From: Lactococcus carnosus
GTDB lineage: Bacteria; Bacillota; Bacilli; Lactobacillales; Streptococcaceae
Length of the DNA: 64,000 nt
Direction: 5' to 3'
Assembly: GCF_006770265.1 (NCBI RefSeq)
Contig: NZ_CP017194.1
Span: forward strand, 1,364,001-1,428,000
This document shows positions 1 to 64,000 of this stretch, piece after piece. The notes under the pieces were generated by a model that saw only the letters and a list, made by a program, of their open reading frames with translations, ran no database searches and was not told where the DNA came from. A program made the translations under genes and the position numbers. How positions within the stretch are numbered: position 1 is the first letter of the stretch; every line of letters starts with the position of its first letter.

Positions 1-1352
1 CTTGGGGCAATCAAAGAATTATTTGGAAATAGCGCACCTGCCACCAAGGCGATAACTGGTAGTTTAGCAGAACAGGGCATGAAAGTCGTCACCATGATTG
101 TAATTCTACGGTCGCGCTCATTTTCGATCGTGCGTGATGCCATCACACCGGGAATCCCACAGCCTGTCGCGATCAGCATTGGGATAAATGATTTACCTGA
201 TAAGCCGAAACGACGGAAAATACGGTCCATGACAAAGGCAACCCGACTCATATAACCTGAGTCTTCTAAAATCCCCAAACAAATAAAGAGGACAAAAATC
301 TGTGGAATAAAGCCGAGTACCGAGCCGACACCAGCAACAATCCCATCCAGGATTAAGCCTTGACCGATCGGTGCGATATGTAGAAAATCAAGTGCCTTCT
401 GTGCAAAGTTAGGCACAAGTTCACCAAACAAAACATCATTAACCCAGTTCGTTCCCCCAATACCGACTGTCTGAATACTGATATAGTAGACAGCCCACAT
501 GACAAAGAGAAAGAAAGGCAAGCCAAAAATACGCGAGGTGACAAAACTGTCTATCTTATCTGAAATATTGAGCCGGACACCTTGTGTCTTGCTCTCAACC
601 ATGGCAACCATGGTCGTTAGATATTGGTAACGTTCGTTAACAACAATACTTTGGCGATCATCCAGGAAGATTTTCTCTGCGATGGTTACGATTTCACTTA
701 CTTCTGCCGCTTGTGCTGGTGTTAACTTAGCCAGTTCAATCATTTCCGCATCATTTTCAAATAATTTAATGAGCGTAAATCGATTCTCTATCACCGTAGC
801 CCCTGAAATCTCAGCTATCGTCGCTTCAAATCGTTCATCATAACTCAGCACGACATCAGGTGTGATGGCTTTCTTACTGGCCGCAATTAAGGCATCAAAC
901 CCCTTATTTTTAAGGGCTGAAATGTTAACAACGGGCACACCAAGTGCATAAGATAGTTTTTCGGTATCGATAAAAATGTTATTTCTAACTAGTAAATCTG
1001 TCATATTTAAGGCCAATACAACAGGTTTACCGATTTCGATCAATTGCGTTGTCAGATAAAGATTTCTCTCGATATTGGTCGCATCTACGATATTAATCAC
1101 AACGTCATAGTCATCAGATAAGAGATAATCACGTGTGACCTTTTCCTCGGGCGTGAAAGGTGATAGGGAGTAAATACCGGGTAAATCTTGAATGGCAATC
1201 GACTTATCCTTCGTATACTTACCAGACTTACGCTCTACTGTTACCCCTGGCCAGTTACCGACATATTGCGTTGACCCTGTCAAAATATTAAAGGTCGAGG
1301 TCTTACCAGAATTGGGATTGCCGACCAAGGCAAATCGTTTATTGTCAGTCAT
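1..1352 (-). CDS. feoB: Ferrous iron transport GTPase/permease FeoB (3' end outside window)
   Basis: Inner-membrane ferrous iron transporter. About 450 residues are visible, and the gene runs off the left edge of the window. The N-terminal G domain shows the P-loop GNPNSGKT (residues 11-18), DLPG (56-59) and NMTD (116-119). The membrane part contains the conserved stretch LIATGCGIPGVMASRT of the FeoB gate region, read from bases 120-180. The start ATG at 1352 overlaps the end of feoA by 8 nt, so the two are translationally linked in a feoAB operon. The reading frame was spot-checked and is open at the points examined. Family assignment is very secure; the missing 3' part cannot be judged. Confidence 0.95.
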   Translation of the reverse strand, partial: MTDNKRFALVGNPNSGKTSTFNILTGSTQYVGNWPGVTVERKSGKYTKDKSIAIQDLPGIYSLSPFTPEEKVTRDYLLSDDYDVVINIVDATNIERNLYLTTQLIEIGKPVVLALNMTDLLVRNNIFIDTEKLSYALGVPVVNISALKNKGFDALIAASKKAITPDVVLSYDERFEATIAEISGATVIENRFTLIKLFENDAEMIELAKLTPAQAAEVSEIVTIAEKIFLDDRQSIVVNERYQYLTTMVAMVESKTQGVRLNISDKIDSFVTSRIFGLPFFLFVMWAVYYISIQTVGIGGTNWVNDVLFGELVPNFAQKALDFLHIAPIGQGLILDGIVAGVGSVLGFIPQIFVLFICLGILEDSGYMSRVAFVMDRIFRRFGLSGKSFIPMLIATGCGIPGVMASRTIENERDRRITIMVTTFMPCSAKLPVIALVAGALFPNNSLIAP

Positions 1353-1839
1353 GCTCTAGTACACTCACTTCTACTTTTTCTGCTTCACTTTTACGCAAGG
1401 TTAACTCATATCCTCTCACATGTAACTCCATCGGATCACCAAATGGCGCTACTTTTCTGACATAGATCCGTGTCCCACGCGTAACGCCCATATCTAGCAG
1501 ACGACGTTTGACCGCGTGATCTGATGCATCTGACAAATTATCTGTTGTTATGCCTAAAACTAGAGCAGTCTGACCAGGTTTTATCGTCGACAACTTGGCA
1601 AAATGTTCATTCCCAATCATCTCTTTTGATAAATCGATATTAGCTAAGATCGTGTTGTCTAAGGCAATACGTGAATTATGAATCAGAATGACCCCATTAC
1701 TTTTATCCCGATTCATCAAAGCTACTCGTGCATTTTTGACAAAGCCTAAGTTTTGCAAATGTTTTTTTGTGTCAAGATCGCCATGTATTTGAGAGACAAA
1801 ATAAGTTTGCTTTAATTGACAACTATTTAATGTGATCAT
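1345..1839 (-). CDS. feoA: FeoA-like protein with two FeoA (SH3-like) domains
   Basis: Small cytosolic partner of FeoB, 164 residues, about twice the usual FeoA length. It appears to hold two FeoA domains in tandem: one over about residues 1-75 and a second, better conserved, over about 83-160 (KPGQTALVLGI, then RRLLDMGVTRGTRIYV). Such double-domain FeoA proteins are typical of lactococci. No good Shine-Dalgarno sequence precedes the ATG at 1839, and no alternative start lies in the open frame upstream. It overlaps feoB by 8 nt. Confidence 0.9.
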   Translation of the reverse strand: MITLNSCQLKQTYFVSQIHGDLDTKKHLQNLGFVKNARVALMNRDKSNGVILIHNSRIALDNTILANIDLSKEMIGNEHFAKLSTIKPGQTALVLGITTDNLSDASDHAVKRRLLDMGVTRGTRIYVRKVAPFGDPMELHVRGYELTLRKSEAEKVEVSVLEHD

Positions 1840-1947
1840 TTCTATTTTATGAGGGTAATCTCTGGTTTCGGATTATTACTCATTCCTTTCAAATTTAAAT
1901 GCATAACAAATGATAATAGAAAATGCAATCAACTTGTTTACAAATTT

Positions 1948-1953
1948 ATTATA
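1948..1953 (-). promoter_or_regulatory. Extended -10 element upstream of feoA
   Basis: On the minus strand the sequence reads TGCTATAAT, a TGn-extended -10, about 110 nt upstream of feoA. No good -35 lies at 16-18 nt. The interval between 1840 and 2115 holds no gene. A short TGATAAT motif near 1910 recalls half of a Fur-type site, but this is too weak to call an operator. Confidence 0.45.
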
Positions 1954-2115
1954 GCACAAAAAAGTAAAAGATGTTAGACAACTATAGAAAAATATTTTAG
2001 TCACTTTTGGACAAAGCAGTTTGCCAATTTTAACAGACTTGATATCCTCAACGTGACAGCTAGCAAGTAGTTAGCCTGATATGTTTAGGCTCTTTCTAAC
2101 CTAAAACTTGACAAA

Positions 2116-2149
2116 CAAAAAAACCGACTCAAATGCGTCAGCTTTTTTT
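2116..2149 (-). terminator. Rho-independent terminator after rplT
   Basis: Minus-strand hairpin GCTGAC-loop-GTCGGT (with two G-U pairs) flanked by an A run and followed by seven T residues, just downstream of the rplT stop. It closes the infC-rpmI-rplT operon. Confidence 0.7.
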
Positions 2150-2160
2150 AATTTTAAGTC

Positions 2161-2520
2161 TTATTTGCTTAATGCTTTTTTAGAAGCTTCAGCTAATGCT
2201 GCGAAAGCTGCTGCATCAGTAACAGCAAGATCAGCTAAAATCTTACGGTTAACTTCGATCTCAGCTAATTTCAAACCGTGCATCATTTTAGAATATGACA
2301 AACCATTGATACGCGCTGCTGCATTGATACGTGCAATCCATAATTTACGGAAGTCACGTTTCTTTTGACGACGGTCACGGAATGCATAGTTATATGAATT
2401 CATTACTTGTTCTTTGGCAGTACGGAACAAAGTATGTTTTGCTCCATAATAACCTTTCGCAAGTTTCAGTACACGTTTACGACGTTTGCGGCTTACAACG
2501 CCACCTTTAACACGAGCCAT
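2161..2520 (-). CDS. rplT: 50S ribosomal protein L20
   Basis: 119 residues, very basic, with the canonical L20 start [20 protein letters not shown] and the conserved [11 protein letters not shown] segment near residue 60. L20 binds 23S rRNA early in 50S assembly. In Bacillus it also represses its own operon by binding the leader RNA. Last gene of the infC-rpmI-rplT operon. The upstream TATAGTTCTCC on the plus strand corresponds to a GGAG ribosome binding site. Confidence 0.98.
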
Positions 2521-2580
2521 TTATAGTTCTCCTTATTTATATCTTAGTTTAATGTAGTCTATGCTTGATTTAGTGCTCTA

Positions 2581-2781
2581 TTATTTAAGAGAGTAAACCA
2601 TTTTACGGATACGTTTGTAGTCACCAGTTGATACCATACCAGCTTTACGAAGATGACGACGTTGTTTCTTAGTTTTCCCGTGGAAACGGTGGCTTGTATA
2701 GGCTTTAAAACGTTTAAGTCCTCCAGAACCAGTACGTTTAAAACGTTTTGCTGAAGCGCGGTGTGATTTTTGTTTTGGCAT
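2581..2781 (-). CDS. rpmI: 50S ribosomal protein L35
   Basis: 66 residues, start [15 protein letters not shown], the canonical L35 N-terminus, rich in Lys and Arg. A TTG two codons upstream is in frame, but GGAG is spaced 8 nt from the ATG at 2781 and only 2 nt from the TTG, so the ATG is chosen. It lies between infC and rplT, the standard order. Confidence 0.97.
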
Positions 2782-2813
2782 TTTCAAATCTCCTCTAATA
2801 GTTTAGGTAGTAA

Positions 2814-3335
2814 TTATTTTTTCTTTTCGCCTGGTGCCAATTGCATAAACATTTGGCGGCCATCCATCTTAGCACGTTGTTCAACGTGGGCGATGTCCTG
2901 GGTTGCGATAACGAAATCATCCAAGACTTTTTGACCAACTTCTTTATGGGTAATCATCCGACCTTTAAAGCGGATAGATACTTTAACTTTGTTTCCTTTT
3001 TCAAGGAATTTACTTGCTTGACGCAATTTTGTATCAAAGTCATTTTGGTCAATAACTGGAGACAAACGAACTTCTTTGACTGTAACAACAGTCTGATTTT
3101 TCTTTTGTTCTTTCAGTTTTTTCTTTTGCTCAAATTTGAATTTTGTAAAATCCATGATTTTGGCAACAGGCGGTGTTGCTTGTGCTGAAATCAACACCAA
3201 GTCCATATCTAGATCCATGGCTTGACTAAGCGCATCACGTGTCAGTGTAATACCGAGTTGATCGCCATCTGCAGAGATGAGACGGACTTCGTTTGCACGA
3301 ATCGCCTGATTCATTGTTACTCTTTCTCTTGCTAT
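2814..3335 (-). CDS. infC: Translation initiation factor IF-3, probable non-AUG start
   Basis: IF-3 controls start-codon fidelity and keeps the 30S and 50S subunits apart. The body matches IF-3 throughout ([57 protein letters not shown]). The first ATG (3314) has no ribosome binding site and would shorten the N-terminus. Upstream in frame is AUC AUA GCA, with AAGGAG 7 nt before the AUA at 3335 and 4 nt before the AUC at 3338. The added residues ([13 protein letters not shown]) line up with the streptococcal IF-3 N-terminus from family memory. A rare start codon fits the known autocontrol of infC by IF-3. AUA is preferred on spacing; AUC remains possible. Confidence 0.93.
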
Positions 3336-3338
3336 GAT

Positions 3339-3520
3339 TGTTCTCCTTACTGTTCATGTTCTGCTGACTAACTGAGCCAGCTTCTTCATTGAAAAACAAA
3401 ACGGACTTTCCGTAGAAAGCCCGCTATAAATGAACTCTGAAACCAGAGAATAAATTCATTTTGATGCCAAGTAGCTTACGCAATATTGGCGAGAAAGCGG
3501 GGGCTTTCTGCTTTTCAACT
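3339..3520 (-). promoter_or_regulatory. infC-rpmI-rplT leader with terminator/antiterminator (L20-type attenuator)
   Basis: The long untranslated leader contains a minus-strand hairpin CGGGCTTTC-TACG-GAAAGTCCG (3402-3423) followed by TTTTGTTTTT, a typical intrinsic terminator before the infC ribosome binding site. Farther upstream GAAAGCCC (plus 3501-3508) is perfectly complementary to GGGCTTTC, the 5' arm of that terminator, and can form a competing antiterminator. The layout resembles the L20-responsive attenuators of Bacillus infC operons. That L20 is the ligand here is inference. Confidence 0.75.
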
Positions 3521-3525
3521 TCTCT

Positions 3526-3554
3526 AGTATATCAAGGTTTGATGATAATGTCAA
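3526..3554 (-). promoter_or_regulatory. SigA promoter of the infC operon
   Basis: TTGACA (3554-3549), 17-nt spacer, TATACT (3531-3526) on the minus strand, a near-consensus vegetative promoter. The transcript would begin just before the attenuator leader. Confidence 0.85.
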
Positions 3555-3640
3555 CAGAAAACGATGAATAATCTGAATAAATTGCACCAAACTTTGTTAG
3601 TCTTCCTGATCACTACCTTATTTACATCATTTAAAGTGGA

Positions 3641-4021
3641 TTAATCGACAAAGCTAACGGTCTCCTCAACCACTACAGATGCGTCTAGGGTTTGGATGAC
3701 GGGACAGTTGGGTGCGATGAGACGTAGTGCACGACTGGCTTTTTTCTGATCTGCTGCTGCTACTTTCATCTCAAAGTTGATCGTAATCTCACTGACAGGT
3801 TGTGCTTTTTTATCAGCATCTCGTTCATAGCTTACCGTCGCATCTACCAACTCAAAGTCAATCCCTGAATTCTCTAAAATCTTTTTGTAGACATAGATAC
3901 TACATGCTGTGACTGATGCCACCAAAGCTTCTACTGGAGAATAGCCAATCGTTTGCTTTAAGTGCCAGTTACCTGCTGGGTGTACTAATTCAACACCGTT
4001 TTCTCCTAATACCAACTTCAT
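3641..4021 (-). CDS. OsmC family protein
   Basis: 126 residues with the OsmC/Ohr fold pattern: SPVEALVASVTACSIYVYKKI near residues 28-48 carries the first conserved Cys, and NCPVIQTL near 105-112 the second. Members reduce organic or lipid hydroperoxides with two Cys residues. This one belongs to the general OsmC-like (YhfA-type) branch, so the substrate is unknown. GGAG lies 8 nt before the ATG at 4021. Confidence 0.85.
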   Translation of the reverse strand: MKLVLGENGVELVHPAGNWHLKQTIGYSPVEALVASVTACSIYVYKKILENSGIDFELVDATVSYERDADKKAQPVSEITINFEMKVAAADQKKASRALRLIAPNCPVIQTLDASVVVEETVSFVD

Positions 4022-4093
4022 CGATAGGTCTCCATTCTAACTGGCGAGTTACCCAAAAAGCAGCTCGCTATGATTATCATATGCGCTACCTTA

Positions 4094-4123
4094 GTTTTAC
4101 CAAGTAATGGGGCGGCTTGTCAA
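4094..4123 (-). promoter_or_regulatory. Putative promoter of the osmC-like gene
   Basis: Minus strand TTGACA (4123-4118), 18-nt spacer, TAAAAC (4099-4094), between mnmG and the OsmC gene. The -35 is perfect and the -10 matches in four positions. Confidence 0.5.
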
Positions 4124-4148
4124 GAAGAAGGCTTAGAGATATGTGGCC

Positions 4149-6020
4149 TTATCTACCTTCTAAGTAAATCATCAGAATACTGATGTCAGCTGGATTGACC
4201 CCTGAGATACGACTGGCTTGACCAATCGTTTCTGGATTAATCTTCTTAAATTTTTGACGTGCCTCTGTCGCAATACTGTCCAAGGCATCCCAATCGATAT
4301 TTTTAGGAATGCGTTTCGCTTCTAATCGATGCATTTTAGCGACTTGATCCTGTGCTTTTTTGATGTAACCTTCATATTTAATTTCAGTTTCGATCAACTC
4401 GATAATTTTCGAGTCAAGAACTTCTGCTGATTGCCCTATAAAGTCATTAGCGATGGCATAAGTGATTTCTTGACGACGCATAAACTCAGCTGCAGTCAAG
4501 GCATCCGCAAGTGGTTTAAAGCCTAATGCCTCAATCTTAGCATTTGTTTCAGCAATCGGTTTAAGTTTATTTTTCTTAAGGCGGATCATCTCATTTTCAT
4601 ATTGGTATTTTTTGATATCAAATACTTGCCAGCGATGATCATCGACTAGGCCAACTTCGCGGCCAAGCGGTGTTAATCTCATATCAGCATTATCGTGACG
4701 CAAAATCAACCGATATTCTGCACGGCTGGTTAACAACCGGTAAGGTTCAATCGTTCCTTTAGTAACCAAGTCATCAATCATGACACCGATGTAAGCATCT
4801 GAGCGTTTGAGGATAAACTCAGGTTTGTCTTGCGCTTTGAGGGCTGCATTTATTCCTGCAATCAAGCCTTGACCTGCTGCTTCTTCATAGCCGGATGTCC
4901 CATTGGTTTGTCCTGCTGTAAATAAGCCTGAAATCAGTTTTGTTTCAAGGGTCGGACGTAGTTGATGTGGTAGGACAACATCATATTCGATGGCATAGCC
5001 TGGACGCATCATCTCAGCATTTTCCAAACCTGGAATCGATTTTAAAATGTCGAACTGCACATCTTCTGGCATAGAAGTTGATAAGCCTTGCACATAGACT
5101 TCTTCTGTATCCCGACCTTCAGGTTCTAGGAACAATTGGTGACGTGGTTTGTCAGCGAAGCGCACGATTTTATCTTCTATAGAAGGACAATAACGTGGGC
5201 CCACACCTTTTACCATACCTGAGAACATCGGTGCACGGTGGAGATTATCGTGAATGATGGCATGCGTGGCATTCTTAGTATAAGTCAACCAACACGGGAT
5301 TTGATCCGTCAAGTAGTCTGCATCTTTAGATAGAAAGCTAAAATGATTTGGCTTATCATCACCAGGTTGTATCTCAGTCTTACTGTAATCGATGGTACTC
5401 GACTTAACACGTGGTGGTGTACCTGTTTTAAAACGACCAATTTCAAAGCCTAAATCACGGAGATTATCGGCCAGACCAATAGATGCTAGTGAATTATTTG
5501 GCCCTGATGAATACTTCAATTCGCCGATGATAATTTCACCACGAAGGGCTGTTCCTGTGGTAATGACGACTGATTTAGCGGAGTAGATCGTACCTGTCGA
5601 TGTCCTGATGCCTGTGATTTTATTGTCTTCAACCAGAATTTCATCTACAACAGCCTGACGTAAGGTCAGGTTTTCAGTTTCCTCGATCGTTTTCTTCATC
5701 TCACGCGCATATAAATCCTTGTCTGCTTGCGCACGAAGGGCACGAACAGCTGGCCCCTTACCCGTGTTGAGCATTTTCATCTGGATATACGTTTTATCGA
5801 TATTACGACCCATCTCACCACCAAGGGCATCAATTTCTCGAACGACAATCCCCTTAGCAGACCCACCAACTGATGGATTACATGGCATAAAGGCCACCAT
5901 ATTTAAATTAATCGTGACCAGTAACGTCTTACTGCCCATACGTGCAGCAGCAAGCGCTGCTTCACTTCCTGCATGACCTGCACCAACCACGATGACATCA
6001 AAATTTTCTTGAATTTGCAT
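4149..6020 (-). CDS. mnmG: tRNA uridine-5-carboxymethylaminomethyl modification enzyme MnmG (GidA)
   Basis: 623 residues, full length. With MnmE it installs the cmnm5 group on U34 of tRNAs, using FAD and folate. The N-terminal dinucleotide fold reads [21 protein letters not shown] (residues 9-29). The family signatures [11 protein letters not shown] (near 47) and [21 protein letters not shown] (near 363-383) are present. The start [13 protein letters not shown] is standard. Its tRNA-modification partner mnmA lies 2.4 kb upstream on the same strand, but in a separate unit. Confidence 0.97.
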
Positions 6021-6045
6021 TATTTCCTCTATTTCATTCCAAACA

Positions 6046-6093
6046 AAAAATCAAGCACGCGAAAAATAGTTGCCTATTTTTCTTGGTACTTGA
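6046..6093 (-). terminator. Hairpin with U-tract between the DUF1456 gene and mnmG
   Basis: On the minus strand GAAAAATAG-GCAA-CTATTTTTC (9-bp perfect stem) lies inside an outer TCAAG/CTTGA pairing and is followed by TTTTTTG. It can end transcription from the DUF1456 gene. A TATAAT on the minus strand lies just upstream of the hairpin (near 6110) and only 25 nt separate it from mnmG, so it may instead act as an attenuator in the mnmG leader. Confidence 0.6.
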
Positions 6094-6141
6094 CTACCTT
6101 GAATTATTATAAATCTAGTTTAGCAAAAATATGGCTGTCGG

Positions 6142-6657
6142 TCAAGATTTTCTATCTGATACATTGCCCTTACCACGGTACTCCAAAGCCATTCCCTTTA
6201 GTAGGTTACGTAAGATTTGATCCCCAACTGGTTTATAGTTTCTATGATCTTTATTTCGCAAGATAGCTGATAATTCACTGCTGGAAACTGTTTTACCAGC
6301 CTGTGTCAAAAAGTCTTGCAGGTGATCCGTCGTATAAGTCATGGCAATTTTTAGTTTCTTAATCGTCACATTATTAATCAAGGCATCACTTATCATGTCA
6401 AAAGTTGCTGGCAATGCCTGCCCGTCCTTATCGACTTTGACACCACGCTGGCTAATGATGAAGCCATTTAAAAAGCGCTCTAAATCCTCACGCGATAAAG
6501 CTTGATCTCGCTCAGTATCTAGGTCTTGTTTTTTCATGATCACGCGCAGCTCATCCAAGCTAAGCGTTAGCCCACCTAACTCAAAAATATGTAGCATATC
6601 GCTATCTTTGATGTCAAAGGTATAGCGTAACCGGATTAAAATATCATTATTATTCAT
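6142..6657 (-). CDS. DUF1456 (YehS-like) family protein
   Basis: 171 residues from the ATG at 6657 (MNNNDILIRLRYTFDIKD). Two copies of the roughly 70-residue DUF1456 helical repeat are visible: NDILIRLRYTFDI...FLNGFI (about 1-70) and NNVTIKKLKIAMTYT...LLKGMALEYRG (about 95-165). The function of the family is unknown. An in-frame ATG 24 nt upstream overlaps the probable -10 and is not the likely start. Confidence 0.85.
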   Translation of the reverse strand: MNNNDILIRLRYTFDIKDSDMLHIFELGGLTLSLDELRVIMKKQDLDTERDQALSREDLERFLNGFIISQRGVKVDKDGQALPATFDMISDALINNVTIKKLKIAMTYTTDHLQDFLTQAGKTVSSSELSAILRNKDHRNYKPVGDQILRNLLKGMALEYRGKGNVSDRKS

Positions 6658-6663
6658 ACCTTG

Positions 6664-6669
6664 ATTATA
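6664..6669 (-). promoter_or_regulatory. Extended -10 immediately before the DUF1456 start codon
   Basis: Minus strand TGTTATAAT ends 6 nt before the ATG at 6657, so the predicted +1 is the A of the start codon. This suggests a leaderless or near-leaderless transcript. A weak AAGG motif lies in the same 6 nt. Confidence 0.5.
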
Positions 6670-6938
6670 ACACATAACCATAGGCTGTGATATGGTTAGT
6701 TGTGGACTCCTGCTAATTATATGAATATCTATGGAAGCTATGCACCTAAACTAAATCTTGCTAGACAAACGGGTTATCTGGGAGTTAGCTGATCAAGTCA
6801 TCCATTATTCAGCGACATCCTGCTTTAGCTCAATCGTTGCACAAAATAGCATGCAAGCTCAACATTTGGAATTATATGGGTTATAACAGACAACACCTGT
6901 CACTTCTATTTTCATGGGAAATAAATACTAATCTACTA

Positions 6939-6969
6939 CAAAAAAAGCACTTGATTTAAATCAAGTGCT
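6939..6969 (-). terminator. Terminator after the 44-residue membrane peptide gene
   Basis: The perfect 22-nt palindrome GCACTTGATTT/AAATCAAGTGC (6947-6968) is followed on the minus strand by an uninterrupted run of T residues. It lies 60 nt beyond the small ORF stop. Confidence 0.8.
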
Positions 6970-7027
6970 CAGGATTTGGAACAATCTACTTAAGGTACTC
7001 CCTACCTATTTTTGACTGGTTACTATT

Positions 7028-7162
7028 TTAATTCTGATTAATATTCTTTTTTATATCACTTAGTAAAATAAAAATTCTAGGTACAAAATAGATCAAAATA
7101 AGACATGTCACTATAATTAACCCATACCCTAAAAAACTTAGATACAACATAATTTCTGCCAT
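7028..7162 (-). CDS. Small membrane peptide (44 residues), unrecognised
   Basis: ATG at 7162, stop at 7028. AGAGAGG (7177-7171) lies 8 nt before the start, and an intrinsic terminator follows 60 nt downstream. The peptide begins MAEIMLYLSFLGYGLIIV, has a single hydrophobic segment over about residues 5-34, and ends in a short Lys/Asn-rich tail (DIKKNINQN). I do not recognise a family. Ribosome binding site plus terminator argue for a real gene; a small toxin, peptide pheromone-like product or regulator cannot be told apart. Confidence 0.55.
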   Translation of the reverse strand: MAEIMLYLSFLGYGLIIVTCLILIYFVPRIFILLSDIKKNINQN

Positions 7163-7246
7163 GATATACACCTCTCTAAGCATAAAGAAAATTCATCTAC
7201 TGCTATCATAAGTTATGGGCTAACCCAAACCTATCACTACTTACTT

Positions 7247-7523
7247 TTAAAATAAAGGTACACAGTTTATTATACCAAATTTACCAGTGATTTTCATTGC
7301 TATACCTATGGCATATTCTGAATCACTTTGCCAAGTTTTTCCTGACACTATTGATAGTATGTCATATTTCTTTAATAAATATACGCTTAGTCATTTCAAA
7401 TCTAGTAAGTAAATTTTTTCCATGATTTTGATTAACCATAGTCTCACCATACTTTTCGATTAGACGCACAATCATTTTACTTTGTTCATGTAAGTATTCA
7501 TAAGTTTCACGGATATCGTATTT
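7247..7523 (-). pseudogene. Degraded coding remnant, frameshifted and without start
   Basis: Two adjacent minus-strand reading frames look like one protein broken by a frameshift near 7363: KYDIRETYEYLHEQSKMIVR... (from 7523) to a TGA at 7362, continuing in another frame as YDILSIVSGKTWQSDSEYAIG... to a TAA at 7247. A stop lies directly before the first part (7524-7526) and no start codon is present. The product is not recognised. It sits just downstream of the truncated lipase-like ORF, so it may be the tail of that gene or a cognate small protein. Confidence 0.4.
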
Positions 7524-7557
7524 TTAAAAATAAAAAATTAGTTTCAAATTATCATTT

Positions 7558-7776
7558 CTATTCAGGCTGAAGATATACAATCCCGTTATTTGGAAGATGG
7601 GTGCCACCATGAACTTGCACTTCTCCTTTTTTATTTAATGAATCATCTGAATAATTAAGGGGAGTCTCTGTTATTTTTTTAGAATAAGGAGGGAAATTGT
7701 TAGGCTGGTTACTATAAGTAGATTCAGCCAAATTAGCATACATATTATTAAAATTTTTTAAATTAGTGTTACTCAT
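7558..7776 (-). CDS. Truncated N-terminal fragment of a lipase-like protein
   Basis: 72 residues. The sequence NNMYANLAESTYSNQPNNFPPY and the ending GGTHLPNNGIVYLQPE resemble, from memory, the first about 75 residues of a group of streptococcal/lactococcal alpha/beta-hydrolase (lipase class 3-like) proteins of about 300-400 residues. Here a TAG stops it right after YLQPE, so the hydrolase domain is missing. The start ATG overlaps the stop of the upstream membrane protein by 8 nt. Probably a decayed gene, or a small remnant still translated. Confidence 0.5.
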   Translation of the reverse strand: MSNTNLKNFNNMYANLAESTYSNQPNNFPPYSKKITETPLNYSDDSLNKKGEVQVHGGTHLPNNGIVYLQPE

Positions 7777-8203
7777 AATTGTACCACCCCCCCTTTTTAA
7801 GAATACTTAAATCTTGCATTAACATCATATCATTCATACTAGGAAAGGACTTCGCATTTTCTAGTTCAAAACTTATGGTAAAACTGGAATCTTCTATCTC
7901 ATTAAATTTACCATTAATCGTTAACACTGTACCAGCACCCTGTGGCGTACCATTGCCAATCGTACCAACTTTAACAGTATCCCACTGCCATTGCACATTT
8001 TTTACTTTATCATCCAACATAGCATCTGTCATCTCCGCTTCATGTTGCTTAAGATAGGCAATCTGCTCATCCTTAGTCACGACTGTGTAATCTTTTGTCA
8101 AAAAGATATCAAACGGTGTTTTTCTCTGTACCATCAATAAACCTCCTATAATCATGATTAGGACTACAGCAATGCCTAATCGTCTTTTTGTTTGTGTCGT
8201 CAT
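7769..8203 (-). CDS. Membrane-anchored hypothetical protein, partner of the lipase-like ORF
   Basis: 144 residues. A basic N-terminus and one hydrophobic segment (about residues 9-25, GIAVVLIMIIGGLLMV) form a signal anchor, followed by a soluble extracellular domain. TPFDIFLTKDYTVVTKDEQIAYLKQHEAEM and VKVGTIGNGTPQGAG recall small proteins found beside lipase-like genes in streptococci. The function is unknown. AAGGAG lies 4 nt before the ATG. It is translationally coupled to the truncated lipase fragment. Confidence 0.65.
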   Translation of the reverse strand: MTTQTKRRLGIAVVLIMIIGGLLMVQRKTPFDIFLTKDYTVVTKDEQIAYLKQHEAEMTDAMLDDKVKNVQWQWDTVKVGTIGNGTPQGAGTVLTINGKFNEIEDSSFTISFELENAKSFPSMNDMMLMQDLSILKKGGWYNYE

Positions 8204-8376
8204 GCTTCTCCTTATCAGGTCAGGTTACTAGCGACTGTTTCATTCATTATTCTGATAATTACATGTTACACCTTTTTAGATAACAAATCAAACGTTATCC
8301 TATTTTTGTCATTTTATCTCTTAATATAGACTTAAGGACTATAAAATTCATGTATCATGCGTTATTTAAAAGCAAA

Positions 8377-8400
8377 CAAAAAAACGCCCAAAGACGTTTT
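8377..8400 (-). terminator. Terminator after mnmA
   Basis: Minus-strand hairpin AAACGTC-TTTG-GGCGTTT followed by TTTTT, 16 nt beyond the mnmA stop. Confidence 0.8.
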
Positions 8401-8415
8401 CTCTATTCTCATATC

Positions 8416-9615
<1,200 letters not shown>

Positions 9616-9742
9616 TTATTAACTTTATTATTATAGCATGTTTAGCTAGCGAATACTAGATATGGGCTTGATTGACAAGCAGGCATAAGACGCACTAGGC
9701 TACTACTATCATCCCTGTCATAAGCGCCAATTCCCTTGCCTA

Positions 9743-9751
9743 TGATATAAT
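9743..9751 (+). promoter_or_regulatory. Extended -10 upstream of the S51 peptidase gene
   Basis: TGATATAAT (TGn-TATAAT) about 50 nt before the ATG at 9805, with no clear -35. AAAGGAG lies 8 nt before the start codon. Confidence 0.5.
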
Positions 9752-9804
9752 AGGGACAAGCAGTTTAAACAACATCATACCTTATCAGATCAAAGGAGTA
9801 TCAC

Positions 9805-10416
9805 ATGAAACAATTATTCCTCGCATCGTCTTTTGAAGATGTCGCCCACCGTTTACCTGAATTTGCTGGCCAAGCTATTAAAGGTAAAGTCGTCACATTT
9901 ATCCCAACAGCTAATGTCTCTCAAGAAAACCATGGCTATGTGCTAGCAGCTAAAAAAGCCTTTGAAGCACTTGGTATGATTGTTGACGAACTAGAAGTTT
10001 CTACAGCATCTGCTGTAGATATCAAGCGCAAACTCGAAAACAATGATGCCATCTATGTCTCAGGTGGTAACACCTTCTTCCTACGCCAGGAACTTGCCAT
10101 TACAGGTGCTGATCGCTTGATTATCGAGCAAGTCAATCAAGGGAAGCTCTACATCGGAGAATCTGCTGGCTCCGTTATCACATCGCCTGACATCGCCTAT
10201 ATTTCAGCCATGGATAGTATCAAAAAAGCACCTCTGTTGACTAGCACGCAAGGGCTGAATCTCGTTGATTTCTATACGTTGCCTCATTATAATAGTGCAC
10301 CCTTTGAGGCCGATGCTGAGACAATCATAGCTGACTATGGTCATAAAGTCAATCTCAAACCGATTACAAATGCACAAATCATCACTGTTTTAGGAGATAA
10401 AGTAGCGATTATTTAA
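9805..10416 (+). CDS. Peptidase S51 family protein (dipeptidase E-like)
   Basis: 203 residues. The S51 nucleophile elbow GESAGS is near residue 118, YVSGGNTFFLRQEL near 89 forms the family glycine-rich loop, and LPHYNSAP near 172 supplies the His. Cytosolic serine peptidase of the PepE (Asp-X dipeptidase) group; the exact specificity cannot be read. Single-gene unit with its own extended -10 and a terminator. Confidence 0.85.
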   Translation: MKQLFLASSFEDVAHRLPEFAGQAIKGKVVTFIPTANVSQENHGYVLAAKKAFEALGMIVDELEVSTASAVDIKRKLENNDAIYVSGGNTFFLRQELAITGADRLIIEQVNQGKLYIGESAGSVITSPDIAYISAMDSIKKAPLLTSTQGLNLVDFYTLPHYNSAPFEADAETIIADYGHKVNLKPITNAQIITVLGDKVAII

Positions 10417-10422
10417 GGCATG

Positions 10423-10460
10423 AAAAACGACCCACCTAGGCCTAGGAGAGTCGTTTTTTT
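10423..10460 (+). terminator. Terminator after the S51 peptidase gene
   Basis: AAAACGAC ... GTCGTTTTTTT with an inner CCTAGG/CCTAGG pairing, starting 7 nt beyond the stop. The T run is on the plus strand. The A run on the other side also lets it act for the converging mannosidase gene. Confidence 0.8.
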
Positions 10461-10501
10461 GATGCGATGTCGCTTGCTTTAGTTTCGTCAGACAAATCCC
10501 A

Positions 10502-13171
10502 TTATTCAAACTCAATATAAAGACTAATGAATTTAGCATGACCAACTTCTGGTATCACGATACAATCAGATGACACTGATAGGTCTTGCTTAGTTGCTTC
10601 TTTTAAGTTGACCAGTTCGGCAAGTTTGACTGCTTGGTTAACCTTTATTTTGATGGTTTCTGGTGTCTGATAATTCCCATTATAGTATCTCAAGATAAGC
10701 CCATCTCGATTTTCAGCTTTTTTAACCGTACTGAGGACCAAGGCGCCAGTCGTTTCAAATAAACTGTTGCTAAGTGGCAAGTATTTTTCAACATCAAATT
10801 GTGTAAATCTGAGGCGTGTATTCAAGTATTCAGCGTACTGATAGAGTTCAAGGCCTTTAAGGTAGTGATTAACCTGATTTGACAGTGCATAATCAGATAA
10901 GCTACCTTGATAATAGACGACTGAAAAATCATAGGTCATTTTTTGATGTAATTGAGCATCCGGTGTTTCGATGACCGATTCTCCAGATGCGCGACCTGGT
11001 CTATATAGCAAATCTGCTTTGCCCATGAACCCATACGTTCTAAACAGTGTCAGTCTGATGGTATCATAAGCGTCGCCGACAATCTCATATTCTCTCACTG
11101 CTTTAGGCACTAGCGCCACACCACGCGCTTCATTCTCTAAGGAGACGAAACTTTGGCATGTTTCGATGGCAATCGGTACTTCATTCCATGACGCCTGATC
11201 TGCTTCCCATAAAGCCATGTCGTGTTCTCGAACAACCGGACGCTTCAAGACGCCAAACTGTTGGTCTGCATAGGAGAATTTTGAGGCGATAGCAGTATCA
11301 AATAGGACACAGAGTCTATGACTATCGGCATGTCGATTATCAACTGAGCAAGAGAAATCTATGAAGGCCGTATTTTGCTTGAGTTTAATCGTTAAGGAGA
11401 CTGGTAGTGTCACATCGTTTTCGCCTGATGCACGCGCTGATAAGTTTTCAGGAACTTGCATCCTATAGCTTAAGACGAGTGTGCTGATAATGTCCGATTT
11501 TTCTACTATGATCTCGGGTGAGAACTCAGTAGATTGAATCACCCTATCTTGTCGTGGTGGCGAGTAGTTAAACGAATCCCCATCATCCCCATTTTCTTCT
11601 AGTATGGCCTGATCTTTGTACCAGATATTTAATTTTTTATCTAGGATATCTACTGAATTGCGTGCATTAACTTGAATCTTATAAAAGGCATTTTCAATAC
11701 AAGTATCCAGACTTTTTTCCAATGGTTGGTGGGTGACTTTCCCAAGATTGAGATGAAATTGTTGATAGCCAAAGGCATTGACATCAGCTAAAGCGATAGC
11801 AATCTCGACTTTATAGACACGACCGGGTCTAAATTGCGCTTTGCTTCCATCCAACACATTACCTTGTCCTAGCACGTAGTCCGTCTGATCTATTGCTGAT
11901 AAAATCGTATACGGATAGGCATTTCCTGCCTCATCTTCAATAGCAAAATCTAGTTGTGGTACATATAAAGTCGTTTCAAAAACACCTGACATGGCTTGTG
12001 ATGCCGTATTGAAGGCTGTGAGGGTTATGTCTGCTTTATTGTCCATATGCATGACAAGTTCACGCAGCTTCAGCTCTACCAAATTTTCTGCCAGATCTTT
12101 TGCTTTTTTATACCGCAAATAAATGTCTTCGTTGGTCGTATCAGATACGCAAGAGCCGATAGAGTCATGCGCTGCATTCTCAAACATCAGTTTCCATATT
12201 TCTTTCACCACTTCAGTTGGATAGTCAAATCCCAAACTAGTCGACATCGATAAGATTGGCTCCAGTTTATTGATCAAGTAGTTTTGTACTTCTGTGTTCA
12301 GTTTTTTTAAGTCTGGCCGTGATGAAAAGATGGACTTGTGAATCCGCATCATCTTACCATTTAACAACTCACCTGAAACTTGTTCTAGTTGGGGGTGTTG
12401 TGCCTTTATACTATTAATGTAAGCTTCGAATGTGGAGATTTCCAAATCAAACTCGTCGTATGCCATGTTCATTTTTGCGACGAGTTCACTGAGATTTTCT
12501 CTAGCTGGTGCTTGGTCAAAGCCATTAGGGAAAAGGACTTGATCAGTTGTACTACGGTCCCAAACTGTTTTAAAGGGATCTTCCTTTAAAAACTGAGATA
12601 GTCCGTCATTTTCTGGAATATCTCCACCAATATAATAGCCTGACGGTATTTGATAGACATTGACAACACTGCCATCTTCACCACGCCATGTATACTCCGT
12701 ATGTTTGACATCATCATCACTGACGCCACGCCAAAACAGGGTATCTTCAATCTCGAATTCTCTATAAATTTGTGGCATAGCTGCAGACTGGCCAAATGAA
12801 TCTGGTACATAGCCGACAGGCATATAGCCACCTACAGCATCACTGATGGCCATTCCATATTGCATATTTCTGACAATACTTTCTCCAGAAATGACCAGTT
12901 GGTCCGTCTGTGTATACCATGGCCCAACAATCAACTTACCTGCTTTGACTAGTTTTTCAATGGTTGCTTGATCTTCTGGCCGCCATGCAAGATAATCATC
13001 TAATAAAGAGGCTTGACCATCGAGTACAAAATGCGCATAGCCCTTATCTGCTGATAAAAGTGCGAGTACTTTTTGTAAATTATGCATCAAATATAGTTTA
13101 GATCTGCTGGTTGTAAAATACCACTCACGATCCCAATGAGAATGTGGTACGACATGAACTTTCTTAATCAT
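10502..13171 (-). CDS. GH38 alpha-mannosidase (MngB-like)
   Basis: 889 residues. The GH38 N-terminal motif VHVVPHSHWDREWYFT (residues 5-20) carries the zinc ligands His and Asp. GYVPDSFGQSAAMPQI near 140 holds the nucleophile Asp, and AAHDSIGSC near 345 the third metal-site region. In the cytosol this family hydrolyses alpha-mannosides delivered by a PTS; in E. coli MngB acts on 6-phospho-mannosylglycerate. Here it is followed upstream by IIC, IIB and IIA genes in one operon, which supports a phosphorylated alpha-mannoside substrate. Mannosylglycerate itself is inference. Confidence 0.92.
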   Translation of the reverse strand: MIKKVHVVPHSHWDREWYFTTSRSKLYLMHNLQKVLALLSADKGYAHFVLDGQASLLDDYLAWRPEDQATIEKLVKAGKLIVGPWYTQTDQLVISGESIVRNMQYGMAISDAVGGYMPVGYVPDSFGQSAAMPQIYREFEIEDTLFWRGVSDDDVKHTEYTWRGEDGSVVNVYQIPSGYYIGGDIPENDGLSQFLKEDPFKTVWDRSTTDQVLFPNGFDQAPARENLSELVAKMNMAYDEFDLEISTFEAYINSIKAQHPQLEQVSGELLNGKMMRIHKSIFSSRPDLKKLNTEVQNYLINKLEPILSMSTSLGFDYPTEVVKEIWKLMFENAAHDSIGSCVSDTTNEDIYLRYKKAKDLAENLVELKLRELVMHMDNKADITLTAFNTASQAMSGVFETTLYVPQLDFAIEDEAGNAYPYTILSAIDQTDYVLGQGNVLDGSKAQFRPGRVYKVEIAIALADVNAFGYQQFHLNLGKVTHQPLEKSLDTCIENAFYKIQVNARNSVDILDKKLNIWYKDQAILEENGDDGDSFNYSPPRQDRVIQSTEFSPEIIVEKSDIISTLVLSYRMQVPENLSARASGENDVTLPVSLTIKLKQNTAFIDFSCSVDNRHADSHRLCVLFDTAIASKFSYADQQFGVLKRPVVREHDMALWEADQASWNEVPIAIETCQSFVSLENEARGVALVPKAVREYEIVGDAYDTIRLTLFRTYGFMGKADLLYRPGRASGESVIETPDAQLHQKMTYDFSVVYYQGSLSDYALSNQVNHYLKGLELYQYAEYLNTRLRFTQFDVEKYLPLSNSLFETTGALVLSTVKKAENRDGLILRYYNGNYQTPETIKIKVNQAVKLAELVNLKEATKQDLSVSSDCIVIPEVGHAKFISLYIEFE

Positions 13172-13230
13172 CTTAACCCTTTCTATTGAAAAACATATAT
13201 CCAGGATATATGTTTTTTCAGGTACATGCT

Positions 13231-14325
13231 TTATTCAAAGCTAATTTCAATATCATCAACGCTCATCGTTTCACCCATTGCTTCTGATTTAAAGTTAACA
13301 AGCAAAGGTGCGACAAATCCGATAAAGGCAGCTCCTGCAAATAAGCCTACTAGATAAGCCCAACCGTTACCAACTGTAAAGAAGCCATAGACGCCACCTA
13401 CTGGAGGCATTTTAGCATACATGCCTAAGCTAACCCCAATACCTGATGCCAAAGCACCACCAATCATATTTACGGGGACTAACTTGAGTGGATTGATCAT
13501 GGTAAAGGGAATTGCACCTTCTGTGATCCCGATGAAGCCCATCACGTAATTATTTCGGCTTGCATCTAATAGCTCATGACTCATTTTATTTTTATGGAAG
13601 AGTGATGCCAATGCATACCCCATCGGTACTGCACAAATCGCGACATTTACGATAATTGCTGGTAAGAAAATGCCTTCAGTTAGTAACACATTCCCCGCCA
13701 TCCAAGAGGCTTTATTAATTGGACCTCCTAGGTCAGAGCCAATCATAGCACCCATAATGACAGCTAGCAATACTTTATTGACATCGTTTTCAATCATGGC
13801 TTTAATCCAGGACACGAGTCCTGTATTAATCAAGCCCAGTGGGCCTGATAGAATAACCCCCATGATTAAGGCAACCGATAGCGTCGCTGCTAATGGAAAA
13901 ACGATTAATGGTAAGATGCTGTTATATTTTTCAGGTACTTTGATATGGTTCTTACACCAAACAACAGCGTAACCTGCGACAAACCCGGCAATCATGGCAC
14001 CGAGGAAACCGGCATTTGTTTTAGAGGCAATCGCACCACCGATAAGCCCCGCACCTAGTGCTGATTTATCTGAAATCGAATAAGCAATAAAACCTGCAAG
14101 CACTGTATTGATTAAGCCGATACCAGTCCAACCAACTTGCTCAACTAAGTATAAATAGTGCTCGAATCCAGCTGTTTTGGCAAATGGATCTAGGCTAGTA
14201 ATCCCCATTGCAAGCGCTATCATTTTAGGAATAGCAACAACGAGAGATGCCCCAATGATCATCGGTAGGGCAAAACTAATCCCCGTCATCAGATGGCCTT
14301 TTGCCGTGTTTAGAAATTTTTTCAT
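13231..14325 (-). CDS. PTS fructose-family transporter subunit IIC
   Basis: 364 residues, polytopic, start MKKFLNTAKGHLMTGISFALP with GGAG 6 nt upstream of the ATG at 14325. An upstream in-frame ATG (14364) has no ribosome binding site. The family pattern GITEGAIPF near residue 260 is the substrate-binding loop. Imports and, with IIB, phosphorylates a sugar, probably the alpha-mannoside cleaved by the neighbouring GH38 enzyme. Confidence 0.92.
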   Translation of the reverse strand: MKKFLNTAKGHLMTGISFALPMIIGASLVVAIPKMIALAMGITSLDPFAKTAGFEHYLYLVEQVGWTGIGLINTVLAGFIAYSISDKSALGAGLIGGAIASKTNAGFLGAMIAGFVAGYAVVWCKNHIKVPEKYNSILPLIVFPLAATLSVALIMGVILSGPLGLINTGLVSWIKAMIENDVNKVLLAVIMGAMIGSDLGGPINKASWMAGNVLLTEGIFLPAIIVNVAICAVPMGYALASLFHKNKMSHELLDASRNNYVMGFIGITEGAIPFTMINPLKLVPVNMIGGALASGIGVSLGMYAKMPPVGGVYGFFTVGNGWAYLVGLFAGAAFIGFVAPLLVNFKSEAMGETMSVDDIEISFE

Positions 14326-14372
14326 ATCCTTCTCCTTTGTAATTTCTAGAAATTTATCAGTCAATCGCTGCC

Positions 14373-14690
14373 CTACTCATCACCTGAAACTGCCTGCACG
14401 CATTTTTTTAGCACAGCTTCTGGCGCTTTAATGCAGGTTGTGATATTAATCCGAATCTGCTTTTTACCTTGAAAGCGTTCTTGTCCAGTAATTTTTTGAT
14501 CCGTCGCAAGTAAGACAAAGTCAGCTGCCTCGATTTCTGCAGCAGTGAGTTTATTCACCTGCCCCATCGACCCTTGCTGTTCAATACGCACTTCATAGCC
14601 TAATTTTGGTCCGGCTTTTTCTAGTGCTTTGGCAGCCATTGGTGTATGTGCTAGTCCTGCTGGACAAGAGGTAATCCCTACAATTTTCAT
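14373..14690 (-). CDS. PTS fructose-family subunit IIB
   Basis: 105 residues. MKIVGITSCPAGLAHTPMAA carries the phosphorylated Cys at position 9. Start chosen at the ATG at 14690; an ATG five codons upstream overlaps the IIA stop region and may be used instead. Transfers phosphate from IIA to the sugar bound by IIC. Confidence 0.92.
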   Translation of the reverse strand: MKIVGITSCPAGLAHTPMAAKALEKAGPKLGYEVRIEQQGSMGQVNKLTAAEIEAADFVLLATDQKITGQERFQGKKQIRINITTCIKAPEAVLKKCVQAVSGDE

Positions 14691-14691
14691 A

Positions 14692-15147
14692 TCAATACTC
14701 TCCATTCATTGCGCTCGAAATTGTTTTTGTTAATAAGGTCACGTCATCTGTATGCTTGATGATATCTGTAAATGCTTCTTCCATTAATGAAGTCGCAATC
14801 TGACTAATCATTTGCAGATGAACCATGCCTTCAAACTCTGATGGCACTAATAATGCAAAGACATTAGCCACAGGTTTGTCGTCAAATGTCTCCCACTCGA
14901 TTGGTTGACTCAGCTTCAAAAATAAAACAATGGGTTCATTAATAAACGCAGCTTTGGCGTGTGGAATGGCAAATGAATCTTGCAATCCTGTAGACACCTC
15001 ACGTTCTCTTCTTAAAAACGCCTCAACTAAAGCGTCGCCATCAGCAACAATCTTATGTGTCACAGCATAGTCCGCTATATATTCAAACAAGGCTAATTTA
15101 TCTTTTACTGTGACGTCTAATAAAATGTTTTCATTCCTAAATTCCAT
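14692..15147 (-). CDS. PTS fructose-family subunit IIA
   Basis: 151 residues. The phospho-acceptor His lies in FAIPHAKAAF near residue 64, preceded by LRREREVSTGLQDS. First gene of the IIA-IIB-IIC-mannosidase operon. AAAGGAAAAATGAG lies before the ATG, giving a usable AAGGA site. Confidence 0.92.
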   Translation of the reverse strand: MEFRNENILLDVTVKDKLALFEYIADYAVTHKIVADGDALVEAFLRREREVSTGLQDSFAIPHAKAAFINEPIVLFLKLSQPIEWETFDDKPVANVFALLVPSEFEGMVHLQMISQIATSLMEEAFTDIIKHTDDVTLLTKTISSAMNGEY

Positions 15148-15217
15148 CTCATTTTTCCTTTCTTAAGGACAGCTCATATATCTGAGTATGAAGTGGTGCC
15201 CTAAATGCTATAGACCA

Positions 15218-15246
15218 AATATACCATGTCATAATAGTTGTGTCAC
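15218..15246 (-). promoter_or_regulatory. Promoter of the mannoside PTS operon
   Basis: Minus strand GTGACA (15246-15241), 17-nt spacer, TATATT (15223-15218), 70 nt upstream of the IIA start. Five of six matches in each box. It is untouched by the IS insertion. Confidence 0.65.
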
Positions 15247-15249
15247 TAA

Positions 15250-15277
15250 CTTAAACTGCCAAAAGTTTAAGCAGTTT
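15250..15277. promoter_or_regulatory. Putative operator of the PRD activator
   Basis: Two interlocked inverted repeats, CTTAAAC (15250-15256)/GTTTAAG (15265-15271) and AAACTGC (15253-15259)/GCAGTTT (15271-15277), sit 4 nt upstream of the -35 box, where a MtlR/LicR-type activator would bind. The IS target duplication begins 3 nt beyond it. Confidence 0.55.
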
Positions 15278-15279
15278 GA

Positions 15280-15292
15280 TAAAAAAAAAATT
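15280..15292. repeat. Target-site duplication, left copy, IS30 copy 1
   Basis: T, ten A residues, TT. The same 13 nt occur at 16349-16361 directly after the right end of the element. Confidence 0.75.
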
Positions 15293-16348
15293 GGCAAATT
15301 GTAAAATTAGTTTAGCCACCCTGAAGCAAGCAAAAAACATCTGAATCTCTTATACTTGAATTGTAAGATAACAAGTAGGAAGGTATTCAGATGCAAGACC
15401 ATTATAACACACGATGTAAAGAATTAACTTATCCAGAACGACAATGTATTGAACGTTGGCACAACAAAGATAAGCTCAGTAATCGTCAGATTGCACTTCT
15501 CTTAGGTAAAGCCCCTCAAACGATAAATAATGAAGTGCTATTAGGTCTGGTTCAACTTAAAACAAAGACCAAGTATTCATCAAGACGAGCTCAAGAACTG
15601 CACAAAGTCAATAAACAACATTGTGGTAGAAAATCAAAGCTGAGTTCTGACTTGAATCAAAAAATTTCAGAAGGTGTCCGAGATAAACAATCGCTTGAAG
15701 TGATTTTACAAAGTTTTATTGGTCTCGTTTGCCTCAAAACGCTCTACAACTGGCTTGAAAAGGGTTGGCTTGATGTAAAATACCATGAGTTGCTTTATCC
15801 GCACTATAAAAAGGCGAAAAAGCTCCGTAAAACACAACCGAAACGTCCGTTTGGTTTGTCTATTGAGGAACGTCCAGAGGAAATCAATAACCGTTCTGGC
15901 TTCGGTCACTGGGAGATTGATACGGTCATTTTAACAAGGGCGAAGAATGAATGCTTATTGACGTTGACAGAACGTGTGACACGCTTTGAGGTGATACGAT
16001 TAATCCCAGATAAGTCAGCACGATCGGTCAATACAGCGCTTCAATCCCTACAAGAGCAGCTAGTGTTTAAGTCCATCACTTCAGACAATGGGAGAGAGTT
16101 TGCCAAGCTAGGTGAAGCAGTCACTTGTCCTGTATATTATTGCCATGCTTATGCAAGTTTTGAGAGGGGAACAAATGAAAATCACAATCGCATGATTCGC
16201 CGTTTCTTGCCTAAAGGGACAATAAAAACGACTTCGCAGGAAGTCGCTAAAATTGAAACGTGGATGAACAACTATCCAAGAAAAATGTTCAAGTATCGGA
16301 CACCATCTCAGATGTTGCAGGGTGGCTAAATTAAACTTGCAATTTGCC
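15293..16348 (+). mobile_element. IS30-family insertion sequence, copy 1 (1056 bp)
   Basis: The ends are imperfect 31-bp inverted repeats starting GGCAAATTG and finishing TTTAGCCACCCTG, with 4 mismatches. The element holds one transposase gene (15391-16329) and is flanked by 13-bp direct repeats. Its transposase product is identical to that of the element at 45965-47020, and the compared ends are also identical. It lies in the divergent regulatory region between the mannoside PTS operon and its regulator. Confidence 0.95.
15391..16329 (+). CDS. IS30-family transposase (copy 1)
   Basis: 312 residues. An N-terminal helix-turn-helix (YPERQCIERWHNKDKLSNRQ, about 14-33) is followed by a DDE integrase core: HWEIDTV near 172 (first Asp), SITSDNGREF near 228 (second Asp), and FERGTNENHNRMIRRFLP near 253 (Glu). 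The C-terminus YRTPSQMLQGG is typical of IS30. The GGAAGG before the ATG serves as ribosome binding site. The gene is intact, so the element may be active. Confidence 0.96.
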   Translation: MQDHYNTRCKELTYPERQCIERWHNKDKLSNRQIALLLGKAPQTINNEVLLGLVQLKTKTKYSSRRAQELHKVNKQHCGRKSKLSSDLNQKISEGVRDKQSLEVILQSFIGLVCLKTLYNWLEKGWLDVKYHELLYPHYKKAKKLRKTQPKRPFGLSIEERPEEINNRSGFGHWEIDTVILTRAKNECLLTLTERVTRFEVIRLIPDKSARSVNTALQSLQEQLVFKSITSDNGREFAKLGEAVTCPVYYCHAYASFERGTNENHNRMIRRFLPKGTIKTTSQEVAKIETWMNNYPRKMFKYRTPSQMLQGG

Positions 16349-16361
16349 TAAAAAAAAAATT
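16349..16361. repeat. Target-site duplication, right copy, IS30 copy 1
   Basis: Exact repeat of 15280-15292 (T, A10, TT) on the right side of the element. Confidence 0.75.
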
Positions 16362-16397
16362 ACTCATTTAACCACTCTATTTAGGAAATAAAATAAA

Positions 16398-16426
16398 ATG
16401 ACCTGTCTATACCACCATGCTATAAT
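16398..16426 (+). promoter_or_regulatory. Promoter of the PRD regulator gene
   Basis: ATGACC (16398-16403), 17-nt spacer, TATAAT (16421-16426) preceded by TG (extended -10). It lies 37 nt right of the IS target duplication, so the insertion left it intact. Confidence 0.65.
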
Positions 16427-16454
16427 GAAGTTAATAGCAAAACTGGAGGTCAAC

Positions 16455-18392
16455 ATGTCACACTTATTTTTTCAAAGACTAGATAATATTTTAAATTATC
16501 TTCTGATACAAACTGATCCGGTCACCCTAGATAACTTAAGTCAAGTGACTAAAGTATCGAGCCGGACCCTACGTTCAGATATTAAAACAATCAATGACCA
16601 TATCGTCTCTCACGGTGCCGAGATTATTTTACTTAGAAAAAAAGGCTATGTTGTGACCTACCAAGATAAAGCTACATTCCATGCTTTTTGGTCTAAAGAT
16701 AATTCTGGAACCTTTTTATTTACCACTGCAGATGCTAGATTACGCTATCTATTGCGCATATTTCTAACCTCTGATGCGTATATCACACAAGATGAGTTGT
16801 TAAACATCTTATATGTCAGTCAAAATACCTTATACAATGATTTTCGGGCCCTAAGAGATATACTCGCTAATTATAAGTTGAAATTCGTCAATAAGAGTAA
16901 CCTTGGCTATACACTAGTTGGTGAGGAGCAAGATATTCGCTATGCCATTAATCATGCTATTTTTCAAGAAGACTTATCGGAATTTATTACCGCCACAAAT
17001 ACAGTAGAAAAAGATATTTGCATGAACATCGATTATCAGCAATTTAACTCCTTATTTTGGCACGACCTCAATCCACTCATCAAGGTTGATTCTGATTACT
17101 TTCATCGCAATGCCTTCGCAAATCTGCTATTAACTGTCAGTCGGATTTCTGATGGTTATACACTTGATTTTTTTGAACAGGATGTTTCTTTAACAGCAGC
17201 ATCTCACGAGAAAATCGTACAGTTTGTAGCTAATCTAGAGAGTGCCTTTCAGATTAGGTTTAATCCAAGCGAAAAAAAATATGTCGACTATATTTTATCT
17301 GAGAATTTCCCACATCTGATTGCTTCAGATGCAGATCATGTGAATCAGCAACTGGCAGAAGATATCGTCAACTCAATATTGAGTAACTTAAAAAAGAGTA
17401 CAGGTGCAAAATGGGTAACTGATGTAAGTCTTAAGCAAAATCTGAAGGAGCATATCCGTAGGCTCTTACAAATACATACCATAAATGGCAACAGGCATAA
17501 CCCGATATTAGAGTCCGTCAAAAATAATTTCCCCTATCCTTTTGAGTTGGCTGTCATTGTCATCCAAGAAGTTGAAGACACCTATGGTATCTCTTTTTCT
17601 GAAGATGAACTCTCCTTTATCGCTTTGTATTTTGCCAGTGCTATCGAGAGTTTTAAAGATAAACGCAGCAGTTTTTCCCTAGCAATTGTTTGTGGCACTG
17701 GGATGACACTCAGCTCCATTATCGAAAGTAAGATAAGACGAAAATTTCCTGATACCTTCTCCGACATCGAAAAAATATCTTATCTAGAGTTTGAAGCGAG
17801 ACAAAGTCAAGCACAGTTTGACCTGATTATTACAACGATACCAATTCCAAACAAGGCACCTCATATCATCTTTTTAGATATCAATTACTTTGATACTGCT
17901 TTTAAACAGATCGAGAGAGCGATTAACACACTTAGTACGGTTGTGCCGCCAACTAGTCTGTATCAAGACAAACATTTTTATGTGATCAATGACCAATTAA
18001 CTAAAGCAGCGCTGTTTGCAAAAATGCATGACGCCTTAGCCGATAATACCTTTGTGACGCATCACTTTATCCAACAAATTATCGCAAGAGAGGCGATTTC
18101 TGACACCTTAATCAATGACGTGATTGCACTCCCACATCCTATAGGTGACAGTGTTAAAATCAGTACTATTTTCCCTGTTATTGCCCCAAAAGGCATCGAA
18201 TGGGGTGACTCAAAACGTGTCAAGTTCATCTTTTTTATGGCAATTCGACCTGATGATGTCAGTAAGGTGCAATATGTCTATGATGCCTTATTGGACTTCA
18301 TTTCTTCTGAAAAGAAGCAAGACCTCTTACTTAAAACCCCCACTTTTGATATCCTATTATCCCTTTTAACGACAAATGACGATGTCGCGTAA
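16455..18392 (+). CDS. PRD-containing transcriptional activator (MtlR/LicR type) with EIIB- and EIIA-like domains
   Basis: 645 residues from the ATG at 16455, with GGAGGT 4 nt upstream; an earlier in-frame ATG at 16398 lies in the promoter. Order: DNA-binding HTH (about 1-75, VSSRTLRSDIKTIN), a second HTH (about 95-160), PRD1 and PRD2 (about 165-390), a Gat-like EIIB with Cys in LAIVCGTGM (near 415), and a mannitol-type EIIA with His in ALPHPIGD (near 560). PTS phosphorylation of the PRD and EII sites sets activity. Divergent from the mannoside PTS operon, which it probably activates. Confidence 0.92.
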   Translation: MSHLFFQRLDNILNYLLIQTDPVTLDNLSQVTKVSSRTLRSDIKTINDHIVSHGAEIILLRKKGYVVTYQDKATFHAFWSKDNSGTFLFTTADARLRYLLRIFLTSDAYITQDELLNILYVSQNTLYNDFRALRDILANYKLKFVNKSNLGYTLVGEEQDIRYAINHAIFQEDLSEFITATNTVEKDICMNIDYQQFNSLFWHDLNPLIKVDSDYFHRNAFANLLLTVSRISDGYTLDFFEQDVSLTAASHEKIVQFVANLESAFQIRFNPSEKKYVDYILSENFPHLIASDADHVNQQLAEDIVNSILSNLKKSTGAKWVTDVSLKQNLKEHIRRLLQIHTINGNRHNPILESVKNNFPYPFELAVIVIQEVEDTYGISFSEDELSFIALYFASAIESFKDKRSSFSLAIVCGTGMTLSSIIESKIRRKFPDTFSDIEKISYLEFEARQSQAQFDLIITTIPIPNKAPHIIFLDINYFDTAFKQIERAINTLSTVVPPTSLYQDKHFYVINDQLTKAALFAKMHDALADNTFVTHHFIQQIIAREAISDTLINDVIALPHPIGDSVKISTIFPVIAPKGIEWGDSKRVKFIFFMAIRPDDVSKVQYVYDALLDFISSEKKQDLLLKTPTFDILLSLLTTNDDVA

Positions 18393-18442
18393 CAAACAAG
18401 AGCGATTGACCGCTAAATTCACCAATTATGTTAAAATAAGGT

Positions 18443-19390
18443 ATGACAACTTCAACAGCAGAAACGATTTTAACACTTCTTGTCGATCGAGAAAATGAAT
18501 GGATGTCTGGGCAAGAACTGGCCCTTGAACTCAATATCTCTCGTGCCGCCATTTGGAAGGCCATAGGCAAACTTATCGCGGATGGGTTTACTATAGAAAG
18601 CCAGCGTGGACCTGGTAAGGGCTACCGCTATGTTGCCAGTGAAAAAATGAGTGTTACGGGTATTTCCCACTACTTATCTGAGCAGACAAAGGCGATCAAC
18701 CTGCAAGTTTTTGATACCCTACCATCGACCAATACCTATGCCAAGATTGGTCTCATCAGTGACACCATCACCCAGCCTAGTGTCATCATCGCAAATGTAC
18801 AAACTAAAGGGGCTGGACATTTTGGTCGCAGTTTTTCCTCACCTGCTCAAACAGGCTTATATATCAGTTTTGCTCTGCCTATAGGGGCAGACAAACCAGT
18901 AACACCACACTTGCTTGCCATTGCTAGTGCGGTAGCTGTTGCCAGAACAATCAAAAGCCTACTTGCTATTGAGCTTGACTTCAGATGGTTAAATGACCTC
19001 TACTATCAAGGGAAGAAAGTTGGTGGTATACTAACTGAAGCCGTTGTTAATATCGAGAGTCAAACTTATTCAGCTATCGTCATCGGAATTGGCTTAAATC
19101 TAACCAATCAAGCAGCTGAGCTGAGCTTTATCACAAAAGAACTTGATATCTCACGTAATCAAATCGCAGCCTCTCTCATAGACAACTTTTTTGACCTATA
19201 TGCGCACGACGAAGACAAGCAGGTTTTAGCTGACTATCGGGCACACTTACTTGATTTAGGCAAACAAGTCCATATCAAGTATGCTGATCAGGACATCACA
19301 GGGCTATCTAAGGGTGTGGATGATGCGGGCTACCTTTTAGTTGAAACACAAACGGGACTTACTAAATTAAGCGCTGGTGAAACACGATAA
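18443..19390 (+). CDS. birA: Bifunctional biotin--protein ligase / biotin operon repressor BirA
   Basis: 315 residues. The N-terminal winged helix (MSGQELALELNISRAAIWKAI, about 20-40) is followed by the ligase domain with PSTNTYAK near 95, the biotin-adenylate loop KGAGHFGRSFSSP near 122-134 (a variant of GRGRRGR) and LKWPNDL-like RWLNDLYYQGKKVGGIL near 176. It attaches biotin to AccB, whose gene is in this window, and may repress biotin genes. Confidence 0.95.
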   Translation: MTTSTAETILTLLVDRENEWMSGQELALELNISRAAIWKAIGKLIADGFTIESQRGPGKGYRYVASEKMSVTGISHYLSEQTKAINLQVFDTLPSTNTYAKIGLISDTITQPSVIIANVQTKGAGHFGRSFSSPAQTGLYISFALPIGADKPVTPHLLAIASAVAVARTIKSLLAIELDFRWLNDLYYQGKKVGGILTEAVVNIESQTYSAIVIGIGLNLTNQAAELSFITKELDISRNQIAASLIDNFFDLYAHDEDKQVLADYRAHLLDLGKQVHIKYADQDITGLSKGVDDAGYLLVETQTGLTKLSAGETR

Positions 19391-19424
19391 AAAGACAGAT
19401 TATTCCGGATAATCTGTCTTTTTT
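19391..19424 (+). terminator. Terminator after birA
   Basis: AAGACAGATTAT-TCCGG-ATAATCTGTCTT followed by TTTT, a perfect 12-bp stem directly behind the stop codon. Confidence 0.92.
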
Positions 19425-19485
19425 AAGGTGCAGTTTCTGATGTAAAAACCCATCATATCCCGCTAAATCATGATAAAATAGAGCT

Positions 19486-20127
19486 ATGACTTTAAAAAAC
19501 ATATTTTTTGATTTAGATGGTACAATCGTTGACAGCGGCACAGGCATTATCAATGGCTTTCGATATGCTTTTGATCAACTTAACCTCCCGCAACTCTCGG
19601 ATACTACCTTAAATACATTTATTGGCCCACCACTCGAAGCGACTTTTCTGACGCTATCAAATGGGGATGAACACTTGGCTGAGACAGCCATCAATCACTA
19701 CAGGGCCTATTATGCAAGCACTGGTATGCTGGAATCTGCCCCTTACGCTGACATCGTTGAGACCTTGAACACACTTAGCACTCGTGGTTACACCCTCTAC
19801 ATCGCAACGTCTAAAAAAGAGTCAGTTGCAATCGACATGTTAAGGGCACTCAAGCTATCAGATCACTTTGATGGCATCTTTGGGAGTACACCGCAAACGA
19901 TGACCAAGACATTAGTCCTGAAGCATGCACTCACGACAACGCAATCAAATCCGGATGAGTCTGTTATGATTGGCGATCGGGAATATGATATCATAGGTGG
20001 CCTAAATAATGACGTCGCACAAACAGTCGGCGTCCTATGGGGATTTGGCGACAGAGATGAACTAGAGAAAGTAGGATGTGATCATATTACTGCACACCCT
20101 AAAGCATTGTTGGAGATTTTCAAATGA
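19486..20127 (+). CDS. HAD-family hydrolase (phosphoglycolate phosphatase-like)
   Basis: 213 residues. HAD motif I FFDLDGTIVDSG (8-19), motif II ATSKKES near 106, motif III/IV VMIGDREYDIIGG near 165. The cap is of the Gph/PGP (C1) type. The substrate is unknown. The stop overlaps the start of sdaAB by 4 nt (ATGA), so it is cotranscribed with the serine dehydratase beta subunit. Confidence 0.88.
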   Translation: MTLKNIFFDLDGTIVDSGTGIINGFRYAFDQLNLPQLSDTTLNTFIGPPLEATFLTLSNGDEHLAETAINHYRAYYASTGMLESAPYADIVETLNTLSTRGYTLYIATSKKESVAIDMLRALKLSDHFDGIFGSTPQTMTKTLVLKHALTTTQSNPDESVMIGDREYDIIGGLNNDVAQTVGVLWGFGDRDELEKVGCDHITAHPKALLEIFK

Positions 20128-20795
20128 GAAACCTAAAATTTAAATCGGTTTTTGACATCATGGGTCCTGTTATGATTGGCCCTTCTAGCTCTCATACTGC
20201 GGGCGCCGTCAGGATTGGTAAAATCGTTCACTCTATCTTTGGTGAACAGCCCACAGAAGTCGACTTTCATCTTTACCAGTCCTTTGCTAAAACCTATCAA
20301 GGACATGGGACTGATCTAGCACTTGTTGCTGGGATTTTAGGCATGGATACAAACGATGACCGCATCCCCCAATCACTTGAATTAGCGGACAAGGCTGGGA
20401 TCAAAATATTTTGGCATATTCATAAAGATGAAAAAGCTGACCATCCCAATACTGCACTCATTAGTATCAAATCTGATACGAAGCAAATGTCGATCAAAGG
20501 CATTTCCATCGGTGGTGGTAATATACAGGTTACAGAACTTAATGGCTTTGACATTGCCCTGAATATGAACACCCCTACCTTTATCATCGTCCACCAAGAT
20601 GTCCCTGGGATGATTGCGCGTGTAACAGAATGCTTGTCTTCCCATCAAATCAATATCGCCCAGATGAATGTGACCCGTGAAAATGCTGGTGATCAGGCAA
20701 TCATGATTATCGAAGTTGATTCTCATGATGCCACAGAAGCACTTGCTGAAATTAGAGAGATCCCACAGTTACACAATGTGAATTTCTTTGACTAA
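20124..20795 (+). CDS. sdaAB: L-serine dehydratase, iron-sulfur dependent, beta subunit
   Basis: 223 residues. FDIMGPVMIGPSSSHTAGAVRIG (10-32) is the signature of the beta domain. A C-terminal ACT domain (about 148-220, FIIVHQDVPGMIARVTECLSSHQINIAQMN) is present. With the alpha subunit it deaminates serine to pyruvate through a [4Fe-4S] cluster. The start overlaps the HAD stop. Confidence 0.95.
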   Translation: MRNLKFKSVFDIMGPVMIGPSSSHTAGAVRIGKIVHSIFGEQPTEVDFHLYQSFAKTYQGHGTDLALVAGILGMDTNDDRIPQSLELADKAGIKIFWHIHKDEKADHPNTALISIKSDTKQMSIKGISIGGGNIQVTELNGFDIALNMNTPTFIIVHQDVPGMIARVTECLSSHQINIAQMNVTRENAGDQAIMIIEVDSHDATEALAEIREIPQLHNVNFFD

Positions 20796-20829
20796 GCAGT
20801 TAACAGACTCGCTATTTACAAAACTAAAC

Positions 20830-20872
20830 AGCAGGTTATAAGACTAGTATGACTTGTCTATTATAACCTGCT
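20830..20872. repeat. Inverted repeat between sdaAB and sdaAA
   Basis: AGCAGGTTATAA (20830-20841) and its exact complement TTATAACCTGCT (20861-20872) form a 12-bp stem with a 19-nt loop. No T run follows, so it is not a standard terminator; it may stabilise or process the sda transcript. Confidence 0.6.
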
Positions 20873-20893
20873 AATAAAGCAATAAGGAGTACT

Positions 20894-21762
20894 ATGTTTT
20901 ATACGATAAATGAGCTTGTCACACAGGCTGATACACGTTTTAATGGGTCAATCTCAGAATTGATGATTGCCACAGAAATAGAGACATCTGGCCGGTCTCG
21001 TGAAGAAATCCGTTTATTGATGGCTGAAAATTTGACCGTTATGCTCGCCTCTATTGCGCACGGCATGACTGATAAAACCTCACGTACTGGCTTAACTGGT
21101 GGTGATGCGTCAAAGCTCGACCGCTACATCAAATCAGGTAAGACCTTATCTGACTATACGATTTTAACGGCTGCTAAAAATGCCATTGCTGTAAATGAAA
21201 GCAATGCCCAGATGGGACTAGTCTGCGCCACACCTACTGCAGGTAGTGCAGGATGCGTCCCAGCCGTCTTATCCACCGCAATCGAAAAACTCGGCCTAAC
21301 ACAAGAAGCCCAACTCGATTTCTTATTCGCTGCCGGTGCTTTTGGCCTAGTGATTGCAAATAATGCCTCTATCTCAGGCGCTGAAGGGGCTGTCAAGCCG
21401 AGGTTGGCTCTGCTGCCTCTATGGCCTCTGCTGCCCTAGTGATTGCAGCAGGTGGCACTGCAAGTCAAGCAAGTCATGCCTGTGCCATGGTGATCAAGAA
21501 TTTACTGGGCTTGATCTGTGATCCAGTAGCTGGGCTAGTTGAAGTGCCTTGCGTCAAGCGTAATGCAATGGGGGCAAGTTTAGCCTTTCTTTGCGCCGAT
21601 ATGGCGCTTGCGGATATTGAATCAAAGATACCGACAGATGAGGTCATCCAAGCCATGTACCAAGTTGGCCAAGCCATGCCATCTGCTTTTCGTGAAACAG
21701 CTGAAGGTGGTCTTGCGACCACACCAACAGGTAAACGGTTGAAGGCTGAAATATTTGGCTGA
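20894..21762 (+). pseudogene. sdaAA: L-serine dehydratase alpha subunit, frameshifted
   Basis: Start MFYTINELVTQADTRFNGSI at 20894 with AAGGAG upstream. The first frame runs to 21439, the second covers 21421-21762. The family sequence around SISGAEGGCQAEVGSA is broken: the G run at 21386-21389 has four G residues where five are needed, which shifts the frame just before the Cys ligand of the [4Fe-4S] cluster. After the shift the frame continues normally (SASAMASAALVIAAGGTASQ ... AEIFG). Restored length would be about 289 residues. A one-base deletion in a homopolymer could be real or a sequencing error. Confidence 0.9.
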
Positions 21763-21791
21763 TCTGACACTTTATATCTGAATAACAAAAA

Positions 21792-21820
21792 AAAACTTGC
21801 CGCTTAGGACAAGTTTTTTT
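21792..21820. terminator. Bidirectional terminator between sdaAA and atpC
   Basis: AAAACTTG-CCGCTTAGGA-CAAGTTTT with A and T runs on the two sides, shared by the converging sda and atp operons. Confidence 0.85.
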
Positions 21821-21821
21821 G

Positions 21822-22241
21822 TTATTTATGACCAGATACATTAATTCGGTTGAGTGCACGGTGAAGTGCAACTTCAGCTCGTCTCGCTGCATCTATATCA
21901 CGTTTACTTTCAGCTTCTTGTAACTCATTTTCAGCACGACGTTTGGCACGTTCAGCACGTGTCACATCAATATCACGATCACGTTCAGCAGAGTCAGCAA
22001 TAATCGTCACACGATTATCAAGGACTTCTGCAATCCCGCCATTGATAGAGATCCAATCAACGTGTTTCTCGTCGTCAATACGACGTACTTTCAATTCATC
22101 AATCTTCAGTGAGGCGATGGTTGGGATCATATTTGGTAGGACCCCAAGTTCACCATCAACTGTCGATAGGAGCGTAAAATAGGCATGGTGATCATAACAG
22201 ATACCATTTGGTGTGATGACTTGGACTGTCATATAATCCAT
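21822..22241 (-). CDS. atpC: F1Fo ATP synthase subunit epsilon
   Basis: 139 residues. [37 protein letters not shown] is the beta-sandwich domain; the Ala/Arg-rich C-terminal helices ([19 protein letters not shown]) form the inhibitory hairpin. Last gene of the atp operon. GGAGGT lies 5 nt before the ATG. Confidence 0.97.
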
Positions 22242-22252
22242 ATCAGACCTCC

Positions 22253-23752
<1,500 letters not shown>

Positions 23753-23786
23753 GATTACCTACTCGTGGTGTATCTCATTTTTTTGT

Positions 23787-24662
23787 CTAGTCCAAAGCAC
23801 TCGCACCAGCGACAATTTCCGTAATTTCTTGCGTAATTGCTGCTTGGCGGGCACGGTTGTACTGAATGGTCAGATCATTAATCACATTTTTCGCATTATC
23901 AGTTGCTGCTTGCATGGCTGCCATACCTGCGGCATGTTCAGCGGTTTTTGCATCAATGATACTACCATAAATCATACTTTCCGCATATTGGGGAAGTAAT
24001 TGATCTAAAATGGTTTCACGATCAGGTTCTAATTCAAACGACTGGTGATGTGGTGTTGCTTCATTCTCATCTATATCAGAAATCGGTAACATTTTTTCCA
24101 CACGAACTTGACTTGTCAAAGAATTGACATGGTGATTGTAACACACATATAATTCATCAAAAAGTTCATTTTGATAAAGTGTGACAGACTTGTTAACAAT
24201 CTTGCGCACCTCATCAAATGAAGGTTGATCAGAAAGACCACGGAGTTCATAAGATACGTTAATATCACGTGCTTTAAAGAAATCTGCACCCATACCGCCT
24301 AAAGCAATAATGACAAACTCATCTGGATTTTCGTGATCATCTTTTAACATCTGCATCACAGATTTTAAAATCGATGAATTATAACCACCAACAAGCCCTT
24401 TATCTGATGTGATCACGATGTATCCTGTTTTTTTAACAGGTCGTTTGATCAACATCGGATTAGTTGAGCCATCAGATAATTCAGAACCGATTAAATCAGT
24501 CGTAATGGATCTGACTTTCTGCGCATAAACTTGAAAGCTCTTAGCATTTTGCTCTGATCTTGTCAATTTAGCTGCAGAAACCATTTGCATGGCACCAGTG
24601 ATTTGGCTAGTTTTTCTAGTTGAAGCAATTCTTACTTTTATTTCATTTAGCGAAGCTGGCAT
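23787..24662 (-). CDS. atpG: F1Fo ATP synthase subunit gamma
   Basis: 291 residues. Starts [33 protein letters not shown] and ends in the long C-terminal helix [29 protein letters not shown], both highly conserved. Rotor shaft of the F1 part. GGGAGGT lies before the ATG. Confidence 0.98.
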
Positions 24663-24677
24663 TCCAAACCTCCCCTA

Positions 24678-26303
<1,626 letters not shown>

Positions 26304-26318
26304 CTATCCGTATCATAT

Positions 26319-26846
26319 TTAAATGATAGATTTCGCAATTTTATTTAACTGCGATTTGATACTTGCATCGATAATCTTACCGCGGGCATTAATTACAACG
26401 CCACCCAATATGTTTTTATCGATCGTGTTTTTAATCGTTACATCATTAAGATCAAATTTTTGTTTGACCATCGTTTCCAGTTTGCTGAGTTGTGCTGATG
26501 TCAGGTCAACCGCAGTTGTCACGTCAACATCAGATACTTTGAATAAACTATCAGCTTGATTTCGAATTTCCTTAATGATTAAAGGTAAAAGCGCTAAGCG
26601 TTTATTCGTAATCAATGTTGCCAAGAAATTTTTAAACAATGTTGATGACACGTCTTGTAAACTTTTGATAACAGCAATCTTTTTTTCATCCGCATAAGTC
26701 ACATCAGCCAAGAAATCGGTGAGATTTGTTGCTTTGATCACTTGATCAAAGTTTGCCACTTCGGCTAAAATCTCATCTAACTGTTGATGCTCTTGCGCAA
26801 CTTCAAGTAAGGCTTTACTATATTTTTGAGCAATTATGAGAGACAT
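26319..26846 (-). CDS. atpH: F1Fo ATP synthase subunit delta
   Basis: 175 residues. IAQKYSKALLEVAQEH at the N-terminus and LGGVVINARGKIIDASIKSQLNKI at the C-terminus are the two conserved delta blocks. Connects F1 with the b-subunit stalk. Its ATG lies 3 nt after the atpF stop. A 136-nt gap follows before atpA in which I see no gene. Confidence 0.96.
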   Translation of the reverse strand: MSLIIAQKYSKALLEVAQEHQQLDEILAEVANFDQVIKATNLTDFLADVTYADEKKIAVIKSLQDVSSTLFKNFLATLITNKRLALLPLIIKEIRNQADSLFKVSDVDVTTAVDLTSAQLSKLETMVKQKFDLNDVTIKNTIDKNILGGVVINARGKIIDASIKSQLNKIAKSII

Positions 26847-26848
26847 GA

Positions 26849-27358
26849 TTAATCCCCCATTTTTTCCAGATAACTATCGATCAACTCAGTTTGCGATGTC
26901 GCATCTAAGCTTTGACCGATTAATTTTTCTGCAATTTTTACTGAAATGTCTGCGACACTTCCTTTAATACCAGAAATCGCTTCTTTTTTAGATTGTTCGA
27001 TTTCTTCGTTAGCACGTTGTTTGACACGTCTGGCTTCTTCTGATGCTTCAGCAACAACTTTCGCTTTGTTAGCATGTGCTGCATCAGTAGCTGTCATAAT
27101 GATTTTACTGGCTTCTTCACGTGATCCAGCTAATTCTGTTTCACGTTTTTCAGCAAATGCTTCTGCTTGTTTACGCGCAGCTTCTGCACTATCAATGTCA
27201 TCATTGATTTTTTTAGCACGCTCTTCAAACATTGAGGTAATCATGCCCCAAGCAAATTTCTTGATTAAGATTACCAAAATCAAGAAAGCGCCTGAAACGA
27301 CGATGATATTACCAAACATTGAACTAGGAGCAGCTTCTAATAAGATAAATTGACTCAT
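26849..27358 (-). CDS. atpF: F1Fo ATP synthase subunit b
   Basis: 169 residues. One N-terminal transmembrane helix (about 14-34, NIIVVSGAFLILVILIKKFAW) and a long charged coiled coil (about 45-160). Peripheral stalk. It starts 12 nt after atpB. Confidence 0.97.
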   Translation of the reverse strand: MSQFILLEAAPSSMFGNIIVVSGAFLILVILIKKFAWGMITSMFEERAKKINDDIDSAEAARKQAEAFAEKRETELAGSREEASKIIMTATDAAHANKAKVVAEASEEARRVKQRANEEIEQSKKEAISGIKGSVADISVKIAEKLIGQSLDATSQTELIDSYLEKMGD

Positions 27359-27370
27359 GACGCCTCCTTT

Positions 27371-28081
27371 CTAATCTTCTTCCGCAATTTTTTCATTAAT
27401 GTACATCGTTGAAAGCAAAATGAAAACGTATGATTGGAGTGCACCGATAAATAGTGAAAATGCAATCCAGAGAACTTCAAGCGCAATGGCAACAGGTAAG
27501 TAATAAATATGTGAATTACCAAGCTGTGCAACAAGGCTAAGTACAATTTCTCCGGCAAAAATATTACCGAATAACCGCAGTGCCAAACTCAAAAAGTTAA
27601 CAAACTCTTCCATTAATTTCATAGGTAACATCGCTGCTGGCGAGAAGAAGGCATGTTTGAGATACCCTTTAAAGCCAAAGCGTTTGACACCTGATAGATT
27701 GGCAACAAGTGCAACCATCAGTGACAAAGTTAATGTCACACCTACGTCTGCTGTCGGCGATTTCCAGTAATTTAGACTATTTGCCGTTTCAATTTTAGTC
27801 ATAAGACCAATATTATTTGAGACAAATATGAATGCAAACAAGACAAAGACAAATAGTGAATAACGACGAGACTCAGTCCCACCCATATTATCTTTAGAGA
27901 CACCGTTGACAAACTCAATCATCCATTCCAAGACGTTCTGCTTACCCTTCGGACGTAAAGTCATCTTCCGGCTTGCCCAAATGACAAGACCAAAAACAAT
28001 CGCACAAGTCAGGACAGTCATAACAAGGACAGCGCCATCAAAGTAAACCGGTCCAATATTAAAAGACCAAGATTTTTCCAC
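27371..28081 (-). CDS. atpB: F1Fo ATP synthase subunit a
   Basis: 236 residues, five to six membrane helices. The proton-channel helix LALRLFGNIFAGEIVLSLV near 167-185 carries the essential Arg. The C-terminus ALQSYVFILLSTMYINEKI is conserved. It lies after atpE, the order of streptococci and lactococci. Confidence 0.97.
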   Translation of the reverse strand: MEKSWSFNIGPVYFDGAVLVMTVLTCAIVFGLVIWASRKMTLRPKGKQNVLEWMIEFVNGVSKDNMGGTESRRYSLFVFVLFAFIFVSNNIGLMTKIETANSLNYWKSPTADVGVTLTLSLMVALVANLSGVKRFGFKGYLKHAFFSPAAMLPMKLMEEFVNFLSLALRLFGNIFAGEIVLSLVAQLGNSHIYYLPVAIALEVLWIAFSLFIGALQSYVFILLSTMYINEKIAEED

Positions 28082-28117
28082 GAATACTCACTTCCCTTCT
28101 ATAAAACGTAAGACGCC

Positions 28118-28318
28118 TTATTTAAGGACGAAAGTCATGGCAAGAACAATAAAGAATAGTCCTTCAATAAATGCAATACCCAAAAACATATACGTACGTA
28201 ATTTGTTTTCAAGTTCTGGTTGACGTGCAACCGCGTTTAAGATGTTTCCGACGATGATCCCGTTACCGATTGTAGCTCCCAGTGCTGCGAGACCTAACGC
28301 AATGATTCCTAATGGCAT
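28118..28318 (-). CDS. atpE: F1Fo ATP synthase subunit c
   Basis: 66 residues, two transmembrane helices with the polar loop RQP at 32-34 and the proton-carrying Glu at 52 (FIEGLF). First gene of the operon, with AAGGAGGG before the ATG. Short c subunits of this size are typical of Streptococcaceae. Confidence 0.97.
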   Translation of the reverse strand: MPLGIIALGLAALGATIGNGIIVGNILNAVARQPELENKLRTYMFLGIAFIEGLFFIVLAMTFVLK

Positions 28319-28385
28319 TGTATGCCCTCCTTAAGATAAAATAATTTTATACGTAAGCTTACTTACGAATTTACTTAACATTAAA

Positions 28386-28414
28386 ATTCTAGTCCTATTT
28401 TCTCCAAAAGTCAA
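28386..28414 (-). promoter_or_regulatory. Promoter of the atp operon
   Basis: Minus strand TTGACT (28414-28409), 17-nt spacer, TAGAAT (28391-28386), 68 nt upstream of atpE. The -35 lies in the loop of an 11-bp inverted repeat (28391-28401 and 28419-28429). Confidence 0.75.
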
Positions 28415-28429
28415 ACAAAAAATAGGACT
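28391..28429. repeat. 11-bp inverted repeat around the atp -35 box
   Basis: AGTCCTATTTT (28391-28401) and AAAATAGGACT (28419-28429) are exact complements with 17 nt between them. It may be the terminator of the upstream esterase gene (only a weak T stretch follows) or an operator over the atp promoter. Confidence 0.55.
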
Positions 28430-28471
28430 TTAGACTGATTTTCTGAAAAAAGTTGCAAAAGCATTTCAAAA

Positions 28472-29266
28472 TTATGAAAGACGCTCTTCCTTATTGTATT
28501 TTATGGGTAGAAAATCAAGCACTTGATCCATCATTTTAACCCAGTAATACCACTCATGTTTACCATCTGATGTTTCATAAGTGATCTCAAATCCTTTATC
28601 CTTTAAATCAGCTACAGCTATGTTATTAGCCTCATAAAGAAAATCTTGATGGCCACACCAGGCATAAAGTGTCGGTTTATGCTCACCAAATTTTTCATCA
28701 AAATCTGATGCTAGTTTTTGGATTGAATTCTCTGAATTTTCAAAGTTTTCTAGGTCACCAAATATCCCCTGCCAGTAAGCTAAGTCTCCCAAACTTTCCG
28801 GTGCAATGTTTTCAAATGATAAGGCACCTGACAAACTTGCTGCATAAGAGAACTTATTTGACGCTAAGGCAATCTTAAAGGCGCCATATCCACCCATAGA
28901 CAGGCCGGCTATAAAATTTTTCTCACGTTTCATAGACAAGTTGGGTAAGAAATTATGAATAACGTTTGGTAGCTCCTCAACAATGGCATCAAAATATCTT
29001 GCACCATAGGTCGTATTGCTATACCAAGCCAAATCTGTAGATGGCATGACAATTGCCAGATTCGTATTTCGAATCAAACGATCGATTCCTGAACGATTCA
29101 GCCAGGTATCCTGATTACCAGACATACCATGTAGCAGGTAGAGTACGGGAATATCAGTCAAAGGCACATCTTGATCAGGATTCTTAACTGCCTCCGGATA
29201 GATGACATTCACATCTCGCACGATTCCGAGAATCTCTGAGAAATAGTTGATTTTTAAAATTGCCAT
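28472..29266 (-). CDS. estA: Tributyrin esterase (EstA-like, esterase D family)
   Basis: 264 residues from the ATG at 29266 (MAILKINYFSEILGIVRDVNVIYP), which matches lactococcal EstA. LYLLHGMSGNQDTW gives the oxyanion loop, GLSMGGYGAF the Ser nucleophile (near 122), GHQDFLYE the Asp and DGKHEWYYW the His. Cytosolic hydrolase of short acyl esters. No good ribosome binding site precedes this ATG. A GTG at 29332, overlapping the comEC stop, would add 22 residues, so the start is uncertain. Confidence 0.88.
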   Translation of the reverse strand: MAILKINYFSEILGIVRDVNVIYPEAVKNPDQDVPLTDIPVLYLLHGMSGNQDTWLNRSGIDRLIRNTNLAIVMPSTDLAWYSNTTYGARYFDAIVEELPNVIHNFLPNLSMKREKNFIAGLSMGGYGAFKIALASNKFSYAASLSGALSFENIAPESLGDLAYWQGIFGDLENFENSENSIQKLASDFDEKFGEHKPTLYAWCGHQDFLYEANNIAVADLKDKGFEITYETSDGKHEWYYWVKMMDQVLDFLPIKYNKEERLS

Positions 29267-29276
29267 GTTAACACTG

Positions 29277-29297
29277 TGGATACAAGTCCTGTATCCA
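29277..29297. promoter_or_regulatory. Palindrome upstream of estA, operator-like
   Basis: TGGATACA-AGTCC-TGTATCCA, 8-bp perfect arms, centred 21 nt upstream of the estA ATG. It could bind a dimeric repressor or form a hairpin hiding the start region. Confidence 0.5.
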
Positions 29298-29328
29298 GTC
29301 CTTTCTATATTGCTTCCCTTCAATTCTA

Positions 29329-31581
29329 TCACTTTACTGTCCTAATATGCCAAGATTTACCTTTTTTCTCAAACTTTATAGCCCCTTGCAAATCTGTTCG
29401 ATAAATCTGCACCTTATATTTTTCAAATACGTCTAGTGTTTCCTGATTAGGATGCTGATAGCGATTGTTCTTGCCACAAGATATCAGGCCAATCTTTGGT
29501 CGCATCATTTTTATAAAGGCATCTGACGAGGAAGTCTTAGACCCATGATGTCCAACTTTTAAGACATCAATCTTGAGTGTCGGATAGTTAGCAAGTAAGG
29601 CTGCTTCACCCTCTGCCTCTAAATCGCCAGTAAATAAAAAGGCAGTTTGAAAAAATGTACCATATAGGACAATAGAATCATTGTTTTTACCATCTCCTTG
29701 CGTCAATGGGTAAATCACCTCCAAATAACTGTCAAATAGTTTAAGTCGATCGCCAACCTGCGCAACTTGTATGTCAGATTTCGTTTGCGATAGTCTCGCG
29801 ACAAATTTCGGATTTGTCATACTGCCTTCACTGACCATGATTTTTTTGACCTTAATTTCTGAAAGCAGGGCCATCAAATCGCCTACATGATCGGCATCCG
29901 TGTGGGTGATGACTAAGCTATCAAGTTGACTAATTCCCCTGCTTTTTAAATAAGGGATTAAAGTAGACGCTGCATTCGCAGTTGTCTGCCTCTCCTGCCA
30001 TTTTTGCCGCTTGATAAAATCGACTTTCCCACCCGTATCGATGAGTACCGTCTGCTGATTCAAGCGGTCTTGAAGTAAGATACTATCGCCCTGACCAATA
30101 TCAACTATCGTAATCGATTCAGTTAATGGGAATTTAGTAGCAGTAGACATCAAAAACAGACTGACGATCAATAGATAGCGTATTTTTCTATGTCGCCAGC
30201 TATCTATTAAGATACCCGTCATGATCAACATGCCCAGAAAGATAACCGGTGATGGCTGACCTAATATGAGAGGACGTGGTATCAAATTCTCTAGCCAACG
30301 CAGCATCATTTCCATATAAACAAATAAGTAATTTAACTCTTTTATGACGATGCCTGTGATAAGCGCTAGTAAAAATATCAGGAATAATCCAGGTACCAAT
30401 ACCGCAGCAAAGAGACCCCCCAAGACACCTGTTAATAAAATAGAAAACGGCTGAAAACTATAAAAGGATAGTAGTAATATAGGTAGTATCACACCTGTTA
30501 AGGCTAGCGGAGTGCTTATCTTACGCTGACATGAAGGCAGTGACGCAAAACTACCACCAAGCATGGAGATGACAAATGCAAAGAAAACAGTTAATGCCCC
30601 ACCTGTTGTTAGTAAGAATTTAGGCATCATCACAAATAAAATTAATAAGGTCAGACTAAAATTATCAACTGACTTTACACCAAGATTAATTAATATTTTT
30701 TGTAACAGTGCCCTGACAACAGAAACAGAGAAACCGCTTAGTCCTGCACAAACAAATGAGAAAGGGAGTTGCATACGTGTCACCCAATCTCGTCTGATGC
30801 CAAGACGCAATAAATTTTTTCTAAACAGATGTATAAAAAAAGACACTTGCATACCGGATAATGAAAACAGGTGCATGATACCCAAATTTGAGTAGCTAGC
30901 CCTCATCTCATCAAATGACGCACCTAGATGACCAAACAGAAGGCCGGTCATATAAGAAGCCATAGGGTCTGGAAACATAGTCTGGCAAAAAAGTGTTGCC
31001 TTACGTCGTACCCTCCCAATATCCCACTTACCAGTTTCCCTTATTTGACTAATGCTATCAATCGTGACAACACGATAGATATTTTGCGTTTTAAGATAAT
31101 TTTGATAGTTAAAGCCATTAAAATTTCGATTTGTTTCGGCTTTCTCAACACTGGCAGAAATCGTTAGCCGAATCGACTTATCTAATTTAGTGAAATACTG
31201 CTGTTCTTGCTCTGTTTTCGCTTGATAGTAGACTTTATAGGTTTGACCACGAGACCTACCCCGAAAGGAAATCAGGTCACCCTTAACTTGTATCGTATCC
31301 AGACGAGGTGTCATCTCAGTCACCGGTAAATCACGCGCAAAGTCAGCTACCTCTTTCAGCCGAATTGTAAGACAGATACTCACAAATGCCAGTAAAATCA
31401 AACACAATCTAAGACATGCTGGTCCACCGTTATGCCAAATAAAACATAAACTAGATAGCAGCAGATAGGCGAACAAAAGATAGGAAAATCGAAAAACAGT
31501 TAGATAGCAGATCACGCAAAAATAAGCAAGGAAAACCGCTGGTATATCAATCCACTGCCACACTCCCTTTAAGCTTTTCAA
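29329..31581 (-). CDS. comEC: DNA internalisation channel protein ComEC/Rec2
   Basis: About 750 residues. N-terminal membrane helices and a DUF4131-type domain (about 30-170), the Competence transmembrane domain (about 205-460, YMTGLLFGHLGASFDEMRASYSNLGIMHLFSLSGMQVSF), and a C-terminal metallo-beta-lactamase domain (DIGQGDSILLQ, THTDADHVGDL, VGHHGSKTSS). Start taken as TTG at 31581, with GGGGAG 7 nt upstream; an in-frame ATG at 31608 is the alternative. It overlaps comEA. Intact, so DNA uptake could be functional. Confidence 0.94.
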   Translation of the reverse strand: MKSLKGVWQWIDIPAVFLAYFCVICYLTVFRFSYLLFAYLLLSSLCFIWHNGGPACLRLCLILLAFVSICLTIRLKEVADFARDLPVTEMTPRLDTIQVKGDLISFRGRSRGQTYKVYYQAKTEQEQQYFTKLDKSIRLTISASVEKAETNRNFNGFNYQNYLKTQNIYRVVTIDSISQIRETGKWDIGRVRRKATLFCQTMFPDPMASYMTGLLFGHLGASFDEMRASYSNLGIMHLFSLSGMQVSFFIHLFRKNLLRLGIRRDWVTRMQLPFSFVCAGLSGFSVSVVRALLQKILINLGVKSVDNFSLTLLILFVMMPKFLLTTGGALTVFFAFVISMLGGSFASLPSCQRKISTPLALTGVILPILLLSFYSFQPFSILLTGVLGGLFAAVLVPGLFLIFLLALITGIVIKELNYLFVYMEMMLRWLENLIPRPLILGQPSPVIFLGMLIMTGILIDSWRHRKIRYLLIVSLFLMSTATKFPLTESITIVDIGQGDSILLQDRLNQQTVLIDTGGKVDFIKRQKWQERQTTANAASTLIPYLKSRGISQLDSLVITHTDADHVGDLMALLSEIKVKKIMVSEGSMTNPKFVARLSQTKSDIQVAQVGDRLKLFDSYLEVIYPLTQGDGKNNDSIVLYGTFFQTAFLFTGDLEAEGEAALLANYPTLKIDVLKVGHHGSKTSSSDAFIKMMRPKIGLISCGKNNRYQHPNQETLDVFEKYKVQIYRTDLQGAIKFEKKGKSWHIRTVK

Positions 31582-32242
31582 GCGACTTCTCCCCAAATCC
31601 AGATACATTCCCTAAATCCTCAGGCTGATTAAACTTGCCATTTTGTTCTCTGTAGTTGATGATATCTTGTGCCTTTTTCATCCCAACACCACTTAACTTT
31701 TGAAGCTGAGCTAAATCTGCCGTATTAATATTGATTTTGTCTGTCGCCTGCGCTGCTGCGCTATCCACATCATCATGTGCTTTAGTCCCGACTATTTCAA
31801 CTGGTCTATCTTCGCCAATACTTGCCACATAGACAACCATCTCATCCGTCAGTTTCTGTGCTAGATTAATCGACTTGGTATCTGCCTGATCTGTTACGCC
31901 TCCAGCCAATAATAAGAGGTCGTTAACCCGGCTATCCTGTTTTAAGGTATAAACTGCTGGCTTTTTTACAGCACCTTTTAAATCAACTGTAATCCTATCC
32001 TTACGTTCAGTTTCTTTATCAGTCGGTTTTTTGTCATTACCTGCCATTTTTTTAACACCTTTTTCATGTTTTTCTCCTGTATTAAGCTGTGGCGATGATA
32101 CTAGGCCCACAGAAGATGGTGCTGTATCCTGCTTAACAAGTATGACGAGTAAGAGACCGATAACCATAATCGGGATCAGCAGGCCAACACTCAACCAGCG
32201 ATAGTGCTTTATTTTTTCAATCAATTTTTCTATCTGCATCAA
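31547..32242 (-). CDS. comEA: Competence protein ComEA (DNA receptor)
   Basis: 231 residues. A transmembrane anchor (about 17-34), a Lys-rich linker, an SLBB domain (about 85-145, VDLKGAVKKPAVYTL) and a C-terminal helix-hairpin-helix domain (about 168-228, ININTADLAQLQKLSGVGMKKAQDII). It binds double-stranded DNA at the cell surface and hands it to ComEC. I did not find a clear ComX-type cin box on its strand. Confidence 0.95.
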   Translation of the reverse strand: MMQIEKLIEKIKHYRWLSVGLLIPIMVIGLLLVILVKQDTAPSSVGLVSSPQLNTGEKHEKGVKKMAGNDKKPTDKETERKDRITVDLKGAVKKPAVYTLKQDSRVNDLLLLAGGVTDQADTKSINLAQKLTDEMVVYVASIGEDRPVEIVGTKAHDDVDSAAAQATDKININTADLAQLQKLSGVGMKKAQDIINYREQNGKFNQPEDLGNVSGFGEKSLEKLKGSVAVD

Positions 32243-32264
32243 TTCACCTCTTATTTTTATATAC

Positions 32265-32293
32265 GAAAAAAATCCTTACATGCCGTAAGGATT
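32265..32293 (-). terminator. Terminator after the ABC-2 permease gene
   Basis: AATCCTTAC-GGCAT-GTAAGGATT followed by TTTTT on the minus strand, separating the exporter operon from comEA. Confidence 0.88.
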
Positions 32294-32298
32294 CTCAC

Positions 32299-33519
32299 TT
32301 ATTTTTTTAGATTATGGATAAATTGCTTAAAGACTTTTTCATCTGAATAGCTTAAAACATTTCTGGCATAGATTTTTTCGCCAAACTTAGCAACTAAGAC
32401 TAGGGCAACTAATTGAAGGACTAAAGCAATGATTGCCTCAGTAGTGCTTGCATATTCGATAGCCAACCGACTTGGCATCAAACTTGGTGAAATAAACGGT
32501 ACCATAGCAAGCACCTTCAAAACGATGTTACTTGGCATGCTTGCTGACATGAAACTTGCCACATAACCAATCATTGATAAGTAAACAATGGGTTGCACAA
32601 CTTGTTGAACTTGACTTTGATCATTGACAATACTGGCAATGATTGCAGTGAGTACAAGATATGAGATAATGCCTAGCAAGAATATTAAGACGGTAATGAT
32701 TAGGAAGCTTATATCTACACCACTAAATAACTTCAAGCCATTTTCAACTACCTTGTTGCCCTTTAATACAATGGAAGCAACACCTGCCAACACCATGTAG
32801 ATTAAGAGATGCGTCACAACTAAGAGACTGACGCCGATAATTTTACCATAATACTGTATCTTAGCACTTGTTGCAGCAAGTAAAATTTCCATGATACGAC
32901 TTGATTTTTCGTTGGCAACTTCTTGCGCCATCATACTGGTATAGATTGATAATAGAACAAATATTGCCACACCAGTCCCTAGGGAGATAAAGTAATTGGC
33001 CATATTTTTATTATCGCCACCATTTGTTTCCCCTTTGTTACTCTGTGTTTTCATCGTTAACTTAGCAGGAGTTTGCAAGGCGATAAGGTCTTCTGCCTTC
33101 AAATTCAGTTTACTTGCTTTTTCTGTCATCTCAATCTGAGTCAGGGCATTTCTGACCTTGTTTTCATCAAATTTTGCTGCCCCATCTGATGAACTAATCA
33201 ACTCATATTGACCATCTGATGCCACTAAATAACCGTCTATTTTGTCATCCTTCAGTTTTTTCTTGGCACTGTCTACAGTGGTCACTTCTGATAAGCTAAC
33301 ATCTAATAACTTTTCAGATTTAATGGTTTTTACTAAGGCTGAATTATCCACAATAGCCAGACGTGTTGGCTTGTTGCTTTCACCTTTAGACATCATAAAC
33401 CCAATCAAGAAACCGATAATCGGCAACAATAGCGGTGAGAGTACAATCAACCAAAATCCTGGTGTTTTAATTTTTGTGCGATAGACTTGTCCTGCGACTA
33501 ATTTAACTTGTTTAAACAT
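32299..33519 (-). CDS. ABC-2 type exporter permease (NatB-like)
   Basis: 406 residues. One N-terminal helix (about 20-42), a large extracellular domain (about 45-180) and five to six C-terminal helices (about 180-390), including MMAQEVANEKSSRIMEILLAATSA, the signature of the NatB/ABC2_membrane_3 group. Exports an unknown substrate; NatAB relatives pump sodium ions. The start overlaps the ATPase stop by 8 nt. Confidence 0.9.
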   Translation of the reverse strand: MFKQVKLVAGQVYRTKIKTPGFWLIVLSPLLLPIIGFLIGFMMSKGESNKPTRLAIVDNSALVKTIKSEKLLDVSLSEVTTVDSAKKKLKDDKIDGYLVASDGQYELISSSDGAAKFDENKVRNALTQIEMTEKASKLNLKAEDLIALQTPAKLTMKTQSNKGETNGGDNKNMANYFISLGTGVAIFVLLSIYTSMMAQEVANEKSSRIMEILLAATSAKIQYYGKIIGVSLLVVTHLLIYMVLAGVASIVLKGNKVVENGLKLFSGVDISFLIITVLIFLLGIISYLVLTAIIASIVNDQSQVQQVVQPIVYLSMIGYVASFMSASMPSNIVLKVLAMVPFISPSLMPSRLAIEYASTTEAIIALVLQLVALVLVAKFGEKIYARNVLSYSDEKVFKQFIHNLKK

Positions 33520-34405
33520 GCTCAGCTACCTCCTTACGAAATATCTCATCTAGTGTTGGTGGGGCTTGCACAAAAGCTTGTACATAGCCAGTTTCACTCA
33601 CTTTTTTGAAAATATCATGACCAACAGCTTCATCTGCAATATGAATGAGACGACCTGCGCCTTGTTTTTCAATCGTTTTAACACCTGCAATTGCTGAAAG
33701 TGCTGTATCCGCTAACTCACTCTCCACATAGACTTTCGTTCGACCAAAACTATTTCGAATCCCGTAAATATCACCTTGTAAGACAACTTTACCTTTTTTA
33801 AGCATAGTCAGATTATCGCTTAATAATTCAACACCACTCATGTTATGACTAGAGAAAATAATCGCAGCTCCATTGTCCTTGAGTGTCTTAATTTCATTCA
33901 TTAAGAGACTTGTATTAACAGGATCTAATCCTGTAAATGGTTCATCTAAAATTAAGAAATTAGGGCGATGGATTAAGGTCGCGATAAATTGTACTTTCTG
34001 CGCGTTCCCTTTAGAAAGTGTCTGCACTTTATCAGTGATTTTACCAACTACCTCTAATTTGTCCATCCAAGTTACCAGTTCTTTTCTCGCTTCATCACGT
34101 TTCATACCATGTAGTTCAGCAAAGTAAAGAATTTGTTCTTCGACAGTCATTTTTTGATAAAGACCCCGTTCTTCTGGTAAAAAACCAATGCCTTGCTTAA
34201 CATCTTGGGTAATCGGCTTACCATTCCAACTAATTAGACCACTATCAGATTTAATAAAATCTAAGATCATCCGAAAAGTCGTTGTTTTGCCTGCACCATT
34301 TTGCCCAATCAATCCCATGATTGAGCCATCCTCAACAGTCATGTCTAGGTTGTCCACAGCAATTTTGTCACCAAATTGTTTGGTGATATTTTCTATTCTT
34401 AACAT
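33512..34405 (-). CDS. ABC transporter ATP-binding protein (NatA-like)
   Basis: 297 residues. Walker A GQNGAGKTT near 34, Q loop, signature LSKGNAQKVQ near 134, Walker B FLILDEPFTGLDP near 150, H loop FSSHNM near 186, and a C-terminal DUF4162-type extension. Powers the downstream permease. The small regulator and membrane protein genes lie upstream on the same strand. Confidence 0.94.
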   Translation of the reverse strand: MLRIENITKQFGDKIAVDNLDMTVEDGSIMGLIGQNGAGKTTTFRMILDFIKSDSGLISWNGKPITQDVKQGIGFLPEERGLYQKMTVEEQILYFAELHGMKRDEARKELVTWMDKLEVVGKITDKVQTLSKGNAQKVQFIATLIHRPNFLILDEPFTGLDPVNTSLLMNEIKTLKDNGAAIIFSSHNMSGVELLSDNLTMLKKGKVVLQGDIYGIRNSFGRTKVYVESELADTALSAIAGVKTIEKQGAGRLIHIADEAVGHDIFKKVSETGYVQAFVQAPPTLDEIFRKEVAEHV

Positions 34406-34490
34406 ATTCGTCTCCTTAGCTTATCTATATCGTTATTATATCAAATTCCAGTCTGAAATACCCGTGTTATTTTTAATCTTTTTGAAAAAA

Positions 34491-34925
34491 CTATTTCCTT
34501 AACCTGAAAAAATAATAAATCAAGATTAAATAGAGTAGAATGGTTAGCTGCTTGGTGTCTAATATGATTGCCCCGCTAATGACGGTATAAAGTAACGCAG
34601 CAGTGAGTAAACCCATCATCAATCGACCTACATGCGACCAAACCTCTTGCTCGACTATTTTTCTACGCTCATCAGTTAGTCTTAGTCTTGCAGCTCGCAA
34701 CTTTTTAGGATTATTGAAAACAACCATTAGCCAAATACCATAAACCACCATCGGAAGTAGACCACCAATAGCACCGCCCCATATTTCGTCTGATGGACCA
34801 AGTATCTTAAAACCAATCAATATAAAGCTCAGGATGAGTAGCACAGTTATCGGAAACCAAAATAATTGATACTTCTTATAGTCTTCATCTGTTTTGATCT
34901 GATGCTTAAATATATAATGAAACAT
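34491..34925 (-). CDS. Membrane protein of unknown function, coupled to an XRE regulator
   Basis: 144 residues with about four hydrophobic helices (24-43, 49-69, 100-118, 122-140) and a charged cytosolic loop (NPKKLRAARLRLTDERRKIVEQE). I do not recognise a family with certainty. The start codon overlaps the regulator stop by 1 nt, a common pairing of a small Cro-like repressor and a membrane protein that may modulate it. Confidence 0.7.
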   Translation of the reverse strand: MFHYIFKHQIKTDEDYKKYQLFWFPITVLLILSFILIGFKILGPSDEIWGGAIGGLLPMVVYGIWLMVVFNNPKKLRAARLRLTDERRKIVEQEVWSHVGRLMMGLLTAALLYTVISGAIILDTKQLTILLYLILIYYFFRLRK

Positions 34926-35140
34926 TACACCTTCTCCTCCTTATCAGATTTGCTATCAAAGAATATATCTTCTATCGTCGTATTAAAATACTGAGCTAAT
35001 TTATAAGCCAGATTCAAGGATGCCGTATATTTTTCTTTTTCTAGCGAAATAATCGTTTGTCTAGTTACTTCCATTGCTTCAGCCAGAGCTTCTTGGGATA
35101 TCCCATGTTCAGTTCTATACGCTCTAATTTTGTTACTCAT
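34925..35140 (-). CDS. Small XRE/Cro-type transcriptional regulator
   Basis: 71 residues. The helix-turn-helix occupies about 4-60 (IRAYRTEHGISQEALAEAM, VTRQTIISLEKEKY). This YozG-like group is often autoregulated. GGAGG lies 3-4 nt before the ATG, and a 19-bp inverted repeat lies directly upstream. Probably heads the regulator-membrane protein-exporter unit. Confidence 0.9.
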   Translation of the reverse strand: MSNKIRAYRTEHGISQEALAEAMEVTRQTIISLEKEKYTASLNLAYKLAQYFNTTIEDIFFDSKSDKEEKV

Positions 35141-35149
35141 ATACCTCCA

Positions 35150-35197
35150 GTATAGTAAGCTATACGTAAACTTAACTATACGTATAGCTTACTATAC
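35150..35197. promoter_or_regulatory. 19-bp perfect inverted repeat, putative autoregulatory operator
   Basis: GTATAGTAAGCTATACGTA (35150-35168) and its exact complement (35179-35197) with a 10-nt spacer, ending 10 nt before the regulator ATG. Each arm contains the smaller palindrome TATAGTAAGCTATA-like core. A TTGACA on the minus strand (35214-35209) lies just outside, so the repeat covers the -10 region. Confidence 0.8.
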
Positions 35198-35245
35198 ATT
35201 TTTAAACTTGTCAACTCCTATTATTATCCTATCTGATCAAAACAT

Positions 35246-35285
35246 AAAAAAAAGTTAGACAAGACGCAAGCGTCATCATCTAACC
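35246..35285 (-). terminator. Terminator after dnaK
   Basis: Minus-strand hairpin with outer GTTAGA/TCTAAC and inner GACGC/GCGTC pairings, followed by an eight-T run. It ends the hrcA-grpE-dnaK operon; dnaJ is not next to it. Confidence 0.88.
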
Positions 35286-35319
35286 TTTTATAGTCTATCA
35301 GCTTAAGCTGTTAGCTTCC

Positions 35320-37164
<1,845 letters not shown>

Positions 37165-37241
37165 TTATTTTAGTTATCATAGTTTTATGACATTTCGGTC
37201 AAGCTATTTTGTATTACATTTGATTTGCTGATTAAATCGGC

Positions 37242-37775
37242 TTATTGATAGATGGCAACCATGGCTGGGCGAAGATTACGCTCATGCAATTGGTAGCCTT
37301 TTTGTAAGACTTGCGCGATTGTATCCGCAGGATGCGTATCATCAGCTGGGACAGTTTGGACTGACATATGGAAATTAGGATCAAAGTCACCATCTACAGC
37401 AACTTCTGTCACACCTTCTTCTTTAAGCGCATTTTGGAGGCTATCTAGTGTCATCTCTAAGCCTTTTTTAACATCTTCGCTCAAGCCTTCAACAGCAAGT
37501 GCACGCTCTAGATTATCCAAACTTGGTAATATTTTACGTGCCATATCTTGTGAGCGATATTTTAAGAGTGTTTGACGTTCTTCATTCGCACGACGCTGAT
37601 TATTTTGCATTTCTGCGTGTGCTTTAAGATATTTGTTTTCCATCTCATCAAGCTTCTCTTGTAAAACTGCAAGCTCGTCGATTTCAGCATCTACAATCTC
37701 TTCAAGAACTGCTTCATTTTCTACTTCTTCTGCCAATTTTTTTTCGATATCTTCTTTTTTATGTTTCTTAGTCAT
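37242..37775 (-). CDS. grpE: Nucleotide exchange factor GrpE
   Basis: 177 residues. A charged N-terminal coiled coil (about 1-95) and a beta domain (about 125-177) with [14 protein letters not shown] and [20 protein letters not shown]. Releases ADP from DnaK. The order hrcA-grpE-dnaK is standard. Confidence 0.97.
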
Positions 37776-37808
37776 AACTTCTCCATATATTTTTACGTTT
37801 TTTATGTG

Positions 37809-38858
37809 TTACATCATTTCGTAGTGATTACCATCTAAGTAGCGATAATAATCACTCAGCTTCATGGTCAAAATCTTTGCGATTAAATCCATAGTCGATA
37901 CCACTTTTTGATAGTTAAGATCAACTGGTCCCATCAAGGCTAGTGTGCCGAGACCCCGATAAGGCACGACAAACTGCTGCGTCATCAAGGTGATATTTTT
38001 TGAAATCTGATGATTCTCAGTAAGTGTCGCATCAAATTTGACGCTTCTTATCTCATCCTCAGACACCAAATCACGAATTTCATGGATAATTGCCTCATCG
38101 TCCATTAAAATCTTATAGAGTGAGACAACATCCTCAGAATACTCTAGTAAATTTTGCCGACCTGCAGAAATCAAGTTCTCTTTAAACAGCTCTGTAAACA
38201 CGTGTTCGAAGAGTTGTAAGGCATCCGTCGTCACGATAAAATACTTTTGTGCGACCTGCGGAATTTCAGTCAGCAATGAATAATGAATATCCAAGATTTT
38301 CTTACCAACTAATCGTTCATCAGCAATAAACTTAAAGGTAGTTAGGTCCTCCATGGTCATCGACCGTGGTAGGACAAACTGCATCGTCTTAACGAGTCCT
38401 GTATCAAGTGTCATGACTGCCATGGCAGAATGACTATCCAACTGAACAATGTCAAACTTAGATAAGACTTGATTTTTCTGAGAAACATTTAAGACAAATC
38501 CTGAAAACCCTGTTAATTCAGATAGGATTTTAGCAGCTTGTTGATAGAGCGTATCTAGCTTATAATACTCACCATCAAAATTTTTCATGACCTGGTATAC
38601 ATCGTTATTATCGAGTTTACCTGGTTTTAAAAAGTTTTCAACAAAGTATTTATAGCCTGTTACACTTGGTACCCGACCAGATGACGTATGCTCTTTTTTG
38701 ATGAATCCCAAGTCTTCCAAGTACTTCATATCATTTCTGATTGTTGCACTAGAAGCCTTGATAGACGCCATCAAAGCTTTAGACCCTACAGCTTTATGCG
38801 ACTGCGTGTAGAGCGAAATAATTAAATTAAGAATTTGTTGCTGGCGTTTTGTTATCAA
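37809..38858 (-). CDS. hrcA: Heat-inducible transcription repressor HrcA, TTG start
   Basis: 349 residues. TTG at 38858 chosen: GAGGTG lies 6 nt upstream and the product MITKRQQQILNLIISLY is the family start. The in-frame ATG at 38894 lies inside the CIRCE element. A winged HTH is at about 1-75 (SSATIRNDMKYLEDLGF), followed by the GAF-like dimer domain. Binds CIRCE to repress its own operon. Confidence 0.96.
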   Translation of the reverse strand: MITKRQQQILNLIISLYTQSHKAVGSKALMASIKASSATIRNDMKYLEDLGFIKKEHTSSGRVPSVTGYKYFVENFLKPGKLDNNDVYQVMKNFDGEYYKLDTLYQQAAKILSELTGFSGFVLNVSQKNQVLSKFDIVQLDSHSAMAVMTLDTGLVKTMQFVLPRSMTMEDLTTFKFIADERLVGKKILDIHYSLLTEIPQVAQKYFIVTTDALQLFEHVFTELFKENLISAGRQNLLEYSEDVVSLYKILMDDEAIIHEIRDLVSEDEIRSVKFDATLTENHQISKNITLMTQQFVVPYRGLGTLALMGPVDLNYQKVVSTMDLIAKILTMKLSDYYRYLDGNHYEMM

Positions 38859-38874
38859 ATTGAACACCTCACTT

Positions 38875-38901
38875 TTAGCACTCGTAGTTACCAAGTGCTA
38901 A
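38875..38901. promoter_or_regulatory. CIRCE element (one mismatch) in the hrcA leader
   Basis: TTAGCACTC-N9-AAGTGCTAA; the consensus right arm is GAGTGCTAA, so one base differs. It lies between the -10 and the hrcA start, where HrcA would block transcription. Confidence 0.9.
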
Positions 38902-38912
38902 CTACATCTTTA

Positions 38913-38941
38913 ATTATATAATGCTATCACGATAATGTCAA
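38913..38941 (-). promoter_or_regulatory. SigA promoter of hrcA-grpE-dnaK
   Basis: Minus strand TTGACA (38941-38936), 17-nt spacer, TATAAT (38918-38913): a full consensus promoter between two CIRCE elements. Confidence 0.93.
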
Positions 38942-38958
38942 GAATAAAACATAAAAAA

Positions 38959-38985
38959 TTAGCACTCTGATAAACAGAGTGCTAA
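38959..38985. promoter_or_regulatory. Perfect CIRCE element, also a possible terminator
   Basis: TTAGCACTC-TGATAAACA-GAGTGCTAA, an exact match to the consensus, upstream of the hrcA -35. On the minus strand it is followed by TTTTTT, and it lies 28 nt beyond the stop of the upstream membrane protein gene, so it can also end that transcript. Confidence 0.93.
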
Positions 38986-39013
38986 TTTATGTATGAATGC
39001 TCTGGCCACTTGC

Positions 39014-39424
39014 TTAAATAAGGCCACCAGACTTGGATAAGCTGAAAACATTAAAGAAACTAACAGCCATGACAACAAAGACAAACCATTCTGAGGGCGT
39101 AGCTCCTGTTGACCAAGCATAATAGACAAAATTACAAACTAAAATAAAGATAATAACGAATAAGGCATAAATCGTAAACTTCCAAAACTTGGCGATTAAG
39201 ATGATAAAGCCGACCAGCACGACAACATATATTAGGAATTGAACATTTGACATGGCAGTACTATACTGCTCTTTAAAGGCATTAACAGCCTTAAAAAAGG
39301 TATCGTAAATGACATTAAATATTTTTAGGCTTGGTAAAATTTGATTAATCATCTGCCAAGCTGAATAAATGAGTAAGCCAATGCTTGTAAAAAAGATAAG
39401 TGATGGTGATTTTCCTGAAAACAT
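39014..39424 (-). CDS. Membrane protein of unknown function
   Basis: 136 residues with four probable helices (about 8-28, 62-80, 83-103, 113-130). No motif is recognised. A single gene between the VanY-like gene and hrcA, with its own short leader. Its 3' end abuts the perfect CIRCE hairpin. Confidence 0.65.
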   Translation of the reverse strand: MFSGKSPSLIFFTSIGLLIYSAWQMINQILPSLKIFNVIYDTFFKAVNAFKEQYSTAMSNVQFLIYVVVLVGFIILIAKFWKFTIYALFVIIFILVCNFVYYAWSTGATPSEWFVFVVMAVSFFNVFSLSKSGGLI

Positions 39425-39513
39425 GAGTCTTGTACCCCTAGCCCTTTTAACCTAAATTTAGATATGCTTATTCTACCATAATTAACAGGTTTATATAAAG
39501 TCTACTATCATAA

Positions 39514-40311
39514 TTAGCTCAATTGCTTCAAATATTGTTCTAACGTCAAATTGTGTTCGGTCATGTACTTGGCATTCTCAACGCCGACATAACGAAAATG
39601 CCAATCTTCATATCCGACACCAGTGTATGGCTTCCCTGCATCTGTAAATCGTAATACAAAGCCATAAGTTGGTGCGATTGCAGCGATTTCTTTTGCAGTC
39701 GTTGATTCATTAAGGCGATCAATGTCCGACAGGTCGATTGCAAGTCCTGTTTGATGTTCAGACATGCCCGCTGGTTGAGAATAAGTTTGCACGACTTTTT
39801 CAGCTGCCTTGTGGTCTAGTGATGGATCTGCTGCCATCTCTTGTGCAACATACTGATTATAGAGTGTCTCTTGATAGGCAACACTACGATAGCCTGAAAT
39901 AAAGTGTTCTGCTGGATTGATTGCCTGGGCTGCTGTCAAAAATGCTTCTGCCGACTGGGCAATCCTAGAATCAACTACGATATTGCCAAGTTGCGTTAAC
40001 TCCGGGTTCAATTCATCTTTTGGATTTTCTCGATTCACTAGCACCAGATTCCAGTCACTTGCCTTACTCTTGGGTAAGGTACTAGACTGCTGCTTATCTG
40101 TTTCAGACGCTACTTTTTTAGCACTTCCTGATTTTTTTGACTGTACAACGTTTGAGGAGCTAGCTGACTTAACACTATCTTTTTTGACCATCTTGAATCC
40201 GACAAAAGCAATGATACCAATCAAGCAAATCACAAGCAGACCTGGTAGAATCATGCGATCATATCTAGGTTGCTTACGTGGTCGTCTTCTAGGGTACTGA
40301 TTATTGGGCAT
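39514..40311 (-). CDS. VanY-family D,D-/L,D-carboxypeptidase
   Basis: 265 residues. Pro/Arg-rich cytosolic tail, one anchor helix (about 20-42), a Ser/Lys-rich linker, then the peptidase M15B domain with SGYRSVAYQ, SEHQTGLAIDLS and EDWHFRYVG (zinc and catalytic residues His, Asp, Glu, His). Trims peptidoglycan stem peptides outside the membrane. Similar to DacB/LdcB of streptococci, whose preference for tetra- or pentapeptides cannot be read here. The start overlaps the phosphatase gene by 11 nt. Confidence 0.9.
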   Translation of the reverse strand: MPNNQYPRRRPRKQPRYDRMILPGLLVICLIGIIAFVGFKMVKKDSVKSASSSNVVQSKKSGSAKKVASETDKQQSSTLPKSKASDWNLVLVNRENPKDELNPELTQLGNIVVDSRIAQSAEAFLTAAQAINPAEHFISGYRSVAYQETLYNQYVAQEMAADPSLDHKAAEKVVQTYSQPAGMSEHQTGLAIDLSDIDRLNESTTAKEIAAIAPTYGFVLRFTDAGKPYTGVGYEDWHFRYVGVENAKYMTEHNLTLEQYLKQLS

Positions 40312-40990
40312 CTAAAATCTCCTGTCCTAATGCTCTATAACTCATATCACCAATTTTACCGATTGTAAAATTGCCATCACTATAAGTTAAGTGTGTAACT
40401 GAGCCATTATCTAGGCCTTGAAATCTCGGTTGACGACTATCAATCAACTTAATAAACGTCGCAATGGTTAGCCCATGACTTACAATAACGATATTTTGGG
40501 CGCCTTGTGCCTCCGCTTTTTGAGCCGCCTCAAAAAAGCCATCTAAAATGCGCTTACTGAGTACATGCCAAGGTTCTGCCCAGCCCGCTGTATCCACCTC
40601 AAGTATGCCATTAGCCATGTCTTCATAAGTTAAAGATGCTTCGCTTTTATCTTTGTAAGCATCTGTTCGCGGTAAGACACCATCAAATAGTTCACCATCA
40701 AAGCCACCGTCAAGACTGCCAAAGCACCACTCACGAATGCGTTTGTCCATCTCATAAGGAATACCTTCATTTTCAGAGTATTTCAAAATAAAACCGATCG
40801 TCTGAATCGTTCGACCACTGTCTGAAGAAAAAGCCAGATCAAATTTAATATCTTTGGCTGCAAACCCAAGACCTAACTCAGTCACACCGCGCTCACCATC
40901 ACGTGTCAAAGGGGTATCTGACCATCCTTGTGCGCGACCAATCGTATTAAACATGGTCTTGCCATGTCTGACTAAATAAACATTTACCAT
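40301..40990 (-). CDS. Histidine phosphatase (phosphoglycerate mutase-like) family protein
   Basis: 229 residues from the ATG at 40990 (MVNVYLVRHGKTMFNTIGR) with GAGG 8 nt upstream; an in-frame ATG 54 nt earlier lacks a ribosome binding site. The catalytic His is in LVRHGKT (near 9), the second His in VIVSHGLTIATF (near 165). The substrate is not known. Overlaps the VanY-like gene, suggesting coupled expression. Confidence 0.88.
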   Translation of the reverse strand: MVNVYLVRHGKTMFNTIGRAQGWSDTPLTRDGERGVTELGLGFAAKDIKFDLAFSSDSGRTIQTIGFILKYSENEGIPYEMDKRIREWCFGSLDGGFDGELFDGVLPRTDAYKDKSEASLTYEDMANGILEVDTAGWAEPWHVLSKRILDGFFEAAQKAEAQGAQNIVIVSHGLTIATFIKLIDSRQPRFQGLDNGSVTHLTYSDGNFTIGKIGDMSYRALGQEILDAQ

Positions 40991-41162
40991 TATTACTACC
41001 TCACCTTTATCATGATGCTTGCTGCTGATATCTGTTACTGTCACTAGCTAAAGTATCTCTAGACTAGATTGGTCATTCTATCGCTAAGCAGTAGGCAATC
41101 TATTTTATCTTTATTCTATCAAAAAAAAGCAGATTTCTCCACTTTCTACTTTATCTAACTCT

Positions 41163-42500
41163 TTAATTTTTAAAAGAATGGATTGGTGCAGGAATATGAC
41201 CACCTCGTGCGATAAAGGCTGCTGAGGATTCTTTATGAACAGCCATGACAGGTGCTGTCCCAAGTAAACCACCAAATTCTATTTGGTCACCAACTTTACC
41301 TTTAGGAATGACACGAACAGCAGTTGTCTTCATATTAATTACACCAATTGCTGCTTCATCAGCAATCATGGCTGCAATCGTTGTCGCTGGTGTATCGCCT
41401 GGAACTGCAATCATATCAAGACCAACGCTACAGATTGCTGTCATCGCTTCAAGCTTCTCTAGGTTAAGCACACCAGCATTAACAGCTGCAATCATCCCTT
41501 CATCTTCTGACACAGGGATAAAGGCACCAGATAGACCGCCGACTTGATTACAAGCCATGACGCCACCTTTTTTGACTTGGTCATTTAAAAGAGCAAGTGC
41601 TGCTGTTGTGCCATGCGTGCCGACCATCTCCAGACCCATTTCTTCTAAAATGCGCGCGACAGAATCACCAACTGCAGGAGTTGGTGCAAGCGATAGGTCA
41701 ACAATACCAAACTCGACACCTAAGCGTTCAGAGGCCATTTTACCAACGAGTTGGCCCATGCGAGTGACTTTAAAAGCTGTCTTTTTAACAACTTCAGCAA
41801 CCACATCAAATGACTCCCCACGTACTTTTTCAAGCGCACGTTTGACAACACCTGGTCCAGATACACCAACATTTATCACAACATCTGCTTCACCAACGCC
41901 ATGAAATGCACCGGCCATAAATGGATTATCTTCTACAGCATTTGCAAAGACGACAAGTTTAGCACAGCTCATATCATCGAGCTTAGCTGCAGCCACGATA
42001 ATTTCACCCATATCACGGACTGCATCCATGTTAATCCCTGTTTTAGTCGAGCCAACATTAACAGAACTACAAACAAAATCAGTCGCGGCTAACGCTTTTG
42101 GCAAAGAATTAATCAGAATCTTATCACCCTTTTGGTAGCCTTTTTGCGCTAGTGCTGTAAAACCACCGATAAAATCAATCCCAATTGCTTTGGCAGCACG
42201 ATCGAGTGCCAAGGCAAAAGGTGTATAATCAGTTGCATCTGTTGCCGCACCAATAATCGCGATAGGGGTGACACTGACACGCTTGTTAATAATCGGAATA
42301 CCAAGTTCATCACCAATCGTATTGCCGACTTTCACTAAGTCTTTGGCTTTCGTCGTGATTTTTTGGTAAATTTTCTCACAGGCACGATCGATATCACTAT
42401 CGATACAATCAAGTAGAGAAATTCCCATCGTAATCGTCCGAATGTCTAAGTTTTCCTCTTCAATCATGCGAATTGTTTCAAGAATTTGAGTTTGTTTCAT
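41163..42500 (-). CDS. UPF0210/DUF711 family protein
   Basis: 445 residues, full length. [32 protein letters not shown] and the Gly/Ala-rich body ([36 protein letters not shown]) are typical of the DUF711 family, structurally related to pyruvate formate-lyase-like folds but without known activity. A partner ACT-domain gene lies upstream, the usual pairing. Confidence 0.93.
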
Positions 42501-42640
42501 GTGGATACCTTTCTGAACTAGCTAGTCATTAAAACAGATTTACAGCGTGTCAGCAAAAAAATAATACCAGACCAACTATCTGGCAATTATCATTAGCCGT
42601 CAAACACGATAAACATGCCCCATCAATAATCAATACCAGC

Positions 42641-42907
42641 TTAAAGCTGATGCATGGCCTCAAAAATAGCTTCATTCATGATCTTGATATCAACTTTTAA
42701 GGTCGCACCAAATGCTTCTAGATTTGCTTTAATATCCGAAAATGAGCCAGTTGCTTCAATTTCAACAACCATATTCATGGTAAAAAAACCATCCATAATC
42801 GTTTGTGAGATATCAATAATATTCACATCAAGTTCTGCTAGACGTGTTGAAACGCCAGCTACAATACCTGTTCTATCTTGTCCAATAACCGTTACAATTG
42901 CGCGCAT
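42641..42907 (-). CDS. ACT-domain protein (UPF0237 family)
   Basis: 88 residues, a single ACT domain: MRAIVTVIGQDRTGIVAGVSTRLAELDVNIIDISQTI. Probably a small-molecule-binding regulator. It is conserved next to DUF711 genes; function not established. Confidence 0.92.
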   Translation of the reverse strand: MRAIVTVIGQDRTGIVAGVSTRLAELDVNIIDISQTIMDGFFTMNMVVEIEATGSFSDIKANLEAFGATLKVDIKIMNEAIFEAMHQL

Positions 42908-43003
42908 CTGATCTCCTCATTTTTGTTATAATAGTTAATATGTATTATATCACAAAAACTGGCATAATTTTTAGAAAATTTCGTCATTTAGCAAAGGAAC
43001 CCT

Positions 43004-43945
43004 ATGTCTCTTAACACATTTCTTAATTTCACGCGCATTCAGACCCTACCTGCTGCTTTACTGTCCCCTATAGCAGGTCTAATTTTCTCACTCTACTATT
43101 TTAAAAGCTTCCACCTAGCCCCAACACTTCTCTTTTTCATCGGCCTTATCGCCATCAACCTCTTTGTCAGTGCTTGGAATAATCTGATGGATTATCAAAA
43201 AGCACTTGATCCAGAGTATAAGACGCATGAAAATATCTTATCAACACGTCAAATCCCACCTATCCTGGCACTAAAAATTTGTTTATCACTACTTGCCATT
43301 GATGTGATTGTGGGTGTAGGTGTTGTCCTAACGACAAACATTGCCATTCTTCCTATCGGTGCCATTTGCTTTTTAATCGCCATTTTTTATACCTTTGGCC
43401 CCTTTGCCTTTTCTCGTTTTCCACTCGGTGAAATACTAGCTGGATTTGCTGAAGGGATTTGCGGCTTCTTCTTTGGTATTTATATTAATGCCTTCGACAA
43501 AGGATTTTTCTTAGCCTTCTTTGATAAGTGGCGCCTCACTTTCACGATCGATTTTGCAATCTTTGTCCCGATTGTTCTCGTCGGTATCATGTGTTTTTGT
43601 ATGAATTTCAATGTCATGTTAGCTGATAATATCTGTGATCTAACCCAAGATGAAAAAAATGGTCGTTTGACCTTGCCACACTATATAGGCATTCCTAAAG
43701 CTTTGAAATTATATGTTGCCATGTATAGTTTAGCTAGTCTCACGATTTTGCTTGCAATTATCGTCGGCATTCTACCCAAAACGGTTTTATTGATGTTAGT
43801 CATTGCCCCACTAATCATCAAAAATATCAGGACATTTTTACGCAAACAAGACAAAAGAGAAACCTTTATTTTATCTGTTAATAATTTAATGCTCTATAAT
43901 GACGCCTTAGCAATTACCATGGTAATCGGCTTAATTTTAAGATAA
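43004..43945 (+). CDS. menA: 1,4-dihydroxy-2-naphthoate polyprenyltransferase (UbiA family)
   Basis: 313 residues, eight to nine membrane helices. The two Asp-rich motifs of UbiA enzymes are NNLMDYQKALD (near 60) and NVMLADNICDLTQDEKNGRLTLP (near 205-227). Attaches the isoprenoid tail in menaquinone synthesis, consistent with a quinone-using respiratory capacity. Divergent from the ACT-domain gene. AAAGGA precedes the ATG. Confidence 0.88.
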   Translation: MSLNTFLNFTRIQTLPAALLSPIAGLIFSLYYFKSFHLAPTLLFFIGLIAINLFVSAWNNLMDYQKALDPEYKTHENILSTRQIPPILALKICLSLLAIDVIVGVGVVLTTNIAILPIGAICFLIAIFYTFGPFAFSRFPLGEILAGFAEGICGFFFGIYINAFDKGFFLAFFDKWRLTFTIDFAIFVPIVLVGIMCFCMNFNVMLADNICDLTQDEKNGRLTLPHYIGIPKALKLYVAMYSLASLTILLAIIVGILPKTVLLMLVIAPLIIKNIRTFLRKQDKRETFILSVNNLMLYNDALAITMVIGLILR

Positions 43946-43966
43946 CTGTCTTTAGGCAGTTTTTTT
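43944..43966 (+). terminator. Terminator after menA
   Basis: AACTG-TCTTTAGG-CAGTT followed by TTTTTT, overlapping the menA stop codon. Confidence 0.75.
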
Positions 43967-44094
43967 AATGCTGATTTGACAGGTCATCGTGACACATATC
44001 TTCTACAAAGTGGTAGAATGAGTGTGAAATCAACCTAAGTTAATTTTGTATAGCAACTTGATTAACTAATTTATATACGAAAGCAGGCTTATTT

Positions 44095-45078
44095 ATGTGC
44101 ACATCATTGACCTATCAAACAGAAGCAAACGACCTTTTTCTTGCTAGGACCATGGATTTTTCTCAGGTTTTAGATGGGCGTCCCGTATTTTTACCACGAC
44201 AATTTAATTTCCAAACGAATTTTAGTGGCAAGCAAACAACCAAATATGCCATCATGGGAGCAGGTGCAAGTTATGAAGATGAGATCGTGATTGCTGATGG
44301 CTTTAACGAACATGGTTTGGCCATGGCCGAACTATATTTTGCAAATGAGATCGTCTTAGAAAAACTCCCACTCGCAGATAAGCTTAATCTGGCACCACAT
44401 GAATTGATTACCTATCTGCTGGGTAATTTTGCAACGCTATCTGAAATAGCAAAAAAGATAGCTGACATCGCCCTGGTCATCCCTGATAATGGTGCACCAA
44501 CACTACCCTTACACTACATCTTAACAGATAAGACTGGGCAAGCAGCGGTCATCGAAGCACGAGGTGGTGACTTAACGCTCATCGATAACCCCGTTGGTGT
44601 GATGACAAATACACCAAACTTAGACTGGCATATCAAAAATTTAAATAATTATTTACACATCCAACCACAAGCATTTCCAGATAAACAGTTCAATCATGTG
44701 ACAGCATCACAATTCAGTCAAGGCACTGGCACTCAAGGGCTACCCGGATCTTACACACCACCAGATCGCTTTGTCCGTGCAGCGTTTGGCCGTCAATACT
44801 TACCTGCGGCTACTACGATTGATCAAGCAGTTACAAATATCTTACATATCCTAGGCATGGTATCAGTACCAAAAGGCTTAAATATCCCATCTACTGGTGT
44901 ATCAGATTATACCCAGTACACTGGCATCATGAGTACAACCGAAAAAGCCTACTATATGACCACTTATGATAATCCGACTGTCTATCGTATGGCCATGACC
45001 GATGATATGATCCACAACAGACACGAAGTCAAATGGTTTGATTTGCCGTTTGACCCACAGATTGTTGACCTTGATTAA
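44095..45078 (+). CDS. Choloylglycine hydrolase / penicillin V acylase family (linear amide C-N hydrolase)
   Basis: 327 residues. Met-Cys start: Cys2 becomes the Ntn nucleophile after Met removal (MCTSLTYQ). Active-site residues fit LARTMDFS (Arg18-type, near 18-25), VGVMTNTPNLDWH (Asn, near 170-180) and a late Arg (SPPDRFVRAAF-like PPDRFVR, near 222). Cytosolic. The substrate may be conjugated bile acid, penicillin V or an acyl-homoserine-lactone-like amide and cannot be read here. Confidence 0.9.
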   Translation: MCTSLTYQTEANDLFLARTMDFSQVLDGRPVFLPRQFNFQTNFSGKQTTKYAIMGAGASYEDEIVIADGFNEHGLAMAELYFANEIVLEKLPLADKLNLAPHELITYLLGNFATLSEIAKKIADIALVIPDNGAPTLPLHYILTDKTGQAAVIEARGGDLTLIDNPVGVMTNTPNLDWHIKNLNNYLHIQPQAFPDKQFNHVTASQFSQGTGTQGLPGSYTPPDRFVRAAFGRQYLPAATTIDQAVTNILHILGMVSVPKGLNIPSTGVSDYTQYTGIMSTTEKAYYMTTYDNPTVYRMAMTDDMIHNRHEVKWFDLPFDPQIVDLD

Positions 45079-45119
45079 CGAGACTGTTTCATGTGTTGAC
45101 TAGTTCATTTCATGACAAA

Positions 45120-45150
45120 CCCCCACGATATTGATGTCGTGGGGGTTTTT
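45120..45150 (+). terminator. Terminator after the choloylglycine hydrolase-family gene
   Basis: CCCCCACG-ATATTGATGT-CGTGGGGG followed by TTTTT, a strong GC-rich stem 42 nt past the stop. Confidence 0.93.
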
Positions 45151-45251
45151 GGGTATATAAGAGCTGATTGACTGTGCTAACTATAGCTCAACACCGATTA
45201 AAATGAAAAACTTTAAATTATTGTTATCAAAAAAAGTTAAGCAAAATGTGC

Positions 45252-45905
45252 TTATATTTCAAGTCTCACATCAAAATCCGGGACTATATTAGATGATTTA
45301 ATAATTTGTAAATGTTCACTATACATTTTTTTTGACTTCGCTATTATATCATTATACTTTAACACTTCAATATTCAATGCTTTAAACTGAGCCAATTCAT
45401 ATGTTTCAAATTCAATTTTATTCCCTGATCCAATTATCCCTGCATCTTCAGTTATAATAAAAACAGCCTTTATTTCAATATCACTTATTAATTTTAAATC
45501 TGTTCTTTTTTGTTGTATTGCCTTTCTATATTTTTTTATTTGTTCTGTCATTATCCCAGCATTAACGACTGCATGTCCTGTAGGTGTATTTTTCTTTAAT
45601 TCGACAATTACTGGATATTGCTCCTCGGCAACTTCTATTAATATATCTAGAAATGCTCTTTCAAATTCACCTGCAATTTTTGTATTTTGATACACTTGAG
45701 TAGTTAATTTATCCTCACTATCAGAATTTTTATTGATATTCCAATACGGATTTATTAGCCAAGGATGTTCAGCTAAATGCTCTTCAAATATTTTTTCTAA
45801 TGTTGAAGAATTTCTCATTATTTTTTCTAAATGTTCTATTGCTTTTATTCTGGATTTAATCATTTCAACATGAGCCAAATCTTCTTTTGTAGCAATATTT
45901 TCCAT
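45252..45905 (-). CDS. 3' fragment of an IS-split restriction gene: Shedu/DUF4263-like PD-(D/E)XK nuclease domain
   Basis: 217 residues from the ATG at 45905, which happens to have GGAG 6 nt upstream; a TTG at 45920 and ATG at 45917 are also in frame. LEKIFEEHLAEHPWLINPYW resembles the entry to Shedu/DUF4263 domains, and FERAFLDILIEVAEEQYPVIVELKK gives the D...ExK core. The frame stays open upstream to the IS end (residues INIESDQTYS) and joins the ATPase ORF across the IS without a stop. It may still be translated alone, but without its ATPase part. Confidence 0.8.
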   Translation of the reverse strand: MENIATKEDLAHVEMIKSRIKAIEHLEKIMRNSSTLEKIFEEHLAEHPWLINPYWNINKNSDSEDKLTTQVYQNTKIAGEFERAFLDILIEVAEEQYPVIVELKKNTPTGHAVVNAGIMTEQIKKYRKAIQQKRTDLKLISDIEIKAVFIITEDAGIIGSGNKIEFETYELAQFKALNIEVLKYNDIIAKSKKMYSEHLQIIKSSNIVPDFDVRLEI

Positions 45906-45950
45906 CAGTTTCTCCATCAAACTATATGTTTGATCAGATTCTATATTTAT

Positions 45951-45964
45951 ATTTATTATTTTTA
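45951..45964. repeat. Target-site duplication, left copy, IS30 copy 2
   Basis: ATTTATTATTTTTA, repeated exactly at 47021-47034 on the other side of the element (14 bp). Confidence 0.88.
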
Positions 45965-47020
45965 GGCAAATTGCAAGTTTAATTTAGCCACCCTGCAACA
46001 TCTGAGATGGTGTCCGATACTTGAACATTTTTCTTGGATAGTTGTTCATCCACGTTTCAATTTTAGCGACTTCCTGCGAAGTCGTTTTTATTGTCCCTTT
46101 AGGCAAGAAACGGCGAATCATGCGATTGTGATTTTCATTTGTTCCCCTCTCAAAACTTGCATAAGCATGGCAATAATATACAGGACAAGTGACTGCTTCA
46201 CCTAGCTTGGCAAACTCTCTCCCATTGTCTGAAGTGATGGACTTAAACACTAGCTGCTCTTGTAGGGATTGAAGCGCTGTATTGACCGATCGTGCTGACT
46301 TATCTGGGATTAATCGTATCACCTCAAAGCGTGTCACACGTTCTGTCAACGTCAATAAGCATTCATTCTTCGCCCTTGTTAAAATGACCGTATCAATCTC
46401 CCAGTGACCGAAGCCAGAACGGTTATTGATTTCCTCTGGACGTTCCTCAATAGACAAACCAAACGGACGTTTCGGTTGTGTTTTACGGAGCTTTTTCGCC
46501 TTTTTATAGTGCGGATAAAGCAACTCATGGTATTTTACATCAAGCCAACCCTTTTCAAGCCAGTTGTAGAGCGTTTTGAGGCAAACGAGACCAATAAAAC
46601 TTTGTAAAATCACTTCAAGCGATTGTTTATCTCGGACACCTTCTGAAATTTTTTGATTCAAGTCAGAACTCAGCTTTGATTTTCTACCACAATGTTGTTT
46701 ATTGACTTTGTGCAGTTCTTGAGCTCGTCTTGATGAATACTTGGTCTTTGTTTTAAGTTGAACCAGACCTAATAGCACTTCATTATTTATCGTTTGAGGG
46801 GCTTTACCTAAGAGAAGTGCAATCTGACGATTACTGAGCTTATCTTTGTTGTGCCAACGTTCAATACATTGTCGTTCTGGATAAGTTAATTCTTTACATC
46901 GTGTGTTATAATGGTCTTGCATCTGAATACCTTCCTACTTGTTATCTTACAATTCAAGTATAAGAGATTCAGATGTTTTTTGCTTGCTTCAGGGTGGCTA
47001 AACTAATTTTACAATTTGCC
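45965..47020 (-). mobile_element. IS30-family insertion sequence, copy 2 (1056 bp), splitting a restriction gene
   Basis: Same length, same imperfect 31-bp inverted ends (GGCAAATTG ... TTTAGCCACCCTG) and an identical transposase product to the element at 15293-16348, in the opposite orientation. It is flanked by perfect 14-bp direct repeats. The insertion ends the ATPase reading frame four codons inside the IS (G K L stop). Confidence 0.96.
45984..46922 (-). CDS. IS30-family transposase (copy 2)
   Basis: 312 residues, identical at protein level to the transposase of copy 1: HTH at about 14-33, then DDE core residues in HWEIDTV, SITSDNGREF and FERGTNENHN. Intact. It is transcribed in the same direction as the disrupted restriction gene. 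Confidence 0.96.
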   Translation of the reverse strand: MQDHYNTRCKELTYPERQCIERWHNKDKLSNRQIALLLGKAPQTINNEVLLGLVQLKTKTKYSSRRAQELHKVNKQHCGRKSKLSSDLNQKISEGVRDKQSLEVILQSFIGLVCLKTLYNWLEKGWLDVKYHELLYPHYKKAKKLRKTQPKRPFGLSIEERPEEINNRSGFGHWEIDTVILTRAKNECLLTLTERVTRFEVIRLIPDKSARSVNTALQSLQEQLVFKSITSDNGREFAKLGEAVTCPVYYCHAYASFERGTNENHNRMIRRFLPKGTIKTTSQEVAKIETWMNNYPRKMFKYRTPSQMLQGG

Positions 47021-48358
47021 ATTTATTATTTTTATTAATTCATCCGTTTCGATATTATTAATTACTGAAGCAATTGCCGTAATCATTGAATTAACTTCTT
47101 CGTAGTAGCTATCATCATGTTCTACAGGTTCATCAATTTTTGCAGAAAATAAAGTTAATAATTTTCCATTTAATTTTTTTTGATCAGGTGTTAAGGTATT
47201 TAACCAACTTTGATAACTTTGATTTTTTTGGATTTTTTCTGGAAGTTTTTCTACTGCTACACTTGTTCTAAAAACATCCCATTTTCCAATAAAATATTTT
47301 CTAATATTCTCAATTGTATTAATAAAATCTTTTACTTCAGAGACAGAATCATCTAACCCTTGTCGACTAGAAGTAATTGGATCCTCTAAATCAATGAAAT
47401 AATTTGCCTGAATTTCTCCTACCATATAGCTTTTTGCTATCCTAGCTTCTGTTTTTCCTTTAAGAATATCTTCATCAGCAATTTTTCCATTAGAGTAAAC
47501 AATAATATTATCTGTATTCTCTTTTAATTCTTTAGGTTTACTGACAGATCCTACCCAGCCTTTAATCCCATTATCCTCAATAAAACATAAGATATTTGAA
47601 TCACCTTGAAATTTTTCTTTTTTTATAACATTATCTTTAAAAATATTATTAATTTCATCATTTGAATATCCAAAGTAAATTACATATTCTAAATTTTGAT
47701 AATAAAAATTTGTTTCTAAAGAAACTATCTTATCATCATAAACTATTGAAAAATCATCTTGAGTTAAATAGAATCGTCTTGATAACTGTAAAATTACTGA
47801 ATCTCGTGTTCTTTTTGTTAGTTTTTTTCTTAATTTTTTACAATGTATAATGAATCCTGATTCAAAAATTTGAAATTCAGATAATTCATCAGGTAATTTC
47901 TCTAACAAACTTACAGTTGTTGTATGCTTGGAACCACTCTCTATCATGTCTTCATATTTTAACTCAAAAGAAAGCCATTGCTTAGAATCTAAAGTTTTTG
48001 AGTACACTACGTATTCTTCACCCAAACTGAAAGCGGATAACTTACCAATCCCCTTTTGCCCCATTGGTTCTCTTTTATCCATACCTTTAAATGGAATCTC
48101 ATCTTGTTTTTTTGTTCCAATAGTTACATATTTAGATTCAAATTCTTCAAAATTGAGTCCTTTTCCATTATCGGCTATAACTAAAGAATTATCATTCTCT
48201 TTAATAGAAATAATAACATTTGTTGCATAAGCATCATAGGAGTTGGCAACTAATTCAGCTAATGCTGGGGGTGCGGAAGAATACAAATTTCTCCCTAAAT
48301 GAGTAACTGCATTATTAGCAACTGAAAATGTTAGTTCTTTTTGATCATAATTTTGCAT
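47009..48358 (-). CDS. 5' fragment of an IS-split restriction gene: GHKL (HSP90/MutL/MORC-type) ATPase
   Basis: 449 residues, of which the last three (GKL) and the stop come from the IS. Bergerat ATP-binding fold: motif N PPALAELVANSYDA with E35, N39 and D42; DNGKG at 63-67; GQKGIGK at 100-106. A SSRQGLDDS motif near 330 fits the S5/transducer region of MORC-like proteins. The ATG overlaps the methyltransferase stop by 14 nt, so both were one operon. Base composition is visibly AT-richer than the flanks, which suggests acquisition. In prokaryotes such ATPases accompany methylases and nucleases in restriction systems. Confidence 0.88.
   Translation of the reverse strand: MQNYDQKELTFSVANNAVTHLGRNLYSSAPPALAELVANSYDAYATNVIISIKENDNSLVIADNGKGLNFEEFESKYVTIGTKKQDEIPFKGMDKREPMGQKGIGKLSAFSLGEEYVVYSKTLDSKQWLSFELKYEDMIESGSKHTTTVSLLEKLPDELSEFQIFESGFIIHCKKLRKKLTKRTRDSVILQLSRRFYLTQDDFSIVYDDKIVSLETNFYYQNLEYVIYFGYSNDEINNIFKDNVIKKEKFQGDSNILCFIEDNGIKGWVGSVSKPKELKENTDNIIVYSNGKIADEDILKGKTEARIAKSYMVGEIQANYFIDLEDPITSSRQGLDDSVSEVKDFINTIENIRKYFIGKWDVFRTSVAVEKLPEKIQKNQSYQSWLNTLTPDQKKLNGKLLTLFSAKIDEPVEHDDSYYEEVNSMITAIASVINNIETDELIKIINGKL
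47021..47034. repeat. Target-site duplication, right copy, IS30 copy 2
   Basis: Exact repeat of 45951-45964. This copy is still coding inside the ATPase fragment (residues of LIKIIN). Confidence 0.88.
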
Positions 48359-49397
48359 ACTTTTCCTTTAAGTGTCCTACAATGCTCCTCCCAATAATTT
48401 CACCAAGTTTAGGAGGAACTGCATTACCAATTTGCATTGCAATTTTGCTCATTGCATACTTGTTCTCATCTTCAATGAATTGATAGTTCTTTGGAAAGCT
48501 TTGTAGTATAGCCCCTTCACGTAAGCTTAAAGCTCTATCCTGTTCAGGATGTCCAAATCTACCATTACCATAGCCTGGAAATTGCGTTGTAACAGTTGAG
48601 GAAGGCTTATCCCATTCTAGTCTCCCATAAACTGAACCAAAACTTTGCCCACTTTTTTTCTTGTAACAATTTGGAAGAAGTTTTTCATCCCAATCTCTCC
48701 AAGTTCCACCAGCCTTGGAACTCTTTATGCGCTCCATGTTAAGAACAGATAATTTTCTTGACCTATGTAAGGGGTCCTCAGGATCAGTTTCACCTGCTTT
48801 TAATTTTGGTAATTTTGAAATTGCTTTGCGTACTGTTGGATATTTTTCTTTTGATAACTCCTCTGGAAAATCTATAACTCCAAATTTAGATGCTAGCAAT
48901 AATAAACGTTTCCTATTCTGTGGAATGCCATATGCCGGAGCAAATGCAATCTTCCAAGATACCTTATATCCCTCTTTATCAAGCAACAATAAAAAACGTT
49001 GAAAAATATCTTCCTTAGCTAACTGTGGTACATTTTCCATTGAAACTATATCTGGTTTAACTAACTGAACTTGTTTGCCAAAATAGTCCAATAAATCCAT
49101 TTTTTCTTTTCTGGACTCACTATCTTTATACCTATGACTATATGCAGAGAATGGTTGACAAGGTGCACAGCCAATTAAAATTTTAATATCTGTATTATTT
49201 GGATAATAAGAAAGTAATTCGTCATCTCTCAGTTCTTTTATATTTTTATGGACGAATTTAGCTTTATTATTTTTTTCATAAGCAAACTGACATGATTCTT
49301 CAAAATCAAATCCTGCAACAACATTTATTCCAGTTTTCTGGATACCGTAGGTTAAACCTCCAACACCACAAAATAAATCAATAGCATTAACTTCCAT
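48345..49397 (-). CDS. DNA (cytosine-5-)-methyltransferase
   Basis: 350 residues from the ATG at 49397 (MEVNAIDLFCGVGGLTYG), with GAGG 6 nt upstream; an upstream in-frame ATG at 49439 lies before the -10 element and cannot be used from it. m5C motifs in order: I DLFCGVGG, IV GCAPCQPFSAYS with the catalytic Cys (near 77), VI SMENVPQL, VIII PQNRKRLLLLAS, then the target-recognition domain (about 185-270), IX RALSLREGAILQSFP and X QIGNAVPPKLGEIIG. Recognition sequence unknown. First gene of the island and intact, so probably still methylating. Confidence 0.95.
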   Translation of the reverse strand: MEVNAIDLFCGVGGLTYGIQKTGINVVAGFDFEESCQFAYEKNNKAKFVHKNIKELRDDELLSYYPNNTDIKILIGCAPCQPFSAYSHRYKDSESRKEKMDLLDYFGKQVQLVKPDIVSMENVPQLAKEDIFQRFLLLLDKEGYKVSWKIAFAPAYGIPQNRKRLLLLASKFGVIDFPEELSKEKYPTVRKAISKLPKLKAGETDPEDPLHRSRKLSVLNMERIKSSKAGGTWRDWDEKLLPNCYKKKSGQSFGSVYGRLEWDKPSSTVTTQFPGYGNGRFGHPEQDRALSLREGAILQSFPKNYQFIEDENKYAMSKIAMQIGNAVPPKLGEIIGRSIVGHLKEKYAKL

Positions 49398-49416
49398 TAC
49401 ATACCTCTTTTCATTT

Positions 49417-49422
49417 ATTATA
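49417..49422 (-). promoter_or_regulatory. Extended -10 of the restriction-modification operon
   Basis: Minus strand TGGTATAAT (TGn-extended -10) 19 nt before the methyltransferase ATG, giving a leader of about 13 nt that just includes the AGAGG ribosome binding site. The -35 is weak. Confidence 0.6.
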
Positions 49423-49483
49423 CCAAATTTATTATTCATTATACATGGTTGAATATATTTTTAAAATTTAAGTACTAAACATC

Positions 49484-49515
49484 AAAAAAAGTTCACCTAA
49501 TGCTAGATGAACTTT
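49484..49515 (-). terminator. Terminator after the FAD-dependent dehydrogenase gene
   Basis: Minus strand AAAGTTCA-loop-TGAACTTT followed by TTTTT, 5 nt past the stop. Confidence 0.88.
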
Positions 49516-49519
49516 CCTA

Positions 49520-51121
49520 TCACCCTTCGGCAGGAGCAAACTGACTGATTAAGGCTTCGGCACATTTGAGGCCATCGATGGCTGCTGAGACGATGCCACC
49601 TGCGAATCCTGCACCTTCGCCACTTGGGTAGATGCCTGTTGTGGACTCTGACTGGAAGTTTGCTTCATCCCGATTAATTCTAAGGGGTGAAGATGAGCGT
49701 GATTCCACGCCAGTCATGACGGCATCAGACATGGCAAAGCCATGCATTTTTTTATCCAGGCCTATCAGTGCGTCTTTAAGCGCATCTGAGATATAGTCTG
49801 GAAATAGGGCTGTCAGATCAGTTGGCACGACCCCTAAAGAATAGCTAGGTGTAACACTGCCCATTGCCGTTGACGGTTGTCCCTTTAGAAAATCGCCGAC
49901 TAACTGTGCTGGCGCCTGATAAGTACGCCCACCAAGTTCAAAGGCTTTCTTTTCAAGCGCTCTTTGGAAGTCGATACCTGCCAATGGATGCTCACTCCCA
50001 AAGTCTTCAGGAAAGACTTGTACCAAAAGGCCACTGTTAGCGTTATGTTGGTCTCTGGCATGCTCACTCATGCCGTTTGTGACGAGATGACCAACTTCTG
50101 AAGCAGAGGCAACGACAAGCCCTCCTGGGCACATACAAAATGTATACACACCTCGACCGTTTTTAGCTTTATGGGTCAAGCGATACTCTGCTGCACCTAA
50201 TCTTGGATGACCTGAAAATTCCTTATACTGCGCCTTATCGATGACTGTCTGAGGATGTTCCACTCGGACACCTACAGCGAATGGTTTTGCTGTCATCTTG
50301 ACCCCATCACGATAGAGCTCACCAAAGGTATCTCTCGCACTATGACCAATCGCTAAAATGGCCTGTTGTGCCTGAATAAACTCACCAGAAGTCAATGTCA
50401 GCCCTTCCAGTTTGTTATCATCAATTTCAACATGGTTGACTTGGGTATTAAATCTGACCTCACCACCCAGTGAGATAATTTCTTTTCGGATATTTTTAAC
50501 GATATCACGCAGTAAGTCTGTCCCAACATGGGGGTGCGCTTTATAAAGGATTTCCTCAGGTGCGCCTGCATTAACAAACTCTGACAGGACTTTTCTCCCT
50601 CGTAAATCCTTAACACGGCTGGTCAATTTACCATCTGAAAAGGTCCCTGCACCGCCTTCTCCAAACTGGACGTTTGAGTGAGGATTTAATTTGCCTGCTT
50701 CCCAGAAGTCATCGATTGACTTCACACGTTCATCGACAGCTTCACCACGCTCTAGAACAAGTGGTCTGTAGCCCATCTGAGCGAGCAGGAGTGCAGCGTA
50801 CATGCCTGCTGGACCAAAACCAATCACAACAGGTCTATGCGCTAGTTTCGTCGTGCCCATCTGAGGATTTTTATAGGTTAGATCTGGTGTCATGGCTACA
50901 TTTTTAAATTTATCCGTTAAAAAACGACTTTCATCTGCCACACGAATATCTACCGTGTAGATAAAGTTAATTTCACCACGTTTTCTGGCATCAATAGATT
51001 CTTTGTAAATCCTGAAAGAAAGGATATCAACAGGCTTAATTTTGAGTTTTTTAGCAACTTGCGCTTTAACAGCGGCTATGTCATCCTGGATAGATAATTT
51101 GATTTGTGTAATTCTAAGCAT
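49520..51121 (-). CDS. NAD(P)/FAD-dependent oxidoreductase (COG2509-type)
   Basis: 533 residues. An N-terminal extension (about 1-95), then the dinucleotide fold PVVIGFGPAGMYAALLLAQMGYRPLVLERG (about 97-126) and NVQFGEGGAGTFSDGKLTSR (about 150-170), the hallmark of this uncharacterised FAD-dependent dehydrogenase family. C-terminal GIYPSGEGAGFAGGIVSAAIDG closes the FAD site. Physiological role unknown. Confidence 0.9.
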   Translation of the reverse strand: MLRITQIKLSIQDDIAAVKAQVAKKLKIKPVDILSFRIYKESIDARKRGEINFIYTVDIRVADESRFLTDKFKNVAMTPDLTYKNPQMGTTKLAHRPVVIGFGPAGMYAALLLAQMGYRPLVLERGEAVDERVKSIDDFWEAGKLNPHSNVQFGEGGAGTFSDGKLTSRVKDLRGRKVLSEFVNAGAPEEILYKAHPHVGTDLLRDIVKNIRKEIISLGGEVRFNTQVNHVEIDDNKLEGLTLTSGEFIQAQQAILAIGHSARDTFGELYRDGVKMTAKPFAVGVRVEHPQTVIDKAQYKEFSGHPRLGAAEYRLTHKAKNGRGVYTFCMCPGGLVVASASEVGHLVTNGMSEHARDQHNANSGLLVQVFPEDFGSEHPLAGIDFQRALEKKAFELGGRTYQAPAQLVGDFLKGQPSTAMGSVTPSYSLGVVPTDLTALFPDYISDALKDALIGLDKKMHGFAMSDAVMTGVESRSSSPLRINRDEANFQSESTTGIYPSGEGAGFAGGIVSAAIDGLKCAEALISQFAPAEG

Positions 51122-51358
51122 GGGTCTCTTTTCGTTGACTTTGTAATGGATAGGTCATCACGACTGGACTGTGGTGACTGGATTAACATACATGAGGCAT
51201 TATCTGTATGCGTTTTATTTACGTCAATTTTGGGGTTAAGGCCACTTGACTGATTTTTAGCACCATGAGGTGCGCTACCATTTTATTATACTAAAAATAT
51301 CAACATTAGGCGAGATGTTCTAAAGCCTTAGCCCAGTCTGCTTAATTGAAGAAGGCAC

Positions 51359-51382
51359 AAAAAAACGCGTCATCGCGTTTTT
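51359..51382 (-). terminator. Terminator of the fab/acc operon
   Basis: Minus strand AAAAACGCG-ATGA-CGCGTTTTT with T run, overlapping the accA stop codon. Confidence 0.9.
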
Positions 51383-52145
51383 AATATTTTCTAAACCGTT
51401 GGTAACGTGCTTCGACTAGATCTTCTGTCGTCATACTTGTTAGCGCGTCAAGTTCAGTAATCAGGGCAGCTTTTAGTAAGGCAATCGTATCTTCCTCTGG
51501 AATAATCTTATCGATGACACCATTTGCTAGTAAGTCTTTTGATGTTATCTTCAATAACTCAGCTGCTTCAGGTGCGCGTGAGGAATCCTTCCAAAGAATC
51601 GTTGCGAAGCCTTCTGGTGATAAGATGCTGTACATGGTATTTTCTAGCATCCAAACACGGTCAGCTACTGCCAAGGCAAGTGCACCACCAGACCCACCCT
51701 CACCATTTATAATGGCGATAACGGGTACTTTTAAGTCACTCATCTCGAACAGATTTCTTGCGATTGCTTCACCCTGACCACGCTCTTCAGCGCCAGAACC
51801 TGGAAAGGCACCAGCTGTATTGATAAAGGTGATAACGGGTCTACCAAATTTTTCAGCTTGCTTCATTAAGCGTAGTGCCTTACGGTAGCCTTCAGGATGA
51901 GGTTGACCAAAATTACGATCCAGATTATCTTGTAGACTTTTGCCTTTTTGAATCCCAACAATCGTCACAGGACGACCAGCAAGACTAGCAATCCCACCGA
52001 TGATGGCGCCGTCATCTCTGAAGTTACGATCCCCATGAAATTCGATAAAGTCATCAAAGACTTTTTTAGCATAGTCACGTGTTGTCAACCGGTCTTGACT
52101 TCTTGCGAGTTGCACAATTCTATTTGCACTATCAGGCATTTTCAT
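51381..52145 (-). CDS. accA: Acetyl-CoA carboxylase carboxyltransferase subunit alpha
   Basis: 254 residues, the short Gram-positive cocci form. [29 protein letters not shown] and [19 protein letters not shown] are the carboxyltransferase/crotonase motifs. Transfers carboxyl from biotin to acetyl-CoA together with AccD. The start overlaps the accD stop by 14 nt. Last gene of the operon. Confidence 0.97.
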
Positions 52146-53016
52146 GTCCCCCTTTGTTATCTTGACTATGGAGTTTCAAAATCTGACCAATAACAGCTGG
52201 CAAATCCATACGCTTGATGATTTTATCGATAAACCCATGCGCCTTCAAAAATTCTGCTTTTTGGAAGTCTTCAGGTAAATCTTCCCGTACTGTTTGCTCA
52301 ATCACCCGGCGCCCAGCAAACCCAATCATGGTTTGTGGTTCAGCTAGTATAATATCTCCTAGCATGGCAAATGATGCTGTAACACCACCAGTCGTTGGGT
52401 CAGTCAAGATGGTCAGGTACAACAAGCCAGTATTGCTATGGCGTTTTACTGCGGCTGATATCTTAGCCATCTGCATCAAACTCATAATGCCTTCTTGCAT
52501 CCTGGCACCACCTGATGCCGTGAAGATGACTACTGGAAGTTTTTCGTCAGTCGCATACTCAAACAATCTCGTGATTTTTTCACCAACAACTGTTCCCATA
52601 GATGCCATGATAAAGCTAGAATCCATGATGGCAAGTGCTGTTTTTTGACCTTTAATCGTCGCAACGCCTGTTAAAACAGCCTCATCAAGCCCTGTTTTAG
52701 CCTTGGTAGCAGCTAATTTGTCAAGATAACCCGGAAAGTTTAATGGATCTTCTGAGTCAATCCCAGTGAAAAATTCTGTAAACGTATCAGCATCTGCAAC
52801 AAGGCTAAGCCGATCCATAGCTGAAATTCTGAAATTATAGGCACAGAAAGGACAAACTTTTTCTACACCCAAATCCTTGCTATAAATCGTATGCTTACAA
52901 CTGGGACATTTGGCAAAAAGCTCATCTGGTACTTCTGGTAGCGTACTTTTATCACCACTTCTCGATCGATTTGGATTGATGCGAATATATTTACTTTTTT
53001 TATTAAATAAAGCCAT
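52132..53016 (-). CDS. accD: Acetyl-CoA carboxylase carboxyltransferase subunit beta
   Basis: 294 residues. N-terminal zinc ribbon with CPSCKHTIY and CPFCAYNF (two CxxC pairs, about 37-59), then the crotonase-like domain with [20 protein letters not shown] near 165. Pairs with AccA. Confidence 0.97.
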
Positions 53017-53025
53017 AATCTATTA

Positions 53026-54396
53026 TCAATCCTCTTTTTTCAAATATGTCGGTAAGAATACTTCTCCTAGAAAGGCAGTATCATAATCTCCTGCAATCAC
53101 ATGACGATCAGAAATTAAGTCCAACTGGAATTCTGCGTTAGTATGTACACCTTCAACTTCAAGTTCGAAAAGTGCCCGTTGCATCTTCATCAAAGCTTCA
53201 AAACGATTTTCACCATGAACGATGACTTTTGCAATCATACTATCATAATAGGGTGGGATCGTATAGCCTTGATACATAGCAGAGTCAACACGAAGACCCA
53301 CACCACCTGATGGTAGATATAAATCTGTAATCTTACCCGGACTCGGTGCAAAGTTAAACTTAGGATTCTCAGCATTAATCCGACACTCAATGGCATGGCC
53401 TTTGATTTTAATATCATCTTGGGTAAACCCTAATGCTTCACCTGCTGCAATCTTGATTTGATTCTTGACAATGTCTACGCCAGTCACAAATTCAGTTACA
53501 GGGTGCTCTACTTGGATACGCGTGTTCATCTCCATGAAATAAAACTTGCCGGATGCTTCATCAAGTAGAAATTCTATCGTACCCGCATTTTCATAGCCAA
53601 CATGTTTAGCCGCTGCTACTGCAGCTGCACCAATCTCAGCACGCAAGGTTTGACCAATCGCAATAGATGGCGCTTCTTCAAGCACTTTTTGGTTATTGCG
53701 TTGTAGTGAGCAATCCCGTTCACCAAGATGCACAACATGGCCAAATTCATCAGCCAAAATCTGTACTTCAATATGACGTGCAGGATAAATGACACGTTCC
53801 ATGTACATGGCACCGTTACCAAATGCTGCTTGGGCTTCGGCTTGGGCAGATGAGAAATTCGGCAGTAATTCATCTTGAGAATTAACCTTACGAATGCCTT
53901 TTCCACCACCACCAGCTGATGCTTTGAGCATGACAGGATAGCCTATTTTTTGCGCCACTTCAAGTGCTTCTGTAGCATCATAGACTTCTCCATCTGACCC
54001 TGGAATAACAGGGACATTAGCCGCAAGCATTTGCGCGCGAGCATTAATTTTGTCTCCCATCGTGTCCATAACAAGCGCTGATGGTCCGATAAATTTAACA
54101 CCGACTTCTTCACATAGGTTAGCAAATTTTGAATTCTCACTCAAAAAACCAAATCCCGGATGAATAGCTTCCGCCCCTAAAGTAACTGCAGCAGAAATAA
54201 TCTGATGCATATTTAGATAAGAGTCACTGGCCTTTGCCGGTCCGATACAAACAGCTTCATCTGCGATCAATGTATGTAGTGCATTACGATCTGCTTCTGA
54301 ATAAACAGCGACTGTTTGTATGCCTAATTCACGTGCCGCACGGATAATCCGTACAGCTATTTCACCACGATTGGCGATTAATATTTTTTTAAACAT
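53026..54396 (-). CDS. accC: Biotin carboxylase subunit of acetyl-CoA carboxylase
   Basis: 456 residues. N-terminal MFKKILIANRGEIAVRIIRAARELGI, ATP-grasp KASAGGGGKGIRKV near 159, catalytic EMNTRIQVEHPVTE near 288. Carboxylates the biotin on AccB using ATP and bicarbonate. Confidence 0.98.
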   Translation of the reverse strand: MFKKILIANRGEIAVRIIRAARELGIQTVAVYSEADRNALHTLIADEAVCIGPAKASDSYLNMHQIISAAVTLGAEAIHPGFGFLSENSKFANLCEEVGVKFIGPSALVMDTMGDKINARAQMLAANVPVIPGSDGEVYDATEALEVAQKIGYPVMLKASAGGGGKGIRKVNSQDELLPNFSSAQAEAQAAFGNGAMYMERVIYPARHIEVQILADEFGHVVHLGERDCSLQRNNQKVLEEAPSIAIGQTLRAEIGAAAVAAAKHVGYENAGTIEFLLDEASGKFYFMEMNTRIQVEHPVTEFVTGVDIVKNQIKIAAGEALGFTQDDIKIKGHAIECRINAENPKFNFAPSPGKITDLYLPSGGVGLRVDSAMYQGYTIPPYYDSMIAKVIVHGENRFEALMKMQRALFELEVEGVHTNAEFQLDLISDRHVIAGDYDTAFLGEVFLPTYLKKED

Positions 54397-54412
54397 TTAA
54401 GTACCCTTTAAC

Positions 54413-54835
54413 TTACTCGCCAATAGCAAAAGTCAATGTCCCTTTTGCTGCCAACTTACCGTCAACTGTTGCTTTTGCTTCCACAACAGCAATTGGTCCG
54501 CGACGTTTGATAAATTTAGCATGTAGGATGAGTTGATCACCCGGTACAACTTGCTTCTTAAATTTCACACCGTCCATACCCGCATAAAAGACTAATTTAC
54601 CTTTATTTTCAGGTCTTGATAGCTCTAAAACGCCTGCTGCCTGAGCCAAAGCTTCCATGATCAAAACACCAGGCATCACAGGATGCTCTGGAAAATGACC
54701 ATTGAAAAAGGGTTCATTAATCGTCACATTCTTCAAGGCTGTAATCTCGTCTTCTGAATGTTCCAGCACGCGATCGACAAGTAGCATCGGGTAGCGATGT
54801 GGCAAGGCGTCTTTTATTTGGTTAATATCAATCAT
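54413..54835 (-). CDS. fabZ: 3-hydroxyacyl-[acyl-carrier-protein] dehydratase FabZ
   Basis: 140 residues, hot-dog fold. [13 protein letters not shown] near 11 and [23 protein letters not shown] near 43-65 with the catalytic His and Glu. Dehydrates 3-hydroxyacyl-ACP. The start overlaps the accB stop by 4 nt. Streptococci use a separate FabM isomerase for unsaturated acids; no fabM is in this cluster. Confidence 0.96.
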
Positions 54836-55308
54836 TTGATGCGGACCAATTCCTCTCCATACTCAACCATAGCTTCAGCTGATACGAGCACTTCTGTAAC
54901 GATGCCATCATGCGGTGCTGGAATCTCGTTCATCACTTTCATTGCCTCAATAATCAGTAAGGTTTGCCCTTTTTTCACTGAATCACCAACGCTAACAAAA
55001 TCTGATTTGTCAGGTGCTGGTTTAAGATAAGCAACACCTACGAGTGGACTTGTAACCACCTCACCTTCAGCTAGGCTAACAGCTTCACTTGGTGCAGCTG
55101 TTGCAGCAACAGCTGGCGTAGTTTCAGAAACAGCTTGAGACAACTCAGCAGCTACTACAGGCACACTAGGTGCTAGGGGTGCGACTGGCACACCGTTATT
55201 TTTAGAGAAAGACAAGTTAAATTCTGATGTTGCATAAGAAAATTCACGTAAGCTTGAGCCATCAAACTGTGACATCAAGTCTTTTACTTCATTGATTTGG
55301 ATAGACAT
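54832..55308 (-). CDS. accB: Biotin carboxyl carrier protein of acetyl-CoA carboxylase
   Basis: 158 residues. Ala/Pro-rich linker (about 40-80) and C-terminal biotinyl domain with the biotinylated Lys in [10 protein letters not shown] (near 122). Substrate of BirA, encoded at 18.4 kb. Confidence 0.97.
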
Positions 55309-55313
55309 TTTGC

Positions 55314-56561
55314 TTATTCACCTTCCCATTTTTTAAGTGCGATGACAGCATTATGCCCACCAAAACCAAGTGAATTGGAGATGGCATATTTGATATCATG
55401 TTTTTTACCTTGGCCCAGTACCACATTAATAATTGATGTGTTCTCATCAAGTTCTGTTGTACCAGCATTGACAGGCGCATATTGGTGTTGAATTGCTTGT
55501 AGTGTCGCGATTGCTTCAATCCCACCAGCAGCACCAAGTGCATGACCAGTTAAAGCTTTTGTAGAAGAAACTAAGACATTTTCATCATCCCCAAAAACAG
55601 TATGAATGGCAAGTGCTTCGCCTTTTTCATTGGCTTGTGTTGATGTCCCATGTGCGTTAATATAGCCCACTTCGCTTGCTTGAATTCCTGCTTCATCAAG
55701 GGCTAGTTGCATGGCTTTAGCAGCACCAGAGCCTTCTGGCAATGGTGTTGTCATGTGATGGGCATCATTTGTTGAGCCATAGCCCACAATCTCAGCCAAA
55801 ATCGTTGCACCACGTTTTTGAGCATGTTCTAGACTTTCAAGTACTAAGACACCTGAGCCTTCTCCCAATACGAAACCAGACCGATTTTTGTCAAAAGGAA
55901 TAGAAGCACGTTTTGGATCTGTTTCTTTCGTTAAGGCTGTTAAGTTAGCAAACCCACCGACACCCAAATCACAGATCGCAGCTTCCGTACCACCAGCCAA
56001 CATAATATCGGCATAGCCATGTTTAATTTCACGAAAAGCTGACCCGATAGCATTTGTCCCTGCTGCACATGCTGTTACTTCAGCACGGCTAACACCGCTT
56101 GCTTTAACACGCAAGGCAACATTTCCTGTCGCCATATTGGCGATAGAAAGCGGTACAAAAAGTGGCGCAATCCGTTTAGGACCACGTGTAGCGAGACGTG
56201 CACCTTGTTCTTGAATTACCGGTAAGCCACCAATACCAGAGCCGATAATCGCACCAAAACGGTCATTATCAATCGTATCATCTTCAGTGTTGATACCAGC
56301 CATGCTTAGCGCTTCTAAGGCAGCATAAACAGCATAGATACTAAAGGTATCCATCCGTTTTTTATCTTTATGTACAAAATACTTATCAAAAGGAAAATCT
56401 TTGACTTCTCCAGCTACTGTGATACCAGTCTCTGTTGCATCAAATTTTGTGATAGCATCAATCCCGCTGTTACCAGCTTCAAGATTTGTCCAAAATGTTT
56501 CAGGGGTATTGCCAATCGGTGATGTAATCCCGTATCCTGTGATAACTACACGATTTGTCAT
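55314..56561 (-). CDS. fabF: 3-oxoacyl-[acyl-carrier-protein] synthase II FabF
   Basis: 415 residues. Catalytic Cys in EVTACAAGTNAIGSAF (near 164), His in NAHGTSTQANEKGE (near 305) and in STKALTGHALGAAGGIEA (near 340). Elongating condensing enzyme. A 137-nt gap separates it from fabG. Confidence 0.97.
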   Translation of the reverse strand: MTNRVVITGYGITSPIGNTPETFWTNLEAGNSGIDAITKFDATETGITVAGEVKDFPFDKYFVHKDKKRMDTFSIYAVYAALEALSMAGINTEDDTIDNDRFGAIIGSGIGGLPVIQEQGARLATRGPKRIAPLFVPLSIANMATGNVALRVKASGVSRAEVTACAAGTNAIGSAFREIKHGYADIMLAGGTEAAICDLGVGGFANLTALTKETDPKRASIPFDKNRSGFVLGEGSGVLVLESLEHAQKRGATILAEIVGYGSTNDAHHMTTPLPEGSGAAKAMQLALDEAGIQASEVGYINAHGTSTQANEKGEALAIHTVFGDDENVLVSSTKALTGHALGAAGGIEAIATLQAIQHQYAPVNAGTTELDENTSIINVVLGQGKKHDIKYAISNSLGFGGHNAVIALKKWEGE

Positions 56562-56614
56562 ATGTTTTACTCCTCACTTCATCTTTCGCTTTGATCCCTC
56601 TATGTTAGACGCAT

Positions 56615-56651
56615 AGAAGCTGTTAACCAGTAAAACTAGCTACCAGCTTCT
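56615..56651. repeat. Hairpin in the fabG-fabF gap
   Basis: AGAAGCTG (56615-56622) and CAGCTTCT (56644-56651) can pair across 21 nt within the 137-nt gap. No T run follows, so it is not a clear terminator. Confidence 0.4.
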
Positions 56652-56698
56652 CATGTCAAGGTATCAAACTATTTTTTTATTCTATTTATAGGTGCTTA

Positions 56699-57430
56699 CT
56701 ACATGCTCATCCCGCCATCGATGGCGATTGTTTGACCAGTAATATATTCTTGGCTAGCAAGGAATAGTGCAGTTGTTGCAATTTCCTCAGTATTACCAAA
56801 ACGTTTCATCGGAATTTGCGCTTTCATCGCATCCTTCACTTTATCAGATAAGACATCTGTCATATCACTTTCGATAAAGCCTGGTGCAATCGCATTAACA
56901 CGAATATTACGCCCAGCAACTTCACGCGCCACTGATTTTGTCAGACCAATCAAACCAGCTTTTGAAGCCGCATAGTTTGCTTGACCGATATTTCCCATCA
57001 AACCGACAACAGAGGTCATATTGATAATCGCACCTTGGCGCGCTTTAGTCATCGGTTTCAAAACAGCCTGTGTCATGTTAAAAGCACCCGTTAGGTTGAT
57101 TTTTAGCACTTTTTCAAAATCATCTGCTGTCATTTTAAGCATTAATTTATCAGCAGTAATCCCTGCATTATTAATCAGAATATCAACACTACCAAGTGCT
57201 GTTGTTGCTTCATCAATCATGCGTTTAGCATCATCAAAATCACTAACATCACCTGAAATACCAGTCACTTTTACCCCATATTGATCAAAACTAGCAAGTA
57301 AATCAGCTGCTATTTCTGAGCGACCATTCAGGATAATGTTGGCACCATTAGCCGCAAAATGATGGGCAATTGCTAGACCAATACCACGTGTTGATCCAGA
57401 AACAAAGACGTTCTTATTTGTAATTTCCAT
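56699..57430 (-). CDS. fabG: 3-oxoacyl-[acyl-carrier-protein] reductase FabG
   Basis: 243 residues, short-chain dehydrogenase. NADPH motif SGSTRGIGLAIA (near 11), NNAG near 86, catalytic Ser/Tyr/Lys in NMTSVVGLMGNIGQANYAASKAG. Reduces 3-oxoacyl-ACP. It starts 4 nt after fabD. Confidence 0.97.
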   Translation of the reverse strand: MEITNKNVFVSGSTRGIGLAIAHHFAANGANIILNGRSEIAADLLASFDQYGVKVTGISGDVSDFDDAKRMIDEATTALGSVDILINNAGITADKLMLKMTADDFEKVLKINLTGAFNMTQAVLKPMTKARQGAIINMTSVVGLMGNIGQANYAASKAGLIGLTKSVAREVAGRNIRVNAIAPGFIESDMTDVLSDKVKDAMKAQIPMKRFGNTEEIATTALFLASQEYITGQTIAIDGGMSM

Positions 57431-57434
57431 TATA

Positions 57435-58355
57435 TTATTTCTCCAAAAGTGCGTTTAGCGAAGCCAAGTCATCAACCTGTTTCATGCCAACAGTCTTATC
57501 GATTTTCTTGATAAACCCAGATAAGACTTTACCTGGCCCAATTTCAATAAAGTCTGTGACACCGAGTGCTAACATCGTATCAATTGATTCATAAAATTTG
57601 ACTGGTTCCATGACTTGACGTGTCAGGAGTGATTTGATCTCTTCAACTGGCATCACCTGAGCAGTTGTGTTAGCAATCAAAGGTTTCTTGAAGTCATGAA
57701 AATTGACTTTTTCAAGTTCGACCGCTAACTTATCAGATGCTGGTTTGAGCAAGGCTGTGTGAAATGGTCCTGATACGTTTAAAGGAATCATTCTTTTGAC
57801 ACCAGCTTGTGTGAGTAAGGCCATCGCTTCATCGACTGCTGCAACTTCACCACCGATAACAATCTGTGCTGGTGTATTGTAATTTGCAGGGCTGACAATC
57901 CCTTTTACAGAGGCTGTTTGGCATGCTGCTTCAATGATATCAGAACTTGTATTCATCACTGCCACCATCTTACCTGAGCCTGTAGGTGCCGCTTCTGCCA
58001 TATACTGACCACGTTTTGCAACCAATTTTAAGGCATCAGCAAATGATAAACTACCACTTGCTACTAAGGCTGAATATTCTCCTAAAGATAGGCCGGCCAC
58101 AACATCATAGCTGACGCTTTGAGAGTCAAGTAACCGCAAAATAGCAACTGAAGTTGTCAAAATCGCAGGCTGTGTATATTTGGTTTCAGCTAGTTGTTCA
58201 GCATCCTGATCAATCAACTGACGCAAATCATAGCCCAAAATTTCAGACGCTTCATCATACGTTTTTTTGACACTATCAAAATTATCATATAAATCACGAG
58301 CCATACCCAATTTCTGAGCACCCTGACCCGCAAATAAAAGACCAGTTTTAGTCAT
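57435..58355 (-). CDS. fabD: Malonyl-CoA:ACP transacylase FabD
   Basis: 306 residues. LLFAGQGAQKLGMARDLY near 6, the Ser nucleophile in VAGLSLGEYSALVASG near 91, and His in VSGPFHTALLKPA near 198. Loads malonyl groups onto ACP. Confidence 0.97.
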   Translation of the reverse strand: MTKTGLLFAGQGAQKLGMARDLYDNFDSVKKTYDEASEILGYDLRQLIDQDAEQLAETKYTQPAILTTSVAILRLLDSQSVSYDVVAGLSLGEYSALVASGSLSFADALKLVAKRGQYMAEAAPTGSGKMVAVMNTSSDIIEAACQTASVKGIVSPANYNTPAQIVIGGEVAAVDEAMALLTQAGVKRMIPLNVSGPFHTALLKPASDKLAVELEKVNFHDFKKPLIANTTAQVMPVEEIKSLLTRQVMEPVKFYESIDTMLALGVTDFIEIGPGKVLSGFIKKIDKTVGMKQVDDLASLNALLEK

Positions 58356-58444
58356 TATTTACTCCACTATTTTAATAGAAACTTAAGTACCGAGACTAGC
58401 GTATGCGAGTATCGTTTCGTACAAAAGTTTCCTTATATATTATC

Positions 58445-59401
58445 TTAATCTAACCATTTAACAGACGCTTTAATTTCCGCTTGAAATCCGTTGTATAAAT
58501 CTAAAATGATTGCTTCAACACTTTCTTCTTTACGGACTAAACCAGAAATTTGGCCTGCCATAACTGACCCATTATCAACATCACCATGAATAACTGAAGC
58601 AGGTAATTTGCCTGCACCCATTTCCTCAAACACAGATAAATCAGGGTCTTCTTGTTTAAAGGCCGCTAATTCAGCTTGTTCAAAATCTTTTGTTAATTGA
58701 TTCTTAATAGCACGAACCGCATGACCAAAATGGCTCGCTGAAACAACGGTTGAAATATCTTTAGCTTTCAACACTTTGTCTTTATAATTTTGGTGGGCGT
58801 TTGATTCTGTCGCTACGATAAAACGTGTACCGACTTGAACCGCATCAGCGCCTAACATGAAGCCAGCAGCCATCCCTTTACCATCAGCAATACCACCTGC
58901 AGCAATGACAGGCAAGTCGACAGCATCTGAGACTTGGCGAACTAAGGTCATCGTTGTCAGTTGACCGATATGACCGCCACCTTCCATGCCTTCTGCGACA
59001 ATGGCATCAACGCCAATACGTGACATAGATTTAGCTTGCGCAACACTTGCAACTACTGGAATGACGATCATACCAGCAGCCTTAAAGCGATCCATGTATT
59101 TTTTAGGAGAGCCAGCTCCTGTCGTCACGACCTTCACACCTTCTTCAATGACAAGATCTACGATATCATCAACGAAAGGAGAATGCAGCATGACATTCAC
59201 AGCAAACGGTTTGTCTGTAATTTCTCTAATCCGTTTAATATGACCTTTAACGATTTCTTTTGGCGCATTACCTCCGCCAATAATACCAAAACCGCCTGCT
59301 TTAGAGACAGCTCCTGCAAGATCGCCATCAGCAATCCATGCCATGCCGCCTTGGAAGATGGGATATTCAATGTTGAGTAGTTCAGTTATTTTAGTTTTCA
59401 T
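58445..59401 (-). CDS. fabK: Enoyl-[acyl-carrier-protein] reductase FabK (FMN-dependent)
   Basis: 318 residues from the ATG at 59401 (MKTKITELLNIEYPIFQGGMAWIADGDLAGAVSKAGGFGIIG). TIM-barrel flavoprotein with EGMEGGGHIGQLTTMTLV near 137 and AAGGIADGKG near 165. Reduces enoyl-ACP, a triclosan-insensitive type common in streptococci. An earlier in-frame start (59434) lies inside the FabT box and is unlikely. Confidence 0.95.
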   Translation of the reverse strand: MKTKITELLNIEYPIFQGGMAWIADGDLAGAVSKAGGFGIIGGGNAPKEIVKGHIKRIREITDKPFAVNVMLHSPFVDDIVDLVIEEGVKVVTTGAGSPKKYMDRFKAAGMIVIPVVASVAQAKSMSRIGVDAIVAEGMEGGGHIGQLTTMTLVRQVSDAVDLPVIAAGGIADGKGMAAGFMLGADAVQVGTRFIVATESNAHQNYKDKVLKAKDISTVVSASHFGHAVRAIKNQLTKDFEQAELAAFKQEDPDLSVFEEMGAGKLPASVIHGDVDNGSVMAGQISGLVRKEESVEAIILDLYNGFQAEIKASVKWLD

Positions 59402-59423
59402 GTTATGTCTTTTTATTTTCAAA

Positions 59424-59442
59424 TAGTTTGACAATCAAACTA
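59424..59442. promoter_or_regulatory. FabT-type box upstream of fabK
   Basis: TAGTTTGACAATCAAACTA, a near-perfect palindrome matching the FabT/MarR consensus (AnTTTGAnnnTCAAAnT). It lies 23-41 nt before the fabK ATG over a probable promoter, so fabK and the genes after it form a separately controlled unit. Confidence 0.85.
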
Positions 59443-59452
59443 CTAGGGAGTA

Positions 59453-59489
59453 AAAATTTTGAGAACGCTCACACGCTCTCAGAATTTTT
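59453..59489 (-). terminator. Imperfect terminator after acpP
   Basis: Minus strand TGAGAGCG-loop-CGTTCTCA (one G-U pair) followed by AAAATTTTT, immediately after acpP. It would reduce read-through into fabK. Confidence 0.65.
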
Positions 59490-59490
59490 A

Positions 59491-59718
59491 TTATTCAGCA
59501 ATTTTCGCATCTACGAATTTGACTAAGTCACCTACGGTGTTTAAGCCATCTTCAGTTTCGATTGCGATATCGTATTCATCTTCAATTTCGTTGATAATTT
59601 GGAAGATGTCAAGTGAGTCAGCATCAAGTGACTCAAATGATGTTTCAAGTGAAATTTCACTTGCTTCTTTACCGAGTTCTTCAACAATAATTTCTTGAAC
59701 TTTTTCAAATACAGACAT
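59491..59718 (-). CDS. acpP: Acyl carrier protein
   Basis: 75 residues from the ATG at 59718 ([20 protein letters not shown]); the longer in-frame start adds 23 unrelated residues. Phosphopantetheine Ser35 in the motif DSLD. Strongly acidic. Carries growing acyl chains. Confidence 0.96.
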
Positions 59719-59803
59719 GATTAAATCTCCAATTTTTCTATTTTTATATAATGAAGGTATCCCAAAGTTTACGAACTTTGAAAACACCTTTAATCAGTAT
59801 TAC

Positions 59804-60784
59804 TTAAATTTTAACAACAAGTGTGCCCCATGTCAAGCCACCACCAAAACCAGTTAGGACTATTTTTTGTGTCCCATCTAATTTGATTGTACCTGAGGCT
59901 ACCGCTTCTGACAAGAGAATCGGTATGCTTGCTGCACTCGTGTTACCATATTCCTGCATATTTTGTAGGAATTTTGAGCGATCCGCCTTGATTTTGCGCG
60001 CCATTTTGTCTAAAATTCTTGAATTAGCTTGGTGCAAAAGAAAATAATCTACTGTTTCTGGAGTAAGTTCTGCCTTTTCAAGCGTCTCCAAAATGTTTTT
60101 TGGCACATCACGGACTGCAAAATCAAATATAGCACGCCCATCCATCTTCAGAAACAAGTCATTGGCTTGAGTAGCTTTTGAAAATGGTGAGTTGGGTTGC
60201 GTTAAGTTGCTCGTTAAACTCTGAGAGCGACTACCGTCTGATTTAAGAGACTCAGACAAAAGCATAGGCTCTTTCGTTGAGGACTGGAGTAAGACACCAC
60301 CAGCCCCATCTCCGAATAGGACACTCGTTGCTCTATCAGACCAATCGACAACCTTAGATAAAACCTCGGCCCCGATCACAATCCCATTTTTATAAACACC
60401 ACTTGTCATCAGTTTGTCTGCGACAGACAAGGCATAGATAAAGCCACTACACGCTGCAGTCAAATCAAAGGCAAAGGCGTTTACAGCACCTAGTTTGGCC
60501 TGTACAAGACTTGCCGTACTGGGCATACTAGCATCTGGTGAAATCGTTGATACGATAATAAAATCGATTGCTTCAGCTTTAAGCTTACTTTGTGCTAATA
60601 ACTGTTGACCAACCTTAGTCGCCAGATCAGAGGTATTCTCATTTGAAGAAATATGTCTCTGTTCTATACCTGTTCGTGACTTTATCCATTCATCCGAGGT
60701 GTCCATCACCTTAGTTAAATCTTCATTTGTCACGACTTGCTCAGGTGCATAGTGTGCAACTGCCGTGATCTTGCCAAAACTCAT
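59804..60784 (-). CDS. fabH: 3-oxoacyl-[acyl-carrier-protein] synthase III FabH
   Basis: 326 residues. Catalytic Cys in [17 protein letters not shown] (near 112), His in [16 protein letters not shown] (near 250) and Asn in [17 protein letters not shown] (near 280). Starts each chain from acetyl-CoA and malonyl-ACP. The start overlaps fabT by 4 nt. Confidence 0.97.
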
Positions 60785-61221
60785 CTAATTTCCTCCAAAA
60801 ATGTGTGAAGATTTTCCAATCCTGTCTGTAGAATCTCTACTGAATCTTCTGGCAGATCTGCTACAAACCGTTTCACCATCTTTTGATGAAATTTTCGATG
60901 CAGGCGATAGAGCAAGCGACCACGTTGTGATAAAGAAACATGGACGACACGACGATCACTCTCACTACGATAGCGTTCTATATAGCCCTTTTTCTCTAAC
61001 CGATTAAGCGATACGGTAACCGTACCAACTGTCAACATAAGATCTTTTGCAATATCGCTCGGGGTTGTTACTTTTGCTTCACCTATACTATCAAGTGTAT
61101 GCATCTCCTTAATCGATACATCTGAAAATCGTGATGATCGTAAGGCCGCCTCTTCAATAATCAAGACATTATTAAAGATGTGCGTTAGATATTGATTTAT
61201 TTTTGTGTAATCTACTACCAA
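60781..61221 (-). CDS. fabT: MarR-family fatty acid synthesis repressor FabT, TTG start
   Basis: 146 residues. Winged HTH (about 50-115: [46 protein letters not shown]). The start is probably TTG at 61221, with GGAG 6 nt upstream; GTG at 61224 is only 3 nt away, and the ATG at 61226 is out of frame. Binds TTTGA-TCAAA palindromes, with acyl-ACP as co-repressor in streptococci. First gene of the operon and autoregulated, judging from the boxes. Confidence 0.93.
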
Positions 61222-61241
61222 CACATGCTCCTTATATAATA

Positions 61242-61273
61242 GTTTTGATTATCAAGTTGTTTGACTTTCAAAT
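61242..61273. promoter_or_regulatory. Two FabT-type boxes upstream of fabT
   Basis: GTTTTGATTATCAAGTT (61242-61258) and TTTGACTTTCAAATT (61259-61273), adjacent and slightly degenerate, directly downstream of the -10 of the fabT promoter. This fits autorepression. Confidence 0.75.
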
Positions 61274-61301
61274 TATATCAAGTTTTTTTTTCGACTGTCA
61301 A
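61272..61301 (-). promoter_or_regulatory. SigA promoter of fabT-fabH-acpP
   Basis: Minus strand TTGACA (61301-61296), 18-nt spacer, TATAAT (61277-61272); consensus boxes. The FabT boxes cover the start of transcription. Confidence 0.85.
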
Positions 61302-61456
61302 GATTTTTGAATAGCTGACTTTGATTTTCATAACCGATTTATAAACATATCGTTTGACAAACGCTAAAAGTTTGATAAAATAAGTTATATAGTTTAGTAC
61401 ATCTAGTTTCTAAAACTATATACGGATCTAAATACTTAAAACTTAAGGAAGAAAAA

Positions 61457-62554
61457 ATGAATCTACCAGAATTAAAAATAGGCGACTTAACAGCCAAAAT
61501 CCCTGTCATCCAAGGTGGTATGGGTATTGGTATCTCCCTAAATAGACTGGCAGGAAGTGTCGCTGCTCAAGGTGGTATCGGCATTCTATCAACTGCTCAA
61601 ATTGGTTTTCAAGAAGAAAAATTTCAACGTGCTTCAGTTAGAACTAACTTGCAAACAATCAAGAAACAACTGGATAAAGCACGTAGTTTTGCAAAAGGTG
61701 GTATCCTAGGCTTTAACGTCATGGTTGCAAGCTTCCGTTATGACGAAGTTGTTAAGGCAACCGTTGAAGCTGGTGCTGATGTCATCATCTCTGGTGCTGG
61801 TTTACCGATGAATTTACCTGAGCTTGTCGGTAACGCCAAAACAAAAATTGCCCCAATCGTCTCTTCTGTTAAAGCAGCGAAGATTATCTTACGTAACTGG
61901 GCAAAAAAATATAATCGGACAGCTGACTTTGTTGTCATCGAAGGTCCTAAAGCTGGTGGTCACCTCGGTTTTAAAGCAACTGAAATTGAACATGCTATGC
62001 AAACTATGGATGATGAAGTTGTTAAAATCATCGCCCACATTAAGGAATACGAAGAAAAATTCGATACAAAAATCCCTGTTGTCTTTGCTGGCGGTGTATG
62101 GGATCGTGCTGATATTGAGCACTACCTAAATCTAGGCTGTTCTGGCGTTCAAATGGCGACACGTTTTATCGGTACTGAAGAATGTGATGCACCAGATGAC
62201 TTCAAAGATCGTTTCTTAAAAGCAACTGAAGATGATATTCATTTGACGACATCACCAGTTGGCTTGCCAGGTCGTGCAATTGATAATAAATTTACGGAAA
62301 CAATCTCAGCAGGTGTAACGGCTTATAAAGCACAAGAAGCGCCTAAAACACCGATTATTCCAATTGCTAAATGTTTAAACTGTTTACAGATTAAATTATG
62401 TGACCGTAAAACAATCCCTTACTGTATCAGTGAAGCCTTGCTTAACTCTGTAGAACATAATACAGATATGGGCTTAATCTTCTCAGGAACAAATGGTTAT
62501 AAAATTAATGAAATTACAACAGTCAAAGCGATTTTCGAAGAATTGACTGCTTAA
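61457..62554 (+). CDS. Nitronate monooxygenase / FabK-like flavoprotein
   Basis: 365 residues, TIM-barrel FMN enzyme: PVIQGGMGIGISLNRLAGSVAAQGGIGIL (about 14-42), EGPKAGGHLGF near 163, PVVFAGGVWDRADIEHYLNLG near 205. The C-terminal Cys-rich part (CLNCLQIKLCDRKTIPYC, near 315) is typical of a branch of 2-nitropropane dioxygenase-like proteins; a metal or Fe-S site is possible. Divergent from fabT, and its upstream region also contains TTTGA motifs, so a link to lipid metabolism is possible but unproven. Confidence 0.85.
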   Translation: MNLPELKIGDLTAKIPVIQGGMGIGISLNRLAGSVAAQGGIGILSTAQIGFQEEKFQRASVRTNLQTIKKQLDKARSFAKGGILGFNVMVASFRYDEVVKATVEAGADVIISGAGLPMNLPELVGNAKTKIAPIVSSVKAAKIILRNWAKKYNRTADFVVIEGPKAGGHLGFKATEIEHAMQTMDDEVVKIIAHIKEYEEKFDTKIPVVFAGGVWDRADIEHYLNLGCSGVQMATRFIGTEECDAPDDFKDRFLKATEDDIHLTTSPVGLPGRAIDNKFTETISAGVTAYKAQEAPKTPIIPIAKCLNCLQIKLCDRKTIPYCISEALLNSVEHNTDMGLIFSGTNGYKINEITTVKAIFEELTA

Positions 62555-62562
62555 TCCATCCT

Positions 62563-62601
62563 AAACAAGTAATCAAGTTAATCTTGATCGCTTGTTTTTT
62601 T
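62563..62601 (+). terminator. Terminator after the nitronate monooxygenase-like gene
   Basis: AAACAAG/CTTGTTT outer pairing with inner ATCAAG/CTTGAT, followed by a T run. Confidence 0.85.
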
Positions 62602-62668
62602 ATCTTCTTTTGGAGAATTCAGATTATTTTGATAAAATAGAGGTATCAAACTGAAATTGGAGAAATTA

Positions 62669-63613
62669 ATGGCGAGTTTACAAGCAACTTTTTACGGACA
62701 CACCTATGAAAATCCATTTATGAATGCCTCTGGTGTACATTGTATGGATACTGCCGAACTTGATGGGCTAGCCACTTCTGCCGCTGGGTCATTTGTGACA
62801 AAATCAGCGACTGCAGAAGGGCGTGATGGCAATCCAGAACCTCGCTATGTCAACCTTGAGCTTGGTAGCATTAACTCTATGGGCTTGCCAAACCTCGGTC
62901 TTGCTTATTATCTTGAGGATGCCATACAACGACAAACTGCTCATCCTGACCAGCCTTTTTTCTTAAGTGTTGCCTCATATAAAGGATTTGATGAATATGT
63001 TGCCAATATGAAAGCTATTCAAGACAGTGCCTATACAGGCCTTGTTGAACTCAACCTATCTTGTCCAAATGTACCAGGTAAACCGCAAATGGCCTATGAT
63101 TTTGATGATACTGAAAAGCTACTAACTGAGATTTTTAGTTTTTACACTAAGCCTTTCGGTGTCAAACTCCCACCCTATTTTGATTTCATGCATTTTGATA
63201 AGATTGCTGCCGTTTTAAATCAATTTGACCTTAAGTTTGTCAACTGTATTAATTCTGTTGGTAATGGGCTTTATATTGATGATGAAACGGATACTGTTGT
63301 CATTAAACCTAAAGGCGGTTTTGGTGGTATTGGTGGCGAATATGTTAAACCAACTGCACTTGCCAATGTCCGCGCCCTCAGACAACGCCTTAATCCGAGT
63401 ATCGATATTATCGGAACTGGTGGTATTTTGACTGGTCGTGATGCCTATGACCATCTACTTTGCGGTGCTTCTATGCTCCAAGTCGGTACCCAATTATATA
63501 AAGAAGGACTTGGTGTCTTTGATCGACTCAATTCTGAGTTACTCGACATTTTAGTCGCTAAAGGCTATAACACGATTGCTGAATTTAAGGGCAAACTTGC
63601 GACACTAGACTAA
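62669..63613 (+). CDS. pyrDA: Dihydroorotate dehydrogenase, class 1A (fumarate-dependent)
   Basis: 314 residues from the ATG at 62669 ([27 protein letters not shown]), with GGAG 6 nt upstream; a TTG four codons earlier is part of the ribosome binding site region. [17 protein letters not shown] near 130 carries the active-site Cys, KLPPYFD near 164 and [10 protein letters not shown] near 192 bind substrate, and [26 protein letters not shown] binds FMN. Oxidises dihydroorotate with fumarate in the cytosol. Confidence 0.96.
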
Positions 63614-63624
63614 GAATACGACAA

Positions 63625-63673
63625 TAAAAAAGGTAAGACTTACTAATGGTTAATTAGCAAGTCTTACCTTTTT
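63625..63673. terminator. Bidirectional terminator between pyrDA and the lpd gene
   Basis: AAAAGGTAAGACTT ... AAGTCTTACCTTTT, a 14-bp perfect stem with A and T runs on the two sides, shared by converging genes. Confidence 0.92.
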
Positions 63674-63725
63674 TATTTAAAACTAATTACGTTAGCTAAC
63701 CTGATTTAATAGACCTAAATTGTCA

Positions 63726-64000
63726 TTAAATATGGATTGGCATACCATCAGCAAGTTCACTTGTATCCATGATTGCTTCACCTAATGTTGGGTGAGGATG
63801 GACTGTCATAGAGATATCTTCAGTCGTTAAGCCATTTTCAATAGCTAAAGCAAATTCACTGATCAAGTCACTTGCACCTGGGCCAGCAATTTGAGCACCG
63901 ATGACAACACCAGTTTTCTTATCGCTTAACATGCGGATAAAGCCTTTAGTCGCATTCATCGTAATGGCACGACCATTTGCAGCAAATGGGAATTTACTGA
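63726..64000 (-). CDS. pdhD: Dihydrolipoyl dehydrogenase, C-terminal end (5' part outside window)
   Basis: The last 91 residues or so: FPFAANGRAITMNATKGFIRML, VIGAQIAGPGASDLISEFALAIENGLT, and the active-site TVHPHPTLGEAIMD with the His-Glu pair of E3 proteins. FAD flavoprotein of the pyruvate (or other 2-oxoacid) dehydrogenase complex; which complex cannot be told from this end. The gene enters from the right edge. Confidence 0.92.
   Translation of the reverse strand, partial: SKFPFAANGRAITMNATKGFIRMLSDKKTGVVIGAQIAGPGASDLISEFALAIENGLTTEDISMTVHPHPTLGEAIMDTSELADGMPIHI

What the first reader, a model, noticed from the sequence alone, without database searches (positions are those of the whole stretch)
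45252..48358. IS30 insertion has split a GHKL-ATPase/PD-(D/E)XK nuclease gene; frames rejoin in silico
Seen: the ATPase ORF ends four codons inside the IS (GGC AAA TTG TAA). The nuclease ORF is open back to the other IS end. Removing 45965-47020 and one 14-bp repeat gives ...LIKIIN-INIESDQTYS-LMEKLMEN... without a stop, about 678 residues. Known: GHKL/MORC-type ATPases occur in prokaryotic restriction-modification systems, and Shedu/DUF4263 nucleases are defence proteins. Inference: the intact gene encoded an ATP-dependent restriction or anti-phage effector with an ATPase-nuclease layout that I cannot name as a described system.
Basis: partly seen in the sequence, partly recalled or inferred. 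Interest (0 to 1): 0.85.

Follow-up and report, generated by a model that had tools for sequence, protein, structure and literature searches.

The report
Restriction gene broken by jumping DNA
A bacterium's DNA-cutting defence enzyme of a known type (an ATP-using engine joined to a DNA scissor, next to its protective DNA-methylating partner) has been split in two by a recent jumping element, leaving the protective partner intact.

Summary
A 1056-bp IS30-family element (45965-47020), flanked by an exact 14-bp direct repeat, interrupts one gene. Searched apart, the two halves hit the same models and the same intact single-gene proteins, in the right order. The closest seen is Lactococcus hircilactis DSM 28960 (669 aa; 67.5% and 69.6% identity). 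Directly upstream lies an intact C5-cytosine methylase. The locus is a restriction-modification operon whose restriction gene is broken and whose methylase survives.

GHKL ATPase + C-terminal E-D-ExK nuclease beside a methylase is paraMORC3 (Iyer 2008). NCBIfam has BbrUII/HgiDII restriction enzymes, PADLOC REase_II, and Vibrio VcSduA is a phage-tested protein of the same layout. The nearest intact relative scores below the BbrUII/HgiDII cut-off (357 vs 550 bits), so this is a divergent branch; its recognition site is unknown.

A more interesting side result: in Lactobacillales, close relatives of this methylase sit beside four different effectors (GHKL-nuclease, GHKL-TIR-like, GHKL-Ymh, GmrSD_N + HEPN). 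In two pairs with 95-96% identical methylases the effector has been exchanged in place, DNA homology ending 9-15 bp before the methylase's end.

The parts
48345..49439 (-). C5-cytosine DNA methylase (364 aa), intact; first gene of the operon, overlaps the start of the restriction gene by 14 nt
   Evidence: Pfam DNA_methylase 192.5 bits, cut-off 22; only PF00145 match at E <= 0.001 in the whole genome; 80% identical to the methylase of the L. hircilactis operon
47009..48358 (-). N-terminal half of the restriction gene: GHKL ATPase; its last 12 nt (GGC AAA TTG TAA) lie inside the IS
   Evidence: HATPase_c_3 72 bits, cut-off 25; NF050001 model 2-398, 254 bits; PADLOC REase_II; GHKL motifs ELVANSYDA, DNGKGL, MGQKGIGK present
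45965..47020 (-). IS30-family element, 1056 bp, one of 7 identical genomic copies
45984..46922 (-). IS30 transposase, same direction as the broken gene
   Evidence: NF033563 230 bits, cut-off 80
46990..47020 (.). terminal inverted repeat, right end (31 bp)
45965..45995 (.). terminal inverted repeat, left end (31 bp)
47021..47034 (.). 14-bp target duplication, copy in the ATPase half
45951..45964 (.). 14-bp target duplication, copy in the nuclease half
45252..45964 (-). C-terminal half: PD-(D/E)XK nuclease domain (ORF listed from 45920; frame open back to the IS)
   Evidence: NF050001 model 445-646, 85 bits; E42, E107-L108-K109, Q127, Y131 invariant and D92 at least 90% conserved in 46 rows; model mean pLDDT 80; Shedu nucleases first in fold searches

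Best explanation
This is a horizontally acquired restriction-modification operon of the paraMORC3 kind whose restriction gene was recently knocked out by an IS30 element. Shown: an intact C5 methylase; one ATPase-nuclease gene interrupted at the joint between its two domains; both halves keep their catalytic motifs; intact one-gene relatives exist. Inferred: when intact, the methylase marked the host's own sites; the restriction protein, a GHKL dimer, used ATP to close on DNA and let its C-terminal nuclease cut DNA lacking the mark. Inferred for today: restriction is lost or much weakened, and the methylase lives on as an orphan, harmless because loss of the cutter, unlike loss of the methylase, does not expose host DNA.
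For: Both halves hit the same families in order and the same intact proteins. Of 80 kept relatives, 79 are one full-length ORF, 56 have a methylase-model match directly upstream on the same strand and 66 one adjacent on either strand (methylase matches counted at E <= 1e-5, a few of them weak). Catalytic residues are kept. The intact relative's model resembles MORC2/MORC3 and TRAP1 ATPase modules and the window nuclease's model Shedu nucleases. Seven identical IS copies, six with exact target duplications, point to recent activity. Genes at 27-34% G+C against 39.5% for the window, and a congeneric genome with matching flanks (97.4% and 92.6% identical) only 108 bp apart, point to acquisition. 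VcSduA, same layout, needs both its ATPase and its nuclease residue for anti-phage activity (PMC12137116, passages).
Against: No activity or methylation data. The closest intact relative scores 357 bits against a 550-bit cut-off for the BbrUII/HgiDII equivalog, so its cleavage behaviour may differ. GTCGAC, the HgiDII site, is not avoided in 464 kb of this genome (observed/expected 0.95). 14 of 80 relatives have no methylase found within 600 bp (some of the 14 start at a contig edge). The nuclease half has a possible own start and a weak promoter-like site inside the IS.
Confidence: 0.86

Rival explanations
1. The split enzyme still works as two polypeptides. The break falls in the linker between the ATPase module and the nuclease, both pieces can fold, and the nuclease half could be transcribed from the IS and translated from its own start behind it.
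For: In the intact relative the break maps to residues 438-448, at the junction of two long helices (H410-439, H443-482). The nuclease half has GGAG six nt before an ATG (about 45905) (sequence printed). The transposase runs in the same direction, and the scan lists a minus-strand promoter-like site inside the IS (46153-46125, 9 of 12) about 220 nt before that ATG.
Against: That promoter-like site is weak and the scan is not specific (29 sites found, 19.7 expected from shuffles). The GGAG is absent at the same place in L. hircilactis. Kept relatives are fused in 79 of 80 (biased to full length).
Confidence: 0.12
2. The intact protein is a Shedu-like (VcSduA-type) stand-alone nuclease that senses some feature of phage DNA other than missing methylation, and the methylase next door is only a neighbour.
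Confidence: 0.15
3. Two always separate genes with an IS between them by coincidence.
For: Only that the present frames are separate.
Against: The duplicated target is read in the same register on both sides; intact one-gene relatives.
Confidence: 0.01

Closest known systems
Intact operon of Lactococcus hircilactis DSM 28960 (L007/L047)
   Same: Methylase (80%), ATPase (67.5%) and nuclease (69.6%) in the same order with a 14-nt overlap of the two genes
   Different: Gene uninterrupted (669 aa); in the stretches compared only the operon matched, not the flanks
paraMORC3 (Iyer, Abhiman, Aravind 2008, PMC2292703; parts 1-2 of 4 read)
   Same: GHKL + S5-like module, C-terminal RE-fold nuclease with E-D-ExK, in methylase operons
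   Different: None seen in architecture; the paper predicts function from neighbourhoods
BbrUII/HgiDII family restriction enzyme (NCBIfam NF050001)
   Same: The two halves align to it in order over most of its length; C5 methylase partner
   Different: Nearest intact relative 357 bits, below the 550 cut-off; recognition site not known to be GTCGAC
VcSduA, a GHKL-bearing Shedu (PMC12137116, passages)
   Same: N-terminal GHKL ATPase, C-terminal PD-(D/E)XK nuclease; its authors say proteins of this organisation were annotated as paraMORC3
   Different: SduA_C (DUF4263) is not matched by the window nuclease; no methylase is mentioned in the passages seen
Campylobacter coli pSH89 operon (WP_002875392, WP_002875393)
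   Same: Methylase then 676-aa ATPase-nuclease gene; 43.5% and 47.3% identity
   Different: On a conjugative plasmid, intact

Membership tests
paraMORC3 | N-terminal GHKL domain with intact ATP-binding motifs | tested here: met
   HATPase_c_3 72 bits; motifs in alignment
paraMORC3 | S5-fold domain after the GHKL domain | tested here: inconclusive
   Model of the intact relative aligns over about 400 columns to MORC2/MORC3 and TRAP1 ATPase modules; the S5 part was not examined alone
paraMORC3 | C-terminal RE-fold nuclease with E-D-ExK | tested here: met
   E42, E107, K109 invariant, D92 at least 90% in 46 rows; fold matches to PD-(D/E)XK nucleases
paraMORC3 | Found in restriction-modification operons | tested here: met
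   C5 methylase overlapping upstream; 56 of 80 relatives likewise have one directly upstream
BbrUII/HgiDII restriction enzyme (NF050001) | Curated cut-off of 550 bits | tested here: not met
   Closest intact relative 357 bits; the pieces alone 254 and 85
BbrUII/HgiDII restriction enzyme (NF050001) | Recognises GTCGAC with a 5mC methylase partner | tested here: inconclusive
   Partner is a C5 methylase; its specificity region is well conserved among relatives, but GTCGAC is not avoided (O/E 0.95) and no methylome is held
Shedu (SduA) | SduA_C / DUF4263 domain | tested here: not met
   No SduA_C match for the window piece at E up to 1; weak in 28 of 46 relatives. The search of the own genome with PF14082 also found none, but its controls did not ring, so it shows nothing
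Shedu (SduA) | Shedu nuclease fold | tested here: inconclusive
Type II restriction-modification | Site-specific cleavage blocked by the partner methylase | not testable with these tools
   needs an enzyme assay
IS30 insertion sequence | IS30 transposase and terminal inverted repeats | tested here: met
   NF033563 over cut-off; inverted ends

The most novel reading that the evidence does not exclude
The methylase is the fixed part of a modular immune device. One cytosine methylase lineage guards interchangeable effectors (DNA nuclease, TIR-like, HEPN RNase-like) that are swapped in place beside it, so absence of one methylation mark would trigger either DNA cutting or cell suicide. If the GHKL module (or the GmrSD_N module) reads the unmarked site, sensing and killing are separable in these systems.
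Probability: 0.4. Interest if true: 0.65.

Novelty: new member of a known kind. Interest (0 to 1): 0.4.

Why it matters
The broken gene itself is an ordinary event: a restriction gene lost to an IS with the methylase kept. It matters as a pointer to a widespread, little-tested class of ATP-using restriction enzymes (one capped scan for its ATPase motifs gave 505 relatives, of which the best 80 were looked at) and to the in-place exchange of effectors beside a near-identical methylase, which would make it testable whether non-cutting effectors (TIR, HEPN) are triggered by missing methylation.

Tried and rejected
Two separate genes: rejected. GTCGAC avoidance as a sign of specificity: no signal. 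Solved-structure sequence search with the nuclease half: no match at E up to 1; with the ATPase half 17 sequences, PMS2, MutL/Mlh1 and Hsp90-type ATPases. Viral contigs searched with the transposase: no relative. Plasmids searched with the IS: 31 records, only short end pieces of 80-90% identity. Phage records searched with the intact relative: 2 records, one full-length paraMORC3 and one short match. SduA_C in the own genome: nothing, but the controls did not ring either. Rfam on 42500-52500: nothing. A paper on 13-14 bp IS30 target duplications: a listing only, none opened. IS loss of restriction genes with orphan methylases: a listing of 4, none opened. Literature on effector exchange: searches, listings and abstract starts only; this does not show absence from print. 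Other papers: PMC8011034 passages, PMC4618763 one passage, of no use. The O'Connell Motherway 2009 and Gu 2025 papers are not held; what I say of HgiDII and BbrUII comes from passages of PMC5867850 and the NCBIfam name. On rechecking I corrected one point: the promoter scan does list a weak site inside the IS in front of the nuclease half, so the two-polypeptide rival went from 0.10 to 0.12 and the main reading from 0.87 to 0.86.

Full report
OBSERVATION. The element at 45965-47020 is an IS30-family insertion with 31-bp inverted ends (27 of 31 alike) and an exact 14-bp direct repeat on each side. The genome (one contig, 2,156,377 bp) holds 7 copies 100% identical over 1056 bp plus 7 diverged or partial matches; 6 of the 7 identical copies have exact 13-14 bp flanking repeats, the seventh a 13-bp one with a mismatch. 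The duplication is therefore a property of this element, longer than the 2-3 bp that I recall for IS30 relatives. Another of the seven lies in the window at 15293-16348.

ONE GENE. Searched apart, they hit NCBIfam NF050001 at model positions 2-398 and 445-646 of 659, PADLOC REase_II PDLC03419 at 4-437 and 468-666 of 695, and the same PHROG, 6203. Both align to the same intact proteins in the same order: L. hircilactis (residues 3-437 and 449-665 of 669; 67.5% and 69.6%), C. coli pSH89 (676 aa; 43.5% and 47.3%) and four proteins of 663-664 aa from the same bacterial family. In 245 genomes of the family, 47 have some match to the ATPase half at E <= 0.001, but only the own genome and five others match at E below 1e-60. 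Of these 80, 79 are one full-length ORF, 56 have a C5-methylase match directly upstream on the same strand and 66 one adjacent on either strand. The kept set was ranked against a full-length query, so the first figure is biased upward; methylase matches were counted at E <= 1e-5 and a few are weak.

THE OPERON. The methylase (48345-49439) is intact, is the only PF00145 match in the genome, and overlaps the restriction gene by 14 nt. The R-M genes are 27-34% G+C against 39.5% for the window and 42-46% for the neighbours. In a congeneric genome (G005) the two matching flanks (97.4% and 92.6% identical) are 108 bp apart; in another (G006, flanks 95.6% and 95.8%) the same site holds a different methylase plus a gene with a partial PADLOC REase_II match (53 bits). 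The site looks like a hotspot for restriction systems. GTCGAC, the HgiDII site (PMC5867850, passages), is not avoided in 464 kb of the genome (O/E 0.95), so specificity stays open.

MECHANISM. Shown: architecture, order, motifs, interruption, intact methylase. From the literature: VcSduA, the same layout, loses anti-phage activity when its ATPase or nuclease residue is changed, and its authors read their growth data as direct restriction of the phage (PMC12137116, passages). Inferred: the ATPase closes on DNA and licenses the nuclease at unmethylated DNA; the IS has abolished this, and the methylase persists safely as an orphan. A two-polypeptide remnant is not excluded: the nuclease half has a possible start and a weak promoter-like site inside the IS.

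EFFECTOR EXCHANGE. Searching the window's methylase in 245 genomes of its family and 395 of its order (some genomes in both draws) gave 20 loci at E <= 1e-80, the window's included. The downstream genes are GHKL-nuclease in 7 (the window's split one included), GHKL with an SpbK/TIR-like C-terminus in 6, GHKL-Ymh in 1, and GmrSD_N plus MAE_28990-type HEPN genes in 6. The TIR label rests on the PADLOC spbK model for two of the six (that SpbK is a TIR protein is recalled) and on BLAST to those two for the other four; Pfam gave no TIR match in the four of six scanned. On the methylase tree (22 rows, 5 open forks, long branches at the two plasmid rows) the labels need 8 changes where 3 is the least possible; shuffled labels need 11.0 on average, as few as 8 in 5 of 200, so the effectors are clustered but exchanged several times. 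Two pairs are clear: methylases 96.3% identical with TIR-like (G208) against nuclease (G139), and 95.1% identical with TIR-like (G091) against GmrSD_N + HEPN (G170). In the first pair DNA homology runs 5.8 kb at 87% through the methylase, stops 9-12 bp before its end, and resumes at 78% beyond the effector; in the second it runs at 93%, stops 12-15 bp before the methylase end and resumes over 191 bp at 88% beyond the effector. Two of the 20 loci have an effector broken by IS30 elements with the methylase intact: the window's, and G088, where two IS30 transposase genes lie inside the GmrSD_N gene. Parts of this pattern are in print: Iyer 2008 describes paraMORC families taking each other's place and TIR fusions, and PMC3710099 (passages) Ymh fused to paraMORCs and MAE_28990 near methylases. 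In-place exchange next to a near-identical methylase was not seen in the listings of searches.

VERDICT. A real, recent IS knock-out of a restriction gene of a described kind. The gene is ordinary; the exchangeable effectors beside its methylase are the part worth following.

Noticed in passing
L029 (G208) vs L027 (G139); L170 (G091) vs L171 (G170): In-place exchange of the effector beside a 95-96% identical methylase: TIR-like for nuclease, TIR-like for GmrSD_N + HEPN; homology stops 9-15 bp before the end of the methylase gene and resumes beyond the effector.
   Followed up: partly
window 45079-49519: Likely restriction hotspot: the matching flanks are 108 bp apart in G005, and in G006 the site holds another methylase and a partial REase_II match.
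   Followed up: yes
L167 (G088), about 1100-5260: Second case of IS30 elements (two transposase genes) splitting the effector gene next to an intact relative of the same methylase.
   Followed up: partly
G000, 7 identical IS copies; one at window 15293-16348: IS30-family element with 13-14 bp AT-rich target duplications, longer than I recall for IS30.
   Followed up: partly
L046, Escherichia phage PhiR44_1: A phage with P2-type gene names (GpN-GpQ, GpA) carries a paraMORC3 gene convergent with a Dcm gene, between structural and replication genes.
   Followed up: no
L006, Burkholderia glumae plasmid p48s3p: Another apparently broken copy: ATPase ORF of 437 aa, nuclease remnant in another frame, transposases downstream, methylase intact.
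   Followed up: no
464 kb of G000 (20 stretches plus the window): GATC is strongly under-represented (observed/expected 0.58), which hints at past GATC restriction.
   Followed up: no
G000:C1:339241-339618 (L003): A second, distant GHKL relative in the same genome (32% over residues 11-141, open frame 379 aa).
   Followed up: no
L195 (G004:C23), 319-2876: In a congeneric genome a methylase and a GHKL-Ymh gene lie next to the relative of the window gene 43004-43945, near the same neighbourhood as the window's operon.
   Followed up: no
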